From contig NZ_KZ984550.1 in the NCBI RefSeq assembly GCF_003574445.1, forward strand, positions 248,001-312,000: a DNA stretch of 64,000 bases, read 5' to 3'. How positions within the stretch are numbered: the first letter of the stretch is position 1; each line of letters starts with the position of its first letter. The position numbers and the translations under genes are program-made. Positions 1-64,000 of the stretch are shown here, piece after piece. The notes below the pieces were generated by a model. That model did not search any database and was not told the origin of the DNA. It saw nothing but the letters and a program-made list of their open reading frames with translations. Origin of the DNA: Streptomyces sp. YIM 130001 (lineage in GTDB: Bacteria; Actinomycetota; Actinomycetes; Streptomycetales; Streptomycetaceae).

Positions 1-270
1 ACCGCCGACCCGGAGCATTTCTTCGACCTGGAGTCGCTCGAGGATCCGAAGGAGCTGCTCGCGCGGGCGACGGAGCTGACGCTCGCGTTCCGCGCGGCGA
101 CGGACCGGTCCCTGGAGTTCCAGGCGATCGCGGCGGCCCAGCTGGCCGATCCGCGCCGGTTCGACCGGCTGACGACGGCGGCGATCGCCGAGCGGGCGGA
201 CTGGACGGAGGACTACGCCAAGAAAATGGTCGAGTTCGGCCGCGAACTCCTGCGCGACGGGGACAGCTGA
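1..270 (+). CDS. C-terminal part of an unidentified protein (left edge)
   Basis: An open frame enters from the left edge and ends at a TGA at 268-270, leaving about 89 residues. The visible part is charged and predicted helical (many Ala, Leu, Glu and Arg), with a Phe-Phe-Asp-Leu element near the start and a final Met-Val-Glu-Phe-Gly-Arg-Glu-Leu-Leu helix. There is no signal sequence, membrane segment or recognisable catalytic motif in this part. Third-position G/C bias supports real coding. I do not recognise the family. The 174 bases that follow, up to the next start, hold no convincing terminator hairpin. Confidence 0.65.
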   Translation, partial: TADPEHFFDLESLEDPKELLARATELTLAFRAATDRSLEFQAIAAAQLADPRRFDRLTTAAIAERADWTEDYAKKMVEFGRELLRDGDS

Positions 271-444
271 CCGACGGCTGACGGGTTCCCGGTACTGCCG
301 CGCCCCGGCGGCCAGTTGCGCGCCCCCGCTCGAAAGAGCTGATGGCATATGCGGCGGGGGCAAGGTACTCCGTCGCCTCAGGTCCTGTCCCGATTTCCGG
401 CAAGTCGCGGAAATGGCCTCATTACCGCCAGTAGACCTGTGTGT

Positions 445-1125
445 ATGAGCACCCGGCAGCACACCGCAGACAACCGTGACCGGCACGGCGCGACCTCTTC
501 CCCGGCCCCCGCCGCCCCCTTCGGCACGATCGTGCACGCCACGATCGACACCCCGCACCCCGCCAGCGTCACCTCCGAAGGCGCGGCCTGGCTCGCCGCC
601 TGCACCTCCCACCCGCGCAGCACACTCGCCCTGTGGAACTCACGGCCTGCGGCTCCCGTGGTGGTGCCCTGCGGTACGGGGTTCGACGCGGTGAGCGTGC
701 CCGCGGTGTTCGGTCGGCGTGTGCTCGACCAGCTCTGGGAGGCGGGCCCCGGCTCCGGGCCGGTCGCCTCGCACCGCGGCCGGACGCTGCTGTTCGCGGC
801 GCCGGGCACCGCGCAGCGGCTGCCGTCTCTGCTCGCCTGGGAGGAGTGGCACCCGTCGGTGCCGCCTCCGCTGTGTCACGGTGCGGGCGATGCGATCACC
901 GTGCCGCCGGTGCACGGAGCCGGCGGTGAATACCCGCCGCACCCGATGGATTCCCGCTGGCTGGTGGCGCCCGACAGCCACCATCCGTGGCTGCCGGGGC
1001 CCGAGGTTCTGCTCTGGGCGTGCGTCCGCGCGGCCCGTTCGGGGGCCCGTGCGGCGGTCCGTATATCGATTTTTCCTCGCGCCGATCAGGGTGCTAAGGT
1101 CTACGACGTCAGCAGGCGCCGTTAG
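445..1125 (+). CDS. Small prim-pol-like protein (bifunctional DNA primase/polymerase N-terminal domain family)
   Basis: This 226-residue soluble protein resembles the short actinobacterial proteins annotated with the bifunctional DNA primase/polymerase N-terminal domain. The family signs are a central Gly-Arg-Thr-Leu-Leu-Phe-Ala-Ala strand, a Trp-Glu-Glu-Trp-His segment and a downstream Pro-Pro-His-Pro-Met-Asp-Ser-Arg-Trp region. No helicase domain is attached, so a replicative role is not implied and its function is open. The ATG at 445 is chosen because the in-frame extension back to 349 looks non-coding; no good ribosome site precedes either. Its TAG stop (1123-1125) lies inside the following tRNA gene, and the tRNA promoter lies in its last codons. 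Family assignment is from memory of similar sequences. Confidence 0.65.
   Translation: MSTRQHTADNRDRHGATSSPAPAAPFGTIVHATIDTPHPASVTSEGAAWLAACTSHPRSTLALWNSRPAAPVVVPCGTGFDAVSVPAVFGRRVLDQLWEAGPGSGPVASHRGRTLLFAAPGTAQRLPSLLAWEEWHPSVPPPLCHGAGDAITVPPVHGAGGEYPPHPMDSRWLVAPDSHHPWLPGPEVLLWACVRAARSGARAAVRISIFPRADQGAKVYDVSRRR
1071..1100 (+). promoter_or_regulatory. Promoter of the first tRNA-Lys, inside the prim-pol reading frame
   Basis: The -10 TAAGGT lies at 1095-1100, 15 bases before the tRNA 5' end. A weak -35 (TTTTCC) can be placed at 1071-1076 with an 18-base spacer. The other two tRNA-Lys copies have a TANNNT hexamer at almost the same distance (TAGAGT at 20645-20650; TACTAT on the minus strand at 15797-15802), which supports the assignment. 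Confidence 0.6.
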
Positions 1126-1189
1126 CTCAGTTGGTTAGAGCAGCTGACTCTTAATCAGCGGGTCCGGGGTTCGAGTCCCTGACGGCGCA
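1116..1189 (+). tRNA. tRNA-Lys (CTT), copy 1
   Basis: A 74-base cloverleaf: acceptor stem GCGCCGT paired with ACGGCGC, D arm around GCTC-AG-TTGGTTA-GAGC, anticodon arm GCTGA-CTCTTAA-TCAGC with anticodon CTT, and T loop TTCGAGT. The discriminator base is A; CCA is not encoded. The first ten bases overlap the 3' end of the upstream coding frame. Identical copies lie at 15709-15782 (minus) and 20666-20739 (plus). Copies 1 and 3 are identical over 88 bases, from 1108 to 1195. Confidence 0.98.
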
Positions 1190-1199
1190 CAGACGACGA

Positions 1200-1227
1200 A
1201 AGGCCCCTCGCTTCGGCGAGGGGCCTT
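1200..1227. terminator. Terminator between tRNA-Lys and the convergent protease gene
   Basis: A perfect 12-bp stem (AAGGCCCCTCGC / GCGAGGGGCCTT) with a TTCG tetraloop lies 10 bases after the tRNA and 17 bases from the stop of the minus-strand protease gene. It can serve both strands. Confidence 0.85.
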
Positions 1228-1244
1228 CGTGCTGCTCCACGGGC

Positions 1245-2441
1245 CTAGGTGGTGATCTTCACCGTCCAGGTTCCGGATGCGGACTGCGACACCACCTGGA
1301 CCGTGACCCGCTCCCCCGGAACCGTCCGGTTCTCCCCCACCTGGACAGGCGCGTCGGCCAGCTCCGGATACACCGAGGAGTCCCAGCAGGCCCCGGAGTC
1401 CGGATGGGCGTCGACGACCTCGACGGGCCCGTGCCCGGATGCGGAGTCGGTGTGGACCCGGTAGATCAGGACGCCCTCGGTGCAGGTCTCCCGGTCGTTT
1501 CCGGTACGGCCCCGCGCCTCGATCGCCACCGCACTGTCGCGCCCCGTGCGCACCACCGCGAGCCGTTTGCCGCCGAGCTGCCCGCGCTCGGGCGCCGCCG
1601 CGATCGGCTCCAGGCTCAGCAGACTGTCGCCCGTGCCCTGGACGCAGGTGACCTGATGCCCGTCGAGCCAGCCGAGCTTCCACTTGTGCCAGCCGAAGAG
1701 GTCGGGGGCGAGGCCGAACTGACTGCCCATCACGTCCCAGTCGCCGACGTGGGTGTCCCAGTCGCCCTTGCCGTCCGTCGGCCGGTGGTACAGGTCGGGC
1801 AGGTCGAAGACATGGCCCGTCTCGTGCGCCAGGACGTTCCGGTCGGGCGGGTGCCGCTCGAAGACCGTGACGATGCGTCGCAGGTCGGTGCCGTCGGCGC
1901 GCAGCGGACGCTCGAAGTTCACGACCTTCGTCGCGTCCGAGTCGACACCCGGGGCATCGGGGTCGGCCACGAAGTAGACGACGTCGTAGCGGCTGAAGTC
2001 CACCGAAGGGTCCGCGACCGCCAGCGCGTCACGCAGATAGGCGCTGCGCTTCTGCGTCGGCCAGTCGCGCTGTATCTCGTACGAGGTGGACGGCTCGGGC
2101 ATCTCGAGCCAGTCCTTGCCCGGATGCGCCTTGAGGTCGAAGCGTCCGTACGACGCACGGTCGAAGAACTCGCTGGTGGCCGGGAAGTGGTCCGCGGCCA
2201 GCTGGGCCGGCGTGGCCAGCGGCTCCGAGTCGGGGAACGAGAGGAACACCATCACCGCGTCGAGTTGCTCGACCGGCTTGGGGTAGGCGCTGTTCCAGGT
2301 GTCGAGGCCCTCGGAGTGGTGGGCGGAGGTCCGCTCGAGGGCGCACGGGCCGGCGAAGGCGTCGGCGGAGACGGGCCCCGCCGCGAGGGAGGTCGCGGCG
2401 AGCGCGACGAAGGAGGTGAAGGCTGCGGCCGCACGGCGCAC
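1245..2441 (-). CDS. Secreted M6-family (immune inhibitor A-like) zinc metalloprotease
   Basis: A predicted secreted protease of about 398 residues. The N-terminus has two arginines, then an Ala/Leu-rich hydrophobic stretch ending near Val-Ser-Ala-Asp-Ala, typical of a Sec signal peptide. The zinc site is His-Glu-Thr-Gly-His, followed after a short gap by Leu-Pro-Asp-Leu-Tyr. A Trp-Asp-Val-Met-Gly segment (probable Met turn) and a C-terminal beta-rich part follow; this is the M6 domain pattern. The GTG at 2441 is preferred because a GGGAG ribosome site lies 10 bases upstream and the signal peptide then begins at residue 1. The open frame back to 2612 looks non-coding. It is monocistronic, convergent with tRNA-Lys and divergent from cdgA. 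It probably degrades extracellular protein; its substrate cannot be read from the sequence. Confidence 0.85.
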   Translation of the reverse strand: MRRAAAAFTSFVALAATSLAAGPVSADAFAGPCALERTSAHHSEGLDTWNSAYPKPVEQLDAVMVFLSFPDSEPLATPAQLAADHFPATSEFFDRASYGRFDLKAHPGKDWLEMPEPSTSYEIQRDWPTQKRSAYLRDALAVADPSVDFSRYDVVYFVADPDAPGVDSDATKVVNFERPLRADGTDLRRIVTVFERHPPDRNVLAHETGHVFDLPDLYHRPTDGKGDWDTHVGDWDVMGSQFGLAPDLFGWHKWKLGWLDGHQVTCVQGTGDSLLSLEPIAAAPERGQLGGKRLAVVRTGRDSAVAIEARGRTGNDRETCTEGVLIYRVHTDSASGHGPVEVVDAHPDSGACWDSSVYPELADAPVQVGENRTVPGERVTVQVVSQSASGTWTVKITT

Positions 2442-2863
2442 GCGCGGCGAGAGCTCCCGCTCACGAGGTGGAGTACCGGGGTGGAGCGGACGCGGCACGT
2501 CGGGCCTCCGGGGGACGGGCAACAGAACACCGCACCCAGCCTGTTCCGGTTCGTGCGGGTATGCCCTGTTCAGCTGCCCCGGACGAGTGAGAGGCGACAC
2601 TCCGGGGATCACACAACGTCACAGAGGCGCCAACAAGCGGTCCCGCACGGAAGAGTTGCGCCGCCGAGCCGACCAGCCTTGAGCAGAAACGATCTGTCAA
2701 AGGGGTGACACCCAGGGGCTTCACCCGTCCCGTACCCCGGAGGAGTACACCTGCCCGTACAAAGGCTGGATCGGTGCTCCGGCCAGCCTCTATGATCGGC
2801 ACACTTTCCGGCCGACCACCCATCCGACCTGTACAAGAAACGACTGCCCTCCGGGAGCGAGCG

Positions 2864-4741
2864 GTGAGCGGAATGTCCGAAGGGCCGACCTTCACGGCGC
2901 CGACGGCCACCGATGACATCGGGCCGATCGTCACGGATGGTGATGAATTGACCGGTCCGGGTCCGGAGCTGTCGTACCCGGAACCGGATTCCGACCTCCC
3001 GTACCAGGACGCCGAGCTGCGCGACGGGCACGCCGCGTTCCACGCGTCCCGGTCCGCGATGGCCGTGGTCGACACCGACGGCCGGATCACCTCGGCGAAC
3101 GACGCGCTCGGCACCCTGCTCGGTCTCTCCCCCAGGGAGCTGCGCGGCCGGTCCGCGGCCGGTCTGGTGGATATCGCGGCGCAGGCCCGCAGCTGGCACG
3201 CGTACCAGGAGATCCTGCGGGGCCGCCGCGCGGGGCTGCGCTGCACGCGGCGGCTCAAGCATCCGGCCGGGCACGCGGTGTGGGCGCAGATCACCGTGGC
3301 GCCGCTCGCCCAGCGCGGGTCGGTGCTGGTGACGGTCACCGATGTCACGGCCCGGCGCGAACTGCAGGCGCAGCTGCGTCACGTACGGCTGCACGATCCG
3401 GTGACCCGGCTGCCGAACCGGACCCTGTTCTTCGAACGCCTCACGGGCGCGCTCGAGGCCGCGGACGAGGCGACCGGCACCGGCCGGATCGGCCTGTGCT
3501 ACCTCGACCTCGACGGCTTCAAGGCGATCAACGACACCCTCGGGCACGGCAGCGGCGACCGCCTCCTCGCCGCCGTCGCCGACCGTCTGACCCACTGCGC
3601 CGAGCGGGCGGCCGCCGAGGACGGTGGCCGCGAGATCCTGGTGGCCCGGCTCGGCGGCGACGAGTTCGCGCTCCTGGTCGAGGACTCGACCGGTACGGAA
3701 CAGCTGACCTCGCTCGCCCAGTCCGTGCTCGACGGTCTGCGCGAGCCCTTCGAACTCGGCGGACGGCAGCTCGCGGTGTCCGCCTCGGTCGGTGTGGTGG
3801 AGCGCCGCGCCGCCGGCACCAGCGCGACCGGCCTGATGCAGGGCGCGGACACGACGCTGTACTGGGCGAAGGCGGACGGCAAGGCCCGCTGGACCCTCTT
3901 CGATCCCGAGCGCAACGCCCACCGGATGACCCGTCAGGCGCTCGCGGCGACTCTGCGGCCGGCCGTGGAGCGCGGTGAATTCGCCCTGGAGTACCAGCCG
4001 TTGGTGGGTCTGGACGACTGCGGCGTGCGGGGCGTGGAGGCGTTGGTGCGCTGGCATCACCCGCAGTTCGGGACGCTGGCGCCGAATCGGTTCATCGCAC
4101 TGGCCGAGGAGGACGGCTCGATCGTCGAGCTCGGCCTGTGGGTGCTGCGCACCGCCTGCGCCCAGGCCAGGGCCTGGCAGCTGGAACACCCGGAGAGTGC
4201 GCCGGTGTTCGTCAGCGTCAATGTCGCCGTACGGCAGGTGTGGGACTCGGATCTCGTGGCGGATGTCGCCGCGACTCTGCGCGAGACCGGGCTCGAACCC
4301 GGGCTGCTCCAGCTGGAGCTGACCGAATCCGCGGTGATGGGTTCGGCGGGCCGGCCGCTGGAGACCTTGCAGGCGCTGAGCGAGATGGGTGTCCGGATCG
4401 CCATCGACGACTTCGGCACCGGCTACTCGAACCTCGCCTATCTGAGCCGGCTGCCGGTCTCGGTGCTGAAACTCGACGGATCGTTCGTGCGCGGGTTCCA
4501 GTACGAGAGCGGCGACGGGGACGCAAGTGAGGCCGACGAGACCATCGTGGAGGCCATGGTGCAGTTGGCGCACCGGCTCGGTCTGACGGTGACGGCGGAG
4601 TGCGTGGAGACGCCGCAACAGGCGGACCGGCTGCGGCGGATCGGCTGCGACACCGGCCAGGGGTGGCTCTACTCGCGGGCGGTGTCGCCGGATCGCATCT
4701 CCACGCTCATCGGCTCACCGGTGGGGACGAGCGGGGCCTGA
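2864..4741 (+). CDS. cdgA: PAS-GGDEF-EAL cyclic-di-GMP enzyme, CdgA-like
   Basis: A cytoplasmic protein of about 625 residues that makes and/or degrades cyclic di-GMP, the signal that holds Streptomyces in vegetative growth through BldD. Domain order is a PAS sensor (about residues 55-165), a GGDEF cyclase with an intact Gly-Gly-Asp-Glu-Phe at 264-268, and an EAL phosphodiesterase with Glu-Ala-Leu at 392-394 and an intact Asp-Asp-Phe-Gly-Thr-Gly. Both active sites look complete. The inhibitory RxxD site just before GGDEF reads Arg-Glu-Ile-Leu, so product inhibition may be lost. No membrane segments are seen. The GTG at 2864 is chosen for its GGGAG site 7 bases upstream; the ATG at 2873 is the alternative. 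The symbol rests on domain layout and on the neighbouring LPMO-cslA-glxA region, as I recall it for S. coelicolor SCO2817; other PAS-GGDEF-EAL paralogues exist. Confidence 0.8.
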   Translation: MSGMSEGPTFTAPTATDDIGPIVTDGDELTGPGPELSYPEPDSDLPYQDAELRDGHAAFHASRSAMAVVDTDGRITSANDALGTLLGLSPRELRGRSAAGLVDIAAQARSWHAYQEILRGRRAGLRCTRRLKHPAGHAVWAQITVAPLAQRGSVLVTVTDVTARRELQAQLRHVRLHDPVTRLPNRTLFFERLTGALEAADEATGTGRIGLCYLDLDGFKAINDTLGHGSGDRLLAAVADRLTHCAERAAAEDGGREILVARLGGDEFALLVEDSTGTEQLTSLAQSVLDGLREPFELGGRQLAVSASVGVVERRAAGTSATGLMQGADTTLYWAKADGKARWTLFDPERNAHRMTRQALAATLRPAVERGEFALEYQPLVGLDDCGVRGVEALVRWHHPQFGTLAPNRFIALAEEDGSIVELGLWVLRTACAQARAWQLEHPESAPVFVSVNVAVRQVWDSDLVADVAATLRETGLEPGLLQLELTESAVMGSAGRPLETLQALSEMGVRIAIDDFGTGYSNLAYLSRLPVSVLKLDGSFVRGFQYESGDGDASEADETIVEAMVQLAHRLGLTVTAECVETPQQADRLRRIGCDTGQGWLYSRAVSPDRISTLIGSPVGTSGA

Positions 4742-4781
4742 GCTCCGGCCGACGCGCGAGACGCCGGCCGGGCCCCTCAGG

Positions 4782-5867
4782 TCACAGCCGCGGCAATGCG
4801 TAGGCGTCCGCGATCAGTTCGTAGCTGCGCAGCCGGGCCTCGCCACCGTGCGCGTTGGCCGTGATCATCAGCTCCGCGGCTCCGGTGCGCTTCTGCAGAT
4901 CGTCGAGTCCGGTGCGTACGGCGTCCGGGGTGCCGTGAATGACGTTGCCGAGCCAGCCGTTGACGAAGTCCTGCTCCATCTCGCTGAACGTGTGGGCCTC
5001 GGCCTCTTCGGGGCTCGGCACCAGACCGGGACGGCCGGTGCGCAGCCGCACCATCGACAGGGCGCCGGTCAGGACCTGGCGGCGTGCCTCTCGCTCGTCG
5101 TCGGCCGCGAGGGCTGCGACACCGATGAGGGCGTACGGCTCGTCGAGGACCGCGGACGGCCGGAACGACTCGCGGTACAGGTCGAGTGCCGGGATGGTGT
5201 TCTGAGCCGAGAAGTGGTGCGCGAAGGCGAACGGCAGTCCCAGCATCCCGGCGAGGCGGGCGCTGAACCCGGAGGAGCCGAGCAGCCACAGCGGCGGCCG
5301 CGCGGGCGACTGCACACCGCCGGGCGAGGTGGCCTGGACGGGCCCGGGGACGGCGTGGATCTTCGCGTAGGGGTGCCCGTCGGGGAAGTCGTCGTCGAGG
5401 AAGCGGGTCAACTCGGCGAGCTGCTGCGGGAAATCATCGGCGCCCTCGTTGAGCCGCTCGGTACGGCGCAGGGCCGCGGCGGTCGCACCATCGGTGCCGG
5501 GGGCGCGGCCGAGGCCGAGGTCGACGCGGCCCGGGGCGAGCGCCTCGAGGGTGCCGAACTGCTCGGCGATCACCAGCGGGGCGTGGTTGGGCAGCATGAC
5601 GCCGCCGGAGCCGAGCCGGATGCGGCTGGTCGTGGCGGCGAGGTGGGCGAGGATCATCGCGGGCGAGGAGGAGGCGATTCCGGGCATCGAGTGGTGCTCT
5701 GCGACCCAGTAACGGTGGTAGCCGCGGCTCTCGGCGAGCGCGGCGATCCGCACGCCGGTGGCGAGCGCCTCGCTCGCCGTGTGGCCGGTCCCGACGGTGG
5801 CCAGATCGAGCACCGAGAGGGGTACGGATGCTGTGCCCTGTGCCTTGCCGCGGATGTCGTCGCTCAC
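4782..5867 (-). CDS. LLM-class flavin-dependent oxidoreductase (luciferase-like)
   Basis: A 361-residue protein of the bacterial-luciferase fold, in the single-component subgroup often named MsnO8-like. Early motifs are Ser-Val-Leu-Asp-Leu, [11 protein letters not shown] and [12 protein letters not shown], which shape the flavin pocket. A [12 protein letters not shown] loop follows. It would use reduced FMN and O2 to oxidise an unknown small molecule. The start is GTG with AAGGAG 8 bases upstream. It stands alone, convergent with cdgA across 40 bases. Upstream are 239 non-coding bases that contain the 17-bp tandem repeats. Confidence 0.88.
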
Positions 5868-5992
5868 CGGTGCTCCTTCTGCATAGCTGCCCGCAGTCGC
5901 CCGTACGTGGGCGTGCGATGGTCTTCTGACGTCCCGCTGCGGAGAACAGGAGGGCGTCTCCGGTTATTCCGGGGAGCCGGGAGCCGGCAGCC

Positions 5993-6043
5993 GGGGCGAG
6001 CACGGAAACGGGGCGAGCACGGAAACGGGGCGAGCAGGGAAAC
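5993..6043. repeat. Three tandem 17-bp repeats
   Basis: The unit GGGGCGAGCACGGAAAC occurs at 5993-6009 and 6010-6026, and with one change at 6027-6043. It lies in the gap between the 5' end of the flavin oxidoreductase gene and the 3' end of the next minus-strand gene. It is either replication slippage or iterated binding sites upstream of the oxidoreductase. Confidence 0.9.
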
Positions 6044-6106
6044 GGACGGGGCACGCACCCGGCGTACCTGCCCGGTGCGTGCCCCGCCGTACGGTCGCGC
6101 CTCGGT

Positions 6107-6844
6107 CTACCCCTCGGCCTGCACCAGGGGCTCGCGGGTGAACAGGGCCCCGAGGGCAGGGGCGTTGACCCGCCGGTCGGCCAGCCGCAGGGCCTCCCAG
6201 ACGGTGACCTGATTGGCGGTCAGGACCGGCTTGCCGAGTTCGGTCTCCAGGTCGCGGACGTACGCCGCGGTGTGCAGGGCGGTGTCCGGCAGGAGTACGG
6301 CGCCCGCGTCGGGGTGGTCGCCGGCCCGGGCGAGCGCGAGCACCTCGTCGTATCCCCAGGTGCCGACCTCGGCCGCGGTGATGATGCCGCTGCCGCGCAT
6401 GGCGACCACCTCGATGCCGGCCGCCTTCAGGAAGTCGGTGAAGTGCGCCGCCACGTCCTCGGGATAGGTGGCGGCGATCGCGACCTGCCGCACGCCCAGC
6501 TCACGCACCGCGTGGGCGAACGCGAACGACGTGCTGGAGGCGGGCATGCCGGCCGCGAGCGCGAGCCGGCGGACCTGTTCGTGCGCGCCGTCCCAGCCGA
6601 AGACGAAACTGCCGCTCGTGCAGGACCACACGACCGTCTCGGCCCCCTCCAGACGCAGCTCCTCCACCCCGTCGGCCAGGCGGTTCGCCGAGCCCATCTC
6701 GAGCAGGGCGTCCACCCGGTGCGCGTCCTCGCCGATGTCGGTGTGGACCAGCGCGAGCCGGATGTCGCTCCCGAGGAGCTGTTCGATACGCGGGTAGTCG
6801 TCCTCGGCGGAGTGGCCGGGGTACAGGAATCCGAGTGCGGTCAT
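6107..6844 (-). CDS. Asp/Glu racemase-fold enzyme, maleate isomerase / arylmalonate decarboxylase family, single-cysteine variant
   Basis: This 245-residue cytoplasmic protein belongs to the maleate cis-trans isomerase / arylmalonate decarboxylase / EutA group. The first catalytic-cysteine motif is present (Trp-Ser-Cys-Thr-Ser-Gly-Ser, Cys75). The second, normally Cys-Thr near residue 187, reads Asp-Thr, so the usual two-cysteine racemisation mechanism is unlikely. The ATG at 6844 has GGAGG 6 bases upstream. The gene lies 3' of its two-cysteine paralogue on the same strand (about 100 bases apart) and is probably cotranscribed. Next to an amidase, a hydroxyacid dehydrogenase and an importer it probably acts on an imported dicarboxylate- or amide-type carbon source. 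The exact reaction cannot be read. Confidence 0.82.
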   Translation of the reverse strand: MTALGFLYPGHSAEDDYPRIEQLLGSDIRLALVHTDIGEDAHRVDALLEMGSANRLADGVEELRLEGAETVVWSCTSGSFVFGWDGAHEQVRRLALAAGMPASSTSFAFAHAVRELGVRQVAIAATYPEDVAAHFTDFLKAAGIEVVAMRGSGIITAAEVGTWGYDEVLALARAGDHPDAGAVLLPDTALHTAAYVRDLETELGKPVLTANQVTVWEALRLADRRVNAPALGALFTREPLVQAEG

Positions 6845-6946
6845 CTGCGGCCTCCGTACGGTTCGCTGTGCACGGTTCACTTCGGGGCGGCGGCTCGTCC
6901 GGCCGCACCCGGCGGTGCCCGCCCCCGGGCGGCCGGGGGCGGGCGG

Positions 6947-7780
6947 TCATTCGGTGGTCGGGTATTCGGGATACGCCGGAGGTTCCGGCACGGGGGGCGG
7001 TTCGGGCAAGGGTGCCTGAGGGACTCCCTCGCTCAGGGTCCGGCGCGCCGAGTCGTCGATCAGCGCCTGGTAGGGGCCGACCGGTGTGGTGCCGAGGCGG
7101 CGCAGGGCGGCCCACATGGTGACCTGGTTCGCCGAGATGACGGGGATCCGCAGCTCCGCCTCGAGCTGCGGGATCGCGTCGTACGTGGCGAGGTTGGTGC
7201 AGCTGATGAACAGCGCGTCCGCGTCGCCGACGAGCGCCTCGCGCGCCATGCCGACGACGTCCTTGTAGGGGACCTTCCAGATGTGCCGGGTCAGTCCGAG
7301 CGAGGAGCGGCCGGTGACCTCCACTCCGGCCTCGCCGAGGAAGTCCTCGAGCGCTCCGGTCACCGACTGGGTGTAGGGGGTGACGAGGGCGATGCGGCGG
7401 GCGTCGAGTTCGGCGAGGGCTTCGAGCACCGCGCCCGAGGTGGTGAGCGAGGGGACCTCGCCGGCGCTCTCCATGGCGGCACTCATGGTGCGTTCGCCCG
7501 CCATTCCGTCGACGAAGCTGCCCGAGGTGCAGGCGTACGCGATGACCTCGGGTTCCGCGGCGTTGAGGGCGCGTACGGCGTCCCGCAGCGTCGCGTGCTC
7601 GCTGACGAGCCGGGCGAGGTCGAGGCTGACCTCCACCGGAACGTAGGGAGTGCGCGTCAGGTGCAGTGAGATCTCGTCCGGAACCCAGCGCCAGAGTTCC
7701 CGGTCGAGCGCGAAGTCGAAAGGGGCGACGATTCCGATACCGCGCTGCGGATACGGTCCACCCAGAAATGAGACGTCCAT
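6947..7780 (-). CDS. Asp/Glu racemase-fold enzyme, maleate isomerase-like, two-cysteine form
   Basis: A 277-residue paralogue of the downstream gene with both expected cysteines: Cys84 in Ala-Cys-Thr-Ser-Gly-Ser-Phe and Cys194 in Ile-Ser-Cys-Thr-Asn-Leu. This pair abstracts and donates protons in Asp/Glu racemases and forms the covalent adduct in maleate isomerase. A proline-rich C-terminal tail (Pro-Glu-Pro-Pro type) is unusual for the family. The ATG at 7780 begins at the domain start; the longer open frame to 7966 looks non-coding. It is divergent from the hydroxyacid dehydrogenase gene, with about 250 bases between them. Family placement is firm; substrate and direction are not. Confidence 0.84.
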   Translation of the reverse strand: MDVSFLGGPYPQRGIGIVAPFDFALDRELWRWVPDEISLHLTRTPYVPVEVSLDLARLVSEHATLRDAVRALNAAEPEVIAYACTSGSFVDGMAGERTMSAAMESAGEVPSLTTSGAVLEALAELDARRIALVTPYTQSVTGALEDFLGEAGVEVTGRSSLGLTRHIWKVPYKDVVGMAREALVGDADALFISCTNLATYDAIPQLEAELRIPVISANQVTMWAALRRLGTTPVGPYQALIDDSARRTLSEGVPQAPLPEPPPVPEPPAYPEYPTTE

Positions 7781-8033
7781 AGCTGGCCCCAGCTGTATGA
7801 GCAGGTATGACGGAGGGCCGGCCGGTGGCCGGAAAGGAACGTTGAACCGGCACTCGCCGGGACGTCGGGACAGAGAAAGCTTCAGACGGGACTGTCGTCG
7901 CGAGGGACGCGTGTTGTGCCCTTGTTGACGACGGTAGGTTCGGGTGCGAGCGTGGTCAATCCGCACATCTCACACGGCTTCGGCCCATTCCTACCAGGGA
8001 AGCGGATCAGCGTTGCAAAACGGTTTCCCCGCG

Positions 8034-8981
8034 ATGTCCGAACTCAGTCTTCTGGTCCTCGACGCCGACCCGCCACCGCGGCTCGGCAGCCTCTCCGGGC
8101 GCGTCCGCGTCACTCACGCCGACCCCTCGAACCTGGCCGAACAGCTCCCCTCGGCCGACGTACTTCTGGTGTGGGACTTCCAGTCGCACGCGGTACGGCA
8201 CGCCTGGCCGGGTGACGGCCCACGACCGCGATGGGTGCACACGGCGAGCGCCGGGGTCGACCATCTCCTCAGTCCCGAACTGGCCGCGTCCGACACGGTC
8301 GTGACGAACGCACGCGGTGTCTTCGACCGGCCGATCGCCGAGTTCGTCGCCGGTCTGGTGCTGTCCTTCGCGAAGGATCTGCCGGGCAACTGGGCGCTGC
8401 AGCGCGAGCGCCGCTGGCAGCACCGCGAGACCCAGCGGGTGGCGGGCACGCGCGCGTGCGTGGTGGGTACCGGGCCGATCGGGCGGGCCATCGCGCAGAC
8501 CCTTCAGGCGCTCGGCGTCACCACGGCTCTGGCCGGCCGGACCGCCCGGGAGGGAGTGCACGGGCCGGAGGACCTGCCGCAGCTTCTCGCCGGGGCCGAC
8601 TGGGTGGTGTGCGCGGCGCCGTCGACCGCCGCGACGCGGGGCATGTTCGACAGCAGCAGGTTCCAGCAGATGAAACCGTCGGCGCGGTTCATCAACGTCG
8701 GCCGCGGCGATCTGGTCGTCGAGGACGACCTGGTCGAGGCGCTGACGAAGCGGACGATCGCGGGCGCAGGACTCGACGTCTTCGAGCAGGAGCCGCTGGC
8801 GGCCGACAGCCCGCTGTGGGACACCCCCGGCATGCTCGTGTCGCCGCACATGAGCGGGGACACGATCGGCTGGCGGGACGAACTCGGCGAGCAGTTCCTG
8901 GAACTCTTCGAGCTGTGGGCCGCCGGGAAACCCCTGAAGAACGTGATCGACAAACAGCGCGGCTACGTCCCCGGCCACTGA
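8034..8981 (+). CDS. D-2-hydroxyacid dehydrogenase (NAD-dependent)
   Basis: A 315-residue protein with the D-isomer 2-hydroxyacid dehydrogenase pattern: substrate domain (1-100), Rossmann motif Gly-Thr-Gly-Pro-Ile-Gly, catalytic Arg in Asn-Val-Gly-Arg-Gly-Asp, Glu in Phe-Glu-Gln-Glu-Pro, and His in Ser-Pro-His-Met. It interconverts a 2-keto acid and a D-2-hydroxy acid with NAD(P). The ATG at 8034 gives the normal N-terminal strand. The amidase gene follows after 208 bases on the same strand. Both sit in a block with the racemase-fold enzymes and the importer, which suggests one catabolic pathway. Confidence 0.9.
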   Translation: MSELSLLVLDADPPPRLGSLSGRVRVTHADPSNLAEQLPSADVLLVWDFQSHAVRHAWPGDGPRPRWVHTASAGVDHLLSPELAASDTVVTNARGVFDRPIAEFVAGLVLSFAKDLPGNWALQRERRWQHRETQRVAGTRACVVGTGPIGRAIAQTLQALGVTTALAGRTAREGVHGPEDLPQLLAGADWVVCAAPSTAATRGMFDSSRFQQMKPSARFINVGRGDLVVEDDLVEALTKRTIAGAGLDVFEQEPLAADSPLWDTPGMLVSPHMSGDTIGWRDELGEQFLELFELWAAGKPLKNVIDKQRGYVPGH

Positions 8982-9189
8982 ACTCCGGTACGCAGCCGTT
9001 CAACTCCGATGCGTGACCGACGATTCGGTGCCGGCGCGGTGCGTAACCGGCCCCTGACTTCGGGTACGTACTCGGCGACCGTCCGCGAGTGATCGCGGAC
9101 GGTCCACCTACCCCTCCGGCACGTCCCCGGCTTCCTTCGCCGGGGTGCCCACGACCCGGCACATCTCTGGCGACCCCTTGGGAGGGCGG

Positions 9190-10608
9190 ATGACCGACCT
9201 CGGCGAACTCACCGCGGCACAGCTCATCGACGGATACCGCAAGGGCGAGTTCACACCCCTCGACGCGACCCGCGCGGCCCTCGACCGTGTGCAGGGCACG
9301 GAGCCGGCGGTGAACGCGTTCGTCCGGGTGGACCCGGAAGGAGCCCTCGCGCAGGCGGCCGAGTCGGCGGACCGGTGGCAGCGAGGCGATCCCGCCGGTC
9401 TGCTCGACGGAGTTCCGGTGTCCGTGAAGGACATCCTGCTGCAGCGCGGCGGGCCCACCCTGCGCGGCTCCCTGGGCATCGATCCGGACGGCGCCTGGGA
9501 CGAGGACGCCCCGTCGGTGGCCCGGCTGCGGGAGCACGGCGCGGTGTTCATCGGCAAAACCACCACGCCCGAGTTCGGCTGGAAGGGTGTCACGGACAGC
9601 CCCGTGTCCGGCGTGACCCGCAATCCGTACGACCCGACGCGTACCGCGGGCGGCTCAAGCGGCGGGGGTGCGGCGGCGGTCGCGCTCGGCGCGGGGCCGG
9701 TGGCGCTCGGCACGGACGGCGGGGGCAGTGTGCGGATCCCGGGTTCGTTCTGCGGGGTGTTCGCCCTGAAGCCGACGTACGGGCGGGTGCCGCTGTACCC
9801 GGCGAGTGCGTTCGGGACGCTGGCGCACGTGGGCCCGATGACGCGGGACGCGGCGGACGCGGCACTGGTGATGGACGTGATCAGCGGCCCGGACGTCCGG
9901 GACTGGTCGCAGCTCGCGCCGCCGCCCGGATCCTTCCGGGACGGCCTGGACGGCGGGGTCGCGGGCCTGAGGGTGGCGTACTCCCCCACGCTCGGCGGGC
10001 AGGTCAACGTGCAGCCGGCCGTCGCCGCGGCGGTACGCGGCGCGGTCGAGCGGCTCGCCGAGCTCGGCGCGTACGTGGAGGAGGTCGACCCGGACTTCAG
10101 TGATCCGGTGGAGGCGTTCCACACCCTGTGGTTCAGCGGCGCAGCCCGGGTGACGCAGCACTTCAACGACGACCAGCGGGCCGCACTGGATCCGGGGCTG
10201 CGGGAGATCTGCGAGGAGGGCGCGAGCGCCAGTGCGCTCGACTACCTCGCGGCGGTGGACGTACGGATGGAACTCGGCCGCCGGATGGGCCTGTTCCACC
10301 AGACGTACGACCTGCTGGTCACGCCGACCATGCCGATCACCGCGTTCGAGGCGGGTGTCGAGGTGCCGAAGGGGTCCGGTCACCGGCGCTGGACGGGCTG
10401 GACCCCCTTCACGTACCCCTTCAATCTCACTCAGCAGCCCGCCGCGTCGGTGCCCTGCGGGGTCGATCCGGCGGGACTGCCCATCGGGGTCCAGCTGGTG
10501 GCGGCCCGGCACGCGGATCCGCTCGTCCTGCGGGCGGCCCACGCGCTGTACACGTCGGGGGCCGCCGATCTGCCGGGTCCCGAGCTGCCTACACCCGGCG
10601 GAAGCTGA
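9190..10608 (+). CDS. Amidase signature family hydrolase
   Basis: A 472-residue amidase-signature enzyme. The catalytic Lys is in Val-Ser-Val-Lys-Asp (Lys80), the cis-Ser in Gly-Gly-Ser-Ser-Gly-Gly (about 154-159), and the nucleophile in Gly-Thr-Asp-Gly-Gly-Gly-Ser (Ser180). It hydrolyses a carboxamide to acid and ammonia; the amide is unknown. No GatB-type gene lies nearby, so a tRNA amidotransferase role is unlikely. GGAGGG lies just before the ATG at 9190. Its 3' end overlaps the convergent DUF3830 gene by 20 bases. Confidence 0.92.
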   Translation: MTDLGELTAAQLIDGYRKGEFTPLDATRAALDRVQGTEPAVNAFVRVDPEGALAQAAESADRWQRGDPAGLLDGVPVSVKDILLQRGGPTLRGSLGIDPDGAWDEDAPSVARLREHGAVFIGKTTTPEFGWKGVTDSPVSGVTRNPYDPTRTAGGSSGGGAAAVALGAGPVALGTDGGGSVRIPGSFCGVFALKPTYGRVPLYPASAFGTLAHVGPMTRDAADAALVMDVISGPDVRDWSQLAPPPGSFRDGLDGGVAGLRVAYSPTLGGQVNVQPAVAAAVRGAVERLAELGAYVEEVDPDFSDPVEAFHTLWFSGAARVTQHFNDDQRAALDPGLREICEEGASASALDYLAAVDVRMELGRRMGLFHQTYDLLVTPTMPITAFEAGVEVPKGSGHRRWTGWTPFTYPFNLTQQPAASVPCGVDPAGLPIGVQLVAARHADPLVLRAAHALYTSGAADLPGPELPTPGGS

Positions 10609-11077
10609 GCGTCTCGCCGAGGGCGCCCGCACGCCACAGGTCCTGACAGGCCTCGGCCATCCGGTCGAGGCCGTCGACCACCTGTCCCCAGACGATGCCG
10701 GGGACGTAGCCCACGTCCGCGTTCAGGAGCAGGTTGTTGCGCTCGTAGAACAGTGCGAGGTCGACGACGGTCTCCTGCTGCGGGGCGCCGTATCCGTAGG
10801 CCTTGGTGGCCAGTTCGGTACCCGAAAAGGTGAAATAGCAGAGGTCGCCGGGGATCGGGGTGATGGTCGGGTTCTCCAGCGGCGGCTCCTGGAGGGCGAA
10901 GGTGGGCAGGAGGGCGTAGATCTCGTTGCGGGCGTACTTGGCGTGGTAGACGTCGCCGCCCAGCGGCAGTGCGTCCCAGACCGCCTGACAGGTCACGGGT
11001 GCGCGGTCGTCGAGGAGTTTCGCCGTGCAGCGCACGTCCCGCTTGTCGAGCGAGACTTCGATGTGACGGTCGGTCAT
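10589..11077 (-). CDS. DUF3830 family protein (cyclophilin-like fold)
   Basis: A 162-residue protein with the DUF3830 pattern: an Asp-Ala-Leu-Pro-Leu near the N-terminus, Tyr-Ala-Arg-Asn-Glu-Ile-Tyr in the middle, Pro-Gly-Asp-Leu-Cys-Tyr-Phe, and a Phe-Tyr-Glu-Arg-Asn-Asn element. The family is predicted to fold like cyclophilin/TM1367 and is found beside amidases, Asp/Glu racemases and amino-acid importers; its function is unknown. AGGAGG lies 6 bases before the ATG. It is divergent from ehuB over a 151-base shared promoter region and convergent with the amidase. Context suggests a role in the same catabolic pathway, perhaps binding a small substrate. Confidence 0.85.
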   Translation of the reverse strand: MTDRHIEVSLDKRDVRCTAKLLDDRAPVTCQAVWDALPLGGDVYHAKYARNEIYALLPTFALQEPPLENPTITPIPGDLCYFTFSGTELATKAYGYGAPQQETVVDLALFYERNNLLLNADVGYVPGIVWGQVVDGLDRMAEACQDLWRAGALGETLSFRRV

Positions 11078-11096
11078 TTGCCCTCCTATCGCTACG

Positions 11097-11177
11097 TTTG
11101 ATGCCTCTGCGGATCAATACTGAGCCACCCGACAGGTCCCTGCATACCTCCTTCGGACGCGCGTCCATCTGCATCAA
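11097..11177. promoter_or_regulatory. Divergent promoter region with a spaced inverted repeat
   Basis: Between the DUF3830 and ehuB starts, TTGATGC (11098-11104) and its reverse complement GCATCAA (11171-11177) are 66 bases apart. Such spaced arms could be operators for the IclR-type regulator encoded after ehuA, which in this family often binds DNA as a tetramer. No clear -35/-10 pair was found. The assignment is inference. Confidence 0.3.
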
Positions 11178-11228
11178 GGCCTGAAAACGATCGGCATATC
11201 TCGTCGACTGTCGGGTAGCCGCGCGCCC

Positions 11229-12155
11229 ATGGCTCCACCACAGGGGAACAACTCAGGAAGCACGAAAAGCGGGCTCCGGCGCCGCTCACTGCTGGCCGGC
11301 GCGGCAGCGCTCGGCGCGGTGGGCGCGGTCGGCGCGACCAGCGGATGCAGCCGGGTGGCCACCGCCGATACCGAGGACGGAGGGTCCCTTCTCGACCAAT
11401 TGCGGGCGAAGGGCACGGTGACCCTCGGCCTGGCCGGCGAGCAGCCGTACAGCTACATCGGCACGGACGGGAAGATGACGGGCTCGGCTCCGGCGATCGC
11501 GCGGCGCATCTTCAAGGAGCTCGGCGTGGATCACGTCGAGCCCTTCGCCACCGAGTTCAACTCGCTCATCACGGGCCTGAACTCACTGCAGTTCGACGTG
11601 GTCGCGGCAGGCATGTACATCAACGAGGAACGCTGCGGCCAGGTCGTCTTCGCCGACCCCGAGTACCAGATGCTGGACGCCTTCATCGTGAAGGAGGGGA
11701 ACCCGAAGAACCTGCACACGTACAAGGACATCGCGAAGAGCGGCGCGAAGATGGCCACCGGTATCGCCTGGGCTGAGATCGATTACGCCAAGGAGGCCGG
11801 CGTCAAGAACATCGGCACTTTTCCCGACCAGCTGGCCGGCCTGCTCGCCGTGCAGCAGGGACGGATCGATGTCTTCGTCGGCACCGCCGTCACGGTGTTC
11901 AACGCGGTCGAGCAAGCGGGCAAGGGCTCCGGTATCGAGGCGACGAAGGAGGTCCAGCCGTACGTTGACGGAAAGCCCGTCACGGACGTGGGTGCCTTCG
12001 CCTTCCGTACGCCGGAGACGAATCTGCGCGACGCGTTCAATCGCGAGCTGCACAAGCTCAAGAAGAGCGGTGAACTGCTGGAGATCATGCGTCCGTTCGG
12101 CTTCACGAAGGACCAGATGACCACGACCCGCGCCGAGGAGAAGTGCAATCCATGA
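11229..12155 (+). CDS. ehuB: ABC importer substrate-binding lipoprotein, EhuB family
   Basis: A 308-residue family-3 solute-binding protein. The N-terminus has an Arg-Arg-Arg-Ser-Leu-Leu twin-arginine-like signal and a lipobox ending Thr-Ser-Gly-Cys, so the mature protein is a membrane-anchored lipoprotein. The body resembles the ectoine/hydroxyectoine-binding EhuB subfamily in layout (Gly-Glu-Gln-Pro-Tyr-Ser-Tyr-Ile, then Ile-Asn-Glu-Glu-Arg-Cys). It heads a four-gene unit whose stops and starts overlap. Because no ectoine hydrolase gene (eutD/doeA type) is nearby and the neighbours are an amidase and racemase-fold enzymes, the real ligand may be another polar or cyclic amide compound. Confidence 0.85.
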   Translation: MAPPQGNNSGSTKSGLRRRSLLAGAAALGAVGAVGATSGCSRVATADTEDGGSLLDQLRAKGTVTLGLAGEQPYSYIGTDGKMTGSAPAIARRIFKELGVDHVEPFATEFNSLITGLNSLQFDVVAAGMYINEERCGQVVFADPEYQMLDAFIVKEGNPKNLHTYKDIAKSGAKMATGIAWAEIDYAKEAGVKNIGTFPDQLAGLLAVQQGRIDVFVGTAVTVFNAVEQAGKGSGIEATKEVQPYVDGKPVTDVGAFAFRTPETNLRDAFNRELHKLKKSGELLEIMRPFGFTKDQMTTTRAEEKCNP

Positions 12156-12892
12156 GTGAAATCACTTCAGGTCTGTGGGGACTCCTCTTCAACGGCCTCT
12201 GGATCACAGTCCAGTTGACCGTCTACAGCGCGGCGCTCGCCGTGCTCGTGGCCTTCGTCATCGGCCTGGCCAGGACCCACCGCCTGTGGATCGTCCGTTT
12301 CCTGTCCGGGACGTACTTCGAGATCTTCCGCGGCACGTCCGCGCTGATCCTGATGTTCTGGATCTTCTTCGTGCTGCCGCTGCTCTTCGGCTGGCAGCTC
12401 GTCCCGATGTGGGCCGCGGTACTCGCCCTCGGTCTCACCTACGGCGCGTACGGCTCGGAAGTCGTACGTGGCGCGGTCGCGGCGGTCGCACCGGCTCAGC
12501 GCGAAGCGGGGATCGCACTGAGCTTCACGTCCGCCCAACAGCTGCGGAAGATCATCCTGCCGCAGGCCTGGCCCGAGATGGTGCCGCCGTTCAACAACCT
12601 GGCCATCGAGCTGCTCAAGGGCACCGCACTGGTCTCGATCGTCGGCGTCGGCGACCTCACCCGCGAGGGGAACCTGGTGCGCAACGCCACCGGTGACAGC
12701 GCCCCGGTCTTCACGGTCATCCTGCTGATGTACTTCGTCCTCGCCTTCGTGATCACCCGGGGTATGCGGGTCGTCGAGCGCCAGGCCAAGGCGAACATCG
12801 GCCAGGCGTCGCCCAAGACCGGTGGCATCACCGCCAAGCTCGGTCTGCGCCAGCAGAACGAGACCTCGCAGAGCGCCGGAGGTGCCGCGTGA
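12152..12892 (+). CDS. ehuC: ABC importer permease, EhuC family
   Basis: A 246-residue polar amino-acid-type permease with about five membrane helices and the EAA loop (Glu-Ala-Gly-Ile-Ala-Leu-Ser, about residues 116-122), which docks onto the ATPase. The ATG at 12152 overlaps the ehuB TGA in ATGA, so translation is coupled; an in-frame GTG at 12143 is less likely. It forms a heterodimeric channel with EhuD. Confidence 0.88.
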   Translation: MSEITSGLWGLLFNGLWITVQLTVYSAALAVLVAFVIGLARTHRLWIVRFLSGTYFEIFRGTSALILMFWIFFVLPLLFGWQLVPMWAAVLALGLTYGAYGSEVVRGAVAAVAPAQREAGIALSFTSAQQLRKIILPQAWPEMVPPFNNLAIELLKGTALVSIVGVGDLTREGNLVRNATGDSAPVFTVILLMYFVLAFVITRGMRVVERQAKANIGQASPKTGGITAKLGLRQQNETSQSAGGAA

Positions 12893-13539
12893 ACTGGGAT
12901 TGGTCCGCAGTCGGCGATTTCATGCCGAAGTTCTGGGACGGTCTGCTGGTCACTCTGCAGGCACTGGTCCTGGGATCACTGATCGCCTTCACCCTCGGCC
13001 TGGTCTGGGCCCTGGCACAGCGCTCATCACTGAAGGTGGTGCGCTGGCCGGTCTCGATCGTCACCGAGTTCATCCGTAACACGCCGCTGCTCGTGCAGCT
13101 GTTCTTCCTTTTCTACGTACTGCCCGAGTGGGGCATCACGCTCTCGGCGATGACCACCGGTGTCATCGGCCTCGGCCTGCACTACTCGACGTACACCGCC
13201 GAGGTCTACCGGGCCGGCATAGACGGTGTCCCGGTCGGCCAGTGGGAGGCCGCGAAGGCGCTGAGCCTGCCGCGGGCGCGCACCTGGACCTCGGTGATCC
13301 TGCCGCAGGCGATCCGTCGCGTCGTCCCCGCACTCGGCAACTACGTCGTCGCGATGCTGAAGGACTCGCCGATGATCATGACCATCGGTGTGCTCGACAT
13401 GCTGGGTGAGGCGCGCCAGTTCGGCTCGCAGACCTTCCAGATGGCCGAGCCCGTCACCGTCGTCGGCATCGCCTTCATCCTCATCGCCTACCCGGCTTCT
13501 CTTCTTCTCCGAGCACTGGAGCGTCGCCTTGTCCGCTGA
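12889..13539 (+). CDS. ehuD: ABC importer permease, EhuD family
   Basis: A 216-residue permease with an N-terminal Trp-rich segment and about five membrane helices. The EAA-loop equivalent is Trp-Glu-Ala-Ala-Lys-Ala-Leu-Ser. It starts at a GTG that overlaps the ehuC stop (GTGA). It pairs with EhuC and the shared ATPase. Together with EhuB these form a polar amino acid/ectoine-type uptake system. Confidence 0.88.
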   Translation: MNWDWSAVGDFMPKFWDGLLVTLQALVLGSLIAFTLGLVWALAQRSSLKVVRWPVSIVTEFIRNTPLLVQLFFLFYVLPEWGITLSAMTTGVIGLGLHYSTYTAEVYRAGIDGVPVGQWEAAKALSLPRARTWTSVILPQAIRRVVPALGNYVVAMLKDSPMIMTIGVLDMLGEARQFGSQTFQMAEPVTVVGIAFILIAYPASLLLRALERRLVR

Positions 13540-14344
13540 CAGCACTCCCACGACCGACAACATCAATCCCGCCGTGGACGGCAGTGAACTGATCCGCTTC
13601 GACAAGGTCACCAAGCGGTTCGGCAGCAATGTCGTCCTCGACGCACTCGACTTCTCGGTGAACTCGGGCAAGCACGTCACGCTGATCGGCCCGTCCGGTT
13701 CCGGCAAGACGACGATCCTGAGACTGCTGATGACCCTGCTGACGCCCGACGAGGGCACCATCAAGGTTGGCGGCGAGTACCTCACGCACGAGGAGCGTGG
13801 CGGCAAGCTGGTGCCGGCGGGCGAGAAGCACACCCGGGACGTACGCAAGAACATCGGGATGGTGTTCCAGCAGTTCAACCTCTTCCCGAACATGAAGGTG
13901 CTGCGGAACATCACCGAGGCACCCGTGCATGTCCTGGGCCTGTCCAAGGACGAGGCGGACGAGCGGGCCCGGGAGCTGCTCGACCAGGTCGGCCTCGGGG
14001 ACAAGGCGAACTCCTACCCCTCGCAGCTCTCCGGCGGTCAGCAGCAGCGGGTGGCGATCGCGCGGGCGCTCGCGATGCGCCCGCAGGTCCTGCTGCTCGA
14101 CGAGGTCACCTCGGCGCTCGACCCGGAGCTGGTGGCGGGGGTGCTCGATGTGCTGCGGGACATCGCACGCAGCACCGACATCACGATGCTGTGCGTCACG
14201 CACGAGATGAGTTTCGCCCGGGACATTTCGGACCAGGTGCTGATGTTCGACTCCGGTCGAGTCATCGAATCCGGCAGTGCGGAAAAAATCTTCGGCGATC
14301 CCGATCATGAGCGGACACGGGAGTTCCTCAGCGCGGTTCTGTGA
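13529..14344 (+). CDS. ehuA: ABC importer ATPase, EhuA family (TTG start)
   Basis: A 271-residue ATPase with Walker A Gly-Pro-Ser-Gly-Ser-Gly-Lys-Thr, Q-loop in Val-Phe-Gln-Gln-Phe-Asn, signature Leu-Ser-Gly-Gly-Gln, Walker B Leu-Leu-Leu-Asp-Glu and H-loop Thr-His-Glu. An insertion of about 15 residues before the Q-loop (Glu-Lys-His-Thr-Arg-Asp region) is typical of the EhuA subgroup. The start is a TTG at 13529, overlapping ehuD by 11 bases, with GGAG 7 bases upstream. The longer open frame from 13388 overlaps ehuD and is not plausible. A long hairpin follows about 60 bases after the stop. Confidence 0.87.
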   Translation: MSADSTPTTDNINPAVDGSELIRFDKVTKRFGSNVVLDALDFSVNSGKHVTLIGPSGSGKTTILRLLMTLLTPDEGTIKVGGEYLTHEERGGKLVPAGEKHTRDVRKNIGMVFQQFNLFPNMKVLRNITEAPVHVLGLSKDEADERARELLDQVGLGDKANSYPSQLSGGQQQRVAIARALAMRPQVLLLDEVTSALDPELVAGVLDVLRDIARSTDITMLCVTHEMSFARDISDQVLMFDSGRVIESGSAEKIFGDPDHERTREFLSAVL

Positions 14345-14402
14345 GCGCGGAACGTAATCGCAGAGCTTACGGCGCCAGCGTGTGACGTGGGCATATGCCA
14401 GT

Positions 14403-14451
14403 GTGGTGCGCTCCAGCGTATCGGGCCTCTCCGGTACATGGAGCGCACCAC
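14403..14451 (+). terminator. Terminator of the ehu operon
   Basis: Perfect 13-bp arms GTGGTGCGCTCCA (14403-14415) and TGGAGCGCACCAC (14439-14451) are followed by TTTGTT. The intervening 23 bases can pair further (GTA-T-CGG with CCG-G-TAC). It lies 58 bases after the ehuA stop and 93 bases before the IclR gene. Confidence 0.8.
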
Positions 14452-14544
14452 TTTGTTCGTCAACAGCCCCTCCGGACCGGGTGTTTGACCGCTATCGTGG
14501 TACGAGCCCAGCTGTCCGGAACCGGTCCACGCAGGGGGGATACC

Positions 14545-15303
14545 GTGGCGCTGAAGCCAGAGCCGACCGCGCCGTACCACTCGGTGCAGCACGCCCTGCG
14601 TGTGCTCGAAACCGTTTCGAGGCACGGCACGGGGGTGACCGACGTACAGATCGCCCGTGAGACGCATCTGCCCGCCAAGGCACTCGCCTCACTGCTCTTC
14701 ATGCTCCGGCGCGAGGGGTACGTGCAGCAGGTCGCCGACGGCGCTTATGTCCCGGGCGTGAATCTCGCGATGATGGGCTCCTCCGCGGGACACGACGGCG
14801 CCATCACCGAACGCCTCCAGCAGATCCTCGACCGGCTGCGGGACTCGGTGGGAGCCGCGGTCTACATCAGCCGGTACGTCGACGGCGAGGTCAAGATCAC
14901 CCAGTTCGCGGCGGGCCCCGACACCCCCGCGGTCAACGAGTGGGTGGACTTCCGTTCCGCGGCGCACGCCAGCGCGGTCGGCAAGAGCCTGCTCACCCAG
15001 CTGGATGTGAACGGCCGCCGGGACCACCTCTCCCGGCACCGCCCGGCCCGCCTCACCTCACGCACGATCACCAACGAGCGGCTGCTCTTCAACCGCCTCG
15101 ATTCCCAGCCGCCCACCGTCCCGGTGCTCGATATCCAGGAGTACGCGGTGGGCACGGTCTGCGCCGCCGTCCCGATCACCGCCGGCGCTTCGGTGGGCTG
15201 TCTGGCGCTGTCGATGCCGATCGAGCACGCACACCGGCTGCGGCAGGCGGCCGACACCCTGAACCGGGGCGCGGCACCGGTCCTGCTGTCGCTCGCCCTC
15301 TGA
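14545..15303 (+). CDS. IclR-family transcriptional regulator
   Basis: A 252-residue regulator with an N-terminal winged HTH (about residues 10-65, including Gly-Val-Thr-Asp-Val-Gln-Ile-Ala and Ala-Lys-Ala-Leu-Ala-Ser-Leu-Leu) and a C-terminal GAF-like effector domain with His-Ala-Ser-Ala-Val-Gly-Lys, the usual IclR signature. The start is GTG at 14545 with a GGGGGGA tract immediately upstream; the longer frame from 14395 runs through the terminator hairpin. It follows the ehu operon on the same strand behind the terminator. It probably controls the importer and enzyme block according to an internal metabolite. Confidence 0.88.
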   Translation: MALKPEPTAPYHSVQHALRVLETVSRHGTGVTDVQIARETHLPAKALASLLFMLRREGYVQQVADGAYVPGVNLAMMGSSAGHDGAITERLQQILDRLRDSVGAAVYISRYVDGEVKITQFAAGPDTPAVNEWVDFRSAAHASAVGKSLLTQLDVNGRRDHLSRHRPARLTSRTITNERLLFNRLDSQPPTVPVLDIQEYAVGTVCAAVPITAGASVGCLALSMPIEHAHRLRQAADTLNRGAAPVLLSLAL

Positions 15304-15389
15304 ACTGCCCTTCCTGGCCCGGCACTTCGCTGCCCCGCCCCTCAACAGAGCGGGGCAGCAGGCTTTCTGGGCACGCGTGCGAACCTCGG

Positions 15390-15614
15390 CTACGCAGGCC
15401 TGACGGCAAACATCTCCAAGTGCCCGCACTTGGGGCACCGATGGGCGTCGATCTGCCAGCGGGGCCGCCCCATCCGCTTCGCGCCACCGAACACACCGCG
15501 CTCGAGCGCTCCCGCGATCCACCGCGAGTAGCCACGGGCGCCCTGGCCCAGATCCTCCACGAAGCCGGGCTCCAGCCCGGTCGTCCCGCACTGGGTGCAC
15601 CGTATGCCGCTCAT
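15390..15614 (-). CDS. Small zinc-ribbon protein
   Basis: A 74-residue protein with two CxxC knuckles: Cys-Thr-Gln-Cys near the N-terminus and Cys-Pro-Lys-Cys-Gly-His near the C-terminus, enough for one zinc ribbon. Between them is a conserved-looking Tyr-Ser-Arg-Trp-Ile and Phe-Gly-Gly-Ala-Lys-Arg segment. Similar short proteins are common in Streptomyces, with no known function. It sits between the IclR gene (convergent) and a tRNA-Lys on its own strand. A longer open frame in another frame of the same strand (15058-15648) is a shadow. Confidence 0.75.
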   Translation of the reverse strand: MSGIRCTQCGTTGLEPGFVEDLGQGARGYSRWIAGALERGVFGGAKRMGRPRWQIDAHRCPKCGHLEMFAVRPA

Positions 15615-15656
15615 CGGGGCAGTGTAGGCCGCGTACGACGGCGCGCACCCATGCGA

Positions 15657-15686
15657 AAGGGCTCCCCGGAGAACCGGGAAGCCCTT
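15657..15686 (-). terminator. Terminator after tRNA-Lys copy 2
   Basis: AAGGGCTCCCCGG pairs with CCGGGAAGCCCTT (13-bp stem, one mismatch) around an AGAA loop. It lies 23 bases downstream of the minus-strand tRNA and upstream of the zinc-ribbon gene. Confidence 0.75.
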
Positions 15687-15708
15687 CGATCAGCCGAAGA
15701 AATACAAG

Positions 15709-15782
15709 TGCGCCGTCAGGGACTCGAACCCCGGACCCGCTGATTAAGAGTCAGCTGCTCTAACCAACTGAGCTAACGGCGC
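15709..15782 (-). tRNA. tRNA-Lys (CTT), copy 2, inverted
   Basis: Same 74-base sequence as the copies at 1116 and 20666, on the minus strand, with anticodon CTT and no encoded CCA. The bases just upstream (GGTCAGCAG before the acceptor stem) are also shared with copy 3, so the whole leader-tRNA unit is duplicated. A TACTAT -10 lies at 15797-15802 on the minus strand, 14 bases before the 5' end. Confidence 0.98.
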
Positions 15783-15852
15783 CTGCTGACCGGTAAATAG
15801 TACCCGCCCCTCGGGGGTGCTCATGACCACCCTCAGGGCACGGGCACCCAGG

Positions 15853-17565
15853 TCAGCGGCCGAGCAGATCCTCACGGTCGTGGGCACGGTACTCGGCGAG
15901 CAGGCCCGTCCGGTCCTCCTCGGTCAGACGGCGGTACGCGTTCGAGCCGGGCGGGAGCCACCACACGGGGTCCTGGCAGCGGAAGCCCGCGCGGCGCAGG
16001 GCCGCCCGGTGGACCTTGTTGGTGGCGGTGACCGGCAGCCGGTGCGCGACCCGGACGAAGCGGGGCACCATCTTGGGCCCGAGGTCCGGTTGGTCGTCGA
16101 GGAAGCGGCGGAAGGCCCCGGGATCGAACGTGGGCGCCGCCTCGTCCGGGAGCCCCTCCCCCGCGGCGAGCGCCACGGTCGCCATGACCTGGTCGCCGGC
16201 CACCGGATCCGGCACCGCGTGGACGGCGACCGCGGCGGCGGGCCCGTATCGGGCGAGGATGTTCTCGATCATCGCGGCGGCCAGATTCTCGCTGTCGACG
16301 CGGAGCCTGTCGTCGTCGCGGCCCGCGAAGTAGAGGTAGCCCTCCTGGTCGCGGAAGAAGAGGTCGCCGGTCCAGTACCAGCCGTCGCGGACCCGGGCGG
16401 CGTCGGCCTCGGGGTTGCGCCAGTAGCCCTCGAACGGACTGCGGCCCCGGTTGACCAGCTCGCCGATCGCCTCCGAGCCGTTGAGCAGCCCTCCGTCCGG
16501 GGCGAGCAGCGCCGGCGGGCGTTCGCGGCCGGTCTCCGGGTCGACGACGGCGAGGTCGTCGGCGGGGCCCGCGCGGCCTATCGCGCCCGGCGGGGTGCCC
16601 TCGGTGCGCTGGATCGCGGCGCCGCCCTCGGAGGAGCCGTACCCCTCCACCAGGCGCACACCGAAGCGATCGGCGAACCGGCCCGCGTCGACCGCACCGG
16701 CCTCCGTGCCGAAACCGACGCGCAGCGGGTTGTCCCGGTCGTCGGGCCGCTGCGGCGTGGCCAGGATGTACTGCACGGCCCGGCCGACGTAGGTGAAGTA
16801 CGTGGCTCCGAACTCCCGTACGTCCGGCAGGAAGGCGGAGGCCGAGAAGCGGCGGCGCAGCGCGATCGACGCTCCGGCGGCGAGGGCCGGGGCCCAGTCG
16901 GCGAGCACGGCGTTGCCGTGGAACATCGGCATGCAGATGTAGTGCACGTCGTCCTGCCTCACCCCGAACTGCCCGGCGAGGGAGCGGCCCGCCGACGCGA
17001 GGCGGCCCTGGGTGCAGATCGCCGCCTTGGGTGCGCCGGTCGAGCCGGAGGTGAAGTAGAGCAGGACCCTGCTGCGGGGGCCGACCGGTGCGACGGTGGC
17101 TTCGCCCGGCCGGGCGCCCGCGCAGGAGGCGAGCAGCCGGTCGTACTCGGGCGTGCCGGTCACCAGGACGGTGACGCCGGGGAGTCGGAGGTCGTCCAGG
17201 AGGTGGAGGTGGGTCCGCTCGGTGATCAGGAGGCGGCATTCGGTGTGCAGGATGTCGCGGGCGAGTTCGGGGCCGCGACGGGTGGGGTTGATCCCGGCCA
17301 CGGCGGCGCCGGCGAGGGCGGCGGCGCTCAACCACAGGGGATATTCGGGGGTGTTGTCGAGCAGTACGCCGACATGGGGCCGGGCGTCGGCGGGGAGCAG
17401 CTCGGCCAGCAGAGCGGCTCGGACCGCGGCGCCCGCGGCGACCTCGTGGTGGGTCATCACCAGGCCCTCGAAGCGGAGTCCGGTGCGGTGGTCGTTCCAG
17501 CGGTCGCGGACCAGTTCGGCGACGGTGGGTCCGAGTGCTGCTGCGGTGGCTGCCTGCGGCTCCAT
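15853..17565 (-). CDS. Acyl-CoA synthetase / AMP-dependent ligase (FadD-like)
   Basis: A 570-residue ANL-superfamily enzyme that activates a carboxylic acid with ATP and joins it to CoA. Motifs in order: the phosphate-binding loop Tyr-Phe-Thr-Ser-Gly-Ser-Thr-Gly-Ala-Pro-Lys, Pro-Met-Phe-His-Gly-Asn, Tyr-Gly-Ser-Ser-Glu-Gly, Tyr-Trp-Thr-Gly-Asp, the hinge Gly-Arg-Asp-Asp-Asp-Arg-Leu-Arg, and the C-terminal catalytic Lys in Thr-Asn-Lys-Val-His-Arg. It resembles actinobacterial long-chain FadD17-type ligases. It is monocistronic between tRNA-Lys and the LPMO gene; the acid it uses is not apparent. Confidence 0.9.
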   Translation of the reverse strand: MEPQAATAAALGPTVAELVRDRWNDHRTGLRFEGLVMTHHEVAAGAAVRAALLAELLPADARPHVGVLLDNTPEYPLWLSAAALAGAAVAGINPTRRGPELARDILHTECRLLITERTHLHLLDDLRLPGVTVLVTGTPEYDRLLASCAGARPGEATVAPVGPRSRVLLYFTSGSTGAPKAAICTQGRLASAGRSLAGQFGVRQDDVHYICMPMFHGNAVLADWAPALAAGASIALRRRFSASAFLPDVREFGATYFTYVGRAVQYILATPQRPDDRDNPLRVGFGTEAGAVDAGRFADRFGVRLVEGYGSSEGGAAIQRTEGTPPGAIGRAGPADDLAVVDPETGRERPPALLAPDGGLLNGSEAIGELVNRGRSPFEGYWRNPEADAARVRDGWYWTGDLFFRDQEGYLYFAGRDDDRLRVDSENLAAAMIENILARYGPAAAVAVHAVPDPVAGDQVMATVALAAGEGLPDEAAPTFDPGAFRRFLDDQPDLGPKMVPRFVRVAHRLPVTATNKVHRAALRRAGFRCQDPVWWLPPGSNAYRRLTEEDRTGLLAEYRAHDREDLLGR

Positions 17566-17640
17566 GGGGCCGCACGATAAATGACGTTCCGTCAGATAGG
17601 GAGAGTCACGTGGGAGTCGGTGACGGACGGTCGCCCTCCG

Positions 17641-17671
17641 CGCGCGTCACGGCCGTCGCCGGTGACGCGCG
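17641..17671 (-). terminator. Terminator downstream of the LPMO gene
   Basis: CGCGCGTCAC (17641-17650) pairs with GTGACGCGCG (17662-17671), and the loop pairs further as GGC-CGTC-GCC. It sits between the LPMO stop (17739) and the ligase start (17565). Confidence 0.7.
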
Positions 17672-17738
17672 CGGACCTCGCTCGGGCCCGGCCGGGAGAG
17701 GGGGGGGAAGACCCGGTCGCGGGCGCGCGGGGTGCCCC

Positions 17739-18335
17739 TCAGAAGGTGACGTCGGAGCAGGCGTAGAAGGCGTTGCCCGTGTCCGCGACGTTCCAGACCG
17801 AAAGGATCACGTGGTGCCCGGACTTGCCCGAGGGCAGGGCGCCGACGTGCTCGAGGGTGGCCGGCGGCTGCCCCTCGAAGGGCAGGGTGAGGAACGGCGC
17901 GGGCTCCAGCGAGTCCCGGGTGATCGGCTCGTTCTCGTTCCAGCCGTCCTTGGTGACGAAGTACTGGAAGTCGGCGGTGCTGTGACGTGCGGTGAACTGC
18001 CAGCGGAACGTGTGGTCCGCGCCGCTGTCGAGCTTGGTGGCGGGCCAGGCGTCGCCGTTCGGGGCCTTCGGCTGGTTGAGGGTGTCGAAGCCCTCGTTGC
18101 CTCCGGAACAGATCTGGCCGTCGGCGGGACCCTCGGCCGGGAAGCCCTTCGGGCCCTCGACGCTCTGGGGCTCGTACTGGATGGCGCCGCAGTCGCTGAC
18201 GTCGCCGTTGGCGCAGGCCTTCTGTCGGCTCACGGGTGAGTCGGTGTAGCCGTGACTGCTGGCACCGCCGGTGGAGAGCGCTATCGCACCCACTGTGGCG
18301 AGGCCGACGGCACTGGCGTAGAGCCTCTTTCGCAT
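17739..18335 (-). CDS. Secreted AA10 lytic polysaccharide monooxygenase (chitin-type)
   Basis: A 198-residue single-domain copper LPMO that oxidatively cuts crystalline polysaccharide. The signal peptide (Met-Arg-Lys-Arg, hydrophobic core to Ala-Ser-Ser) ends so that His28 becomes the mature N-terminus. His28 and His118 (in Ala-Arg-His-Ser-Thr) form the copper brace, and Phe190 in Asn-Ala-Phe-Tyr-Ala-Cys is the axial residue. Cysteines at 41, 49, 76 and 193 can form two disulfides. There is no carbohydrate-binding module. It lies about 3.5 kb before cslA-glxA, as I recall for SCO2833. A DasR-like operator lies about 57 bases upstream of the start, which predicts induction by N-acetylglucosamine or chitin breakdown products. 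Confidence 0.93.
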   Translation of the reverse strand: MRKRLYASAVGLATVGAIALSTGGASSHGYTDSPVSRQKACANGDVSDCGAIQYEPQSVEGPKGFPAEGPADGQICSGGNEGFDTLNQPKAPNGDAWPATKLDSGADHTFRWQFTARHSTADFQYFVTKDGWNENEPITRDSLEPAPFLTLPFEGQPPATLEHVGALPSGKSGHHVILSVWNVADTGNAFYACSDVTF

Positions 18336-18392
18336 GGTGATGCTCCTGTGCTCCTGGGGAATGTGGGGATTCTTCGAGGCGCCGGAGTTCTG

Positions 18393-18404
18393 CGGTCTAG
18401 ACCA
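18393..18404. promoter_or_regulatory. DasR-like (dre) operator upstream of the LPMO gene
   Basis: CGGTCTAGACCA matches the palindromic core TGGTCTAGACCA at 11 of 12 positions. It lies 57 bases upstream of the LPMO ATG and next to an AT-rich stretch (18405-18420) that can supply a -10. DasR, the GlcNAc-6-phosphate-responsive GntR repressor, uses this core at chitinolytic genes. Confidence 0.75.
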
Positions 18405-18514
18405 GGATTAGATTATTGCCGACTGTTGAACATGTCCATACCAATGAGGGGTTCGGTTCCGGACGCCAACTCCCCTTGATACGCCCGGTGTTCACCCGGG
18501 GCACCGAAACGCGG

Positions 18515-18562
18515 ACCGGCCGCCGTCCCGCCCGCGTGTGCGGGGGTGGGACGGCGGCCGGT
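18515..18562. terminator. Long terminator hairpin after the SPFH gene
   Basis: Perfect 15-bp arms ACCGGCCGCCGTCCC (18515-18529) and GGGACGGCGGCCGGT (18548-18562) enclose a further CCCGC/GCGGG pairing. It lies 48 bases downstream of the SPFH stop, on the minus strand. Confidence 0.85.
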
Positions 18563-18610
18563 GCGGTGGAGCAGACCTCTGTCGATACCGGCCGATGGAC
18601 CGGGCGGACG

Positions 18611-19984
18611 TCAGCGGTCGGACTGGCCGGTGCAGAAGGCGACCGTCAGGTCCTTCACCAGGGCCTTGCGCTCGCCGTCGTCCAGCTCGACCAGGCCGCG
18701 CCGGGTGAGCCGGCTCACCGTGTCCTCCACCGAGTCGACGACCTGGGTCAGGACGGTGTCCCGGTGCCGCGCCTCGAGTTCGGCGACCCGGCGACGGCCC
18801 ATCGCCTCGGCGACCTCGGGCGCGTACTCGATCCGTGTCGGCTGGGCCGAGAACACCTCGATGCCCGCCGGCGCCGCCTCCGCCACCAGGATCCGGGTCA
18901 GCGCGTCGCCGACGGCCTCCGCGTCGCGCAGCGTCGGAGTCCGGTCGCCGAGGAGGCTCGACGCCGGTGCGTCCAGCGGGAGTCGGGACATCACGCGGGC
19001 CGTCGCGGCCTCCACGCACGCGCGCAGGTACGCGGTGTGGTCCTCGACGGCGAGCGCGGCGCGCGCCGTGTCCTTGACCCGCCAGGCCACAAGCACCGCC
19101 GCGCGTACGGCCACCCCGTGGGCGTCCACCGCGGGCATCGGCTCGCTCTGCCAGTGCCGCAGCCGGACATCGATACGGCGTCGGCGCAGAAACGGGTTCA
19201 GCCACACCAGGCCCGTACGGCGCACGGTCCCCCGGTACCGCCCGAAGAGCGAGACCACCCAGGCCCGGCCGACCCGTCCGCGCCCGATACCGCCGAAGGA
19301 GAACAAGGAGAGCGCGCCGGAGCCCGCGATCAGCGCCCACTGTTCCGGGCCGAGCCCGGCGCCTTCCAGCACAGGCAGGCGCGCGAGCTGGACCGCGAGC
19401 GGCGGCAGCACCCCCGCCCACCAGAATCCGGCCGCACAGCAGGCCAGGCCCGCGGCCCCCACGGCGGCCGCGGCAGCACCCGACAGCGAGGGCCCTTCGA
19501 GTTCGGTGATCGACGCGTCCACCGGCGGTGCCTGGCGCGCGGGCTGCGCGAACGCCGGCGGCACCCGCAGCGACGGAGGCGCGGCGGTCCGCGCTCCGGC
19601 CCGGTGTGCGCCGTTCCAGGGGATACCGCTGCTGCGGCCGGTCGCGCCCGGATCCGAACGCGGGGTCGCGTCCGCTCCGCCCGGCGTGGCCGACCCCACG
19701 CGCACCGGCACCGCGCCGGGGTCGTCACGGAAGAGGAGGTGGACCGGGATCTCGGTGGTCGCCTCGTTCTGGATGAGCCGAGCGGAGCGGGCCCCGCTTC
19801 CTGAGCGCCGCCCCTCGGGGATGCCTTCTCCTTCTGCCGCTCCGTCCGCTCCCCCGCTCGCGCTGTCGGTGTCCGACGCCGGGCCGGCTACCGGCCGGCC
19901 GGACTCGCCGGCCTCCCGATGCGCCGCCCCGGTCTCGTCCGTGTCTCCGCGGCCGTCGTCGGACCGCTCGGCGATCGTCGTCAT
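18611..19984 (-). CDS. SPFH/Band 7 (stomatin-prohibitin-like) membrane protein
   Basis: A 457-residue protein. Residues 1-160 are a low-complexity cytoplasmic region rich in Gly, Ala, Ser, Asp and Pro. Hydrophobic segments around 165-230 probably form two membrane helices. The SPFH domain starts near Arg-Thr-Gly-Leu-Val-Trp-Leu-Asn-Pro-Phe and includes Val-Arg-Ala-Ala-Val-Leu-Val-Ala-Trp-Arg-Val and a charged helical C-terminus. SPFH proteins build membrane-associated oligomeric cages or scaffolds. No NfeD partner is adjacent, so the role is open. A long non-coding stretch lies upstream. Confidence 0.85.
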   Translation of the reverse strand: MTTIAERSDDGRGDTDETGAAHREAGESGRPVAGPASDTDSASGGADGAAEGEGIPEGRRSGSGARSARLIQNEATTEIPVHLLFRDDPGAVPVRVGSATPGGADATPRSDPGATGRSSGIPWNGAHRAGARTAAPPSLRVPPAFAQPARQAPPVDASITELEGPSLSGAAAAAVGAAGLACCAAGFWWAGVLPPLAVQLARLPVLEGAGLGPEQWALIAGSGALSLFSFGGIGRGRVGRAWVVSLFGRYRGTVRRTGLVWLNPFLRRRRIDVRLRHWQSEPMPAVDAHGVAVRAAVLVAWRVKDTARAALAVEDHTAYLRACVEAATARVMSRLPLDAPASSLLGDRTPTLRDAEAVGDALTRILVAEAAPAGIEVFSAQPTRIEYAPEVAEAMGRRRVAELEARHRDTVLTQVVDSVEDTVSRLTRRGLVELDDGERKALVKDLTVAFCTGQSDR

Positions 19985-20644
19985 CGGTGCCCTGCCTCCG
20001 TCGTGCGTGCCGCTGCCGTACGTCCCGTCCGAGCCGTTCCCGTCCTGTCCGCACCACCGGCGGAATTGCTCCGATGGGCGTACGCGACCACTGGCGTCCG
20101 TGCCGTGCGACGGGCCTGCGAGGAGGGTCCGTAATGCGTACGTGATACTCCGGACCGGCCGCCGGAAAGGCGCGTGAAATGCTCACCTGTCGGGCACTTC
20201 GAATGGACCGCCTGTCCAATTGCGCCGAGGGCTGGTCCGGTACACCTGCCGCATTCACGGCGCGAAACGGAAGACATATCCGGGCCGGCCGCACGATCCC
20301 CCTCCGTCCCACTGCCACCGGGCCCGGACAGCGGCCCGGGCCCACATCGCGAATGAAGGGATTTCATGCTCTGCCACCCGAGAGGAATACAACCGGCACA
20401 TTCTCCACGACCCTGCCGATCCCCCTTCTCGCACACCGCCGGATCATCAGGAGCCACCTCGCGACTTTTCCCGTTCCGCCGCACCGAATCTTCGCGAATC
20501 TGCACGGTCGTAAGTTTCTCAACTATGAGCGGACACCGCATGTTGACGGACCGCCACTTCCGTCGGCCGCGAGCGCCGGCAGGAGGGCGCCTCCAGCGCT
20601 CCCGGACCCGTCGCGAGGTGTCCGGAGCACCGTCCGGGATCGGG
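19985..20644. other. Non-coding stretch between the SPFH gene and tRNA-Lys copy 3
   Basis: About 660 bases without a convincing gene. Open frames here lack the G/C third-position pattern and any recognisable domain. The part from about 20350 to 20540 is visibly poorer in G+C than the flanking genes. It must contain the SPFH promoter at its left end. I see no repeat or strong hairpin. Confidence 0.6.
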
Positions 20645-20650
20645 TAGAGT
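20645..20650 (+). promoter_or_regulatory. -10 element of tRNA-Lys copy 3
   Basis: TAGAGT lies 15 bases before the tRNA 5' end, exactly the distance of TAAGGT in copy 1. No clear -35 is visible. Confidence 0.55.
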
Positions 20651-20665
20651 TCTCCAGGTCAGCAG

Positions 20666-20739
20666 GCGCCGTTAGCTCAGTTGGTTAGAGCAGCTGACTC
20701 TTAATCAGCGGGTCCGGGGTTCGAGTCCCTGACGGCGCA
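20666..20739 (+). tRNA. tRNA-Lys (CTT), copy 3
   Basis: Identical in all 74 bases to the copies at 1116 and 15709. Identity with copy 1 continues 8 bases upstream and 6 bases downstream. Anticodon CTT, discriminator A, no encoded CCA. A related terminator hairpin follows. Confidence 0.98.
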
Positions 20740-20749
20740 CAGACGGATG

Positions 20750-20777
20750 AAGGCCTCTCGCGAGAGCGAGGGGCCTT
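20750..20777 (+). terminator. Terminator after tRNA-Lys copy 3
   Basis: AAGGCCTCTCGC pairs with GCGAGGGGCCTT (12 bp with one T-G pair) around a GAGA loop and is followed by TGT. It differs from the copy 1 terminator by few bases, so tRNA and terminator were probably duplicated together. Confidence 0.8.
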
Positions 20778-20819
20778 TGTCGTGTCCGCACACGGCAAGT
20801 CCCCGCTACCTTGGCCCTC

Positions 20820-21542
20820 ATGGCTCGCGACATACAGGAACGGATCAAGAAGCTCATCATCGACCGGCGCCTGCCCCCGGGTTCGTCCCTGCCCACCGAG
20901 CCGGAGCTGGTGGAACTCCTCGGTGCCAGTCGCAACTCGGTGCGCGAGGCACTCAAGGCACTGCAGGCGATGGGCATCGTCGAGATCCGGCACGGCTTCG
21001 GCACCTACGTGGGGCCGATGTCGTTCGCGCCGATGGTCGAGGGCCTCACCTTCCGTACCGTCGCCGGCCACTACCGGGGCGAGGACAGCCTGCTGCAGCT
21101 GCTCGAACTGCGCGAGGCCGTGGAGACGGGCCTGATCGCGCGTCTCGCGGGCAAGGCGTCGGCCGGCGACCTGGAGCTGCTCGACGTCCTGGTCGCACGG
21201 ATGGAGAGCGAGGCGGCGGCCGGTGGCGTCGCGGCGGAGACCGACCGCGCGTTCCACGCCACCCTCTACCGCGGTCTGGACAACCTGCTGCTCGGCGAGG
21301 TCCTGGAGGCCTTCTGGGACGCTTTCCACCGGGTACGGACGGATCTGGTGGACGTCCCGCAGGATCCGCACACCACCTGCAGCCAGCACCGGGAGATCCT
21401 CGACGCGGTGCGCTCGGGGGACGCACTCAGGGCGGAGCAGGCCATTCACGAGCACTTCGGTAACATTCGTGCACGACTGAGCTCTCCCGCCCCGGCGGGC
21501 GGTCCCGGCAGCTGTGCCATAGCGGCAGGCCCGGGGCCCTGA
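20820..21542 (+). CDS. FadR-subfamily GntR transcriptional regulator
   Basis: A 240-residue regulator. The winged HTH covers about residues 1-70 (Pro-Gly-Ser-Ser-Leu-Pro-Thr-Glu-Pro-Glu-Leu; Ser-Arg-Asn-Ser-Val-Arg-Glu-Ala-Leu). An all-helical FCD effector domain follows, with the Asp/His metal-binding pattern in Asp-Arg-Ala-Phe-His and Gln-His-Arg-Glu-Ile. TACCTT at 20807-20812 lies 7 bases before the ATG and could be the -10 of a leaderless mRNA. It precedes cslA on the same strand, separated by 339 bases. It may regulate a sugar-acid or acyl pathway or the glucan locus; nothing in the sequence decides this. Confidence 0.88.
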   Translation: MARDIQERIKKLIIDRRLPPGSSLPTEPELVELLGASRNSVREALKALQAMGIVEIRHGFGTYVGPMSFAPMVEGLTFRTVAGHYRGEDSLLQLLELREAVETGLIARLAGKASAGDLELLDVLVARMESEAAAGGVAAETDRAFHATLYRGLDNLLLGEVLEAFWDAFHRVRTDLVDVPQDPHTTCSQHREILDAVRSGDALRAEQAIHEHFGNIRARLSSPAPAGGPGSCAIAAGPGP

Positions 21543-21881
21543 CCGGCGGATCACGGGGAGCTCTTGCGATCATGATGTAGGTCGTAGAACCCTGCTGGAG
21601 TATGGGGGCTACTGCCGTCCATGGGGCGGGCGTTGTGTGAAACCCGACACCGGGGGGCGGGACACGCAAGACTGCCGTTCGTGGAGCGCACGGGGAGGGG
21701 GCCCCGTTCGTGACCGAAGGCCGGGGCGGGGCATCATGCAACCGGAAGGTTGTCTTTTCATGTCCTACGGGACGTGGGAGGCAGGTGGCCGACCACTGAT
21801 GCGTGCGTGACGGTCGAGGGGGACCCGAGCGGACGGAAGGACCAACGAACACGCAAGGGATTGCGTGCGGGGGGATGACTC
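21543..21881 (+). promoter_or_regulatory. Upstream region of cslA-glxA
   Basis: These 339 bases without a gene must contain the cslA promoter. A small hairpin CAACC-GGAA-GGTTG followed by TCTTTTC lies at about 21740-21757 and could be a weak terminator or leader structure. A GGGGGA ribosome site lies at 21870-21875. I could not place a convincing -35/-10 pair. Confidence 0.35.
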
Positions 21882-23942
21882 ATGACGTCGACGCCGACGG
21901 GCGCCCGGCAGAACCCGGACCCGTCTCAGACGACCCAGCTGCGGGTGCCACCGAATCGCACCGGCGGCTTTCTGCGCTTGAAGAAGGCGCTGCCGCGTTA
22001 CGACTACGAGCACTACAGCCGGCTCGCCGGACCCCTCACCCAGCCGGACCGGAACAAGCCGTACAAGGTCCAGTACCGCACGCTGCTGTCCCAGGAGACG
22101 CACCGGATACGCGCGGCGCTGATGCTCGGCGCCGCCCCCGTGCTCTCGCTCGTCCTGCTCTTCTGGCTGCTGCAGCCCGAGCACTGGACCAAGCGCGACT
22201 ACGTACCGAACGCGTACCTGGAACACCTCGACGTCGTGATGCTGGTCTCGATCGGACTGATCGAGTTCTTCCGCTGCATGAACGTCCTGTCGAACGCGCA
22301 CGCCACCCTGGTCGCCCGCGACCCGATCCCGGTGGTGCCCGAGACCGGCACCCGTGTGGCCTTCCTCACCTCCTTCGTGCCCGGCAAGGAGCCGCTCGAG
22401 ATGGTGACGAAGACGCTGGAGGCCGCGGTCAAGATCCGCCACCGCGGGCTGCTGCACATCTGGCTCCTCGACGAGGGTGACGACCCCGAGGTGAAGGCCG
22501 TCTGCGAGCGGCTCGGCGTGCACCACTTCTCCCGCAAGGGCGTCGCGAAGTGGAACCAGGCCAAGGGCCCGCACCGTGCCAAGACCAAGCACGGCAACTA
22601 CAACGCCTGGCTGGACGCGCACGGCGACGACTACGACTACTTCGCCTCCGTCGACACCGACCACGTGCCGCTGCCCAACTACCTGGAGCGGATGCTCGGC
22701 TTCTTCCGCGACCCGGACGTCGGCTTCGTCATCGGCCCGCAGGTCTACGGCAACTACGACAACTTCATCACCAAGGCCGCCGAGTCCCAGCAGTTCCTCT
22801 TCCACGCCCTGATCCAGCGCGCGGGCAACGCCTACGGCTCCCCGATGTTCGTGGGTACGTCGAACGCCGTACGCATCAGCGCGCTGAAGCAGATCGGCGG
22901 CCTGTACGACTCGATCACCGAGGACATGGCGACGGGCTTCGAGATCCACCGCGCCAAGAATCCGACCACCGGCAAGAAGTGGAAGTCGATCTACACGCCC
23001 GACGTGCTCGCGGTCGGCGAGGGCCCCAACGCCTGGACGGACTTCTTCACCCAGCAGCTGCGCTGGTCCCGCGGCACGTACGAGACGCTGCTCAAGCAGT
23101 TCTGGAAGGCACCGTTCTCGCTGCCGCCCGGCCGGTTCTTCAACTACACGATGATGGTCATCTTCTACCCGATGTCCGCCATGAACTGGATCCTGGCCGC
23201 ACTGAGCTGTGCCCTGTTCCTCGGTCTCGGCGCCTCGGGTGTGAACATCGACCCGACCATCTGGCTGATGCTCTACGGCAACGCCACCGCACTCCAGGTC
23301 GGCCTCTACATCTGGAACCGCCGGCACAACGTCTCGCCGCACGAGCCCGAGGGGTCCGGGGGCGTGGCCGGTATGGCGATGTCCGCGATGTCCGCACCGG
23401 TCTATGCCCGGTCCCTGCTCGATGCCGCGCTGCGCCGCAAGAGCAAGTTCGTCGTGACGCCGAAGGGCGAGTCCGCGAGTCCGGACACCCTGTTCGGGAC
23501 CTTCCGGATCCACCTGTTCTTCATCCTCGTCTTCGCGGGTTCGATGGGCGCCTCGTTCTCCAACGGCAACGCCCATCCGGCGATGATCATCTGGGCCACG
23601 CTCGCCCTGCTGATCACCGCGGCGCCGATCCTGCTGTGGCAGTACGCCTGGCAGAAGGAGAAGAAGGAGCGCGCCAGGGGCGGGCCCTCGTCCGGCGAAC
23701 CCGCCGCGGCGGACCCGACCGCGCCGTCACAGCAGCCGGGTCAGGGGCCGGCGGGCGCTCACGCCCCGCAGCAGAAGCCCAGTTGGGCCGCTGCCGACCA
23801 GACCATGCAGATCGCCGTGGGGGGCTCCGCGAGGGGAACGCACGGGCAGGCGGGTCTCCCGCCACGGGCCGACGGCCCACCGGCAGGTGCCGCACCTCAG
23901 CATCAGGCACATCACTACGAGGCAAATCGGGGTAAGCAGTGA
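21882..23942 (+). CDS. cslA: Cellulose synthase-like GT2 glycosyltransferase CslA
   Basis: A 686-residue membrane glycosyltransferase that polymerises the beta-glucan-type polymer at Streptomyces hyphal tips, needed for normal development and attachment. About two N-terminal helices (75-130) precede a cytosolic GT-A domain with Asp-Asp near 200, Asp-Thr-Asp-His at 258-261, Thr-Glu-Asp at 346-348 and Gln-Gln-Leu-Arg-Trp at 391-395, so all processive-synthase motifs are intact. Several membrane helices follow. The tail is a long disordered Pro/Ala/Gln-rich segment. No PilZ domain is visible. The next gene, glxA, begins inside its stop (GTGA), so the two products are made together. Confidence 0.95.
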   Translation: MTSTPTGARQNPDPSQTTQLRVPPNRTGGFLRLKKALPRYDYEHYSRLAGPLTQPDRNKPYKVQYRTLLSQETHRIRAALMLGAAPVLSLVLLFWLLQPEHWTKRDYVPNAYLEHLDVVMLVSIGLIEFFRCMNVLSNAHATLVARDPIPVVPETGTRVAFLTSFVPGKEPLEMVTKTLEAAVKIRHRGLLHIWLLDEGDDPEVKAVCERLGVHHFSRKGVAKWNQAKGPHRAKTKHGNYNAWLDAHGDDYDYFASVDTDHVPLPNYLERMLGFFRDPDVGFVIGPQVYGNYDNFITKAAESQQFLFHALIQRAGNAYGSPMFVGTSNAVRISALKQIGGLYDSITEDMATGFEIHRAKNPTTGKKWKSIYTPDVLAVGEGPNAWTDFFTQQLRWSRGTYETLLKQFWKAPFSLPPGRFFNYTMMVIFYPMSAMNWILAALSCALFLGLGASGVNIDPTIWLMLYGNATALQVGLYIWNRRHNVSPHEPEGSGGVAGMAMSAMSAPVYARSLLDAALRRKSKFVVTPKGESASPDTLFGTFRIHLFFILVFAGSMGASFSNGNAHPAMIIWATLALLITAAPILLWQYAWQKEKKERARGGPSSGEPAAADPTAPSQQPGQGPAGAHAPQQKPSWAAADQTMQIAVGGSARGTHGQAGLPPRADGPPAGAAPQHQAHHYEANRGKQ

Positions 23943-25882
23943 AAGACCGTTCCAGCCGTCGGCGCCGGGCTCGGCGCATCACGATCGGCGCGGCGGTGGT
24001 GATAGCGCTGGCGGGGATGAACGGGCCGGCGCTGTACCGGTTCGGTTCGGAGCAGTACCACGAGTACAAGATCAACCGACCTGAGTACAAAGCCGACAAC
24101 GGCAAATGGGACACCGTCAACATACCGAAGGAGTTCCGGCTCAACACGATCCACGCGGCGCTGCTGCACACCGGCAAGGTGCTGCTGGTCGCGGGTTCGG
24201 GCAACGACGAGCGGAACTTCGACGCGAAGAAGTTCAAGACGGTCCTGTGGGACCCGGACAAGAACACCTTCAAGACGATCGGGACGCCGAACGACCTGTT
24301 CTGCACCGGCCACACCCAACTGCCGGACGGCAAGCTCCTGGTCGCGGGCGGCACCCGGCGGTACGAGAAGCTCCAGGGTGACGTGACGAAGGCCGGCGGC
24401 CTGATGATCGTCCACAACGAGGACCCGGACAAGCCGATCAACCTGCCGGCGGGCACCAAGTTCTCCGGCAAGAAGAACGGCAAGACGTTCATCTCCAAGG
24501 ACCCGCTGAACATCCCGCGGGCCAAGAAGGTCTTCGACAAGGCGACGGGCAAGTTCCTGCGCAACGACCCCGGCATCGGCCGGGTCTACGTCGAGGCGGC
24601 CAAGAGCGGCAAGAAGTACGAGACCGGCACCCAGGACAACTACCGGGTGCAGGGCCTCAAGGGCTCCGACGCGCGCAACACCTACGGCATCGCCCAGAAG
24701 CTCGCCCTGGACAAGAAGGACTTCCAGGGCATCAAGGACGCCTACGAGTTCGACCCGGTGGCGGAGAAGTACATCACCGTCGATCCGATGAACGAGGCGC
24801 GCTGGTACCCGACGCTCACCACTCTCGAGAGCGGCAAGATCCTCGCCCTGTCCGGACTCGACGACATCGGCCAGGTCGTCCCCGGCAACCGCAACGAGGT
24901 CTACGACCCCGAGACCAAGAAGTGGAAGTACGTCAAGCAGAAGAAGCAGTTCCCGACGTACCCCGCGGTCTTCCTGCTGCCGAACGGCAAGCTCTTCTAC
25001 TCGGGCGCCAACGCCGGTTACGGCCCGGACAACGTCGGCCGCAAGCCCGGCATCTGGGACTTCGAGAACGACAAGTTCAAGAACATCAGCGGTCTCAGCG
25101 ACCCGAAGCTGATGGAGACGGCCGGCACGGTCATGCTGCCGCCCGCCCAGGACGAGCGGTTCATGGTCGTCGGCGGCGGCGGTGTCGGTGAGTCCGAGAA
25201 GTCCAGCAAGAAGACCCGGATCATCGACCTGAAGGACGACAACCCGGTCTTCAAGGACGGCCCGTCGTTCGACAAGGGCACCCGCTACCCGCAGTCCTCG
25301 ATCCTGCCGAACGACGACGTCCTGGTCACCGGCGGCTCCGAGGACTACCGCGGCCGCAGCGACTCCAACATCCTCGAGGCGAGGATGTACGACTCGAAGG
25401 CCAACGAGTTCCGGCGGGTGGCCGACCCGCTGGTCGGCCGCAACTACCACTCGGGCTCGATCCTGCTGCCCGACGGCCGCGTCGTCGTCTTCGGATCGGA
25501 CTCGCTCTACTCGGACAAGGGCAACACCAAGCCGGGCAAGTTCGAGCAGCGCATCGAGATGTACACGCCGCCGTACCTCTACCAGGGTTCGCAGCCGAAG
25601 CTGTCCGGTGGCCCGAAGTCGATCAAGCGCGGTGGCACGGCGACCTTCAAGACCGAGCACGCGTCGTCGATCAAGAAGGCGCGGCTGATCAAGCCGAGCG
25701 CCTCCACCCATGTCACCGACATCGACCAGCGGTCCGTCGAGCTCGGCCTGAAGAAGACCAGCGGCGGCATCCAGGTCACCATGCCGAGCAACAAGAACCT
25801 GGTGCAGCCGGGTTGGTACATGCTGTTCGTGACGGACGACCAGGGCACGCCGAGCAAGGCGGTCTGGGTCGAGGTGCCGTAG
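23939..25882 (+). CDS. glxA: Membrane-anchored radical copper oxidase GlxA
   Basis: A 647-residue galactose-oxidase-like enzyme required for maturation of the CslA glucan. A basic N-terminus and one hydrophobic segment (about 13-33) anchor it outside the membrane; kelch-type beta-propeller repeats and a C-terminal Ig-like domain follow. Active-site residues all appear present: Cys122 (Phe-Cys-Thr-Gly-His), which cross-links to Tyr290, the stacking Trp289 (Arg-Trp-Tyr-Pro), copper ligands Tyr503 and His504 (Asn-Tyr-His-Ser-Gly), and C-terminal His591. Numbering is one above that known for S. lividans GlxA. The start overlaps the cslA stop. A long hairpin follows, shared with the convergent cslZ. 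Confidence 0.96.
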   Translation: MKDRSSRRRRARRITIGAAVVIALAGMNGPALYRFGSEQYHEYKINRPEYKADNGKWDTVNIPKEFRLNTIHAALLHTGKVLLVAGSGNDERNFDAKKFKTVLWDPDKNTFKTIGTPNDLFCTGHTQLPDGKLLVAGGTRRYEKLQGDVTKAGGLMIVHNEDPDKPINLPAGTKFSGKKNGKTFISKDPLNIPRAKKVFDKATGKFLRNDPGIGRVYVEAAKSGKKYETGTQDNYRVQGLKGSDARNTYGIAQKLALDKKDFQGIKDAYEFDPVAEKYITVDPMNEARWYPTLTTLESGKILALSGLDDIGQVVPGNRNEVYDPETKKWKYVKQKKQFPTYPAVFLLPNGKLFYSGANAGYGPDNVGRKPGIWDFENDKFKNISGLSDPKLMETAGTVMLPPAQDERFMVVGGGGVGESEKSSKKTRIIDLKDDNPVFKDGPSFDKGTRYPQSSILPNDDVLVTGGSEDYRGRSDSNILEARMYDSKANEFRRVADPLVGRNYHSGSILLPDGRVVVFGSDSLYSDKGNTKPGKFEQRIEMYTPPYLYQGSQPKLSGGPKSIKRGGTATFKTEHASSIKKARLIKPSASTHVTDIDQRSVELGLKKTSGGIQVTMPSNKNLVQPGWYMLFVTDDQGTPSKAVWVEVP

Positions 25883-25885
25883 GCG

Positions 25886-25919
25886 CACACCACAACGCCT
25901 GACACACCACAACGCCTGA
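25886..25919. repeat. Tandem 17-bp direct repeat at the glxA 3' end
   Basis: CACACCACAACGCCTGA occurs twice in a row, starting 4 bases after the glxA stop. The second copy supplies the outer part of the terminator stem, so the first copy could compete for pairing. Confidence 0.9.
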
Positions 25920-25958
25920 GGGGCGCCTCCCGGTCGGGAGGCGCCCCTCAGGCGTTGT
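25909..25958. terminator. Bidirectional terminator between glxA and cslZ
   Basis: A perfect 23-bp stem (arms 25909-25931 and 25936-25958) with a GGTC loop lies between the convergent glxA and cslZ stops. Confidence 0.93.
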
Positions 25959-25979
25959 GCGGTAACTGCTGTGTGCGGG

Positions 25980-27020
25980 CTACCAGTTGCTGGCCTCGGC
26001 CAGCTTCACCGCGTAGTCGTCGTACCACTCGCCGGCCTTGGGGCCGCCCCTGCACTCGCCGTCGGACTCACCGGGACGCTTGATCCACAGGTAGGCGTCG
26101 ACCTGCTTGTCGGCGGTCTTGGTGGTGGGTGCCTCGCCGAGCGCACGGCCGGGCGGGTTGCACCAGCGCTGGTCGGCCTTGCCGCCGGTGTACGGGCCGT
26201 TGCCGTTGCGGCTGGTGTCGATGACGAACGGCTTGTTGCCCACCTTGGCGGAGAGCTCCTTGCCGAAGGCGATCGACTCCTTGGTGGTGTAGTAGTTCGA
26301 CACGTTCACCGCGAAGCCGTCGGCCTTGTCGATGCCGGCCCACTTCAGTGGCTCGTAGTACGAGTCCGGCTTGGCCGCGCCCGGGTTGCCGCCGTCCAGG
26401 TACACCCTGGTGTTCTCCAGGGACTTGAGCTTCTCGATGGCGCCCTTGATCAGGTCGTAGCGCTCCTCGTGGTACTGGTCCGGCGTGCAGCCGTCGACCA
26501 GGTGCAGGAGTGCGTCGGGCTCGAGGATGACTGTCGCGGGACGGTCGCCGATGCCCTTGGCCACGTTGTCGATGAACGTGCGGTACTCGTTGCCGTCCGC
26601 CGCGCCGCCCTTGGAGTACAGGCCGCAGTCGCGGTGCGGGATGTTGTAGAGGACCAGGATCGCTTCCCGGTCGGCCTTCTCCGCGGCCTCGGTGAAGCCC
26701 TTGGACTGTTCCTCGGCGTTCTCCGGGATGATCCATTCGCCCGCCGGCTGCTCGGCGATCTTTCTGACCTGCTCGAGCTTGTCCTTGTCGCCGCCCTGCT
26801 CGTATTCGGCCGCCTGCTTCGCCGCCTTGCTGTCCGGGTTGACCCAGTACGGGTCCTCGCCCTTCGGCTGCTGCTTCACCGGCTTGCTGGACTTGTCCGA
26901 TTCCGGATCGTCCGAGGAGGAGCATGCGGAGAGCATCAGGGCCGCCCCCACGGCCACCGCTCCCGCCTTCCACCCACGACCCGGGGACTTGCGCTTACGG
27001 CGGTCATCGCTGCCGTACAT
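25980..27020 (-). CDS. cslZ: GH6 endoglucanase-like lipoprotein CslZ
   Basis: A 346-residue glycoside hydrolase family 6 protein encoded opposite cslA-glxA. The signal peptide ends in a lipobox Leu-Ser-Ala-Cys, so it is tethered to the outer face of the membrane. GH6 motifs are Tyr-Asn-Ile-Pro-His-Arg-Asp-Cys, the acidic Leu-Glu-Pro-Asp-Ala-Leu, Val-Ile-Asp-Thr-Ser-Arg-Asn-Gly and the C-terminal Trp-Ile-Lys-Arg-Pro-Gly-Glu-Ser-Asp-Gly. It is thought to trim or open the glucan/peptidoglycan at the tip so CslA product can emerge. GGGGGAG lies just before the ATG. Upstream, 159 non-coding bases hold the promoter. Confidence 0.92.
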   Translation of the reverse strand: MYGSDDRRKRKSPGRGWKAGAVAVGAALMLSACSSSDDPESDKSSKPVKQQPKGEDPYWVNPDSKAAKQAAEYEQGGDKDKLEQVRKIAEQPAGEWIIPENAEEQSKGFTEAAEKADREAILVLYNIPHRDCGLYSKGGAADGNEYRTFIDNVAKGIGDRPATVILEPDALLHLVDGCTPDQYHEERYDLIKGAIEKLKSLENTRVYLDGGNPGAAKPDSYYEPLKWAGIDKADGFAVNVSNYYTTKESIAFGKELSAKVGNKPFVIDTSRNGNGPYTGGKADQRWCNPPGRALGEAPTTKTADKQVDAYLWIKRPGESDGECRGGPKAGEWYDDYAVKLAEASNW

Positions 27021-27179
27021 CCACTCCCCCTTGGGTGCACTGTATTAAGGCCCAATCCTGACATACGTGTTCCGAGCACCACGAGGCCAGCCCGGTCCGC
27101 TTCCGCCGATCGTAGGTGAGCTGTTACGCGGACGTCGCTTGCCGGGCACCGCAGCGCACAGGCCCACCGGCATACGGGC

Positions 27180-27848
27180 TCAGTCGCCGTCGCCGGTGAG
27201 GTAGGCGGAGACGACCACGTTGGAGCTGTAGGTGCGGGTGGCGCTGTCGAAGGTGCCGCCGCAGGTGATCAGGCGCAGTTCGGCGCGGTCCGACTCCTGC
27301 TTGCCGTAGGCCTTCTGGGCGTCGAAGGAGTCCCGGCCGACGACGGCCACGTCCTCGACGGTGAATTCGGCGAGCGAGCCGTCGTGGCGGGTGACCCGGA
27401 TCTTCTCGCCGGGCTCGAGGGCGCTCAGGTCGTAGAAGACGGCCGGCCGGGTGTCGGTGTCCACGTGTCCGACGAGCAGGGCGGTGCCCTCGGTGCCGGG
27501 CTGGGTGCCGGCTCCGTACCAGCCGACGGCCTCGGACTGTGCGTACGAGGGCGGGTCGACGGCCCCGTCGGCGTCGAGGCCGCGGCGTACGACCGGGGCC
27601 TTCACCCCTATCGCGGGGATGTCCACGCGGTCGGGGCGTGCGGCGTCCAACGGCTTGTGCGCGGGCGGCAGTTGGGCGCCGAACGGGCGGCCGACCGCGG
27701 CCACGTCGCCGGTGGTGGGCGCCGAGTCGCCGCCGGGGGCGCCGGTCAGTTCGCGGCCCCAGAGCCAGAGGCCGACCAGGAGAACCGCCCAGGCCACTCC
27801 GGTGAGCAGCCGGCCGGTGCCGGGTGCGCGTTCCTCAGCCATGGGCAC
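27180..27848 (-). CDS. Class F sortase
   Basis: A 222-residue transpeptidase with one N-terminal membrane helix (about 14-31) and an extracellular sortase domain. Catalytic residues are His128 (Val-Gly-His-Val-Asp), Cys196 (Leu-Ile-Thr-Cys-Gly-Gly) and Arg205 (Ala-Thr-Arg-Thr-Tyr). The GTG at 27848 is chosen because GGAG, overlapping the stop codon of the upstream gene, lies 8 bases before it; the ATG at 27842 would be too far. This couples its translation to the upstream surface-protein gene, the likely partner or substrate. Class F substrates are poorly known. Confidence 0.9.
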   Translation of the reverse strand: MPMAEERAPGTGRLLTGVAWAVLLVGLWLWGRELTGAPGGDSAPTTGDVAAVGRPFGAQLPPAHKPLDAARPDRVDIPAIGVKAPVVRRGLDADGAVDPPSYAQSEAVGWYGAGTQPGTEGTALLVGHVDTDTRPAVFYDLSALEPGEKIRVTRHDGSLAEFTVEDVAVVGRDSFDAQKAYGKQESDRAELRLITCGGTFDSATRTYSSNVVVSAYLTGDGD

Positions 27849-27853
27849 GCCGC

Positions 27854-28462
27854 CTACTCCGGTCGTCGGCGCCGGCGCACCAGGCGGCCGGTGACGGCGA
27901 GGGCGGCGGCCGAGGCGAGCAGCAGGCCGATGACGGCGTGCCGGGCGCCGGGGCCTTCGGAGGCGGCACGGTCGGCGGTGGAGTCGGCGGCGAGTTCCGC
28001 GGTGCCGCCGCCGCCCGCACGGACCGGGGCGGTGGGTGAGGGCCTCGGCGACTGCGACTGCTTGACCTGCTTCTGCCGGGCCTGGTCCTCGTCCTCGTTC
28101 TCGTCGGAGGCGACGACGGTCAGCGTTCCCTTGGCCTTGTCCTCACCGTCACAGCTGACGGTGATGCGGTAGCCGCCGGGGGCCGCGGTGGAACGGACGG
28201 TGGCCTCGCCGGCGAGCGGGGCGTCCTGGTCGTCGTCCGGCTGGCTGAGGGCGGCGTCCGCGACGAACGCCCGCGACTTGGCGGCGCCCGTATTGCCGTC
28301 GCAGCCTGTGACCTGCAGTTTCACCTGGCTGCCCGGGGTGGGCTTGGTGGGGCTCACGCGGACGGTGCCGGCCGGGTCGTCCAACGGGGCGGATATCGCG
28401 GGTGAAGCTGTCAGCGCGGCCACCGCAGTCGCCGCACAGAGAGTAAGCGCGTATGTGCGCAT
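27854..28462 (-). CDS. Secreted, membrane-anchored protein coupled to class F sortase
   Basis: A 202-residue protein with a Sec signal peptide (to about Ile-Ser-Ala), an Ig-like domain with two cysteines (Thr-Gly-Cys-Asp and Val-Ser-Cys-Asp), an acidic then Ser/Pro-rich linker, and a C-terminal membrane helix followed by an Arg-rich tail. No LPXTG or LAXTG precedes the helix; the nearest sequence is Glu-Gly-Pro-Gly-Ala-Arg-His. It either is held by the helix alone or carries a non-standard sorting motif. The ATG at 28462 has GGAGG 7 bases upstream. Its stop is embedded in the ribosome site of the sortase gene. Confidence 0.82.
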   Translation of the reverse strand: MRTYALTLCAATAVAALTASPAISAPLDDPAGTVRVSPTKPTPGSQVKLQVTGCDGNTGAAKSRAFVADAALSQPDDDQDAPLAGEATVRSTAAPGGYRITVSCDGEDKAKGTLTVVASDENEDEDQARQKQVKQSQSPRPSPTAPVRAGGGGTAELAADSTADRAASEGPGARHAVIGLLLASAAALAVTGRLVRRRRRPE

Positions 28463-28589
28463 CGTGAAACCTCCAGACACTCCGAGGTTCCTCCCGCGAC
28501 GCCGCTCCCGCATCCGGAGCAGCCGCACCACGGCCCGGACGCAGCCGTTCGAGTGACTGCGGGGCGGACCGCGGTGATCCGCGCCCGGG

Positions 28590-29369
28590 TCAGATGCGGT
28601 CGACCAGGTCCGCGATGGAGTCCACCGTCTCGGACGGCCGGAAGGGGTAGCGCTCGACCTCGTCGGGCTTGGTGAGACCGGTGAGTACCAGGTAGGTGCG
28701 CATGCCCGCCTCGAGGCCCGCGAGGACGTCGGTGTCCATCCGGTCGCCGATCATGGCGCTGGACTCGGAGTGGGCGCCGATCGCGTTCAGGCCCGTGCGC
28801 ATCATCAGCGGGTTCGGCTTGCCCGCGAAGTAGGGGTCCTTGCCCGTGGCCTTGGTGATCAGGGCCGCGACGGCGCCGGTGGCGGGCAGCGGGCCCTGCA
28901 GGCTGGGGCCGGTCTCGTCCGGATTGGTGCAGATGAAGCGGGCGCCGTCGTTGATCAGACGGACGGCCTTCGTCATCGCCTCGAAGCTGTACGTACGGGT
29001 CTCGCCGAGCACCACGTAGTCCGGGGCGTGGTCGGTGAGGACGTAACCGATGTCGTGCAGGGCGGTGGTGAGGCCGGCCTCACCGATGACGTACGCCGTG
29101 CCCCCGGGGCGCTGGTCGGCGAGGAACTTCGCGGTGGCGAGCGCGGACGTCCAGATGTTCTCCACGGGGACTTCGAGGCCCATGCGCAGCAGGCGGGCGT
29201 GCAGGTCACGGGCCGTGTAGATGGAGTTGTTGGTCAGCACGAGGAAGGGCTTGCCGGACTCGCGGAGCTTTTTCAGGAAGGCTTCGGCGCCGGGGATGGG
29301 CACGCCCTCGTGGATCAGGACGCCGTCCATGTCGGTGAGCCAGGATTCGATCGGCTTGCGGTCTGCCAC
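28590..29369 (-). CDS. HAD-superfamily IIA phosphatase (NagD-like)
   Basis: A 259-residue cytoplasmic HAD hydrolase of subfamily IIA. Motif I is Thr-Asp-Met-Asp-Gly-Val, motif II Leu-Thr-Asn-Asn-Ser, and the C-terminal Gly-Lys-Pro-Asn-Pro-Leu then Ile-Gly-Asp-Arg-Met-Asp-Thr-Asp completes the site. NagD-type enzymes dephosphorylate sugar phosphates or nucleotides; specificity cannot be read. The start is GTG with GGAG 8 bases upstream. It appears monocistronic. Confidence 0.92.
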   Translation of the reverse strand: MADRKPIESWLTDMDGVLIHEGVPIPGAEAFLKKLRESGKPFLVLTNNSIYTARDLHARLLRMGLEVPVENIWTSALATAKFLADQRPGGTAYVIGEAGLTTALHDIGYVLTDHAPDYVVLGETRTYSFEAMTKAVRLINDGARFICTNPDETGPSLQGPLPATGAVAALITKATGKDPYFAGKPNPLMMRTGLNAIGAHSESSAMIGDRMDTDVLAGLEAGMRTYLVLTGLTKPDEVERYPFRPSETVDSIADLVDRI

Positions 29370-29533
29370 GGGTAGTTCTCCGCCCTGCGTCCGTCGTTCG
29401 ACACCATCTGTCGCGCGCTACGGTCTCTCGTTCGATCGATCCTAAGGGGCGCGGACTGCGGACGGTCCGGTTGTCCACAGCCCGGGATCCCTGCCGCCGA
29501 GTTGTCCACAGGCCGCCGCGGGGGTACGCCCGG

Positions 29534-30586
29534 TCAGCTGCCGGTTGCGGACTTCCAGGCGTCGACGTAGTCGGTGAGGTTCTTCTCGATGTCGGTCCAG
29601 TCCGGCTCGAAGACCTCCACGCCGTCCATGAGCTTGGTCAGTGCCACGGCGTTGGCGTCGGTGGGCTCGATGTCGGAGCGGGCCGGGAAGCCGCCGCCGA
29701 TCGAGCTGACCTGCTTCTGGGCCTGCGCGCCGAGCATGTGGTCGAGCAGCTTCTTGCCGTTCTCGCTGTGCGGGGCGTTCTTGACCAGGCCGCCGGCGTA
29801 CGGCAGGGCGAAGGTGGTGGGCTTGCCGCCCCGCTTCTTCGGGAACCAGATGCCGAGGTTGGGCATGGACTTGGACTGCGCGAAGTTCATCTGCACATCA
29901 CCGTTGGCCACCAGGAGTTCTCCCTTGTCGACCTTGGGCGCGAGCTTGGAGGTCGAGGAGGACGGGCCGACGTTGTTGGACTGCAGCTTCCCGAGGTAGT
30001 CCATGGCTGGCTTCTCGCCGCCGAAGTCGTGCATGGCCTTGATGACCATGGCGGTGCCGTCGCCCGCGACCCCGGGGGTGGAGTACTGCAGTTTGTTCCG
30101 GTACTCGGCGTCGAGCAGTTCGTCCCAGGTGGCGGGCGGCCGCCGCAGCTCGTCCTTGTTGTAGATGAACGAGAAGTAGTTGTTGACCAGGGCCGTCCAG
30201 GTGCCGTCGGCGGCCTTGTCCGCGCCGTTGACCTGCCCGGATCCCTTGGGCTCGTAGCGGTCGAGCAGGCCCTTGCCGGTGGCCTGCTGGATGAAGGGCG
30301 GCAGGGTGACCATGACGTCGGCCTGGGTGTTGGACTTCTCGCGCAGGGCGCGCTGCACCATCTCTCCGGAGCCGCCCTCGACGTACTTGACCTCGATGCC
30401 GGTCTTTTTCTCGAAGTCCTTGAAGACCTGGTCGTACCAGCCCTTGCCGTCCTCGCCCTTGAGGCCGTCGGCGCTGTAGACGGTGACGACGTCGGTGTCG
30501 GAGGCGGAGGAGTCGCCGCCGCAGGCGGTCAGGGAGGCGGTGAGGGCGAGGCCGCCGACGGCGGCGACGAGCGTTTTGGCGCGCAT
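29534..30586 (-). CDS. ABC importer substrate-binding lipoprotein, 2-aminoethylphosphonate/Fe-type family
   Basis: A 350-residue family-1/Fbp-like binding lipoprotein. The signal peptide ends in lipobox Leu-Thr-Ala-Cys-Gly-Gly. Residues such as Val-Thr-Val-Tyr-Ser-Ala-Asp-Gly and Val-Lys-Tyr-Val-Glu-Gly-Gly-Ser-Gly-Glu match the group that includes iron(III) and 2-aminoethylphosphonate binders. The downstream position in a run with two permeases, an ATPase, a phosphonatase-like HAD and a TIGR03364-type FAD enzyme favours an organophosphonate ligand. 141 bases separate it from the permease gene. Confidence 0.85.
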   Translation of the reverse strand: MRAKTLVAAVGGLALTASLTACGGDSSASDTDVVTVYSADGLKGEDGKGWYDQVFKDFEKKTGIEVKYVEGGSGEMVQRALREKSNTQADVMVTLPPFIQQATGKGLLDRYEPKGSGQVNGADKAADGTWTALVNNYFSFIYNKDELRRPPATWDELLDAEYRNKLQYSTPGVAGDGTAMVIKAMHDFGGEKPAMDYLGKLQSNNVGPSSSTSKLAPKVDKGELLVANGDVQMNFAQSKSMPNLGIWFPKKRGGKPTTFALPYAGGLVKNAPHSENGKKLLDHMLGAQAQKQVSSIGGGFPARSDIEPTDANAVALTKLMDGVEVFEPDWTDIEKNLTDYVDAWKSATGS

Positions 30587-30727
30587 GGGACGGATGTCTC
30601 CTCGTCAGGAAGATGCTTTGGTACGGGCTACGGCGTACGGGGGTGTGCGGATACGGGAGTCGTGGGCGGTCGCCGGGTTACGGAGGCGGGCGCGCGCAAG
30701 GCGCCGGTTCGGTGGTACGACGCCCTT

Positions 30728-31525
30728 TCAGCGGTAAGAGGCTCTGGTCCTGATCCGGGACACGGCGAGCAGGACGAGCAGCGTGGTGCCCATCAGGACC
30801 ACCGCGACGGCGGATCCGGTGAAGAGCGCACCGCGGTCGGTGGCCGTGTAGATCTGCACGGGCAGCGGCATCCAGTCCGGCGGGTAGAGCATCATCGTGG
30901 CGCTCAACTCGCCCATGGACAGCGCGAAGCAGAGGCCGGCGGCCGCGTTCAGGGAGGGCAGCAGGAGCGGCAGTTTCACCCGGCGCAGTACGTGTCCGGG
31001 CCGGGCGCCGAGGGAGGCCGCGGCCTGCTCGAAGGCCGGGTCGAGCCGGGTCAGGGCCGCGGACACCGACTGGTAGGCGAAGGCGGTGACCAGGATGGTG
31101 TGGGCGAGGATCACGATCCAGCGGGTGCCGTTGAGCAACACCGGCGGCTGCGAGAACGCCACCAGGACCGCGAGCCCGACCACCACGGAGGGCACAGCCA
31201 CCGGCAGTACGAACAGCGCGTCGAGTACGGCCTTCCCGCGCTTCTTCAGGCCGGCCGCGGCCAGCGCGGCCCAGCTGCCCGCGGTCAGCGCGAGCAGGCT
31301 CGCGGTCACGGCGGTGACGAGGCTGGTGGTGAGGGCCTGGAGGGAGTCGCCCCGGGTGGCCGCGGCGTAGTGACCGCCCGTCGGACCCGAGGGGAAGGCT
31401 CCGGACCAGCTGGTCGAGAAGGACGCCGCGACGATCACCACGAGCGGCAGCGCGAACAGCGGCAGGAAGAGGACGAAGAACACCGCCCAGGCGGTCCACT
31501 TGCCCTTGCGGCTATGCACCAACAC
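30728..31525 (-). CDS. ABC importer permease (aminoethylphosphonate-type)
   Basis: A 265-residue permease with six predicted membrane helices. The coupling loop Phe-Glu-Gln-Ala-Ala-Ala-Ser-Leu-Gly-Ala is the EAA motif. The GTG start overlaps the preceding permease gene by 14 bases, so both are made together. It is probably the PhnV-like half of the channel. A 141-base gap, including about 50 bases with no clear hairpin, separates it from the binding-protein gene. Confidence 0.87.
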   Translation of the reverse strand: MLVHSRKGKWTAWAVFFVLFLPLFALPLVVIVAASFSTSWSGAFPSGPTGGHYAAATRGDSLQALTTSLVTAVTASLLALTAGSWAALAAAGLKKRGKAVLDALFVLPVAVPSVVVGLAVLVAFSQPPVLLNGTRWIVILAHTILVTAFAYQSVSAALTRLDPAFEQAAASLGARPGHVLRRVKLPLLLPSLNAAAGLCFALSMGELSATMMLYPPDWMPLPVQIYTATDRGALFTGSAVAVVLMGTTLLVLLAVSRIRTRASYR

Positions 31526-32396
31526 GACGGCTCACCACCCGGTAGAGGCCGTAAAGACCCACGGAGATCGCGATGTTGACGACGGCGACGACACAGGCCG
31601 CCGGATAGTCCGACTCGAGGATGGCCTTGCCGTACACCAGCATCGGGAGTGTGGTGACGCCCTTCGCTCCGGTGAAGAGCACGATGCCGAACTCGTTGAG
31701 GCACATCACCAGGACGAGGCTGCCGCCCGCGGCGAGTCCCGGCAGCGCCTCGGGCAGGATCACCCGGCGCACGATCCGCGCCGGCCGCGCACCGAGCGAG
31801 GAGGCGACCTCCAGCTGTGTGGTGTCCAGTTGCGAGAACGCGGCGAGCAGCGGCCTCATCACGAACGGGGTGAAGTACGTGATCTCTGCGAGGAGTACGC
31901 CCCACGGCGTGGTCAGGAACTGGAAGGGCCCGGTGGCCGCACCGGTGGCGTCCGTCCACAGTCCGTTCGCCATGCCCACGGTGCCGTAGACGAACAGCAG
32001 CGCCAGCGTGATGAGGAAGGACGGGAAGGACAGGAAGACGTCGATGAACTTGGCGACGGCCTTCCCGCCGGGGAACGGCACGAACGCGATGATCAGCGCC
32101 AGCACGAAGCCGAGCACCAGACAGCCGACGGTCGATCCGACGGCCAGCCACACGGTGGTGCCCAGCGCTTCCCGGAACGCCTCGGAGGCGAACACTTCGG
32201 TGTACGGCTGGAGGGACGTTCCGCCCTCGTCGGGCGACACCGACTGTTCGACGACGAGGGCGAGCGGATAGACGAAGAACGCCCCGAGCAGGGCGACGGG
32301 TGGCAGCGCCCAGACCCAGCGGGGGACGGTCCGTGCGCGAGGGGACGGTCCGTCACGCCGCAGGGCATCGCGCGGCTCGACGAGGGCGCTAGTCAT
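31512..32396 (-). CDS. ABC importer permease (aminoethylphosphonate-type)
   Basis: A 294-residue permease with six predicted helices and the EAA loop Leu-Glu-Val-Ala-Ser-Ser-Leu-Gly-Ala. The ATG overlaps the ATPase gene by 8 bases. It is the probable PhnU-like partner of the next permease. The extracellular loop after helix 1 is long (Asp-Glu-Gly-Gly-Thr-Ser region). Confidence 0.87.
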   Translation of the reverse strand: MTSALVEPRDALRRDGPSPRARTVPRWVWALPPVALLGAFFVYPLALVVEQSVSPDEGGTSLQPYTEVFASEAFREALGTTVWLAVGSTVGCLVLGFVLALIIAFVPFPGGKAVAKFIDVFLSFPSFLITLALLFVYGTVGMANGLWTDATGAATGPFQFLTTPWGVLLAEITYFTPFVMRPLLAAFSQLDTTQLEVASSLGARPARIVRRVILPEALPGLAAGGSLVLVMCLNEFGIVLFTGAKGVTTLPMLVYGKAILESDYPAACVVAVVNIAISVGLYGLYRVVSRRVGA

Positions 32397-33507
32397 GGCT
32401 GCCCACCCCCGAGCCGAGGAGCACCGCGTCCTCCGCGGCGAAGTGCAGGGCGACCGTGTCCCCGATCGCCGGCGGTTGCTTCAGCTCCCGCAGGTCCGCC
32501 TTGAGCCGGTGGCCGTCGACGTCCACGTAGAGCCGGTGGGTGGCGCCGCGCCACTGGATCTCGGCGACGGTGCCGTGCAGGGCGTTCGGTCCGTCGCCGA
32601 GTCCGACGAGGTGCGGGCGTATGCACAGGGTCGCGTCGGCGCCGGGAGCCGCATCGCCCGTGGGCGTCCGCAGTGCCTTGCCCGCGAATTCGACGCCGTC
32701 GTCGTGCACGGTGACCGGCAGCAGGTTCGCTTGGCCGACGAAGGACGCGGTGAACTCGGTGCGGGGCCGCCGGTAGAGCTCCTGCGGGGTGCCGCAGTCG
32801 CGCAGCCTTGCCTGGTCCATGACGGCGATACGGTCGGCCAGGGTGAGCGCCTCGACCTGGTCGTGGGTGACGTAGAGGATCGAGACGTCGGGCAACTCCC
32901 GGTGCAGACGGGCGAGTTCGGCGAGCATGTCGCTGCGCAGCCGGGCGTCGAGCGCGGACAGCGGCTCGTCGAGCAGCAGGACGCGGGGCCGGATGGCGAG
33001 CGCCCGGGCGATGGCTACGCGCTGCTGCTGGCCGCCGGACAGTTCGCGGGGGTAGCGCCGGGCGTAGGCGGCCATGCCGGTCATCTCGAGGGCCTCGGCG
33101 ACGCGGGCGGGGATGGCCGACCTGGGGACCTTCTGGGCTCGGAGGCCGAAGGCGACGTTCTCGTCGACCCGCATGTGCGGGAAGAGGGCGTAACTCTGCA
33201 CGACCATGCCGATGCCGCGCCGGTGCGGAGGCAGTTCGGTGACGTCACGGTCGCCGAGGAGCACCCGTCCTGCCGCGGGCCGGACGAATCCGGCGACGGC
33301 GCGCAGGGCGGTGGTCTTGCCGGAGCCGGAGGGGCCGAGCAGGGCCATGACCTCACCGGGTTCGACGGTGAGGTCGAGGGAGTCGAGGACGACGTTGCTG
33401 CCGTAGGCGACGGTGACGCCGTCGAAGCGGATGCCGCTGCGCGGTGCGCCACCGGTGGCCGCCGCCTCGTCCTCGGCCCGGGTCATTTCGGCCGGGGCGG
33501 CGCTCAC
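32389..33507 (-). CDS. ABC importer ATPase (aminoethylphosphonate/CysA-PotA type)
   Basis: A 372-residue ATPase with Walker A Gly-Pro-Ser-Gly-Ser-Gly-Lys-Thr, signature Leu-Ser-Gly-Gly-Gln-Gln, Walker B Leu-Leu-Leu-Asp-Glu, H-loop Val-Thr-His-Asp-Gln, and a C-terminal TOBE domain from about residue 260. The GTG start overlaps the TGA of the HAD gene (GTGA). It powers the adjacent permeases. The PhnT role is inferred from context; sequence alone would also fit a Fe3+ or polyamine importer. Confidence 0.88.
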   Translation of the reverse strand: MSAAPAEMTRAEDEAAATGGAPRSGIRFDGVTVAYGSNVVLDSLDLTVEPGEVMALLGPSGSGKTTALRAVAGFVRPAAGRVLLGDRDVTELPPHRRGIGMVVQSYALFPHMRVDENVAFGLRAQKVPRSAIPARVAEALEMTGMAAYARRYPRELSGGQQQRVAIARALAIRPRVLLLDEPLSALDARLRSDMLAELARLHRELPDVSILYVTHDQVEALTLADRIAVMDQARLRDCGTPQELYRRPRTEFTASFVGQANLLPVTVHDDGVEFAGKALRTPTGDAAPGADATLCIRPHLVGLGDGPNALHGTVAEIQWRGATHRLYVDVDGHRLKADLRELKQPPAIGDTVALHFAAEDAVLLGSGVGSHD

Positions 33508-34283
33508 CGGTCCACTCCTCGCGGCGCGGTCTCCCACGTGCCCAGTGCGGCGGGGAGTTCTGCGACCGAGCCGAGAATCCGGGTGGCACCCGCGGCGCGC
33601 AGGGCGTCGGCTTCGTGTGCGCCGGTGAGGACTCCGGCGACCAGTCCGGCTCCGGCGCTGCGTCCCGAGCGCATGTCGTACGAGGTGTCGCCGGCGACGG
33701 CCACCTGGCGCACGTCGTCGGCCGCGCCGGTGCGCAGCAGGGCGCCGAGGACCAGGTCGGGGTAGGGGCGGCCGCGGCCGCCCACGTCGGCGGGGCAGAG
33801 GGTGAGGCCGACGAGGCCGCGCCAGCCGAGCGCGTCGAGGATGGCGTCCTGGGTCACGCGGGCGAAGCCGGTGGTGAGGACGACGGTGCGGCCCGACTGC
33901 TGCAGGGCCTCGATCGTCTCGCGGGCGCCCGGTACAGGGGCGATGCGTCCGCCGTCGACGAGGGCGCCGTAGGCCTCCTCGAAGGCCGAGTTCGCGGCCT
34001 GCGCCTTCTTCTCGTCGCCGAACAGGGCGCGGAAGACGGTGATCTTCGATTCGCCCATGGTGGCCCGGACATAGGCGAGTTGCTTCGCATGGCCGGGGCT
34101 GCCGGGTTCGACGCCGAGGCGTTCGGCGGCGCGCGAGAAGGCCTGCTCGACGAGCCCGCCGTCGGCGACGGTGGTGCCGGCCATGTCGAGGACGACCAGG
34201 GTGATGCCGGGGGTGTGTGCCGGGGTCCCGGGGTGCGGTGTTCCGGGGGCGTGTTCGGGGGTCGGCTGGGTCAACTTCCTCAC
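33504..34283 (-). CDS. Phosphonatase-like HAD hydrolase (PhnX-like)
   Basis: A 259-residue HAD enzyme of the group closest to phosphonoacetaldehyde hydrolase. The N-terminal motif is Asp-Met-Ala-Gly-Thr rather than DxDx(T/V). The cap carries Met-Gly-Glu-Ser-Lys, a lysine placed like the Schiff-base lysine of PhnX. The residue before the C-terminal acidic motif is Arg (Gly-Arg-Pro-Tyr-Pro-Asp), as in that group. It would break the C-P bond of a phosphonate aldehyde. The GTG at 34283 overlaps the FAD oxidoreductase stop (GTGA); a TTG at 34274 is an alternative. The N-terminal Pro/Gly/Thr-rich stretch of about 25 residues is unusual. Confidence 0.85.
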   Translation of the reverse strand: MRKLTQPTPEHAPGTPHPGTPAHTPGITLVVLDMAGTTVADGGLVEQAFSRAAERLGVEPGSPGHAKQLAYVRATMGESKITVFRALFGDEKKAQAANSAFEEAYGALVDGGRIAPVPGARETIEALQQSGRTVVLTTGFARVTQDAILDALGWRGLVGLTLCPADVGGRGRPYPDLVLGALLRTGAADDVRQVAVAGDTSYDMRSGRSAGAGLVAGVLTGAHEADALRAAGATRILGSVAELPAALGTWETAPRGVDR

Positions 34284-35401
34284 CAGTTCAGCTCGTCGGC
34301 GGTGGTTTCGGCTATCGCGGGCGAGCAGGTCATACCGCGCCCGCCGGGCCCGGTGACCAGCCACACGCCGTCGCGCACCTGCTCTCGGTGCACCACGCGG
34401 CTGGTGTCGGTGCACTGTGCGTACACCCCGGCCCAGCGGCGCCTGATCTTCGGCAGCGGCCGGCCGAGGAACGACTCGACGACGGCGGCCAGATGCTCGT
34501 AGGGGTCCTCCAACACGTCGAAGGAGAAGGGGTGTTCGTACTCATGGGTGTCGCCGATGGTCAGGCCGCCGTCCTTGCGCTGCACCATGAGCAGTTGCAT
34601 GCGGTGGGCGGCGGCGGTCGGCGCCTGCGCCTGTCCGGCGTTGAGCTCGTCGAGCGCGACCGAGCGGTACGCCGGGTAGTAGCGGAAGCTGTCGGCGTCC
34701 GCGACGGAGGTGGGGAGCGGCTCGCCGAGCGGATCGGTCTGCATCATCTGGAGCCGCACCCGGCGAACCGGCAGGTCGGGGGACAGTTCGCGGACGAGCC
34801 CGCCGAGTGCGGCGCCGGTGCAGAGCACCACGGCGTCGCCGGAGTGCACCTCGCCGCGATCGTCCCGTACGGCCTGCTCGCCGACGACGTCACGGACTTC
34901 GCGGTCCGACAGGAAGGTGTACCGGCCGCTGGCCAACAGGGCTCGGCGCAATGCCAGTTGGGCGGTACGAGGCTCCACCGCCGCATCACGCTCGCAGTGC
35001 AGAGCGGCCTCGAAGTCGCCGCGCAGCGCCGGGTTGACCGCGCGCGCCTCCTGCGGGGTGAGCAGCTTGTAGCCGCGGTCCGGTGCGTCGTCGAGGGCCG
35101 ACGCCGCTTCTGCCACTGCCAGTTCACGCTGGGTGCGGACCGGGGTCAGGGATCCGTTCGGCCGGAATCCGAGCTCCGGCACCCGGCCGCCGAGGCCCTC
35201 CCACAGTTCCCGGGCACGCAGTGCCGTGCCGAGCTCCTCGCCGGCCGCCCGGCCACTGACCCAGATCTGACCGAAGTTGCGCAGGGATGCGCCTCTGGCC
35301 TCGCTCTCCCGCTCGATGTGTACGACCTCGTGGCCGCGTTCCACTGCATGCCAGGCGTGCATGGTTCCCACCACGCCGGCTCCTACGACGATGACTCTCA
35401 C
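34280..35401 (-). CDS. FAD-dependent oxidoreductase, TIGR03364-type (phosphonate-cluster)
   Basis: A 373-residue DAO/GlyOx-type flavoenzyme. The dinucleotide-binding motif Val-Gly-Ala-Gly-Val-Val-Gly is at the N-terminus, with Ser-Leu-Arg-Asn-Phe-Gly-Gln and a C-terminal Thr-Gly-Pro-Gly-Gly-Arg-Gly-Met-Thr flavin segment. This subgroup occurs with PhnX-like hydrolases and aminoethylphosphonate importers; it probably oxidises an (N-methyl) aminophosphonate to phosphonoacetaldehyde. No PhnW transaminase lies nearby, which fits an oxidative route. The GTG at 35401 begins the Rossmann strand, with GGAG 10 bases upstream. It is the first enzyme gene after the regulator; a 236-base promoter region lies between. 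Confidence 0.85.
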   Translation of the reverse strand: MRVIVVGAGVVGTMHAWHAVERGHEVVHIERESEARGASLRNFGQIWVSGRAAGEELGTALRARELWEGLGGRVPELGFRPNGSLTPVRTQRELAVAEAASALDDAPDRGYKLLTPQEARAVNPALRGDFEAALHCERDAAVEPRTAQLALRRALLASGRYTFLSDREVRDVVGEQAVRDDRGEVHSGDAVVLCTGAALGGLVRELSPDLPVRRVRLQMMQTDPLGEPLPTSVADADSFRYYPAYRSVALDELNAGQAQAPTAAAHRMQLLMVQRKDGGLTIGDTHEYEHPFSFDVLEDPYEHLAAVVESFLGRPLPKIRRRWAGVYAQCTDTSRVVHREQVRDGVWLVTGPGGRGMTCSPAIAETTADELNW

Positions 35402-35476
35402 GTCGGCAACGCTCCTGGCGGGCGGTGTCCTGATCCCGTCCGGACGGTGACCGGGCGGTGAACGACCACCCAAGCT

Positions 35477-35488
35477 TGGCCTAGACCC
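35477..35488. promoter_or_regulatory. GntR-type operator candidate (dre-like) before the phosphonate operon
   Basis: TGGCCTAGACCC matches the HutC/DasR-type core TGGTCTAGACCA at 10 of 12 positions. On the minus strand it lies 76 bases upstream of the oxidoreductase GTG and just after an AT-richer CATAAC that could be a -10. It could bind the GntR/UTRA protein encoded next door, or DasR. Confidence 0.5.
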
Positions 35489-35637
35489 GTTATGTTTCCG
35501 TGATACTGGAGTGGACGTCCGGGCACTGGCGTACTCAACGCACCTCACCGGCACGCGAGTTGGGCACCCCGGCACCGGGGGCGGCCCACGCGAACCTCCC
35601 CTACGGCCCCGCGGATGAACGGCGTACGGTCCGACCG

Positions 35638-36393
35638 CTACCCGAGATGGGTCGTGAAACTGAACCGGTCCCCGCGGAACAGCGTCCGCACCCGCTCCAG
35701 CCGCCGCCCGTCGGCATCTCTGGACAACCGGTGCAACAAGATCATCGGCAGGGCCGGCGGCGTGCCGATCAAGAGCGCCTCGCGCGGGGTGGCGAGCACC
35801 GTCTCGATCCGCTCGTCGGCTGCGCCGAAGACGATGCCGAGCCGCTCGCGCAGATAGCCGTAGAAGGACGAGTCGGGATCGAAGTCGCGGTCCAGGTGCG
35901 GGACTCGGGCGACCGGGACGTACGTACTCTCCAGGCCCATACGCTCGTCGTCCGCGAGCAGGACCCGCTCCAGGTGCCAGACCGGCTCACCTGCTTCGAC
36001 GCCGACCTCGCCGGCGAGCGGGGCCGGGCAGGGGAAGCGGTCGAGGGTGATCAGACTGCGGCCCGGGCGCAGCCCCTGCCGCCGTACGCCCTCGGTGTAG
36101 CTCGCCAGGGCCAGGGGCTGTTCCAGTTTGGGACCGGCGACCACGGTGCCGCGGCCGAGCCTGCGCAGCCGGCCCTCCAGGAGGAGTTCACGCAGCGCCT
36201 GTCGGATCGTCTCGCGGGCGACCTCGTAGCGCTCGGCGAGATCCCGCTCGGTCGGCAGCAGACCACCTTCGCCCAACTCGTCGAGCAGGGCGGCTATATG
36301 GGTCTTGACCGCGTAGTACTTGGGGATGCGGCCGTGCTCGGGGACACCGGCCCGTACCGGTGCGCCGGGATGCTGGTCGTTCGGGTAGTCCAC
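35638..36393 (-). CDS. GntR-family regulator with UTRA domain
   Basis: A 251-residue HutC-subfamily regulator. The winged HTH is at about 25-90 (Leu-Leu-Pro-Thr-Glu-Arg-Asp-Leu-Ala, then Arg-Glu-Thr-Ile-Arg-Gln-Ala-Leu-Arg). A UTRA effector domain follows, with Glu-Ser-Thr-Tyr-Val-Pro. It lies upstream of the phosphonate operon on the same strand and probably regulates it through the palindrome at 35477-35488. The only in-frame start that keeps the HTH is the GTG at 36393, which has no ribosome site in front; it may be leaderless. Confidence 0.88.
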   Translation of the reverse strand: MDYPNDQHPGAPVRAGVPEHGRIPKYYAVKTHIAALLDELGEGGLLPTERDLAERYEVARETIRQALRELLLEGRLRRLGRGTVVAGPKLEQPLALASYTEGVRRQGLRPGRSLITLDRFPCPAPLAGEVGVEAGEPVWHLERVLLADDERMGLESTYVPVARVPHLDRDFDPDSSFYGYLRERLGIVFGAADERIETVLATPREALLIGTPPALPMILLHRLSRDADGRRLERVRTLFRGDRFSFTTHLG

Positions 36394-36473
36394 CGGAGGA
36401 ACTCTAAGCGGGGTCGGTGTCGGGGGTGGGCCGAGGCCGGGCGCCGGGCTCGCGGCGGTGCTTCAGGCCGCGC

Positions 36474-37589
36474 TCAGGGTGCGCGGCGGCCCCGGAAACC
36501 GAGCCCGGCACAGGAGCGGCCGAAGCTGCGTCGGGTGGCGGTGACCATCCCGGCACCGAGGAAGGTGAGGACGGCTGATACGGCGGCGAGGCGGGCGAGG
36601 GCGTCGTGTCGGCGGTCGCCGGTCTCGGCCAGTCGGGGTGGCGGGCCGCCGTGTTCGCCGCGGGGGGTCTCGTCGTGGCGGGGTGTGCCGGTGGACGGGC
36701 CGGTGTCAGGTGAGGGGTCCCGTCGGGGTGCGGATCCCGGGTCCGTTCCCGGGGTGTGCGGGGCCGGGTCCGTTCCGGGGGTGTGCGGGGCCGGGTCCGT
36801 TCCGGGCTGTCGGCCAGGGGCGTCGCCGCTCGCCTCGGGCTCGGCGGGGCCCGTGGGGCTGGACTTGGACTCCGGGTCGCGCCCGGGCTGCGAGTCCTCG
36901 GGGCGTACGGAAGGGTCGAGGGCGAACTCGTACGCGTCGGACTCGCCGACCCACTCCCCGTCGCCGCCCCGGCGCTGGACCAGCGCAACCGTGGCCTCCA
37001 CCGCGTCCGCTCGCGGGTCGGGCCGGGTGTCGGCCGCGAAGGCGAGCCGCACGTCGACCGACAGTTTCGCGCCCGGGGAGAGCACGAAGCCGTGGAAGCC
37101 CTCGCCGGTCGCAGGCCCGTCCGCCAGGATCCCGACGTTCTCGTCCCGGTCCGTGTGCTCGACCTCCGCGGGACGCCACTTGCCCTCGGGGTCGCGGAAC
37201 TCGAGTCGTACCTGGTCGGCGGTCAGGGTCCGCGCCCGGTCCACGAGAACGACGATCGGGTGGATGCGCGCGCAGGGCTGAGCCGTGGTGTTGGTCAGCT
37301 CGATCCGCCAGTTCGCCGGTGCTCCGCCGGGGCGGTAGCCACTCGACCCGTCCGCGATCTCGGCGCGCACCGGGAAGGGATCGGCGTCGGGGGCCTCGCC
37401 CGTGGCGCAGGTCGGCGGCCGCACGGCCCCCAGCGGGGCGACGGGAACGGCCCACGCCGGTACGGAGGCAGCCGGAGCCGCGGCCCCCGGAACGACGGAC
37501 GCCTGAGCGGTGACCGTGGTGGAGGCCCCGCCGCAGGCCAGAGCGACGAGGACGGTGGCGGCGAGAACCGGGGCACATCGCGGTCGCAT
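36474..37589 (-). CDS. LAETG-anchored cell-surface protein
   Basis: A 371-residue wall protein. A Sec signal peptide leads to a mature domain of about 200 residues of Ig-like beta structure with two cysteines (Pro-Thr-Cys-Ala and Gln-Pro-Cys-Ala). A Pro/Gly/Asp/Thr-rich stalk follows, with a near-perfect nine-residue repeat (Pro-Gly-Thr-Asp-Pro-Ala-Pro-His-Thr, twice). The sorting signal is Leu-Ala-Glu-Thr-Gly at 320-324, then a hydrophobic helix and Arg-Arg. LAXTG is the class E sortase motif, so the enzyme encoded at 44384-45736 is a plausible partner. The ATG at 37589 is chosen. Its function on the surface is unknown. Confidence 0.85.
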   Translation of the reverse strand: MRPRCAPVLAATVLVALACGGASTTVTAQASVVPGAAAPAASVPAWAVPVAPLGAVRPPTCATGEAPDADPFPVRAEIADGSSGYRPGGAPANWRIELTNTTAQPCARIHPIVVLVDRARTLTADQVRLEFRDPEGKWRPAEVEHTDRDENVGILADGPATGEGFHGFVLSPGAKLSVDVRLAFAADTRPDPRADAVEATVALVQRRGGDGEWVGESDAYEFALDPSVRPEDSQPGRDPESKSSPTGPAEPEASGDAPGRQPGTDPAPHTPGTDPAPHTPGTDPGSAPRRDPSPDTGPSTGTPRHDETPRGEHGGPPPRLAETGDRRHDALARLAAVSAVLTFLGAGMVTATRRSFGRSCAGLGFRGRRAP

Positions 37590-37868
37590 GGGGCCAGCCT
37601 TCACGGGTCGCGTACGGGAACGGGCACGGGCAGGGGCGCAGGTGCGAGCACTCGCGGCTCAGGAAAAGAAGCTTCTGCGGGACACCGGGGGCGCGGGACG
37701 GGCCGCAGGGGACCGCCGACGTGCCGCGACCCTGCCACGCGGCTCCCGCGATCCCCCGTACCGCACAGGTCAGTTGAGCGGACAAGACGCCGAATTCGTC
37801 CGATCGGCGCACGTCGTCCCGCCCGTACGGGCGACCTGCGCCGGCCGCCCGGGGGCCGCCGGCGTGCT

Positions 37869-37898
37869 TTGCACTCCGGGCGGGCGATTGCTTAGGTT
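37869..37898 (+). promoter_or_regulatory. Leaderless HrdB-type promoter of the Gfo/Idh gene
   Basis: -35 TTGCAC (37869-37874), 18-base spacer, -10 TAGGTT (37893-37898). The expected start of transcription falls on the A of the ATG at 37905, and there is no ribosome site, so the mRNA should be leaderless. Confidence 0.8.
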
Positions 37899-37904
37899 CG
37901 GCGC

Positions 37905-38987
37905 ATGACCACCTCGCGCACCGCCCCGCTCCGCGTGGCCCTCGTCGGCTACGGCCTCGCCGGCTCCGTCTTCCACGCACCCCTGGTGACAGCCACCGCA
38001 GGGCTCACGCTCGACACGGTCGTCACGTCGAACCCCGAGCGTCAGGCGCAGGCCCGCGGGGAGTTCGGTGACACCCTCCGTTTCGCCGACTCGCCGGACG
38101 CGCTGTGGGAGCGCGCCGGCGAACTCGACCTGGTCGTGATCGCCTCACCGAACAAGACCCACGTACCGCTCACGACGGCCGCGCTGGAGGCCGGTCTGCC
38201 GGTCGTCGTGGACAAGCCGATCGCCGGCACCGCGGCGGAGGCCAGGGCACTGGCCGCATTGGCCGAGCAGCAGGGACTGCTGCTCTCGGTCTTCCAGAAC
38301 CGGCGCTGGGACAACGACTTCCGCACCCTCAAGTCTTTGATCGACGCCGGCGAGCTCGGCGAGGTGCAGCGCTTCGAGTCACGCTTCGAGCGGTGGCGGC
38401 CGGCCCTCAAGGGCGGCTGGCGCGAGTCGGGAGCACCCGAGGAGATCGGCGGTCTGCTCTACGACCTGGGCAGCCACGTCGTCGACCAGGCGCTCGCCCT
38501 CTTCGGCCCCGCCGCAACCGTCTACGCCGAGACCGACGTACGGCGCCCGGGCGCGGAGGCCGACGACGACACGTTCATCGCCGTCAGCCACCGCAGCGGC
38601 GTGCGGTCGCATCTGCACGTCTCCGCGACCACCGCTCAACTCGGCCCGCGCTTCCGCGTGTTGGGCTCGTCGGCCGGCTACGTCAAGTACGGTCTCGACC
38701 CGCAGGAGGCGGCGCTGCGCGAGGGCCTGCGCCCCGGCGCGTCGGCGTGGGGCGAGGAGCCCGAGGCGCTGTGGGGCCGGCTCGGCGCCGGCGAGTCCCC
38801 GCTGACCGGCGGCGGCACTCCCGTACGAACGCTGCCGGGCGACTATCCGGCGTACTACGCGGCGATCGCCGCGGCCCTGCTAGAGGGCACGGCGAACCCG
38901 GTCCCGGCACTCGAGGCCGCCGCCACTCTCGACGTACTCGAAGCGGCCCGCCGCTCGGCGACCGAGGGAGTACTGGTCACGCTCTGA
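37905..38987 (+). CDS. Gfo/Idh/MocA-family NAD(P)-dependent oxidoreductase
   Basis: A 360-residue sugar- or polyol-dehydrogenase-type protein. The N-terminal Rossmann domain has Val-Gly-Tyr-Gly-Leu-Ala-Gly, then Ile-Ala-Ser-Pro-Asn-Lys-Thr-His and the family motif Val-Asp-Lys-Pro-Ile-Ala (catalytic Lys). A C-terminal substrate domain has Gly-Gly-Leu-Leu-Tyr-Asp-Leu-Gly-Ser-His with the usual His. The subgroup resembles YdgJ/IolX-like proteins. It is monocistronic with its own leaderless promoter and converges on the DUF2470 gene across 25 bases with no terminator visible. Confidence 0.92.
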   Translation: MTTSRTAPLRVALVGYGLAGSVFHAPLVTATAGLTLDTVVTSNPERQAQARGEFGDTLRFADSPDALWERAGELDLVVIASPNKTHVPLTTAALEAGLPVVVDKPIAGTAAEARALAALAEQQGLLLSVFQNRRWDNDFRTLKSLIDAGELGEVQRFESRFERWRPALKGGWRESGAPEEIGGLLYDLGSHVVDQALALFGPAATVYAETDVRRPGAEADDDTFIAVSHRSGVRSHLHVSATTAQLGPRFRVLGSSAGYVKYGLDPQEAALREGLRPGASAWGEEPEALWGRLGAGESPLTGGGTPVRTLPGDYPAYYAAIAAALLEGTANPVPALEAAATLDVLEAARRSATEGVLVTL

Positions 38988-39012
38988 CGCGTGCCACCGC
39001 GGCGCCCCGCAC

Positions 39013-39777
39013 TCAGGGCCGTGCCGACGACTGGCGCCGATGCGGGCAGATCGGTACGGCCAGCAGACGTCGGACCTGTTCGCCCGCCTCGACCGCGTCC
39101 CGGGCGGTGTCCGGGAACGGCAGGCGCAGGTCGCAGTGACCCTCGCGGTATTCACAGCGCAGGGTGATGCCGTACCGGTCCAGTGCGAGCGGCAGCGTGC
39201 GCAGCACTCCGTGCGGCAGGCGGGATCCACCGAGGGAGACGAGGCCCGAGACCATGTCCTCGTGCGCCTCGGCGAGATGCGTCAGCATCGCCGCTTCCTC
39301 GACCGCGAGCGGGTCTGGAGCGGCGCGGACGAAGGCGTCGAGGTCGACCCCCTGGACGCCCTCGGCGGTGGTCAGCGTCACGAGGTCCGCCTCGAACTTC
39401 AGCCCGTCGCCCGGCAGTTCGTCGTCGGACGGGCCGCTGTCCGCGGCACCCGCGACGGCTCCCCGTTCGGCGACGAGAAGCCGCCCGACGAGCGTGACCC
39501 TGGCTCGCACCCGGTCGCGCAGCGCCGTCGCCGAGATGTCGGTGAACTCGAGTACGGCGCCGAGTCCGCCTCGCGGTCCGGCCGCGACCTGGAGGGCGAG
39601 CGGAGTGTCCGGCTTGGGATAGAGGGTGATCTGCCCGTCGGGCCCGACGGAGTGCATACCGATGAGGTCGTAGTCCTGGCTGTCGGTGCCGAGCGACAGG
39701 GAGACCGCCTGGACGAGTACGGACCGGACGCGTTCCGGCGCGGTCAGTTCGGGCGGGGAGAGGGTGGCGGCACTCAA
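39013..39777 (-). CDS. DUF2470-domain (HugZ-like) protein under iron control
   Basis: A protein of about 254 residues related to the pyridoxamine-phosphate-oxidase-like split-barrel proteins with DUF2470, linked in other bacteria to haem or iron use. Strands such as Gln-Ile-Thr-Leu-Tyr-Pro and a C-terminal Asp-Arg-Tyr-Gly-Ile-Thr-Leu fit that fold. The TTG at 39777 is chosen because GAGGAG lies 5 bases upstream; an ATG at 39828 would add a poorly coded extension. A strong iron box lies 74-92 bases upstream of this start. Repression by DmdR1/IdeR in iron-rich cells is therefore likely. Whether it binds haem is inference. Confidence 0.75.
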   Translation of the reverse strand: MSAATLSPPELTAPERVRSVLVQAVSLSLGTDSQDYDLIGMHSVGPDGQITLYPKPDTPLALQVAAGPRGGLGAVLEFTDISATALRDRVRARVTLVGRLLVAERGAVAGAADSGPSDDELPGDGLKFEADLVTLTTAEGVQGVDLDAFVRAAPDPLAVEEAAMLTHLAEAHEDMVSGLVSLGGSRLPHGVLRTLPLALDRYGITLRCEYREGHCDLRLPFPDTARDAVEAGEQVRRLLAVPICPHRRQSSARP

Positions 39778-39850
39778 GTTGACTCCTCGCGGGACGGAGG
39801 GGATGGGAGTGAGGGTGGGCCGGGACATGCCAAGCAAGCCACCCCGTAAG

Positions 39851-39869
39851 CAAGGTAAGGCTAACCTAA
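39851..39869. promoter_or_regulatory. DmdR/IdeR iron box
   Basis: CAAGGTAAGGCTAACCTAA matches the 19-bp iron-box consensus TTAGGTTAGGCTAACCTAA at 16 positions, with a perfect right half. It lies immediately upstream of the DUF2470 gene, and its TAGGTT can act as a -10 on the minus strand. Confidence 0.88.
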
Positions 39870-39918
39870 CTTAGCCCTGCCCGTACCGCCGCGCACCCAA
39901 CCTTCACAGGCCCACACA

Positions 39919-39955
39919 TCGAGGGCCGGGCCGCTCCACGCGACCCGGCCCTCGA
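39919..39955. terminator. Terminator downstream of the FAH-family gene
   Basis: TCGAGGGCCGGG (39919-39930) pairs with CCCGGCCCTCGA (39944-39955), a 12-bp perfect stem. It sits 47 bases after the minus-strand stop at 40002 and insulates the iron-box promoter. Confidence 0.85.
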
Positions 39956-40001
39956 CGGTTTCCGTCCACACACCGGACGCGCTGCGCGCCCGGTCACAGT
40001 C

Positions 40002-40859
40002 CTATGCGTCCTTCAGCTCCTGCCGCTGCCGCCCGAGTCCCTCGATCTCCAGCTCGACCACATCGCCGGAGCGCAGATACGGCTTGGGCTCCGCGTGCCC
40101 CATCGCGACACCGGCAGGAGTGCCCGTGTTGATCACGTCACCCGGGTACAGCGTCATGAACTGGCTGACGTAGCGCACCACTTCGCCCACCGGGAAGATC
40201 TGGTCGGCGGTGCTGCCGTCCTGCTTGAGCTCGCCGTTGACCCAGAGCTTCAGGGCCAGGTTCTGCGGGTCGCCGGCCTCGTCGGCGGTGACCAGCCAGG
40301 GTCCGAGCGGGTTGAACGTCTCGCAGTTCTTGCCCTTGTCCCAGGTCCCGCCGCGCTCTATCTGGAACTCGCGCTCCGACACGTCGTTGGCGACCGCGTA
40401 TCCGGCGACGTGGCCGAGTGCCTCCTCGGCCGAGTCGAGGTAGCGGGCCGTACGTCCGATGACGACGGCCAGCTCCACCTCCCAGTCCGTCTTCTGCGAC
40501 TTGCGCGGCACGAGCACCGTGTCGTCGGGGCCGACCACCGTGTCCGACGCCTTGAAGAAGACGATCGGCTCGGCCGGGATCTCGGCTCCGGTCTCGCGCG
40601 CGTGGTCGTGATAGTTCAGACCGATGCACACCACCTTGCCGATCCGGCCGAGCGGCGGGCCCGTGCGCAGACCGTCGGCGTCGATCTCCGGAAGGGTGCC
40701 GGCGGCCGCCGCCTCCCGGATCCGGTCGAGTGCGGCAGGGTCGGCAAGCAGGGATCCGTCGATGTCGGAGACGAGTTCCGACAGGTCACGGAGGGTTCCC
40801 TCGGCATCGAGCAGCGCCGGGCGCTCGGCCCCCGCGGTTCCGACTCGCAACAGCTTCAT
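40002..40859 (-). CDS. Fumarylacetoacetate hydrolase family enzyme
   Basis: A 285-residue FAH-fold enzyme. The core has Val-Cys-Ile-Gly-Leu-Asn-Tyr then Asp-His-Ala-Arg-Glu-Thr-Gly, and the metal ligands fall in Glu-Val-Glu-Leu-Ala-Val-Val-Ile-Gly. Asn-Asp-Val-Ser-Glu-Arg-Glu-Phe-Gln and the C-terminal Gly-Asp-Val-Ile-Asn-Thr-Gly-Thr-Pro-Ala-Gly follow. This subgroup includes 2,4-diketo-3-deoxy-L-fuconate hydrolase and mis-named ureidoglycolate lyases. It probably cleaves a C-C bond in a 2,4-dioxo acid. It is monocistronic. A 20-bp palindrome lies 51 bases upstream of the start. Confidence 0.9.
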   Translation of the reverse strand: MKLLRVGTAGAERPALLDAEGTLRDLSELVSDIDGSLLADPAALDRIREAAAAGTLPEIDADGLRTGPPLGRIGKVVCIGLNYHDHARETGAEIPAEPIVFFKASDTVVGPDDTVLVPRKSQKTDWEVELAVVIGRTARYLDSAEEALGHVAGYAVANDVSEREFQIERGGTWDKGKNCETFNPLGPWLVTADEAGDPQNLALKLWVNGELKQDGSTADQIFPVGEVVRYVSQFMTLYPGDVINTGTPAGVAMGHAEPKPYLRSGDVVELEIEGLGRQRQELKDA

Positions 40860-40910
40860 CAGTCATCTCCCCAGGTCAACCACTGAACGGGCCGATGGGT
40901 GACGGCCATC

Positions 40911-40930
40911 GGAGGATTGGCCGATCCTCC
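40911..40930. promoter_or_regulatory. 20-bp palindrome upstream of the FAH-family gene
   Basis: GGAGGATTGGCCGATCCTCC is a dyad with only the T/G pair at the eighth position from each end unmatched. It lies 51 bases upstream of the FAH ATG and 58 bases downstream of yidC. No T tract follows, so an operator is more likely than a terminator. Confidence 0.5.
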
Positions 40931-40988
40931 AAGGTCGTCATCCAGTCCGCAAGACCCCGTTCACATGACGGACCGCACACCGTCCGGC

Positions 40989-41801
40989 TCAGGCAGCGGC
41001 CGCGGTGACCGCCGCCGCCGGCATGTCCCGGTACAGAAGCGCCCGCTCGACCGAACTCCACACCGTGCTGGTGACGATGTAGAGCGCGGCGGCGAGCGGC
41101 ACGACCGCCACCGACACCAGGGTCATGAACGAGAACAGCGGCAGCACCTTGGCCATCGCCCCCATGCCCGGCATCTCGGATGCACCGGTCTCGAGACCGG
41201 CCGTCTGACGCTTGGCCCGCCGGTAGTTGACGGTCGCCACGACGGCGACGAGCGCGAAGAGCGCCAGGTAGACGAGCCCCGCACCGCCGAACACTCCCCC
41301 GTCCGCGAGGGCGTCGTGCCAGCGCCCGCCGAGCGGTGCCGCGACGAGGGTGTGGTCGAGCAGGGCGTTGGATCCTCCGCCCAGTTCGGAGCTGGAGAAG
41401 ACGTGGTACATCAGGAAGAACGCGGGCAATTGGAACAAGCTAGGCAGGCAGCCGGAGAGCGGCGACACCTTCTCCTTGGTGTGCAGCTCGAGGACCGCCT
41501 TCTGCAGACGCTCCGGGTTCTTCGCGTGCTTCTTGCGCAGTTCGGCCAGTTGCGGGCCGAGCCTGGCGCGCTCCTTCTGGCCGCGGGCCGCGGCCCGCGA
41601 CAGCGGGTGTACGGCCAACCGCACCGCCATGGTGAACAGCACGATCGCGGCGGCGGTGGCCGAACCGTGGAATACGGGCTCGAGTCCGTCCGCCAGGCGC
41701 GCGACCAGATCGGCGAAGCCGCCGAAGAAGTCCGCGACGGGCGAGGCGAGCGTGGTGGTGGCGGATGTGGCGGAAACGTGGGCCGTGATGGCAGCAGGCA
41801 T
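40989..41801 (-). CDS. YidC/Oxa1-family membrane insertase paralogue
   Basis: A 270-residue Oxa1-type insertase with about five membrane helices. The cytoplasmic hairpin between helices 1 and 2 contains the charged Leu-Arg-Lys-Lys-His-Ala-Lys-Asn-Pro-Glu region, and Ser-Pro-Leu-Ser-Gly-Cys-Leu-Pro precedes helix 2. A hydrophilic Arg lies in helix 1 (Met-Ala-Val-Arg-Leu). It is not in the rnpA-jag-rsmG context, so it is an accessory YidC. GGAGG lies 7 bases before the ATG at 41801. It is downstream of and probably cotranscribed with the DUF6412 gene, a pairing common in Streptomyces. Confidence 0.9.
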   Translation of the reverse strand: MPAAITAHVSATSATTTLASPVADFFGGFADLVARLADGLEPVFHGSATAAAIVLFTMAVRLAVHPLSRAAARGQKERARLGPQLAELRKKHAKNPERLQKAVLELHTKEKVSPLSGCLPSLFQLPAFFLMYHVFSSSELGGGSNALLDHTLVAAPLGGRWHDALADGGVFGGAGLVYLALFALVAVVATVNYRRAKRQTAGLETGASEMPGMGAMAKVLPLFSFMTLVSVAVVPLAAALYIVTSTVWSSVERALLYRDMPAAAVTAAAA

Positions 41802-42028
41802 GGATGCCCCTCCGAGGGGTCGTCTCGTCGTACCGGAAGTGCGCATCGGTGTGCGCTTCGGCAGGACGGCCTGCGTGCAGGAGAGGCACCGCACGAACGA
41901 CCTCGCACCGCGCCGCGCGAACTCCGCGTGTCCGGACGCCGGCTGGGGCGATCGCCCGCCGGACTCCAGAAGGAGTGGCAGCTGGTACGGGTGAGCGGTG
42001 GATACGGAAGGGGTCGGTGCCCCTCCCG

Positions 42029-42352
42029 CTACGCGGCCGTCGGGACGGGACGGCCCGGTGCGCGTGGACGTCTGCGTCCGCGGGCGTCGGGGTCACGCTG
42101 GGGCAGGAAGGCGGTCCGCCGCTCCCTGTCACGTATGGCCGTACGCACCCGGGCAGGCCGGGCGGCAGGCATCCGGCGCGCGGCGAAGACCGCGCAGACG
42201 ACGAGTGCGGCACCGGCCGATGCGGTGGTCGCGGCGGCGGTGGCGGCGAGGGCCACGACGGCGGAGAGCGCCCCGGAGTCGAGCAGCAGCACCTGCGCGA
42301 GCAGGAGGAACGCGAAGGCGGAGGTACGCAGTGTGCCGATCCGGCCGATCAT
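42029..42352 (-). CDS. DUF6412 small membrane protein
   Basis: A 107-residue protein with one or two hydrophobic segments (residues 8-55, Leu/Ala rich) and a conserved basic tail Arg-Thr-Ala-Ile-Arg-Asp-Arg-Glu-Arg-Arg-Thr-Ala-Phe-Leu then Pro-Gln-Arg-Asp-Pro-Asp. This tail is the DUF6412 hallmark as I know it. The ATG at 42352 has GGAGG 6 bases upstream. The 227-base gap to yidC and the shared strand suggest an operon. It may be a client or partner of the accessory YidC. A longer open frame that continues upstream over the symporter is a shadow. Confidence 0.8.
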   Translation of the reverse strand: MIGRIGTLRTSAFAFLLLAQVLLLDSGALSAVVALAATAAATTASAGAALVVCAVFAARRMPAARPARVRTAIRDRERRTAFLPQRDPDARGRRRPRAPGRPVPTAA

Positions 42353-42389
42353 CCGTCCCCTCCCGTCCTGTTGCCTGTCGCGCGTTCGA

Positions 42390-42431
42390 GTAGCGCCGGT
42401 CCCGGTTCCTGTAGCGCCGGCCCCGGTTCCT
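42390..42431. repeat. Tandem 21-bp duplication upstream of the DUF6412 gene
   Basis: GTAGCGCCGG[T/C]CCCGGTTCCT occurs at 42390-42410 and 42411-42431 with one difference. A 10-bp perfect palindrome GTGACGTCAC lies nearby at 42453-42462. Both are in the 188-base gap between the symporter stop and the DUF6412 start, so they may be regulatory. Confidence 0.8.
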
Positions 42432-42540
42432 GCTCTTGAGCTTCCACCTGGGGTGACGTCACAGGACCCGCAGAAGTTCCCGTACCCCGAGGTGAATTCA
42501 TCACACCGGCAGCGTCGCCCCTCCGCCCCCACCGTCGGCG

Positions 42541-44049
42541 TCACACCGCCGTGCTCGCGAGTACCTCCGCGTCGGGCCGCGCGTCGCCGGCCTTCTCCCC
42601 CGCCGCCGGAGCAGGCCGGACGTACGCCATCACCAGGGTCACCGCGAGGTTGACGACGAGGGCGAGAAGTCCGGCGTTGATCCCGTACACCGGGTCGTTC
42701 TCCGTGAAGACGAGGGCGCAGACCAGTGCCACACCGACCACCAGACCGCTCAGCGCGGCCGTCAACGACAGCCGCCGCCACAGCAGTCCGAGCAGCACCA
42801 TCGGAAGCAGCTGCGCCATCCCCTCGTACGAGATGAGGGAGAGACGCACCAGGGTGTTGGGGACGGCGTAGGTCATGATCAGGGCCAGCGTGCCGGCCAC
42901 CACGACCACCAGCTGCGAACCCGCCTTCTGCCTGCGGCCGGAGCTCAGCGACGGCACGAGCGAGAGCACACTGCGCCCCCACATCGTCCCGATCACCAGC
43001 ATGAACACGGCCATCGGCACGATCGACGACAGCGCCGCCGCCACCCCGATCACACCCACCGCCCAGGCCGGCAGCGAATCGACGACCAGGCGGAACAGCG
43101 CCAGGTTCGAGTCCGCCCCCACCAGACCCGGCACGACGAACAGCGCGGCCATGCCGAGCAGCATCGGCACGAAGAGCAGGATGTTGTACGCGGGCAGCCA
43201 GATCGCGTTGCGGCGCAGCGCATCGGCGTTCTTCGCACCGAGGTAACCGGCCACGGTGGTCGGGAAGATGACCACGGTGAGCGCGTTGAGCACCGAGGTG
43301 GTGGCGAACCACGCGGTGCCGAGTCCGCTGCCTCCTTCGCCGTCCCCGCCGTTCCCGGGCAGCGTCAGCCAGTCGCTCTTCTCGGCGGTGAGCCGGTCGA
43401 GGAAGGGCCCGTAACCGTCGAAGTAGTGCAGTGGTACGTACACGGCGAGGAAGGCGAGCGTGGCGATGACCAATACGTCCTTGAGCACCGAGACCCAGGC
43501 GCTGCCGCGCAGACCGCTCACCACGACGAAGCCTGTGGTGACCGCGAAGGCGATGAAATAGCCCCAGTTGAGGCTGATCGCGCCATACGAGATCGTCGAC
43601 ACGACCACGCCCATGCCGGTGATCTGCAGCTGGATGTACGGCAGCAGGAAGACGGTGGCCAGGATCGCGACGGCGGCGCCGAGCCAGCGGCGGTCGTAGC
43701 GGTGGGCGACCATGTCGGTGATCCCGACGAGGTCGTGCTTGCGCGCGTACGCCCAGAGCATCGGCCCGACGACGTAGCCGACGGCGTAGCCGCAGGACAT
43801 GTACGCGACCACGTAGAGGACCGGCGCGCCGTAGTTGTAGCCCCAGCCCGCGGCGCCCAGATAGCTGAAACTCGTGTAGCTCTCGCCTGCCATCAGGACC
43901 CAGATGAAGACCGCGCCCAGGCTGCGGCCCCCGACCGACCACTCGGTGAGCCCGCCCTGCCCGCCGCGGCCCCGCACCGCGTACAGGCCGAGGGCCACGG
44001 TGGCCACCATGAAGACGGCGAACACGGAGGTGGCGACGACGGCGTTCAT
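42541..44049 (-). CDS. Sodium:solute symporter (SSS family, monocarboxylate/MctP-like)
   Basis: A 502-residue transporter with about 13 predicted membrane helices. Early motifs are Trp-Ser-Val-Gly-Gly-Arg-Ser-Leu-Gly and Ala-Gly-Glu-Ser-Tyr-Thr-Ser-Phe-Ser-Tyr-Leu-Gly; a helix-5 Val-Val-Ser-Gly-Leu-Arg-Gly-Ser-Ala-Trp-Val segment matches the SSS signature. It imports a small carboxylate or similar solute with Na+ or H+. The ATG overlaps the stop of the DUF3311 gene (ATGA), the usual companion of MctP-like symporters. Substrate is undetermined. Confidence 0.92.
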   Translation of the reverse strand: MNAVVATSVFAVFMVATVALGLYAVRGRGGQGGLTEWSVGGRSLGAVFIWVLMAGESYTSFSYLGAAGWGYNYGAPVLYVVAYMSCGYAVGYVVGPMLWAYARKHDLVGITDMVAHRYDRRWLGAAVAILATVFLLPYIQLQITGMGVVVSTISYGAISLNWGYFIAFAVTTGFVVVSGLRGSAWVSVLKDVLVIATLAFLAVYVPLHYFDGYGPFLDRLTAEKSDWLTLPGNGGDGEGGSGLGTAWFATTSVLNALTVVIFPTTVAGYLGAKNADALRRNAIWLPAYNILLFVPMLLGMAALFVVPGLVGADSNLALFRLVVDSLPAWAVGVIGVAAALSSIVPMAVFMLVIGTMWGRSVLSLVPSLSSGRRQKAGSQLVVVVAGTLALIMTYAVPNTLVRLSLISYEGMAQLLPMVLLGLLWRRLSLTAALSGLVVGVALVCALVFTENDPVYGINAGLLALVVNLAVTLVMAYVRPAPAAGEKAGDARPDAEVLASTAV

Positions 44050-44288
44050 CGCCCGCCCTCCTCGGGCTCGGCGTCCCGCGCGCGCTGGGCCAGGGCCGCC
44101 CGGTGGTGACGGTCGCCGTGCCAGGTCAGCCAGGCCGCGACGACGGTGAGGACGGTGGCGCCGAGCAGCCAGACGAACAGGAACGGCAGCCCGGCGATCA
44201 CGGGCTCCACCCGGTTCACGAACGGCAGCGCGCCGATGTAGAGCACGAACGGCACCAGGAGCCAGAGGAGATGAGGACGAGAGAGCAC
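44046..44288 (-). CDS. DUF3311 small membrane subunit of the symporter
   Basis: An 80-residue protein with two membrane helices (about 8-26 and 35-58) and a charged C-terminal tail. The family, DUF3311, typically precedes SSS-type monocarboxylate symporters and is thought to be an accessory subunit. The GTG at 44288 is the likely start, though the GGAGG upstream is 14 bases away; an earlier start would add low-complexity residues. The ATGA overlap with the symporter indicates coupled translation. Confidence 0.85.
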   Translation of the reverse strand: MLSRPHLLWLLVPFVLYIGALPFVNRVEPVIAGLPFLFVWLLGATVLTVVAAWLTWHGDRHHRAALAQRARDAEPEEGGR

Positions 44289-44383
44289 GGACGGAGCGTA
44301 GACCTCCGGTTGTGGGGTGGAGGTTGGGGGTCCGGCGGGGCTCGGAGGTCGGCCGGTTCCGCCGGCGGGGTCACTCGCTGACG

Positions 44384-45736
44384 TCAGCGGGGCTCGACCG
44401 ACTTGAGCTTGCCCCACACCACCAGGCGGTACTTGGAGGTGTACTCGGGCGTGCAGGTGGTCAGCGTGATGAAGTACCCGGGCGCGTCGTAGCCGGCGCT
44501 CGGCCGCACCGCGCTGCGCGGCACCTTCGCGATGACGCCGCCGTCTCCGGGCAGGGTCTCGGGCAGCGTCCGGTCGACGACGTAGCCGTACTCGGCGCCC
44601 TCGGTCTCCACCGTCAGGCGGTCGCCGGGGCGGAGGCGGTCGATGTGGCGGAACGGTTCGCCGTGGGTGTTGCGGTGCCCGGCGAGCGCGAAGTTGCCGG
44701 GGCGTCCGGGCTGGGCGGTCTCCGGATAGTGGCCCGCGTAGCCCTTGTTGAGGACGCCGGACTTGCTGATGCCTTCGGCCACGGGGATACGGACGCCGAG
44801 GCGCGGGATCGACAGGACCGCGTACGCCTGGTCCCAGCGCGGTGCGGGCTTCGGCTCGGCGGCGGTCGCGGGACGCTCGCCGCCGCCCTTCGCGCGGCCG
44901 GCCTTCTCGTTACTGCTGCCGCCGCCTTCCGGAGCGTCCTTCGTACCGCCGGGATCCTGCGGCCCCACGACGCGGTCGTCGCCGCGTCCCCACTCCGACT
45001 CCAGGGCGCGCACCTGTTCGTCCGCGCCGGCCTGCGCCTCCCGGTTCGTCCACCACAACTGGTGCACGACGAGCAGCAACAGCACCACCCCGCCCGTCAC
45101 CGCCAGCTCCGCCCCCGTCCACAGGGCCTGCGCGGGACGCGAACGGCGAGCGGGCCGGGGGCGGGCTCCCGTCCTCGCGCCCCGACCGGCCCGTCGCTTC
45201 CCCGGTCCCGCGTACGCGGTGGTCCGGCGCCGGGATCGGACGCGGTGTCCTACGACCACGGGTACGGGCTTCTGCCTGCGGGGCGGGCGGGGGGCTCGGA
45301 GGACTCGGAGGGCTGGGAAGACTCGGGGTGGGGGTGGGGATGGGGGTGGGGGTGGCTGTTGGCCGGTGGCGCCGTTCGGGTCCGTGTCGGGCTTCGGCAT
45401 CGAGTCGGGCTTCGGCACCGTGTCGGAGTGCGGGTCCCTGGGGCCCTTCGGCTCCGTGTCGGAGTGCGGGTCCCTGGCACCCTTCGGCTCCGTGGCGGAG
45501 TGCGGATCCCCGGCACCCTTCGGCACCGTGGCGGAGTGCGGATCCCCGGCACCCCTCGGCACCGAGTCGGAGTGCGGATCCCCGCCCCCCTTCAGCACCG
45601 AGTCGGAGTGCGGCTCACCGCCACCCTTCAGCACCGAGTCGGAGTGCGGCTCACCGCCACCCTTCAGCACCGAGTCGGAGTGCGGCTCACCGCCACGCTT
45701 CAGCACCGAGTCACGTTGCGGCGGACGTTCCGGCAC
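44384..45736 (-). CDS. Class E sortase with a repeat-built N-terminal extension
   Basis: A 450-residue sortase, about twice the usual length. Residues 14-109 are eight copies of a 12-residue unit (Gly-x-x-Asp/Glu-Pro-His-Ser-x-x-x-x-Lys), then a proline run and a basic region. One membrane helix at about 215-235 (Val-Thr-Gly-Gly-Val-Val-Leu-Leu) and the extracellular sortase domain follow. Catalytic residues: His354 (Leu-Ala-Gly-His-Arg-Asn-Thr), Cys428 (Leu-Thr-Thr-Cys-Thr-Pro) and Arg437. Class E enzymes attach LAXTG proteins such as chaplins to peptidoglycan; the LAETG protein at 36474 is a candidate. The GTG at 45736 follows GAGGAGG by 4 bases, which supports the long form. The extension would lie in the cytoplasm. 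Confidence 0.88.
   Translation of the reverse strand: MPERPPQRDSVLKRGGEPHSDSVLKGGGEPHSDSVLKGGGEPHSDSVLKGGGDPHSDSVPRGAGDPHSATVPKGAGDPHSATEPKGARDPHSDTEPKGPRDPHSDTVPKPDSMPKPDTDPNGATGQQPPPPPSPPPPRVFPALRVLRAPRPPRRQKPVPVVVGHRVRSRRRTTAYAGPGKRRAGRGARTGARPRPARRSRPAQALWTGAELAVTGGVVLLLLVVHQLWWTNREAQAGADEQVRALESEWGRGDDRVVGPQDPGGTKDAPEGGGSSNEKAGRAKGGGERPATAAEPKPAPRWDQAYAVLSIPRLGVRIPVAEGISKSGVLNKGYAGHYPETAQPGRPGNFALAGHRNTHGEPFRHIDRLRPGDRLTVETEGAEYGYVVDRTLPETLPGDGGVIAKVPRSAVRPSAGYDAPGYFITLTTCTPEYTSKYRLVVWGKLKSVEPR
45410..45697 (-). repeat. Eight tandem 36-bp repeats inside the class E sortase gene
   Basis: Eight in-frame 36-base units encode the His/Asp/Ser/Lys-rich 12-residue repeats. The copies nearest the gene start are almost identical at DNA level; the distal ones have diverged. 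The array should be prone to copy-number change between strains. Confidence 0.92.
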
Positions 45737-46238
45737 GGGACCTCCTCGTTGCGGCGGCCGGAGGCGGGGCCGGGGGCAAGGACCGGGAGCGCTTACCGGG
45801 AGCGCTGAGCGGATGGCCGGCGGCCCCGCCCGGCCGATCAACCGGATTTCCCCTCGGCACCTCCCCGGCGCTCCCCCGGCACGCCCCGGGCACGCCCCGG
45901 GCACTCCCCGGGCACTCCCCGGGGCAGGGCCGCACGATAAGGGCACCGCCCAGAACTCACCAGACCGGCAGACGAAACGACAACCGGCGCGAGCCGGCCC
46001 CACACCCCGAACCCAACAACCGACGCACCCACCGCCCCCACCCCCGCGCCCACGAACACCACCAGCCGCCAGCCGCCAGCCGCCAGCCGCCAGCCGCCAG
46101 CCGCGACGAACGGCAGGAGCCCGACACCGGAACCACCGAGAGGGATCCGGCCTCCGTCCCGCCCCCACCCCCGACGCCGAACGTCCACCGACGGACGCTC
46201 TTCCACGCAGCCCACCCCCGAGCAGTACCGTGTCCCCC
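45737..46238. other. Non-coding, C-rich divergent intergenic region
   Basis: 502 bases between the sortase and SEC-C genes, which diverge here. The plus strand is strongly C-rich with runs such as CCCCCACCCCC, and there is a short array of CTCCCCGGGCA-like units near 45890-45920. It contains the 7-bp repeat array at 46063. Both promoters must lie here but are not obvious. Long open frames that cross it are artefacts of low T content. Confidence 0.6.
46063..46104. repeat. Six tandem 7-bp repeats (CAGCCGC)
   Basis: CAGCCGC is repeated six times without error between the sortase and SEC-C genes. A slippage-prone tract 135 bases upstream of the SEC-C start could tune promoter spacing. Confidence 0.95.
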
Positions 46239-47396
46239 ATGCGCCCCGACACGCCTGCTACGCCTGCCGACCGCACGGGCGGGACGGACCCCGCGGCCGA
46301 CCAGCCCTCCGACCGCACCGCCGCGACCAGCTCGGCCGCGAACCGCGGATCGAACGCCGCACAGCCCGCAGCTGCCGACCCCGAGTCGGTCCCCGGACCG
46401 GACCCCGAGCAGACCTCCGAGCACATCGCGGAGGCCGAGCGCCTCCTGCGTACGGCCACTCAGTACCCGCAGGACGCGGAACAGCTGCACCTGCACGCCG
46501 CCGCCCACCTCGAACTCGCCGGCGAGCGCGAACGCGCCACCACCCTCTACGACAACCTGCTCGGCCAGACCCCGGCGAACTCCCTCCTGATCCGCGCCCT
46601 GAAGGCCGCGAACCTCTGGGAGTACGGACACGAGGCCGAGGCCCGCGCGATCATCGACGGCGTCCGTGGCAGCACACCCCGCGACCCCGCACCCTGGGTG
46701 ATCATCGCCGAGTCCCTGGAGTCGCACGACGAGCTGGAACCGGCCCACGAGACGTTCACCGAGGCCACCACCCGCCTGATCACGCCGGGCGCCCCGGTCC
46801 CGCAGGACGCCCGCCCGCTGCTCGTCGGCCGGCACCGCGTACGCCGACTGCTCGGCCTCGACCACGACAACCAGGACACGCTGGCGGACGACCTGCACAC
46901 CTCCCCGGTCACCCTGGACGAACTCCACGACCCGAACCGCACCTGGTCACTCGGCTCCGAGAACCCCGCCGAACTCCGCGCCGAAATCGCCCGCCTGCAG
47001 GCCGAGTTGGGCTCGTACCGCGCCGCCCTGTCCCGCCCGTTCCCGGTCGCGGTCCTGCACTGGCCGGCCACGGAACTCGCCGAACTCCTCGCGGCGTACC
47101 CCGACCTCGAGTCCGAGTACCCCTCCCACGAGGAGCACCTCGCGACCACAGAGTCGGCCCTCCGCGAACTCGCCGCCTCCGGCACCCCGAACCTCGGCAT
47201 CGTCACCGCCACGGTCCCCTCCTACGAGGCCTTCGCCGCCTCCGAGGCCACCACCCCCTCCGACCCCTCCCTCCTCCCCCAATACACCACCACCCTCGCC
47301 TCCCGAGGCCGAGCCAACCCCTGGCCCCCGCGGAACGAGTGCTGGTGCGGGTCGGGGGCCGGGTATGGGGAGTGCCACGGCCAGCCCCAGGCCTGA
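46239..47396 (+). CDS. SEC-C metal-binding protein with helical repeats
   Basis: A 385-residue cytoplasmic protein. After a disordered N-terminal region (1-60), residues 60-170 form TPR-like helices (Ala-Glu-Arg-Leu-Leu-Arg and Ala-Thr-Thr-Leu-Tyr-Asp-Asn-Leu-Leu). The C-terminus is a SEC-C zinc motif, Cys-Trp-Cys-Gly-Ser-Gly, then Tyr-Gly-Glu-Cys-His. SEC-C is known from SecA and many stand-alone proteins; this one is a common Streptomyces gene of unknown function. The ATG at 46239 is chosen; the frame back to 44745 is antisense to the sortase and not real. It is the last ordinary gene before the defence island, 52 bases from Vsr1. Confidence 0.85.
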   Translation: MRPDTPATPADRTGGTDPAADQPSDRTAATSSAANRGSNAAQPAAADPESVPGPDPEQTSEHIAEAERLLRTATQYPQDAEQLHLHAAAHLELAGERERATTLYDNLLGQTPANSLLIRALKAANLWEYGHEAEARAIIDGVRGSTPRDPAPWVIIAESLESHDELEPAHETFTEATTRLITPGAPVPQDARPLLVGRHRVRRLLGLDHDNQDTLADDLHTSPVTLDELHDPNRTWSLGSENPAELRAEIARLQAELGSYRAALSRPFPVAVLHWPATELAELLAAYPDLESEYPSHEEHLATTESALRELAASGTPNLGIVTATVPSYEAFAASEATTPSDPSLLPQYTTTLASRGRANPWPPRNECWCGSGAGYGECHGQPQA

Positions 47397-47448
47397 GACC
47401 GGACGCGGGGGCGCCCACCACGCCCCCGCACGCCGGCACAATTCCCTT

Positions 47449-47883
47449 GTGTCCGAATTCGTGCCGAGCTCACCCGCCGCGTCGTCCCGCATGAGCGGAC
47501 AGAGCTCGCGCGACACCGCACCGGAAATCGCCGTCCGCCGCCTCCTTCACGCGGCGGGCCTCCGCTACCGCGTCAACGTGCCGGTACCCGGCATGCCCCG
47601 CCGGACGATCGACATCGTCCTCGGCCCCGCCCGCATCGCGGTTTTCCTCGACGGATGCTTCTGGCACTGCTGTCCTGACCACACGACCCGGCCGAAGTCG
47701 AACGCCGAGTGGTGGCGAACCAAGCTCGACCAGAACACGGCCCGCGACCGCGAGACCACGCGGCACCTCGAAGCGGCCGACTGGACCGTGCTCCGCTTCT
47801 GGGAGCACGAGAGCCCCGACGAAGTGGCGGCGGCCATCGTCGAGGCCCGCGCAGTGAACATCCGGCGCCGCCGCCGGCCGTAG
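47449..47883 (+). CDS. Very short patch repair-type endonuclease, Vsr1
   Basis: A 144-residue Vsr-family nuclease. Key features: Thr-Ile-Asp-Ile-Val-Leu (catalytic Asp), Phe-Leu-Asp-Gly-Cys-Phe-Trp-His-Cys-Cys-Pro-Asp-His (metal/zinc site and catalytic His), and the C-terminal Val-Leu-Arg-Phe-Trp-Glu-His-Glu. Vsr enzymes nick beside T:G mismatches made when 5-methylcytosine deaminates and travel with cytosine methyltransferases. The GTG at 47449 lacks a ribosome site. Compared with Vsr2 it lacks the long Asn-Met-Gln-Ala-Ile-Arg-Ser-Arg-Asp form of the N-terminal motif (here Gly-Gln-Ser-Ser-Arg-Asp). It is the first gene of the plus-strand arm. Confidence 0.9.
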   Translation: MSEFVPSSPAASSRMSGQSSRDTAPEIAVRRLLHAAGLRYRVNVPVPGMPRRTIDIVLGPARIAVFLDGCFWHCCPDHTTRPKSNAEWWRTKLDQNTARDRETTRHLEAADWTVLRFWEHESPDEVAAAIVEARAVNIRRRRRP

Positions 47884-47978
47884 CCCCCTGCCCGCGTCCG
47901 CGTTCTGGTCCGGTTGTCTGCCCCTCACGCTATTGTCACCATTAATCACATCAACACATTTCGACACTGAGGCAGGGC

Positions 47979-49511
47979 ATGACTGTCGAGTGGCATTTCG
48001 ACGTTCCCACCGCAGGGAGCAGGCACCTCCCACCGGACGCGCGGTACATGGAAGCGCTCAGCAGCCAGGGGTACGGCTTCGAGGTGGCGATGGCCGATCT
48101 CGTCGACAACTCCATCGACGCCGGGGCGAAGGACGTGGTCATCCACTTCTTGCGCGACGGCGACCAGCTCGTGAGCCTGCTGGTGATCGATGACGGCAAG
48201 GGAATGAGCGACGAGGATCTCGACGTCGCCATGACCGTCGGCGGCAAGCGGGACTACGCCCCAGGCGCGCTCGGCATGTTCGGCACCGGTCTGAAGTCGG
48301 CGTCCCTCAGTCATGCCTCGGCCGTCACCGTGATCAGCACCACCAAGCGAACCCGCACCGCAGGACGACGCTGGCTGATGGAACGTGCGGTCGCTGGCTT
48401 CCAGTGCGACATCGTTGACCCCGCCTATGCCCAGGCACTTATCGACCGCTACGCCCAGCGCCCGATCATCTGGCAGGGCACGGTCGTGCGCTGGGACGGC
48501 GTGAAGGACTTCCCCAAGCACGGCGGAGGGGGCCAGACGGACCGGTATCTGCATCGGACGATCAACAAGCTGGGCCTGCACCTCGGCCTCTACTTGCACC
48601 GTTTCCTCGCCCGGGACGACTTCAACATCACCATCGCCGTGGAGGACGTCCGTACCGGCACCGAGTACATGAACTTCGGCGTCCAGCCTCTCGACCCCTT
48701 CGGCTACCCCGTGAGCGGGCACCCGGACTATCCCCGCCGGTTCACCGCCGCCGTACCGTCCATCGGTGACGTGGCACTCCACGCTCACATCTGGACGCCG
48801 AAGTCCAACCTCGACGAGTACAAGGCCGTCGGCTCGGTCGTCGACCGCCAGGGCTTCTACTTCTACCGCCACGACCGCCTCGTGCAGGCGGGCGGCTGGA
48901 ACAACTTCCGCCAGCCTGAGCAGCATCTGTCTCTGGCGCGCGTGGCTGTCGATCTACCGTCGGCCCTCGGCGATGTCTTCCGGCTGACGGTGAAGAAGGC
49001 CGGCGTCGAGGCGTCTCCCGAGTTCACGGCCGCACTGGAGAAGGCCATCGACCCGGAGTCCCGCTCCTTCCTGCACTTCCTGACGGACAGCGACGGCGTG
49101 TACCGCGATGCGCGCAAACGTTCGGGTACGACCCGCAAGCCGGTGATCCCGCCAGGTAAGGGCATCGACCCCGCCGTACGCGAGACCGTCCTCGACGAGC
49201 TGCCGGCGATCCCGTACGAAGACGCCGTCTCGGTCCGCTGGCAGAAACTCGACAACGAGCTCTTCTTCGACATCGACCGAACAGAGCGCACGATCGTCCT
49301 CAATCAGCACTACCGGGCCGCCATCCTGGGCGGCCGGCGCGGTGGCCTGAACGACGCACCGCTGATCAAGTCTCTGATGTACGTCCTCCTGCACCAAGTG
49401 TTCGAAAAGGAGTACAGCGGCAGCCGCGAGAAGGACAATCTGCAGCTGTGGCAGGCGATCCTGGTCTCGGCGGCCCGCGCGGAACTGGACCGGGTGGCGG
49501 ACGGTGACTGA
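47979..49511 (+). CDS. MORC/MutL-type GHKL ATPase of a Z1 defence module
   Basis: A 510-residue ATP-binding protein. The GHKL (Hsp90/gyrase/MutL) site is complete: N-box Asp-Leu-Val-Asp-Asn-Ser (40-45), G1 Asp-Asp-Gly-Lys-Gly-Met (71-76) and G2 Phe-Gly-Thr-Gly-Leu-Lys-Ser (101-107). An S5-like domain then a C-terminal region of about 200 residues follow. The family was described by Iyer, Abhiman and Aravind as the bacterial relatives of eukaryotic MORC, linked to restriction-modification genes. It probably forms an ATP-gated DNA clamp that recruits the nuclease. It is preceded by an AT-rich promoter-like stretch (about 47925-47965). Its last 8 bases overlap the PD-(D/E)XK gene. Confidence 0.88.
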   Translation: MTVEWHFDVPTAGSRHLPPDARYMEALSSQGYGFEVAMADLVDNSIDAGAKDVVIHFLRDGDQLVSLLVIDDGKGMSDEDLDVAMTVGGKRDYAPGALGMFGTGLKSASLSHASAVTVISTTKRTRTAGRRWLMERAVAGFQCDIVDPAYAQALIDRYAQRPIIWQGTVVRWDGVKDFPKHGGGGQTDRYLHRTINKLGLHLGLYLHRFLARDDFNITIAVEDVRTGTEYMNFGVQPLDPFGYPVSGHPDYPRRFTAAVPSIGDVALHAHIWTPKSNLDEYKAVGSVVDRQGFYFYRHDRLVQAGGWNNFRQPEQHLSLARVAVDLPSALGDVFRLTVKKAGVEASPEFTAALEKAIDPESRSFLHFLTDSDGVYRDARKRSGTTRKPVIPPGKGIDPAVRETVLDELPAIPYEDAVSVRWQKLDNELFFDIDRTERTIVLNQHYRAAILGGRRGGLNDAPLIKSLMYVLLHQVFEKEYSGSREKDNLQLWQAILVSAARAELDRVADGD

Positions 49512-50475
49512 AGGACGTGGCGTCTCCTGGACGGACGTCGAGCACTATCTGAGCAAGGGCCAGGCAACCGACTTCCCGCTGTCCGACGCCTCCGCCTCGC
49601 CGCGGGTCTCCTACGTTGTGCGACACGGCGGCAGCGACATCGCACTGCACGTCGACCTCGGGCCACGGGACCGGCTGCCGCAATCACCGTTGTCCACCGT
49701 CCGCGTCGAGCAGATCGCCGACGGCAGGCGGAGGATGGCAAGAATCTGCACCACCCGGCCCGAATTGCTCCGTGACTTCCACGACTTCGTCTCCGCGATC
49801 GCGGACCGGATCGTGGGACACGGTCGCACCCTCGACCGCGCCTTCGCCGAGACTGTTCGGGCATGGAGTGCGCTCCTTGACCGTCCGCGTGCGCTTGCTG
49901 CGGAGAAACGTATCGGCCTGCTCGGCGAGCTCACCGCGCTCAACGCACTCGCCGCCCACGACGGTTGGTACGCAGCGGTCGATTCATGGACCGGTCCGAC
50001 CGGCGAGGAGCACGACTTCGGCCTTCCCGGGTTCGACCTAGAGGTGAAAACCACCGCCTCCGAGCGGCGTCGGCACAGCGTCCACGGCCTTCACCAACTG
50101 GATCCCACTCCCGGACGCCCCCTGTGGCTGGCGTCTTTGCAGCTAACCCGTGGGGGCACCGGCGGACGCACACTCGCCGAGAGCGCCCAGGCCGTTCGGA
50201 CAGCGGTACGGGAGCACGCCCCGGCCGCCCTCGACCGCCTCGACCACACACTGGCCACCGCCGGCTGGTCCGAGGATCTGCCCGACGACGAGCGATGGAC
50301 ACTCCGCACCGCGCCGCTGCTCCTCACGTCCTCCGCCCTACCCCGCCTGAACTTCTCGGCCCTGTCCGGTGAAGCACACGAGCGCATCTCTGCCGTCCAG
50401 TACGTCATGGACCTCACCGGCATCGAGCCGTCCCCCGACTCCCCGGCCGAACCGGCCGAGTTCCGTATTCCATGA
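49504..50475 (+). CDS. PD-(D/E)XK-motif nuclease (DUF4420 family)
   Basis: A 323-residue predicted restriction nuclease. The fold signature is Glu142 (Leu-Leu-Gly-Glu-Leu), Asp171 (Glu-His-Asp-Phe-Gly) and Glu180-Val-Lys182 (Asp-Leu-Glu-Val-Lys-Thr-Thr), the acid-acid-lysine core of PD-(D/E)XK enzymes. Such DUF4420 proteins are coded between the MORC-like ATPase and the Z1 protein in related clusters. The GTG start overlaps the ATPase gene by 8 bases, so synthesis is coupled. It is the probable DNA-cleaving subunit. Confidence 0.86.
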   Translation: MTEGRGVSWTDVEHYLSKGQATDFPLSDASASPRVSYVVRHGGSDIALHVDLGPRDRLPQSPLSTVRVEQIADGRRRMARICTTRPELLRDFHDFVSAIADRIVGHGRTLDRAFAETVRAWSALLDRPRALAAEKRIGLLGELTALNALAAHDGWYAAVDSWTGPTGEEHDFGLPGFDLEVKTTASERRRHSVHGLHQLDPTPGRPLWLASLQLTRGGTGGRTLAESAQAVRTAVREHAPAALDRLDHTLATAGWSEDLPDDERWTLRTAPLLLTSSALPRLNFSALSGEAHERISAVQYVMDLTGIEPSPDSPAEPAEFRIP

Positions 50476-50494
50476 GCCCGAGGAAGAACCATCG

Positions 50495-53455
50495 ATGACC
50501 ACGAACGCGGCCACCGTCCGTCTCACGCTCCACCAGTCCGCCCTCGCCGGAATGCAGACCAGCCGTCCGAAGAACCTGCTGCGCGCCCTCGCATTCCACG
50601 CCGAGGGGGAGGGAGCGGCGGCCGAAGCCTGTGCCACCGGCGCTGACTTCCAGGACACCCTCTATCTCTCCCACTCCACCGACCAACTGGTTGAACTGTG
50701 GCGCAAGCAGCTGACCCAGTGGGACTACGCGGAAGGGCCTGCCTGGTCCTCGTCGGAGCCGCACACCGCTGACCGTCGGGCAGACGTACTCGACCTGCTC
50801 GGCCTGCCCGACGAGACTCGCAAGCTCCTCAACACTCTGATCCCGGTGGCGAAGGCTTCCGAGCCCGTCGTGATCAGCGCGCGGCACCCGAACCCGGACT
50901 GGTACACGCCCCAGTCCCTTCGGGGACGCAGCTGGTACTGGCCCGCCTACCGACGTCTGCTGTCCGAAAAGGGATGGTCCGAGACCGCTGTCGCCGGTCT
51001 GGACACGGCTTCCGACCGGGTCGTCGAACGCCTAGCGGACCCGACCTCCGCGTCCGCGTACCAGTCGAAGGGCCTCGTCGTTGGCTATGTGCAGTCCGGC
51101 AAGACCGCCAATTTCACCGGCGTGATCGCCAAGGCCGTGGACGCCGGCTATCGCCTTGTCATCGTCCTCGGCGGCACTCTCAATCTGCTGCGCGCACAGA
51201 CGCAGCGCCGACTCGACATGGAGCTGGTCGGCCGCGAGAACATCCTGCGCGGCGCCGCCGAGTACGAGTCCGACTACGCCGACGACCCTGCGTGGTCCCG
51301 CGGCAAGTTCCTGTCCCACGGCGGCCAGCCCTCCGCGCTCGGCGGCTTCGACATCCACCGCATGACCACCCGGGACGACGACTACAAGAGCCTGCTGCAG
51401 GGCATCGTCGCCCTCGAGTTCGAGAAGCAGGAGCCCGCCCTCCCGCTGCACGACGCACGCAACCTCCACCGCTCGGCGGCCCGCCTGATGGTCGTGAAGA
51501 AGAACAAGAGCGTCCTTGCGAAACTGGTCAAGGACCTCAACAAGATCAAGACGGCCCTCGGCGAGATCCCTGTCTTGATCATCGACGACGAGTCCGACGA
51601 GGCCTCGGTCAACACCGCCAACCCGAACAAGCCGGACGTAGAGCGCACCGCGATCAACGACAAGATCTCGGAGCTGCTGCAGATGCTGCCGCGAGCCCAG
51701 TATGTCGGCTACACGGCGACGCCGTTCGCGAACGTCTTCGTCGACCCGAGCGACTCCGAGGACATCTTCCCGAAGGACTTCATCGTCTCGCTCCCCCGCC
51801 CGTCCGGATACATGGGCGTCCAGGACTTCCACGATCTCGACACCACGGTCGAGCCGGCGGAACGAACTGTCGCCAACTCCAACGAGAAGGCACACGTCCG
51901 CAACATCCTGCTGTCCGACCCCGTGGACGACAGCTGTCTGCAGCAGGCCATGGACATGTTCGTTCTCACTGCCGCGATGAAGCTGTACCGGGAGTCAAAC
52001 GGGCTGGGCGACCGCCACTTCCAGCACCACACCATGCTGATCCATGAGTCGGTGCGCACGGCAGAGCACCGCGAACTGCTGGGCCGTGTAACGCGGTTGT
52101 GGTGGAACTCCGGCTATACCGGCGCCTCGGGCCACGCCCGGCTGCGTAGCCTCTTCGAAACCGACGTTGCCCCGGTATCCCGGGTACGTGCGGACGGACA
52201 CGCGATGCCGGCGTCGTACGACGAACTGGCGCCCTACATCGGCGCAGCGGCCATTCGGATCGGCGGCGACGATCAGCCGATCATCGTCGTCAACGGCGAC
52301 AAGGACATCGAGACCGGCGAGGCCGACTTCGACAAGCGTTCCATCTGGAAGATCCTCATCGGCGGCCAGAAGCTGGCGCGCGGCTTCACGATCGAGGGTC
52401 TCACTGTCACCTATTACCGTCGCCGCACCAACAACGCGTCGACTCTGATGCAGATGGGCCGATGGTTCGGCTTCCGCAACGGCTACCGCGACCTGGTGCG
52501 CCTCTACCTCGGCCGCGAGGAGACGATGGGCGCCAAGGAGATCGACCTCTACGAGGCCTTCGAGGCGATCTGCCGCGACGAGGAGACCTTCCGCGAGCAG
52601 CTCCGCCAGTACTCCGAACCCGTCGACGGCCATCCCCAGGTGACCCCGGCCCAGGTCCCGCCGCTGGTATCACAGCACCTGTCGTGGCTCAGGCCTACGA
52701 GCGCGAACAAGATGTTCAACTCCGAGCTGATTGAGATCCGTTCACCGGGCAAGCCGATCGAGCCTGCGGCCTACCCGGTCAATCCGGCCGCCATTAAACG
52801 CAACACTGAGCGGTGGCGGCCTCTCCTGGACTCCCTCTCGCCCGAACCGCGGATTTTCGCCAGCGAAGCGCCGGAAGCCGATAGTTCGAGGATCGAGGCG
52901 TTGACCGGCCTGGTGAGCCACAGCGACCTGGTCCGCGTCCTTTCGCAGCTCGAGTGGGAGCGCCCGGGCCACTTCGCGCCCCACCTCACGTATCTGTCGC
53001 AATTGGACGGCACGCTTGCCAAGGTCGACGACTGGCTGTTCGTCGCGCCACAGTTGACCTCCGGCCAGCCAGTCACGGCTACGGTGCTTGGCTCAGCCCC
53101 GCTCTCTCTGGTCCGACGTGCCCGCCAGCCTGGCAAGGTCTCCTTCGGCCGCATCGCGGGTATGGAGCACCGGAACACTGCTGAGCTGCTGGTCTCTGGC
53201 AGCGCGTCGGCTGCATCGAGGCTCGGTTCACCTCGGCGTGGCATCGCGCTCTTCTACCCGGTGGTGGAGGCGGGCGACACTGCGGCCGTCCGCGCTGCAG
53301 TCAGCAATGGCGTGGCCGATCCATCGCGAGTCATCATGGCGTTCACCCTGCTCCCGCCGGCCGCCGCCACCGGCTCATCCCGCCAGCTCGTGCGCTTCCG
53401 CACCAAGGACTCCGCCCGCCTTGACGCACCAATCGTCACCACGGATAGCCTGTGA
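50495..53455 (+). CDS. Z1-domain SF2 helicase-like ATPase
   Basis: A 986-residue protein with superfamily-2 motor features: Walker A Gly-Tyr-Val-Gln-Ser-Gly-Lys-Thr (197-204), an acidic motif II Asp-Asp-Glu-Ser-Asp-Glu (364-369), motif III-like Tyr-Thr-Ala-Thr-Pro-Phe (406-411), the Z1-specific Leu-Ala-Arg-Gly-Phe-Thr-Ile-Glu-Gly-Leu, and motif VI-like Gln-Met-Gly-Arg-Trp-Phe-Gly-Phe-Arg. The Z1 domain defines the endonuclease/ATPase of the MORC-linked restriction family. It probably translocates on or senses DNA and licenses the DUF4420 nuclease. It starts 19 bases after that gene, with AGGA about 10 bases before the ATG. Vsr2 begins 4 bases after its stop, so the five genes look like one operon. 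Confidence 0.9.
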   Translation: MTTNAATVRLTLHQSALAGMQTSRPKNLLRALAFHAEGEGAAAEACATGADFQDTLYLSHSTDQLVELWRKQLTQWDYAEGPAWSSSEPHTADRRADVLDLLGLPDETRKLLNTLIPVAKASEPVVISARHPNPDWYTPQSLRGRSWYWPAYRRLLSEKGWSETAVAGLDTASDRVVERLADPTSASAYQSKGLVVGYVQSGKTANFTGVIAKAVDAGYRLVIVLGGTLNLLRAQTQRRLDMELVGRENILRGAAEYESDYADDPAWSRGKFLSHGGQPSALGGFDIHRMTTRDDDYKSLLQGIVALEFEKQEPALPLHDARNLHRSAARLMVVKKNKSVLAKLVKDLNKIKTALGEIPVLIIDDESDEASVNTANPNKPDVERTAINDKISELLQMLPRAQYVGYTATPFANVFVDPSDSEDIFPKDFIVSLPRPSGYMGVQDFHDLDTTVEPAERTVANSNEKAHVRNILLSDPVDDSCLQQAMDMFVLTAAMKLYRESNGLGDRHFQHHTMLIHESVRTAEHRELLGRVTRLWWNSGYTGASGHARLRSLFETDVAPVSRVRADGHAMPASYDELAPYIGAAAIRIGGDDQPIIVVNGDKDIETGEADFDKRSIWKILIGGQKLARGFTIEGLTVTYYRRRTNNASTLMQMGRWFGFRNGYRDLVRLYLGREETMGAKEIDLYEAFEAICRDEETFREQLRQYSEPVDGHPQVTPAQVPPLVSQHLSWLRPTSANKMFNSELIEIRSPGKPIEPAAYPVNPAAIKRNTERWRPLLDSLSPEPRIFASEAPEADSSRIEALTGLVSHSDLVRVLSQLEWERPGHFAPHLTYLSQLDGTLAKVDDWLFVAPQLTSGQPVTATVLGSAPLSLVRRARQPGKVSFGRIAGMEHRNTAELLVSGSASAASRLGSPRRGIALFYPVVEAGDTAAVRAAVSNGVADPSRVIMAFTLLPPAAATGSSRQLVRFRTKDSARLDAPIVTTDSL

Positions 53456-53458
53456 TCC

Positions 53459-53920
53459 GTGCCTGATGAACTCGAGCCGACGGTCCCGGAAGGATCCTGG
53501 GCATCGTCGGCTGCACGTCGCCGGAACATGCAAGCGATCCGGAGCCGCGATACTAAGCCCGAGCAGATGATCCGGCAGCTCGTGCATGCGCAGGGTTTCC
53601 GCTATCGCGTCAGCGCGAGACCACTTCCCAGCCTGCGCCGAACGGCCGATCTCGTATTTCGTCCGGCAAAGGTCGCCGTCTTCATCGATGGCTGCTACTG
53701 GCACGGGTGTCCGGACCATTACGTTCCACCAAAAACCAACCCTGGCTACTGGTCCGACAAGGTACTTCGCAACATGACACGCGACACCGACACCAACACA
53801 CAGCTCAGTAAGGCTGGTTGGCTGGTACTACGGTTCTGGGAACACGAAGAGGCTTCACTGTGCGCCGACAAGATCGCTGCTGTTGTCGTCGCTCGACGTC
53901 GGGAGACCGGAAAGCGCTGA
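53459..53920 (+). CDS. Very short patch repair endonuclease, Vsr2 (canonical)
   Basis: A 153-residue, full-length Vsr. The N-terminal Arg-Asn-Met-Gln-Ala-Ile-Arg-Ser-Arg-Asp-Thr-Lys-Pro-Glu, the catalytic Thr-Ala-Asp-Leu-Val-Phe, Ile-Asp-Gly-Cys-Tyr-Trp-His-Gly-Cys-Pro-Asp-His and Val-Leu-Arg-Phe-Trp-Glu-His-Glu are all present. It should incise T:G mismatches at the adjacent methyltransferase's sites. The GTG is 4 bases after the Z1 stop. Its last 66 bases overlap the 3' end of the convergent methyltransferase gene, which couples the two arms physically. Confidence 0.93.
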   Translation: MPDELEPTVPEGSWASSAARRRNMQAIRSRDTKPEQMIRQLVHAQGFRYRVSARPLPSLRRTADLVFRPAKVAVFIDGCYWHGCPDHYVPPKTNPGYWSDKVLRNMTRDTDTNTQLSKAGWLVLRFWEHEEASLCADKIAAVVVARRRETGKR

Positions 53921-55192
53921 GCCGCCGATCGACAGCTGCCCGGACTCGCCTTCAGGCTCCCCGCCGTCCATGACGTAACCCGCCAGCAGCGCGTCCCGCA
54001 ATTCCGGGCGCAGGACCGCGGCGATAGCTCTTCCTACGGCCTCGGCGACCGGCGGGGGGAAGGCATTTCCCACCTGCCGGTACCGGGCAGTCTTCTTGCC
54101 CTGAAATTCCCATCCCCGCGGAAATCCCTGGATGAGGGCCGCTTGTTCAACCGTCAGCATGGGGCCCGCCTTGCGGAACAGATCCCGGTCAGGAACCGTG
54201 CCGGGACCAGAGTCGTTGGCCACACCCGTCGCGTCGACTCCCATAGCCTCCCATGCGCGCTTTGCCCTGGTAGGACCCAGGTCAGCACCACCGTGCTTCC
54301 GGGACCCTCCGACCAAGGTGGGCCCCACTCCGCCCGTAGCGTTCTGCTCCGCTTCAGTTGCCTGGCGATGCCAGTCGCGAAAGACATCATTGCCCGTACG
54401 ATCACCGGGCCTTGCGTCGCGGCCATCCTCATTCCGGTCCCAGAATTGGTGGCACCGCTCCCGCATCGTCTCTTCCAGGGTGGCGGCAACAGAAACCGGG
54501 CCGCCTGCCACGCCCTTGGGCCAGACGAACTCCTGACCCTTCAAAGCGTCCCGATGAATCGCCACCAGAATCGCTCTCGGCCGCAACTGCGGGACGGCGA
54601 AATTGCTGGCATCGAGACGGCGCCAGACGCTCCTCATAACCTGGTCCTGGACCTCAATTGGCCATGTTTTATCGACTTTTGGGACCACATACCCCAAGCG
54701 GCGGAGCTCACTGACCACTGATCTACGATACTCAATGAAGACGTGTGGCGGCTCCAGAATGCCGCGCACATTTTCGATCATTACCGCTTTCGGCAGCAGG
54801 GCCTCGATAATCTTGAGGGCTTCTGGGAACAAGTCGCGTTCGTCGTCCGGGCCTAGCTGCTTTCCTGCCAATGAGAAGGGCGGGCAGGGAACGCCGCCGG
54901 CAAACAAATCCAGCTCGCCCTTACCGACTCCCAAGCCACGCCGAATTTTCGAATCGAGGAAATCCTTCACATCCAGCGGCTCGAGCGCTGCAGCCCGCTT
55001 CTTCCCCCATCCCGGCCAGGTGCCGACATTCGCCCGTAGCGTACTTACAGCGTGTGTGTCATATTCGACCAGCGCGAGGTGCTTGAAGCCTGCGTTGTGC
55101 AGACCAACGGCCTGGCCTCCCGCACCCGCGCAGATCTCGATCGAGGTCAACGGCGGGGTTGTCTGCGGAACCTCGCGGCCGCTGGCGCTCAT
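53855..55192 (-). CDS. DNA (cytosine-5) methyltransferase
   Basis: A 445-residue m5C methyltransferase. Motif I is Ile-Glu-Ile-Cys-Ala-Gly-Ala-Gly-Gly, motif IV Val-Pro-Cys-Pro-Pro-Phe-Ser (nucleophile Cys103), motif VI Glu-Asn-Val (140-142), motif VIII Gln-Leu-Arg-Pro-Arg, and motifs IX-X Gln-Val-Gly-Asn-Ala-Phe-Pro. A long target-recognition region lies between VIII and IX. AGGAGG precedes the ATG at 55192. It ends the minus-strand arm but lies behind a perfect 22-bp hairpin, so it may have its own promoter. It should protect host DNA from the adjacent nucleases; the recognition sequence is not readable. Base composition is visibly lower in G+C than the core genes. Confidence 0.95.
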   Translation of the reverse strand: MSASGREVPQTTPPLTSIEICAGAGGQAVGLHNAGFKHLALVEYDTHAVSTLRANVGTWPGWGKKRAAALEPLDVKDFLDSKIRRGLGVGKGELDLFAGGVPCPPFSLAGKQLGPDDERDLFPEALKIIEALLPKAVMIENVRGILEPPHVFIEYRRSVVSELRRLGYVVPKVDKTWPIEVQDQVMRSVWRRLDASNFAVPQLRPRAILVAIHRDALKGQEFVWPKGVAGGPVSVAATLEETMRERCHQFWDRNEDGRDARPGDRTGNDVFRDWHRQATEAEQNATGGVGPTLVGGSRKHGGADLGPTRAKRAWEAMGVDATGVANDSGPGTVPDRDLFRKAGPMLTVEQAALIQGFPRGWEFQGKKTARYRQVGNAFPPPVAEAVGRAIAAVLRPELRDALLAGYVMDGGEPEGESGQLSIGGSALSGLPTSSDDNSSDLVGAQ

Positions 55193-55240
55193 GGACTCGC
55201 TCCTCCTGATGTGACGCAAAACCGACCCCCAGTGTCGCAG

Positions 55241-55290
55241 AGCGGCTGTGAGACTGCTGCCCATCTCCGGGCAGCAGTCTCACAGCCGCT
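55241..55290 (-). terminator. Perfect 22-bp hairpin between helicase and methyltransferase genes
   Basis: Arms at 55241-55262 and 55269-55290 are perfect reverse complements around a 6-base loop (ATCTCC). On the minus strand the hairpin follows the SNF2 stop by 23 bases and ends 48 bases before the methyltransferase ATG. No T tract follows. It may terminate the three-gene message, act as an attenuator, or bind a controller. Confidence 0.8.
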
Positions 55291-55313
55291 TCGCCCCACC
55301 ACACAGTCGGGGG

Positions 55314-57149
55314 TCACACAGCGCCCTGGAGGTCCTCCCTGTTCACATGCTGGAGCAGGGCCTGAACGTCACTAGGGGCCAGTCCGGCGGCAACCGAGGG
55401 CTCTTCCTCCAGGTAGGCCAGCTGCTGCACGGTCGGGTCGTCGAGAATCCTGCCCATGAAGTCCAGCTTCAACTGGAGCCGTGCCGCCACCACTTCGTCG
55501 ACAGTTCCCGAAGCGGCCAAGACCGTCACACGGGTCTCCATATCCGAGGCCAGTCCCAGCCGGTGGATCCGGTCCAGGCTCTGCAGGAACCGTCCTGCGA
55601 CGAAGTCCCTTTCGACGTACACGGCATCGTGGCACGTGCGATGAAGGCTGATCCCTTCCCCCAGCGTGGCCGGGTTGGAGATCAGCACCATGCAGTCCTT
55701 GTCCGCGCGAAACCGCCGCAACTCCTCCTCGCGGTCCGGTGTCCCTCCGTGAACTACGGCAGGTTCATATTCACTGAGCAACTTAGCCAGCGTCGTCAGA
55801 CTGCGTACGAAAGTTGTCCAGATGAGGGTCTTCCGTCCCCGCCTGGCGTTCTCTGCGACGATCGCCGCAGCCTCCTTGTATTTGGGCGACATTTCGTAGT
55901 CGGGCAAGCTCTGCAGGAGCGAATAGAGCGAACTGCCTGCAGGGATCTGCAGAGGCGGAAGCTGATAGGCGAGCGGCTCGTGACGGCTGGCACCGGCCAG
56001 CACAAGAGCCGGGCTCGTCGCCGCCATGAGCAGACGCAGCGCCGTCTTCCCGAGCGAACTCAGGTCATCGCGTTCCGTACCGGAACTCCCGTTGACCATG
56101 GAGTTGTAGATATCGCGATGAAGGTCCGGCAGGTCCACATACCTCATGGACAGATCCATGGGCGGCAGCCCCAACTCATTCTTGGTTGTCCGCGTGAACA
56201 GCGGACGCAGCACGCTACTGGCATGGGCAAGGTCCCCGCCAGCCACGGCGCGAGTGACGGATCGCTGGCCGTGCCCTGGCCAGACAAACCCAAGGAGACT
56301 CTCCAGGTCGCGTGATCCGTTGGGCGCCGGTGTACCGGTGAGGATCAGCCGCCTCCGCGCCAGAGGCCCGAGCGCCATGCAAGCAGCCCCGTACGTCCCC
56401 CGCACCCCAAGTTTCATTCGGTGCGCTTCATCCAGGATGATCATTGAGGGAGCGGCCTTGAGCCAGCTGGCCAGACTGGGCAGCGCTCTGTCGAGACGCT
56501 CGTAGTTCACGATCAGCATCTCGGTCCATCCATTGCGCGAACGCTCCATGATCTGCGTTCGCAGCGGATCCTGGAACGACAGCGCAGCTTCGGACTCCCA
56601 AGCCTCATAGGCTGACTTGGGACACACGACCAGGACGCGGCTGACCTTCTCCTGTTCTTTCTGGGCGGCGTAGACAGCTAGCGCCACGCGAGTCTTTCCC
56701 GCGCCGGGCACGCTGAAGTTCGCACCGTGCTGAAGGGACAACAGCTTGGCGATGTCGCGGCGCTGGAACTCACTGAGTGCCCCCACCCAGTTGTCACCTA
56801 GCAGGGCTTCGACGTCGTGATCCGCTACCGCAGCAGTCGCGTCAGTACCGTTTGCCAGGCGCGACTCGACAGCTTTCGCGTCCTGGAGAACGCCAACGAC
56901 CAGTTCCCGCAGCTCCTGATCCCAGACAACTCCTGCGCGGTCCGGCCAGCTGTTGACTGACGCAACGTCGCCAAGCAGGTCATCAAGATCTAGCTGGGCT
57001 TCAAGTAGCCCTAACTGTCCTCCACTTGGGAAGCGAGCAGTCAAGCGCACCAAGTCTTGTCTGTACTTCTCGGTTGTCCGGAGTACGACCTTGGTGCGAG
57101 AGGAATCAAGCGCAAGGCGCAGGGAAGCTTCCACCGCCGATGCCGTCAC
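55314..57149 (-). CDS. SNF2/DEAH-type helicase of the minus-strand defence arm
   Basis: A 611-residue SF2 translocase. Motif I is Pro-Gly-Ala-Gly-Lys-Thr (148-153 region), Ia Val-Val-Cys-Pro-Lys, II Leu-Asp-Glu-Ala-His (DEAH 240-243), III Leu-Thr-Gly-Thr-Pro-Ala-Pro-Asn, V Leu-Gly-Glu-Gly-Ile-Ser-Leu and VI Gln-Ser-Leu-Asp-Arg-Ile-His-Arg-Leu-Gly, the SNF2 style. No nuclease domain is attached. The GTG at 57149 overlaps the ParB-like stop (GTGA) and has GGAG 8 bases upstream; it is preferred over the ATG at 57185. It probably moves on DNA for the HNH/ParB-fold partners encoded upstream. Confidence 0.9.
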   Translation of the reverse strand: MTASAVEASLRLALDSSRTKVVLRTTEKYRQDLVRLTARFPSGGQLGLLEAQLDLDDLLGDVASVNSWPDRAGVVWDQELRELVVGVLQDAKAVESRLANGTDATAAVADHDVEALLGDNWVGALSEFQRRDIAKLLSLQHGANFSVPGAGKTRVALAVYAAQKEQEKVSRVLVVCPKSAYEAWESEAALSFQDPLRTQIMERSRNGWTEMLIVNYERLDRALPSLASWLKAAPSMIILDEAHRMKLGVRGTYGAACMALGPLARRRLILTGTPAPNGSRDLESLLGFVWPGHGQRSVTRAVAGGDLAHASSVLRPLFTRTTKNELGLPPMDLSMRYVDLPDLHRDIYNSMVNGSSGTERDDLSSLGKTALRLLMAATSPALVLAGASRHEPLAYQLPPLQIPAGSSLYSLLQSLPDYEMSPKYKEAAAIVAENARRGRKTLIWTTFVRSLTTLAKLLSEYEPAVVHGGTPDREEELRRFRADKDCMVLISNPATLGEGISLHRTCHDAVYVERDFVAGRFLQSLDRIHRLGLASDMETRVTVLAASGTVDEVVAARLQLKLDFMGRILDDPTVQQLAYLEEEPSVAAGLAPSDVQALLQHVNREDLQGAV

Positions 57150-58585
57150 CGGTGGAGCTCCAGCTTGGCAGCACCCAGAAGCCATGCCAAGCCGTCACCA
57201 GGATGACTAGCTCCACGCCCAGCCTGCTGTGCCAACTTGCTGATACTGGACCGAAGTTTAAGAAGTGCCTCGTCGAAAGCCTCCTCATCCAAGGACTGCG
57301 ATGCCCGGGCCTGGACGAAATCCGCGACGCACTGATCGATATCCACACAGGCGTCTGCGAGGCGCGCCGGCGCCAGCTGCTTGCGCTTACGCACGCGCGC
57401 ATCCCTCCCCGCCGCGTCGATAGCCCGGTCAAAAGCCTCCTTCGCCTCCTCGACGACCTCTTGGGCGCTGCTCATCTCAGCGTCGCCCAGCCCCGGCTTA
57501 CCGCCCCTTGCTGCGGCTTTGGCCCGCACGATCCGGTCAGTGAGCGAGCGCGCCGCGGCGACCGCGGCCGCAGTTTCCGGCACCGGCATGTCCAGCCCAG
57601 CGATCGTCTCGGCGGGTTGCGGCTCAGGCTCGGTCCCCGCCTGCGTCAGGTTCGGCGGAAGATTCCGGTCGAGGTAACCGCTGTGCAGGAACGTCTCATC
57701 GATGTGCCGGACATCGGTCTTCGAGAAGCCGAGGAGGATAGCGGCAAGCCTCGCCTCCTTGAGCGCTTCCGCCTGGTCCGGGTCTACGCTCTTCAACTTC
57801 TCGTAGCGACGGTGCAGCTCCTTGAGCTTCTCTTGATCATCCTCGAAATCCACCAGCCGAAGAGCCGCCACTCCCCCGCGGCTCGAACTACGTTTGATCA
57901 ACTCGCGAACTACGCCGAGGATCCACCGTTCCTGGTGGTACGTGGCCTCACGGATACGGAAGTCACGGGCGATGTCGCCAGGAATCCGCCCCACCGACGC
58001 CTGCTCTTCCATCGCCAGCAACCGGTTGATGTACGAGTAGTCCCGCCGGTGATCGTTCCGCAGCTGAAGCGAAAGCTCCACCGCGTTGATGTCAGCCCAG
58101 CTAAACGATGCTGGGAGAACTCCCACACGCATGGACGTCCGACCGAGATCGCGCAGTCCGGCTGCCCGCGTGTTGCCGTTTACCAGCACGCCATGGTGCG
58201 TGACGAGTCCGGGGTCGCTCTGCCCGAACTCCGAGAGGCTGACCTTGAGAGCGTCGAACCTGCTATCGCGCTCCGCCGGGTTCGACGGCGAAGCCATCAG
58301 CAGCTGCTCCAGGTACCTCTGGCTGTCCGTGCTCCAAGGAGCTTCGTCCAACGCCGCATCCTTGCCGGCGTCGTGGCTGCGCTGGGCTCGGATGCGATGC
58401 GTCCCAGGGTTGTAGTAGAGATCAGTGAGCGGCACGTCAATCACCTCGACGTGGAGGGTCCTATCGTTCCAGTCAACGGTGACCGTCTCCCGGGTGCCGC
58501 CGGACTCCTTGGCCTCGGCGAGCTTCTTCTTGACCGTCCGGCTGATCTCCTCCGCACGCGGCGGGGGTTCGAATGAAAGCATCAT
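57146..58585 (-). CDS. ParB/Srx-fold domain protein of the defence arm
   Basis: A 479-residue protein. An N-terminal ParB/sulfiredoxin-like domain spans about 35-150: Val-Ile-Asp-Val-Pro-Leu-Thr-Asp-Leu, Asn-Pro-Gly-Thr-His-Arg, and the hallmark Val-Asn-Gly-Asn-Thr-Arg (135-140). An insertion of about 40 residues splits the fold. The C-terminal half is helical and charged, with likely coiled coil (Val-Val-Glu-Glu-Ala-Lys-Glu-Ala-Phe). ParB-like domains bind nucleotides, hydrolyse CTP or act as nucleases; several occur in defence systems. There is no ParA gene, so chromosome or plasmid partition is unlikely. It is translationally coupled to the helicase and lies 17 bases after the HNH-like gene. 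Confidence 0.83.
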   Translation of the reverse strand: MMLSFEPPPRAEEISRTVKKKLAEAKESGGTRETVTVDWNDRTLHVEVIDVPLTDLYYNPGTHRIRAQRSHDAGKDAALDEAPWSTDSQRYLEQLLMASPSNPAERDSRFDALKVSLSEFGQSDPGLVTHHGVLVNGNTRAAGLRDLGRTSMRVGVLPASFSWADINAVELSLQLRNDHRRDYSYINRLLAMEEQASVGRIPGDIARDFRIREATYHQERWILGVVRELIKRSSSRGGVAALRLVDFEDDQEKLKELHRRYEKLKSVDPDQAEALKEARLAAILLGFSKTDVRHIDETFLHSGYLDRNLPPNLTQAGTEPEPQPAETIAGLDMPVPETAAAVAAARSLTDRIVRAKAAARGGKPGLGDAEMSSAQEVVEEAKEAFDRAIDAAGRDARVRKRKQLAPARLADACVDIDQCVADFVQARASQSLDEEAFDEALLKLRSSISKLAQQAGRGASHPGDGLAWLLGAAKLELHR

Positions 58586-58602
58586 GGTCTGCCCTATCCC
58601 TT

Positions 58603-59286
58603 CTAGTTGCCCAGTCCGCGCGTTGCGTCCCTCACAGCATCACGCGACGACTCCGGAAACGACCGATAGGTGGCCCACAGCTTCTCGAGCTCGCCGAGCT
58701 CCCGCTGACCGGCATCCATCCAACCCAGGAACACGTCCTGCTCCAACGGACCCAACCCCTGCACCCTGCCGATGAACTCTGCCAGGTCGACCTCCCGGTG
58801 CGCGCCACCGGTCCTGCAGCGATTGCACTCAGTGACCAGCTCGGTCTGCTCGATGCCGTCCAGGTTGCGCACGTTCCGGCGGGCGATGTCCAGCTGAGCA
58901 TCGGGGCCACCGTCACCGTAGGACTCGCCGGCGCTGATACCGCAGGACCGGCACAGGAATCCGTCAGCCTGCATGACCTTGATCCGCTGCGCAGCCGTCA
59001 AGCTTGTCTTTGCCTTACGGAGCGTCTTCTGGCCCGGAATCCAGACCTCGGCACCACGCTTGACGTACCGCTGCTCGTCCTGCCTCAGTGAGGGGTCATC
59101 GCGGCTCGTGTGAATCTCCCAGCCGTGGTCACGGAGTTCCCGGATCCGGCGATCGATCTGCGCCTCCGGGAACGCTGCACGGACCTGCGCCTTGGTGAAC
59201 ACCCTGCCTTCTCCCACCACCGACACCAACCACAGGGCGGCGCGCGCCTTGGATCCCAACCTCGTGTCCTGCCACGACGGTTCCAT
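58603..59286 (-). CDS. Winged-helix plus HNH-like zinc protein
   Basis: A 227-residue protein. Residues 10-60 resemble a winged helix (Val-Phe-Thr-Lys-Ala-Gln-Val-Arg-Ala-Ala-Phe, then Arg-Ile-Arg-Glu-Leu-Arg-Asp-His-Gly-Trp). Two zinc knuckles, Cys112-x-x-Cys115 and Cys154-x-x-Cys157, frame an HNH-like core. Where HNH nucleases have Asp-His, this has Asp133-Ile, so the general-base histidine appears missing. It may be a variant nuclease or a DNA-binding specificity subunit. GGAGG precedes the ATG at 59286. It is the first gene of the minus-strand arm, divergent from the regulator at 59502. Confidence 0.78.
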   Translation of the reverse strand: MEPSWQDTRLGSKARAALWLVSVVGEGRVFTKAQVRAAFPEAQIDRRIRELRDHGWEIHTSRDDPSLRQDEQRYVKRGAEVWIPGQKTLRKAKTSLTAAQRIKVMQADGFLCRSCGISAGESYGDGGPDAQLDIARRNVRNLDGIEQTELVTECNRCRTGGAHREVDLAEFIGRVQGLGPLEQDVFLGWMDAGQRELGELEKLWATYRSFPESSRDAVRDATRGLGN

Positions 59287-59501
59287 CGGTACCTCCGGGT
59301 CTCGTCTTGCGTCATGCCCGTCCACCCGCAGGCCCGGAGGTTTTCACTCAGAGGCTCGGGCGGGTCGGAACTGCTGACAACTAGCGTTCTCCGGTACCGA
59401 ACAAGAATCCAGTGGAATCATGTCTTGCGCGCAGGTTGGCAAGACGGGGCTCCGGCGGTCCGCTGCGGTACCGCTGGCGGCATACAGAAGCGGGCGGTCA
59501 G

Positions 59502-60323
59502 GTGTCTCGAAGAGGCCAAGCAGGCGGCAACATCAATCAGAACGTCCCTCCGGGCAGTCGAAAGGATCTAGCCGAGGCTGCGATTTACCTGTACCAGCAC
59601 TGCGGGGTGCATCAGCCGCCGACGCTGCGCGAGTTGTCCGAGCGGCTTGGCGAACTTGGCCACCCAGTCGGCGAAGACTCCGTCTCGCGCTATCTCAACG
59701 GCTCCAGAGTGCCTGGTCAGCAGTTCATTGAGCACCTCTACAAGCTCACCGCCGAGGCGTCCGACACACGTTCCATGCGCTATAGCCTGCAGGAGCTGCA
59801 GCACCTTTGTGAGGCGGCACACAAGGAGTGCCGTTCCGTTGAATGCGCGAACCTCCGCCGTCGTCACACACGAACCCAGGTGGAACTGGAACAGGCCCGG
59901 CGTGAGCTCAACTCACTGCTCCGCGCGGCAGGCAACAGGAATGCCGCATTGAACCTCACAAGTTCCGCCTCTGATCAAGGAACGCACCTGCCGGTCCCCC
60001 GCCGATCAGGGGACCGGCAGGTGCGACAACGCACCCAGCTCGAAGCACGGCTCCTGGCCAGCCGCGCAAGGGAGCTGATCGAGCAGCAGAAAACAGCCGG
60101 AGCGCTGCTACTGCTACGCGAAAGCATGCGCGAGCTGTCCCCTCTGGAGAGCACCCTCTACCTCGCTGCCCTTCGGCACGAACACCCCCGGCTGGCTGAC
60201 GAGTATGTGTGCATTTTCGTGCGCGAACGAACTGACCGGAGCGTGATCCACTTCGCCGCCGAGTTGCACAAGAGGGGCATGCCTGAAGAGGCAGGCGCTG
60301 TACTCCGTGCCGTAATCAAGTAG
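59502..60323 (+). CDS. HTH-domain regulatory protein of unknown family
   Basis: A 273-residue soluble protein. Residues 15-70 look like an XRE-type HTH common in Streptomyces (Leu-Arg-Glu-Leu-Ser-Glu-Arg-Leu, then Asp-Ser-Val-Ser-Arg-Tyr-Leu-Asn-Gly). A cysteine pair and a long charged helix follow (Cys-Arg-Ser-Val-Glu-Cys; Val-Glu-Leu-Glu-Gln-Ala-Arg-Arg-Glu-Leu). The C-terminal 100 residues are helical. The start is GTG at 59502; the frame from 59412 is less likely. It is divergent from the HNH-like gene over 215 bases and may regulate the defence arm. Confidence 0.68.
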   Translation: MSRRGQAGGNINQNVPPGSRKDLAEAAIYLYQHCGVHQPPTLRELSERLGELGHPVGEDSVSRYLNGSRVPGQQFIEHLYKLTAEASDTRSMRYSLQELQHLCEAAHKECRSVECANLRRRHTRTQVELEQARRELNSLLRAAGNRNAALNLTSSASDQGTHLPVPRRSGDRQVRQRTQLEARLLASRARELIEQQKTAGALLLLRESMRELSPLESTLYLAALRHEHPRLADEYVCIFVRERTDRSVIHFAAELHKRGMPEEAGAVLRAVIK

Positions 60324-60388
60324 TCGGCTCAGGTCGCACTTGGCCCCGTACCCTGGCCCTGATGTGATCTGCAGAGAGGGGCAAGGTC

Positions 60389-61645
60389 GTGTCGAATGGC
60401 GGGAGTTCGTGGGGGGCGGGGGCCGTCGAGCCGATTGCGTTCGGGCAGCGGATGCAGGTGTTGCGCGTTCGGCGTGGGATGAGTCGGGTGGTACTTGCCG
60501 GGCTTGTGGGGAAGTCGCCGAGTTGGGTGAAACAGGTTGAGGGTGGGCGGCTGCAGATGCCGAAGCTGCCCATGGTGCTACGCATCGCGGAGGCCTTGCG
60601 GGTCAGGAACCTTGCAGAGCTGACGGGGGATCAGTCGGCCGCCGTGGACCTGTTCACTGGTCCTGGACATGTTCGGCTGCCTCAGGTCAGGGCCGCGATC
60701 AATGCTTATCCGCAGCCGACAGCTGGTGAATCTCCGCCCGTGGAGCACCTGAAGGTGAGGCTGGACCGGGCCTGGGGCGCCCGGCATTCGGCGCCCGACC
60801 ACCGGGACGTAGTCGGCGCTCTGCTGCCCGAGTTGATCCGGGACGCGCAGCTCGCAGTGCGCCAAGCGGACGGCGGTGGGGAGCGGCGGCGGGCGCAAGG
60901 GCTGCTCTCGCAGGTGTACAGCCTCAGCCAGTTCTTCATCGCGTACCAGCCGGACGCCTCGCTTCTGTGGCGTGTGGTCGAGCGCGGGATGGTTGCCGCT
61001 CAGGAGTCGGAAGACCCGCATGCGATCGGCGTCGCCGCCTGGCTCGCGGCTCAGGCTCACCGGGACAGCGGGCCGGGGCATTTCGAGGAGGCCGACGCGG
61101 TGAACCTCGGCACGGTGCGGTACTTGGACCGACTTCTGCCGGATGCCGGTGACGACGTACTCGCCATCGCGGGGGCCTTGCAGTTCGAAGCCGGCTATAC
61201 AGCAGCTCGGCGGGGCGATGCCGGAGCGGCCTGGGGCTACTGGGACGCCGCACGCGCCATGGCCGAACGCCTGCCTGCTGGCTATTACCACCCGGTGACC
61301 TCGTTCTCGCGAGCCATCATGGGTGCCCATGCCGTCACCATCGCCGTGGAGTTGCACGCGGGCGGCGAGAGTGTCCGGCAGGCGACCGCAGCCGATGGCA
61401 CCGCCATCCCGTCCCGTCCGCGACGTGCCCGGCACCGCATCGAGGAAGCCCGTGGGTATCAGCTCGACGGGCAGGCCGAGGCGTCGCTTGCGGCGCTGAG
61501 CAGGGCGTATGAGGCGGCGCCCGAGACCATTCGCTACAACGGATACGCCCGTCGGATCGTGCTGGAGGAGGCGGAGTCCAAGAGTCCTGGGCAGCGGCGC
61601 AGGGCAGGGGAACTGGCGGTGAAGATCGGCGCGTTGGCGGCATAG
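60389..61645 (+). CDS. XRE-family regulator with helical-repeat domain
   Basis: A 418-residue protein. The N-terminal HTH is at about 15-75 (Phe-Gly-Gln-Arg-Met-Gln-Val-Leu-Arg; Leu-Ala-Gly-Leu-Val-Gly-Lys-Ser-Pro-Ser-Trp-Val-Lys-Gln-Val-Glu). A long TPR-like sensor region follows. Such proteins are abundant in Streptomyces and often precede small partner genes, as here. TACCCT at 60352-60357 may be its -10. The start is GTG at 60389. Two small overlapping genes follow after 89 bases. Whether it belongs to the defence island or to the flank is unclear. Confidence 0.83.
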   Translation: MSNGGSSWGAGAVEPIAFGQRMQVLRVRRGMSRVVLAGLVGKSPSWVKQVEGGRLQMPKLPMVLRIAEALRVRNLAELTGDQSAAVDLFTGPGHVRLPQVRAAINAYPQPTAGESPPVEHLKVRLDRAWGARHSAPDHRDVVGALLPELIRDAQLAVRQADGGGERRRAQGLLSQVYSLSQFFIAYQPDASLLWRVVERGMVAAQESEDPHAIGVAAWLAAQAHRDSGPGHFEEADAVNLGTVRYLDRLLPDAGDDVLAIAGALQFEAGYTAARRGDAGAAWGYWDAARAMAERLPAGYYHPVTSFSRAIMGAHAVTIAVELHAGGESVRQATAADGTAIPSRPRRARHRIEEARGYQLDGQAEASLAALSRAYEAAPETIRYNGYARRIVLEEAESKSPGQRRRAGELAVKIGALAA

Positions 61646-61734
61646 ACACTGCCCTGCATCCGCGGCAGGTTCAGGATGAAGGGACACAGAGTGTGCCCCT
61701 TCATCTTGGCAGCGGCTCCTACGTTCGTCGTCGT

Positions 61735-61926
61735 ATGACAACGAGGGCCCTCACTCCCGCGGACGCGGACCCGGGGGCTCGGCCATCGCTGACCAGGAGC
61801 GCCGACTTGCCGCACGGTATCGCCGAGCTTTTCGCCTCACTCGTGAATCGGGCGCGCGAAGCGCCTCGCCCGTCGGGCCGCCCCTGGGCGAGCTCGCCTC
61901 TCGGTGTGGAGGTGCACGCCGCATGA
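61735..61926 (+). CDS. Small hypothetical protein
   Basis: A 63-residue protein with a Pro/Arg/Ala-rich sequence and one probable helix (Gly-Ile-Ala-Glu-Leu-Phe-Ala-Ser-Leu-Val). No recognised domain. It is supported by position: the next gene starts inside its stop (ATGA), a common arrangement of short partners after XRE regulators. TACGTT lies 9 bases before the ATG at 61735. Confidence 0.6.
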   Translation: MTTRALTPADADPGARPSLTRSADLPHGIAELFASLVNRAREAPRPSGRPWASSPLGVEVHAA

Positions 61927-62291
61927 ACCATGACCGGTCACCGCGGTTGCTGCCGTGGTCCACGCCCGAAGACAAGCCCTGCTTCCTCATCAGTGATGGG
62001 GCCGGCTATCTCTCCCGGTTTGCCGATGACATGGAGGCGGTGCAGCTCGGTATGGGCGGCGATCTCCTGGGGCACGCGAAGGATCTGCTCGGACAGAGCG
62101 AGGCCACTGCTGAAGAACTGCGTTTCCTGACAGCCAGGTTGAGCGAAGCGCTGGCGGATGCGCTGCGGATCGCGAGGAGCCGTGGTGCGCGGCTGGCACA
62201 GCCATCGGGTGCGGAGCACGCGTCGCAGGCCGCGTACGAAAACGCCGGCGGGGATTCGTCCGGGGCGGAGGGCGAGATCAGCCCGCCATGA
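61923..62291 (+). CDS. Hypothetical protein coupled to the small upstream gene
   Basis: A 122-residue protein. After an aromatic N-terminus (Pro-Cys-Phe-Leu-Ile-Ser-Asp-Gly) it is mainly helical (Gly-His-Ala-Lys-Asp-Leu-Leu-Gly; Leu-Arg-Phe-Leu-Thr-Ala-Arg-Leu-Ser-Glu-Ala-Leu) with a Gly/Ser/Glu-rich tail. I do not recognise the family. The ATG overlaps the preceding stop (ATGA). Its final 14 bases overlap the remnant FBP-domain gene on the other strand. Confidence 0.68.
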   Translation: MNHDRSPRLLPWSTPEDKPCFLISDGAGYLSRFADDMEAVQLGMGGDLLGHAKDLLGQSEATAEELRFLTARLSEALADALRIARSRGARLAQPSGAEHASQAAYENAGGDSSGAEGEISPP

Positions 62292-62783
62292 CCTTGCCCG
62301 TGAAGTCCGAGAGGTTGTCGCGCAGGCGGGTTACGCGTTGGGCGGGGGTGAGGGTTTCCTCGTGGCTGTAGGTGCGGAGTTTGGGGTGGCGCTTGCCGCG
62401 GGCGTAGAGGGGGGGCAGGCGAGGTAGGCGCAGATGTAGGTGCCGACCGTGTTGCCCGTGCGGCCTCGAGGGCCGGCGACGGGGGCGACGAGGGGGGAGA
62501 CGCCGGAGGAGGCGTGGTTCGTCAGGCAGATCTGGCACATGCTCGACTTCACGGCGCTGATGCGGCGGGCCGTGGGGACGCGTAGCGAGATGCCGAGCGG
62601 GCCGTCGTCCTGGGGCGTGGCGATGTGGGTGCGCAGGGGTGCTCCCGGGTCCACCCAGCCGAGGAAGTCAAGGCCGCCTCACGGGAGCTCGGCGAAGTCC
62701 AGGGGCAGGCGCGGGCGGGAGGCCTCGCCCTTCATGCAGTTCACGAAGGGCGAGCGGATCTGATTCTCGGTGAGCGGTTTCAC
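62278..62783 (-). pseudogene. Broken FBP-domain (FusB-like zinc finger) gene
   Basis: Read from a GTG at 62783, the frame gives an N-terminus with Leu-Thr-Glu-Asn-Gln-Ile-Arg and Phe-Val-Asn-Cys-Met-Lys-Gly-Glu-Ala, then hits TGA at codon 35 (62681-62679), where family members have Trp. The same frame continues with Leu-Asp-Phe-Leu-Gly-Trp-Val-Asp-Pro and the zinc part Ser-Met-Cys-Gln-Ile-Cys-Leu-Thr to Ala-Tyr-Leu-Ala-Cys. At a C7 run (G7 on plus, 62409-62415) the frame shifts and the C-terminus (Leu-Tyr-Ala-Arg-Gly-Lys-Arg; Glu-Thr-Leu-Thr-Pro-Ala-Gln-Arg) is completed in another frame. FBP proteins bind elongation factor G. Two independent lesions make this a pseudogene rather than a single sequencing error. 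Confidence 0.82.
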
Positions 62784-63012
62784 GAGCGTCGACCTTAGGT
62801 TCGAGGGTTCGGTCCCGCATCCCGATTTCGGACGCGGGAACGCCGACGGGCTGCAGGAACCGGTGGGCGCCCTGGGCCGGGACCTGGTGAGTGCCCATCG
62901 CGGGTGTCTGTGCTGGTGGAGCGAGCAGGTGAGGGGCGGCTGCGGAGAGTGAACGGGTTGAATGGGGTGCAGTCGGTCGCTCGGTGTGGCTGTGCCTGAG
63001 GGGGCGGTGGGA

Positions 63013-64000
63013 ATGCAGGACGGTGGGGACAGACCGGGGTGGCGGGGCGCCCTGTTGGTGCTGGTCTGTGCCGGAGTGCTGTGTGTGGTGGGCGGCGGCG
63101 TGATGTTGGCGCGGGTGCCGGGGACGATCGCTGAGCATCGTGCCTACGAGAACGCTCCGGTCTGCGGGGCCGGCGGTGACCGAAGCGCAGGCGGCGGCAG
63201 ACATACCGACGGTGACGAACGTACCAGCAGTGCCGGACGTACCGGCATGGCCAGTTGGCCCCGCTCCCGCTCCTGCGTGACGAAGGTCGCGGCAAGAGTG
63301 GAGCGCATGGAGCAGCGCGGCAGATTCTCCAAACGTTCCCTGCACGTAAGCGAGTTGAGGTCGGGGGCGATTCCGGGCGGCGCCGGGGGTGGCGGGCACG
63401 TCGAGGTCCGGCTGCTCGATTCCGATCCGCTGTACAACGACGTGTTGCTCGGGGACCGGGTGACGCTCTCGTACTGGAAGGGCGAGGTGCGGACCGTGCG
63501 CCACGGAGCGCTCACCCAGGAGACCGAGGATTCGCCGGCCAACACCTGGCGGGTGCCCGTCGGCATCGGGTTTCTGGCCACACCGTTCGGCCTGATCATG
63601 CTCTTGATGTCCTGGAGTTACCGGAACCACCACCCCAACGAGCTGAGCACGGCCCCCAGTTGGCCCTTCGCGGGCGTCCTGACGCTGCTCGGTTCCGGCG
63701 TGGTGGGCTCGTTCGTCAGCAGGGATGCCGACCATGTCCAACAGGTCTTCCTGGCTGCGGGGATCGCGGCGGCGGTGTGCGCGGTGCTGAGCCTGCCCCT
63801 CGCCTGGACGATGGCCTGGATGCAACGGCGTGCCGCGGACACCAGCGATGTGGTGCCCGTACGGCTGGCGGCACCGCTGTGTGTTGCGGCGGAGGTGTAC
63901 GGCGAAGTGCCCTACAGCATCGACGAGTTCCGGTTCCTCCTGCTCGGTGCCGGACCACCCGCTGTCACGTCGGTCCCGGTCGAGTGGAGTACGCCGCAGC
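63013..64000 (+). CDS. Multi-helix membrane protein, truncated at the right edge
   Basis: At least 329 residues, with no stop before the window ends. Predicted membrane helices: one near the N-terminus (about 13-35), a second near 185-205, and two more at about 215-285. Between the first and second lies an extracytoplasmic region of about 130 residues with two or more Cys and a Val-Glu-Val-Arg-Leu-Leu-Asp-Ser-Asp-Pro-Leu-Tyr strand. After the last helix a soluble region begins and runs off the edge. The layout resembles Streptomyces membrane proteins of unknown function. The ATG at 63013 has GGTGGG in front; in-frame GTGs at 63007 and 62992 are alternatives. 229 bases of apparently non-coding DNA precede it. 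Confidence 0.7.
   Translation, partial: MQDGGDRPGWRGALLVLVCAGVLCVVGGGVMLARVPGTIAEHRAYENAPVCGAGGDRSAGGGRHTDGDERTSSAGRTGMASWPRSRSCVTKVAARVERMEQRGRFSKRSLHVSELRSGAIPGGAGGGGHVEVRLLDSDPLYNDVLLGDRVTLSYWKGEVRTVRHGALTQETEDSPANTWRVPVGIGFLATPFGLIMLLMSWSYRNHHPNELSTAPSWPFAGVLTLLGSGVVGSFVSRDADHVQQVFLAAGIAAAVCAVLSLPLAWTMAWMQRRAADTSDVVPVRLAAPLCVAAEVYGEVPYSIDEFRFLLLGAGPPAVTSVPVEWSTPQ

What the first reader, a model, noticed from the sequence alone, without database searches (positions are those of the whole stretch)
47449..59286. Composite defence island: MORC/Z1/DUF4420/Vsr arm facing an HNH-like/ParB-fold/SNF2/m5C-methyltransferase arm
Nine genes in two convergent operons contain two different ATP motors (GHKL plus Z1, and SNF2), two candidate nucleases, two Vsr enzymes and only one methyltransferase. 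The MORC-Z1-Vsr association was described by Iyer, Abhiman and Aravind, but I do not know of a characterised system that adds the HNH-like/ParB-fold/SNF2 trio. Gene overlaps inside each arm (8 bases ATPase/nuclease, 4-base gap Z1/Vsr2, GTGA ParB/SNF2) argue for stoichiometric complexes. Base composition drops here (33 G+C in the 60 bases from 54661, against about 70 percent in core genes), which suggests transfer. Hypothesis: one methylation mark licenses two restriction arms, or the minus arm is a second-line response.
Basis: partly seen in the sequence, partly recalled or inferred. Interest (0 to 1): 0.88.

Follow-up and report, generated by a model that had tools for sequence, protein, structure and literature searches.

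The report
One methyl mark, two restriction arms
A soil bacterium carries a DNA-defence locus in which one DNA-marking enzyme and its repair partner appear to serve two quite different DNA-attacking machines, and relatives suggest that one machine is re-aimed at new marks by exchanging a single protein domain.

Summary
All nine genes are present as described, but the grouping was wrong. In 392 Streptomyces genomes the fixed unit is a C5-methyltransferase (DCM) with Vsr2. Arms plug into it: HNH-like/ParB/SNF2 at 63 of 98 Vsr2-clade places, NaeI at 46, MORC-Z1 at 24, in most combinations; 14 places, this one included, carry both ATP-driven arms. All 75 DCMs recovered there share one recognition signature whatever the arm; NaeI and NgoMIV neighbours suggest GCCGGC. 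This genome has one C5-methyltransferase, and relatives of its MORC arm usually carry other DCMs. The new clue: the Z1 body groups with MORC systems using other DCMs, but its last ~230 residues group with Z1 proteins beside this DCM type (AU p 3e-58 and 5e-6); seven pairs of relatives show the same break. I infer an exchangeable target-recognition domain and one mark licensing both arms. HNH-like has probably lost catalysis; ParB-like has a ParB/KorB fold. Against: genome-wide co-occurrence is not significant (15 against 10.1), one prediction failed, and nothing was tested at the bench.

The parts
46404..47396 (+). SEC-C gene, conserved left flank: hot-spot marker, not part of the system
   Evidence: Pfam SEC-C; 69-71% identical in the five best matches to the c8 flank gene found beside ParB-only, MORC-only and composite loci
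47449..47883 (+). Vsr1, Vsr-family nuclease of the MORC arm
   Evidence: Pfam Vsr 8.9e-16, TIGR00632 105.5 bits over cut-off; upstream of MORC also in L164 and L183
47979..49511 (+). MORC/MzaB-like GHKL ATPase
   Evidence: Pfam HATPase_c_3 1.7e-21; PADLOC MzaB 1.2e-32
49504..50475 (+). DUF4420 / MzaD-like PD-(D/E)XK nuclease; overlaps MORC by 8 bases
   Evidence: Pfam 1.6e-43; NCBIfam MzaD 4.4e-21
50495..53455 (+). Z1 / MzaC-like SF2 helicase-ATPase (ORF opens at 50369)
   Evidence: Pfam Z1 1.6e-51; NCBIfam MzaC 4e-78
52739..53452 (+). C-terminal domain of Z1 (residues ~791-1028 of the ORF): inferred exchangeable target-recognition domain
   Evidence: groups by DCM class and not by body; no Pfam hit
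53459..53920 (+). Vsr2, Vsr-family nuclease of the DCM-Vsr core
   Evidence: Pfam 2e-20, TIGR00632 130.8 bits; Vsr2 clade in 97 of 392 genomes; opposed to DCM within 1.2 kb in 66 of 75 loci with both read
53855..55264 (-). DCM, C5-cytosine methyltransferase of the core, predicted to mark GCCGGC
   Evidence: Pfam 9.3e-49; the only PF00145 match in the genome
54273..54298 (-). DCM target-recognition signature KHGGADLGP
   Evidence: DNA pattern hit G000:C3:302273-302298; in 75 of 75 recovered Vsr2-linked DCMs and 79 of 80 named ParB loci
55314..57149 (-). SNF2 helicase/translocase (upstream ATG at 57185)
   Evidence: Pfam SNF2-rel_dom 3.7e-18, PHROG helicase 2.3e-62; GTGA overlap with ParB
57146..58585 (-). 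ParB/KorB-fold protein, inferred NTP-gated DNA clamp
   Evidence: AlphaFold2 mean pLDDT 86.4; Foldseek: 13 hits with E<=1e-3, all KorB, ParB or Noc, best 3.3e-5; TM-scores modest (target-normalised at most 0.53 among them)
58603..59325 (-). HNH-like protein with Cys4 motif, catalytic His replaced (probable non-catalytic DNA-binding subunit)
   Evidence: C125, C128, C167, C170 invariant in 61 sequences; His column R 51, H 4, K 3, L 2, Q 1; no significant PDB fold match
59412..60323 (+). divergent regulator-like gene (HTHup) recurring beside HNH-like
   Evidence: its cluster is in 48 of the 68 ParB loci clustered, window included; no Pfam hit; function inferred

Best explanation
The locus is a restriction-modification hub with two stacked, ATP-driven restriction arms. 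The hub is DCM plus Vsr2: DCM marks self DNA, probably at GCCGGC, and Vsr2 repairs T:G mismatches that arise where the 5-methylcytosine deaminates. Arm 1 is Vsr1, MORC, DUF4420 and Z1: the Z1 C-terminal domain recognises the unmarked site, Z1 and MORC use ATP to move along or remodel DNA, and DUF4420 (perhaps with Vsr1) cuts. Arm 2 is HNH-like, ParB-like and SNF2: a degenerate HNH protein and a ParB/KorB-type clamp recognise or load on unmarked DNA, SNF2 translocates, and the cut is made by Vsr2 or an unidentified activity. Both arms spare DNA carrying the one mark. The MORC arm was re-aimed to this mark by acquiring the matching Z1 C-terminal domain, and it lacks the DCM genes that most of its relatives carry. 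Shown by comparison here: the hub, the interchangeable arms, the single MTase, the shared DCM signature, the domain exchange, the ParB fold, the loss of the HNH histidine. Inferred: GCCGGC, the recognition role of the Z1 C-terminus, licensing of arm 2 by the same mark, and every biochemical step.
For: Hub: of 68 ParB-positive genomes among 392, 63 have the Vsr2 clade, all within 15 kb (16.8 expected, p=1.6e-41); NaeI-positive 65, of which 49 with Vsr2 and 46 linked; window-like Z1 (Pfam score 160-195 bits) 58, of which 27 with Vsr2 and 24 linked. DCM and Vsr2 are opposed within 1.2 kb in 66 of 75 loci. On the DCM tree (75 rows) the Z1 arm needs at least 11 changes, ParB 5, NaeI 4; the window's DCM lies in a clade of 24 that holds 20 ParB-only and 4 ParB+Z1 loci. 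One mark: one PF00145 match in a genome rated 100% complete; KHGGADLGP in 75 of 75 recovered Vsr2-linked DCMs and 79 of 80 named ParB loci. NaeI, and in a few loci NgoMIV, unrelated families, sit beside DCMs of this type. Z1 domain: the common/own DCM label needs 10 changes on the Z1 body tree and 1 on the C-terminal tree (49 labelled rows); body-controlled permutation 0 of 1000, with no such effect for the N-terminal region; AU tests 5.2e-6 and 3.2e-58; seven pairs picked from the tree, such as L185/L141: MORC 94.5%, body 98.3%, C-terminus 45.1%. Own DCMs elsewhere: related MORC loci usually have one or two other DCMs right after Z1. Folds. Precedent: two gonococcal Vsr enzymes are stimulated by MutL, a GHKL ATPase, and one acts at a GCCGGC-derived mismatch (PMC6116569, passages).
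Against: Two genomes (G324, G440, near-identical Z1) have a Z1 C-terminus that groups with the window's but no KHGGADLGP signature: my prediction failed there. Seven Z1 proteins beside the common DCM (L143, L184, L185, L187, L188, L190, L192) have a second C-terminal type, so C-terminus and signature are not one to one. Two 'own-DCM' loci (L168, L173) also have a DCM with the common signature nearby. The arms are not significantly enriched together genome-wide (p=0.089), and a shared hot spot could bring them together. Nine of 98 Vsr2 places have none of the three arms within 15 kb. ParB-SNF2 pairs without a recognisable DCM or Vsr exist on an S. albidoflavus plasmid (41% identical ParB) and, in the stretch seen, a Kozakia plasmid. 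GCCGGC rests on known members of the NaeI and NgoMIV families, not on a methylome. Arm 2 has no clearly intact nuclease here. Partial Mantel support inside the common class is weak (r=0.22), and there the body also correlates with the DCM region given the C-terminus (r=0.34).
Confidence: 0.6

Rival explanations
1. Hot-spot neighbours: the DCM-Vsr2-HNHl-ParB-SNF2 system and the MORC-Z1 system sit together only because both insert at the same chromosomal site, and they work independently.
For: Many ParB-only, MORC-only and composite loci share the same flanking SEC-C gene and neighbours; no significant genome-wide enrichment of the pair; third-position GC differs between most genes of the two arms.
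Against: The window MORC arm lacks the DCM genes of most relatives and the genome has no other C5-MTase; its Z1 C-terminus is of the type found beside this DCM; Z1 proteins outside the 160-195 bit class are linked to ParB in 0 of the 8 genomes that have both.
Confidence: 0.2
2. The Z1 C-terminal domain is a docking domain for the local Vsr/MTase module rather than a DNA-recognition domain; specificity lies elsewhere (DUF4420, Vsr).
For: The domain changes together with a whole module (Vsr type and DCM type change together in type B loci); [quoted passage not shown]
Against: Across all 43 loci tested and within each class the domain tracks the DCM recognition region after control for body and for the rest of the DCM (r 0.28, own 0.27, common 0.18); no B3 or PLD match among the ten proteins scanned here; the two own-DCM C-terminal types are closest to each other although their Vsr layout differs.
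Confidence: 0.25
3. Arm 2 is not a restriction arm but an accessory of the mark: the ParB clamp and SNF2 help DCM or Vsr2 reach their sites, or control expression.
For: No recognised intact nuclease in the window version; HNH-like has lost the catalytic His; arm 2 is with a DCM and a Vsr in 80 of 80 named loci and is added to a NaeI system at 20 of 98 places.
Against: Relatives carry a NOV_C/DUF3883 gene after SNF2, called a REase domain in PMC3710099 (passages); far relatives occur without DCM and Vsr; SNF2 plus nuclease is a common restriction layout (recalled).
Confidence: 0.25
4. Vsr2 is the shared restriction nuclease: at unmethylated sites it makes breaks, so DCM-Vsr2 is itself an addiction or restriction pair and the arms deliver or stimulate Vsr2.
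For: Vsr2 is the constant partner; in Caulobacter a Vsr-like protein causes an SOS response when YGCCGGCR is unmethylated (PMC12907096, abstract and passages); MutL and ATP stimulate gonococcal Vsr (PMC6116569, passages).
Against: Known Vsr enzymes nick mismatches, not intact sites (recalled; the Caulobacter authors also propose mismatches); four Vsr2-clade places (L227-L230) show no core-type DCM within 9 kb.
Confidence: 0.2

Closest known systems
MORC / Z1-helicase / RE-fold restriction-modification operons with DCM and Vsr (Iyer, Abhiman & Aravind 2008, PMC2292703; parts 1 and 2 of 4 read)
   Same: GHKL MORC, Z1-type SF2 helicase, RE-fold gene, Vsr and a cytosine methylase; the paper also lists a separate MORC-SNF2-HNH type
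   Different: Here one MORC arm and a ParB-SNF2 arm share one DCM-Vsr pair; the word ParB occurs 0 times in that paper's text; no Z1 domain exchange in the parts read
Putative Z1-DUF4420-methyltransferase system, types I and II (Miller et al. 2022, PMC9523054; section 11 read)
   Same: Z1, DUF4420-type nuclease (printed DUF4220) and cytosine MTase as core; type I associated with DNA repair endonucleases
   Different: Here the MTase belongs to another, separable module and serves a second arm as well
MzaABCDE anti-phage system
   Same: MzaB, MzaC and MzaD-like proteins in the locus
   Different: All three far below NCBIfam equivalog cut-offs; no AIPR match among the ten proteins scanned
CglI / NgoAVII (PMC4267653; abstract start and passages seen)
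   Different: CglI has a PLD-B3 R protein that reads DNA; no such match among the ten proteins here
NaeI / NgoMIV type II systems (GCCGGC)
   Same: DCM with the same recognition signature, often in the same loci in relatives
   Different: No NaeI match in this genome; restriction by ATP-driven arms instead (inferred)
GmrSD-type restriction factors, ParB-fold plus HNH (PMC12839542, passages)
   Same: ParB-superfamily fold used in restriction beside an HNH-type domain
   Different: Here the ParB-like protein is nearest to KorB/Noc/ParB clamps, is paired with SNF2, and its HNH-like neighbour is degenerate
Dnd modification with decoupled restriction modules (PMC10853773; abstract start and passages seen)
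   Same: one DNA mark combined with varying restriction modules
   Different: phosphorothioate mark and other proteins

Membership tests
MzaABCDE | MzaB, MzaC, MzaD over the family cut-offs | tested here: not met
   116.5 of 850, 263.3 of 1500, 75.4 of 420 bits
MzaABCDE | AIPR protein (MzaE) present | tested here: not met
   none of the ten proteins scanned matched an AIPR family
MORC-Z1-RE-fold RM operon (Iyer type 3) | MORC + Z1 helicase + RE-fold gene, with DCM and Vsr nearby | tested here: met
MORC-Z1-RE-fold RM operon (Iyer type 3) | DThhQXuRhFG motif in the helicase | tested here: inconclusive
   translation reads STLMQMGRWFG: all but the first position fit, by eye
MORC-Z1-RE-fold RM operon (Iyer type 3) | MORC-specific S5 motif | not tested
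   no motif check was run
CglI/NgoAVII | PLD-B3 R protein | tested here: not met
   no PLD or B3 match among the ten proteins
ParB/KorB/Noc clamp superfamily | ParB N-domain plus HTH fold | tested here: met
   Foldseek: KorB 8qa9 E 3.3e-5, 13 hits E<=1e-3, all ParB/KorB/Noc
ParB/KorB/Noc clamp superfamily | CTP/NTP-dependent clamp closure | not testable with these tools
   GNTR stands where ParB usually has GERR (recalled); N138 and R140 invariant
HNH endonuclease | catalytic His of the HNH motif | tested here: not met
   R in 51 of 61, H in 4 of 61 at the aligned column; window has R
Vsr endonuclease | TIGR00632 over cut-off | tested here: met
   105.5 and 130.8 bits against 97.85
GCCGGC (NaeI-type) methyltransferase | methylates GCCGGC | not testable with these tools
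   inferred from NaeI and NgoMIV neighbours of the same DCM type

The most novel reading that the evidence does not exclude
MORC-Z1 restriction machines carry an exchangeable ~230-residue target-recognition domain at the Z1 C-terminus, which lets them desert their own methyltransferases and plug into any DCM-Vsr mark. In Streptomyces a probable GCCGGC mark has become a shared self-label read by three or more unrelated effectors. One of these couples a KorB/Noc-type ParB clamp to a SNF2 motor; ParB-fold domains are known in restriction (GmrSD), but my searches did not find this clamp-plus-motor form described.
Probability: 0.45. Interest if true: 0.87.

Novelty: new variant of a known kind. Interest (0 to 1): 0.72.

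Why it matters
It offers a concrete, testable answer to how MORC-Z1 (Mza-like) systems pick their targets, by a swappable C-terminal domain. It adds a 5-methylcytosine case to the idea that a DNA mark can be a shared platform for changing effectors. It also gives a predicted site (GCCGGC) with which to test the whole locus, and would help in planning DNA transfer into Streptomyces strains.

Tried and rejected
HNH nuclease as the cutter of arm 2: rejected because the catalytic histidine is missing in the window and in most relatives. The structure search of HNH-like gave nothing significant; EcoKMcrA appeared only at rank 28, E 1.6. MORC-arm ownership of Vsr2: rejected. A profile relation of the Z1 C-terminus to NaeI, NgoMIV, ParB, SNF2, HNH-like, MORC, DUF4420 or DCM: none. 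Prediction that G324 and G440 would hold the same DCM signature: failed. Sorting DCM classes by bit score of the recognition segment: not sharp enough, replaced by the motif pattern. No named system for arm 2 as a whole came out of PADLOC, NCBIfam or PHROG.

Literature: searches listed no paper whose title or abstract start describes the ParB-SNF2-DCM-Vsr unit, a Z1 C-terminal recognition domain or the two-arm locus. Several listings were capped (for example 20 of 44, 20 of 1,133, 12 of 46, 10 of 23), only open-licence PMC papers are held, and only the papers cited, PMC5379612 (passages), PMC8011034 and PMC12137116 (passages) were opened.

Limits of the counts: the 392 genomes are one draw of the genus; places count as linked if within 15 kb on one contig, so contig ends lose links. 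'Window-like Z1' is a score class (160-195 bits) and includes a few odd-length proteins. Of 98 Vsr2 places, 82 could be read in sequence and 75 gave a DCM within 9 kb. The partial Mantel test used 43 of 49 labelled Z1 loci, because six own-DCM loci (L140, L168, L171, L174, L175, L181) gave no DCM with the motif in my gene calls. Seven Z1 loci without a nearby DCM were left out of the label counts. Mantel and label-shuffle tests do not fully remove relatedness, and the AU groups and the seven swap pairs were picked after I had seen the clusters or trees. Loci L182-L196 are second views of places already held and were left out of the DCM tree. The structure alignments used 63 rows (ParB) and 52 rows (HNH-like), window included, of 81 possible.

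Full report
WHAT IS THERE. The nine genes are present at the stated places: Vsr1, MORC, DUF4420, Z1 and Vsr2 on the plus strand; DCM, SNF2, ParB-like and HNH-like on the minus strand. The genus is taken as Streptomyces because contigs of same-genus handles have the lengths of named Streptomyces contigs (for example 21,816 and 22,855 bases). A divergent regulator-like gene at 59412-60323 recurs beside HNH-like: its cluster is in 48 of the 68 ParB loci clustered, window included. The left flank is a SEC-C gene, 69-71% identical to the flank gene of many related loci.

THE REAL UNIT. I searched 392 genomes of the genus with the ParB-like protein (68 positive), the Z1 family (109 positive; 58 with window-like Z1), Vsr2 (97 genomes in its clade, set apart by a gap between 206 and 187 bits) and NaeI (65 positive). 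Of 98 Vsr2-clade places, within 15 kb: ParB only 32, ParB+NaeI 17, NaeI only 16, ParB+Z1 11, Z1+NaeI 10, all three 3, none 9. All 63 genomes with both ParB and Vsr2 have them linked; five ParB genomes have no Vsr2 of this clade. Of 82 Vsr2 places read in sequence, 75 gave a DCM within 9 kb; in 66 of these the two genes are opposed with centres under 1.2 kb apart, as in the window, and in nine they are 5.8-8.2 kb apart.

ACROSS GENERA. A scan of named genomes kept 80 ParB loci, chiefly Streptomyces but also records named Amycolatopsis, Nocardia, Saccharopolyspora, Lentzea, Labedaea, Microbispora and Kitasatospora. All 80 carry HNH-like, ParB, SNF2, a DCM and a Vsr; 13 also carry MORC or Z1. More distant ParB-SNF2 pairs on Rhizobium, Mesorhizobium, Kozakia and Azospirillum plasmids have a DUF3883 gene after SNF2, and three of the four a DCM in the stretch seen. 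An S. albidoflavus plasmid has ParB-SNF2 (41% identical ParB) with no match to HNH-like, DCM or Vsr in the 25 kb seen, so the tie is strong but not absolute. The combination with MORC-Z1 in one locus is a minority: 14 of 68 ParB genomes. At genome level it is not significantly enriched (15 against 10.1 expected, p=0.089), but 14 of the 15 are within 15 kb, against 0 of 8 for other Z1 classes. Genome G351 (locus L183) has the same order, Vsr1-MORC-DUF4420-Z1-Vsr2 facing DCM-(NOV_C)-SNF2-ParB-HNH-like, with a DCM from another branch, which suggests an independent assembly.

ONE MARK. The genome has a single PF00145 match, the window's DCM (completeness given as 100, 59 contigs). All 75 DCMs recovered at Vsr2-clade places carry KHGGADLGP in the recognition region, with any arm, and so do 79 of 80 named ParB loci; the miss, L264, is a 6-kb contig on which the DCM match starts near the end. 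Related MORC-Z1 loci without Vsr2 carry other DCMs with a different region; two of the twelve shown, L168 and L173, have in addition a DCM of the common type. Beside the common DCM type relatives often carry NaeI (PF09126; 46 of 98 Vsr2 places) and in four loci NgoMIV (PF09015; L101, L102, L152, L155). The review PMC4081073 (passages) gives G|CCGGC for NgoMIV and prints GCC|CCG for NaeI, which I take as a misprint of GCCGGC (recalled). Two unrelated endonuclease families beside one DCM type make GCCGGC the best guess.

HOW THE MORC ARM FITS. The window's Z1 body (residues 201-790) is 86% identical to L164, a MORC system with its own DCMs, and 62-68% to Z1 proteins of the other main body type. 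Its C-terminal region is the reverse: 38% to L164 but 59-62% to nine Z1 proteins beside the common DCM; other Z1 proteins beside that DCM range from 37 to 56%. Trees agree: the label 'common DCM or own DCM' changes 10 times on the body tree and once on the C-terminal tree (49 labelled rows of 56). Holding the window with its own-DCM body relatives is rejected for the C-terminus (p 5.2e-6), and holding it with the common-DCM proteins of the other body type is rejected for the body (p 3.2e-58). Seven pairs of relatives, picked from the tree, repeat the pattern: MORC 85-95%, Z1 body 87-98%, C-terminus 35-45%, breaking near residue 800. In the own-DCM class alone the C-terminus follows the DCM recognition region given the body (r=0.38, p=0.001, 19 loci); in the common class weakly (r=0.22, p=0.009, 24 loci). 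I conclude that this domain is exchanged together with the mark and most likely reads the site. Against: seven Z1 proteins beside the common DCM have a second C-terminal type, and G324 and G440 group with the window type without the DCM signature. In CglI the Z1 protein has a C-terminal domain of no stated role and another protein reads DNA (PMC4267653, passages).

HOW THE PARB ARM MAY WORK. The ParB-like model (mean pLDDT 86.4) matches KorB, ParB and Noc clamps (13 hits with E<=1e-3, TM-scores modest). HNH-like keeps four invariant cysteines, but the catalytic histidine is arginine in 51 of 61 sequences; four paralogues beside DCM genes keep it, and a fifth has a histidine one position away. 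Its model is less sure (pTM 0.45) and has no significant match. So arm 2 looks like a recognition or loading complex with a SNF2 motor. In the 24 loci of the window's DCM clade I found no NaeI, NgoMIV, NOV_C, GmrSD or c26-type HNH cluster member; other relatives add NOV_C/DUF3883. ParB-fold plus HNH is known from GmrSD-type factors (PMC12839542, passages), but with another arrangement. Two gonococcal Vsr proteins are stimulated by MutL, a GHKL ATPase, and one acts at a GCCGGC-derived mismatch (PMC6116569, passages); in Caulobacter a Vsr-like protein causes a damage response when YGCCGGCR is unmethylated (PMC12907096, abstract and passages). Both make it plausible that Vsr2 is more than a repair enzyme, but this is inference.

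COMPARISON. The MORC arm falls within operons predicted by Iyer and colleagues (PMC2292703, parts 1 and 2 read) and the putative Z1-DUF4420-MTase system of Miller and colleagues (PMC9523054, section 11), and resembles Mza without meeting its cut-offs. Combining one mark with changing restriction modules has a parallel in Dnd systems (PMC10853773, passages). I found no description of the DCM-Vsr-HNHl-ParB-SNF2 unit, of two arms on one DCM-Vsr pair, or of the Z1 domain exchange in the listings, several of them capped, with only a few papers opened.

VERDICT. Real, and better than described: a new variant of a known kind, with a testable answer to how the MORC-Z1 arm is aimed. Restriction itself, the site and both mechanisms remain untested.

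Noticed in passing
window 1116-1190 (+), 15708-15782 (-), 20666-20740 (+): Three tRNA-Lys genes with the same CTT anticodon in one 64-kb window, possibly marking integrated elements between them.
   Followed up: no
L069 6486-7193, L070 14403-15110, L071 5549-6256, L075 14378-15085: HNH-like paralogues beside DCM that keep the histidine (for example LTLGHVNP), unlike the window copy.
   Followed up: partly
L100, L101, L102 (G581, G482, G389): Loci with MORC, Z1, NaeI, Vsr2, HNH-like, ParB, SNF2 and DCM together, two of them (L101, L102) also with an NgoMIV-cluster gene: up to four candidate restriction modules on one DCM.
   Followed up: partly
L049, L053 / L195: A block of about eight genes sits between SNF2 and DCM in two related loci.
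   Followed up: no
L011, L089, L096, L097, L098: Loci with DCM (and HNH-like) divergent from ParB-SNF2 that carry a GmrSD_N-cluster gene between NOV_C and Vsr2 (Pfam run on L097 only).
   Followed up: no
L227-L230 (G644, G435, G676, G464): Vsr2-clade genes (64-65% identical) with no core-type DCM within 9 kb.
   Followed up: partly
L185 / G363:C1:195230-195673: The Vsr2 gene of this composite locus has one in-frame TGA, so that copy may be decaying.
   Followed up: no
L006 (Rhizobium ruizarguesonis pRL11): Vsr, DCM, an SMC/AAA-type ATPase, a second Vsr, then ParB, SNF2 and DUF3883 in a row: a far relative of the layout with a different ATPase.
   Followed up: partly
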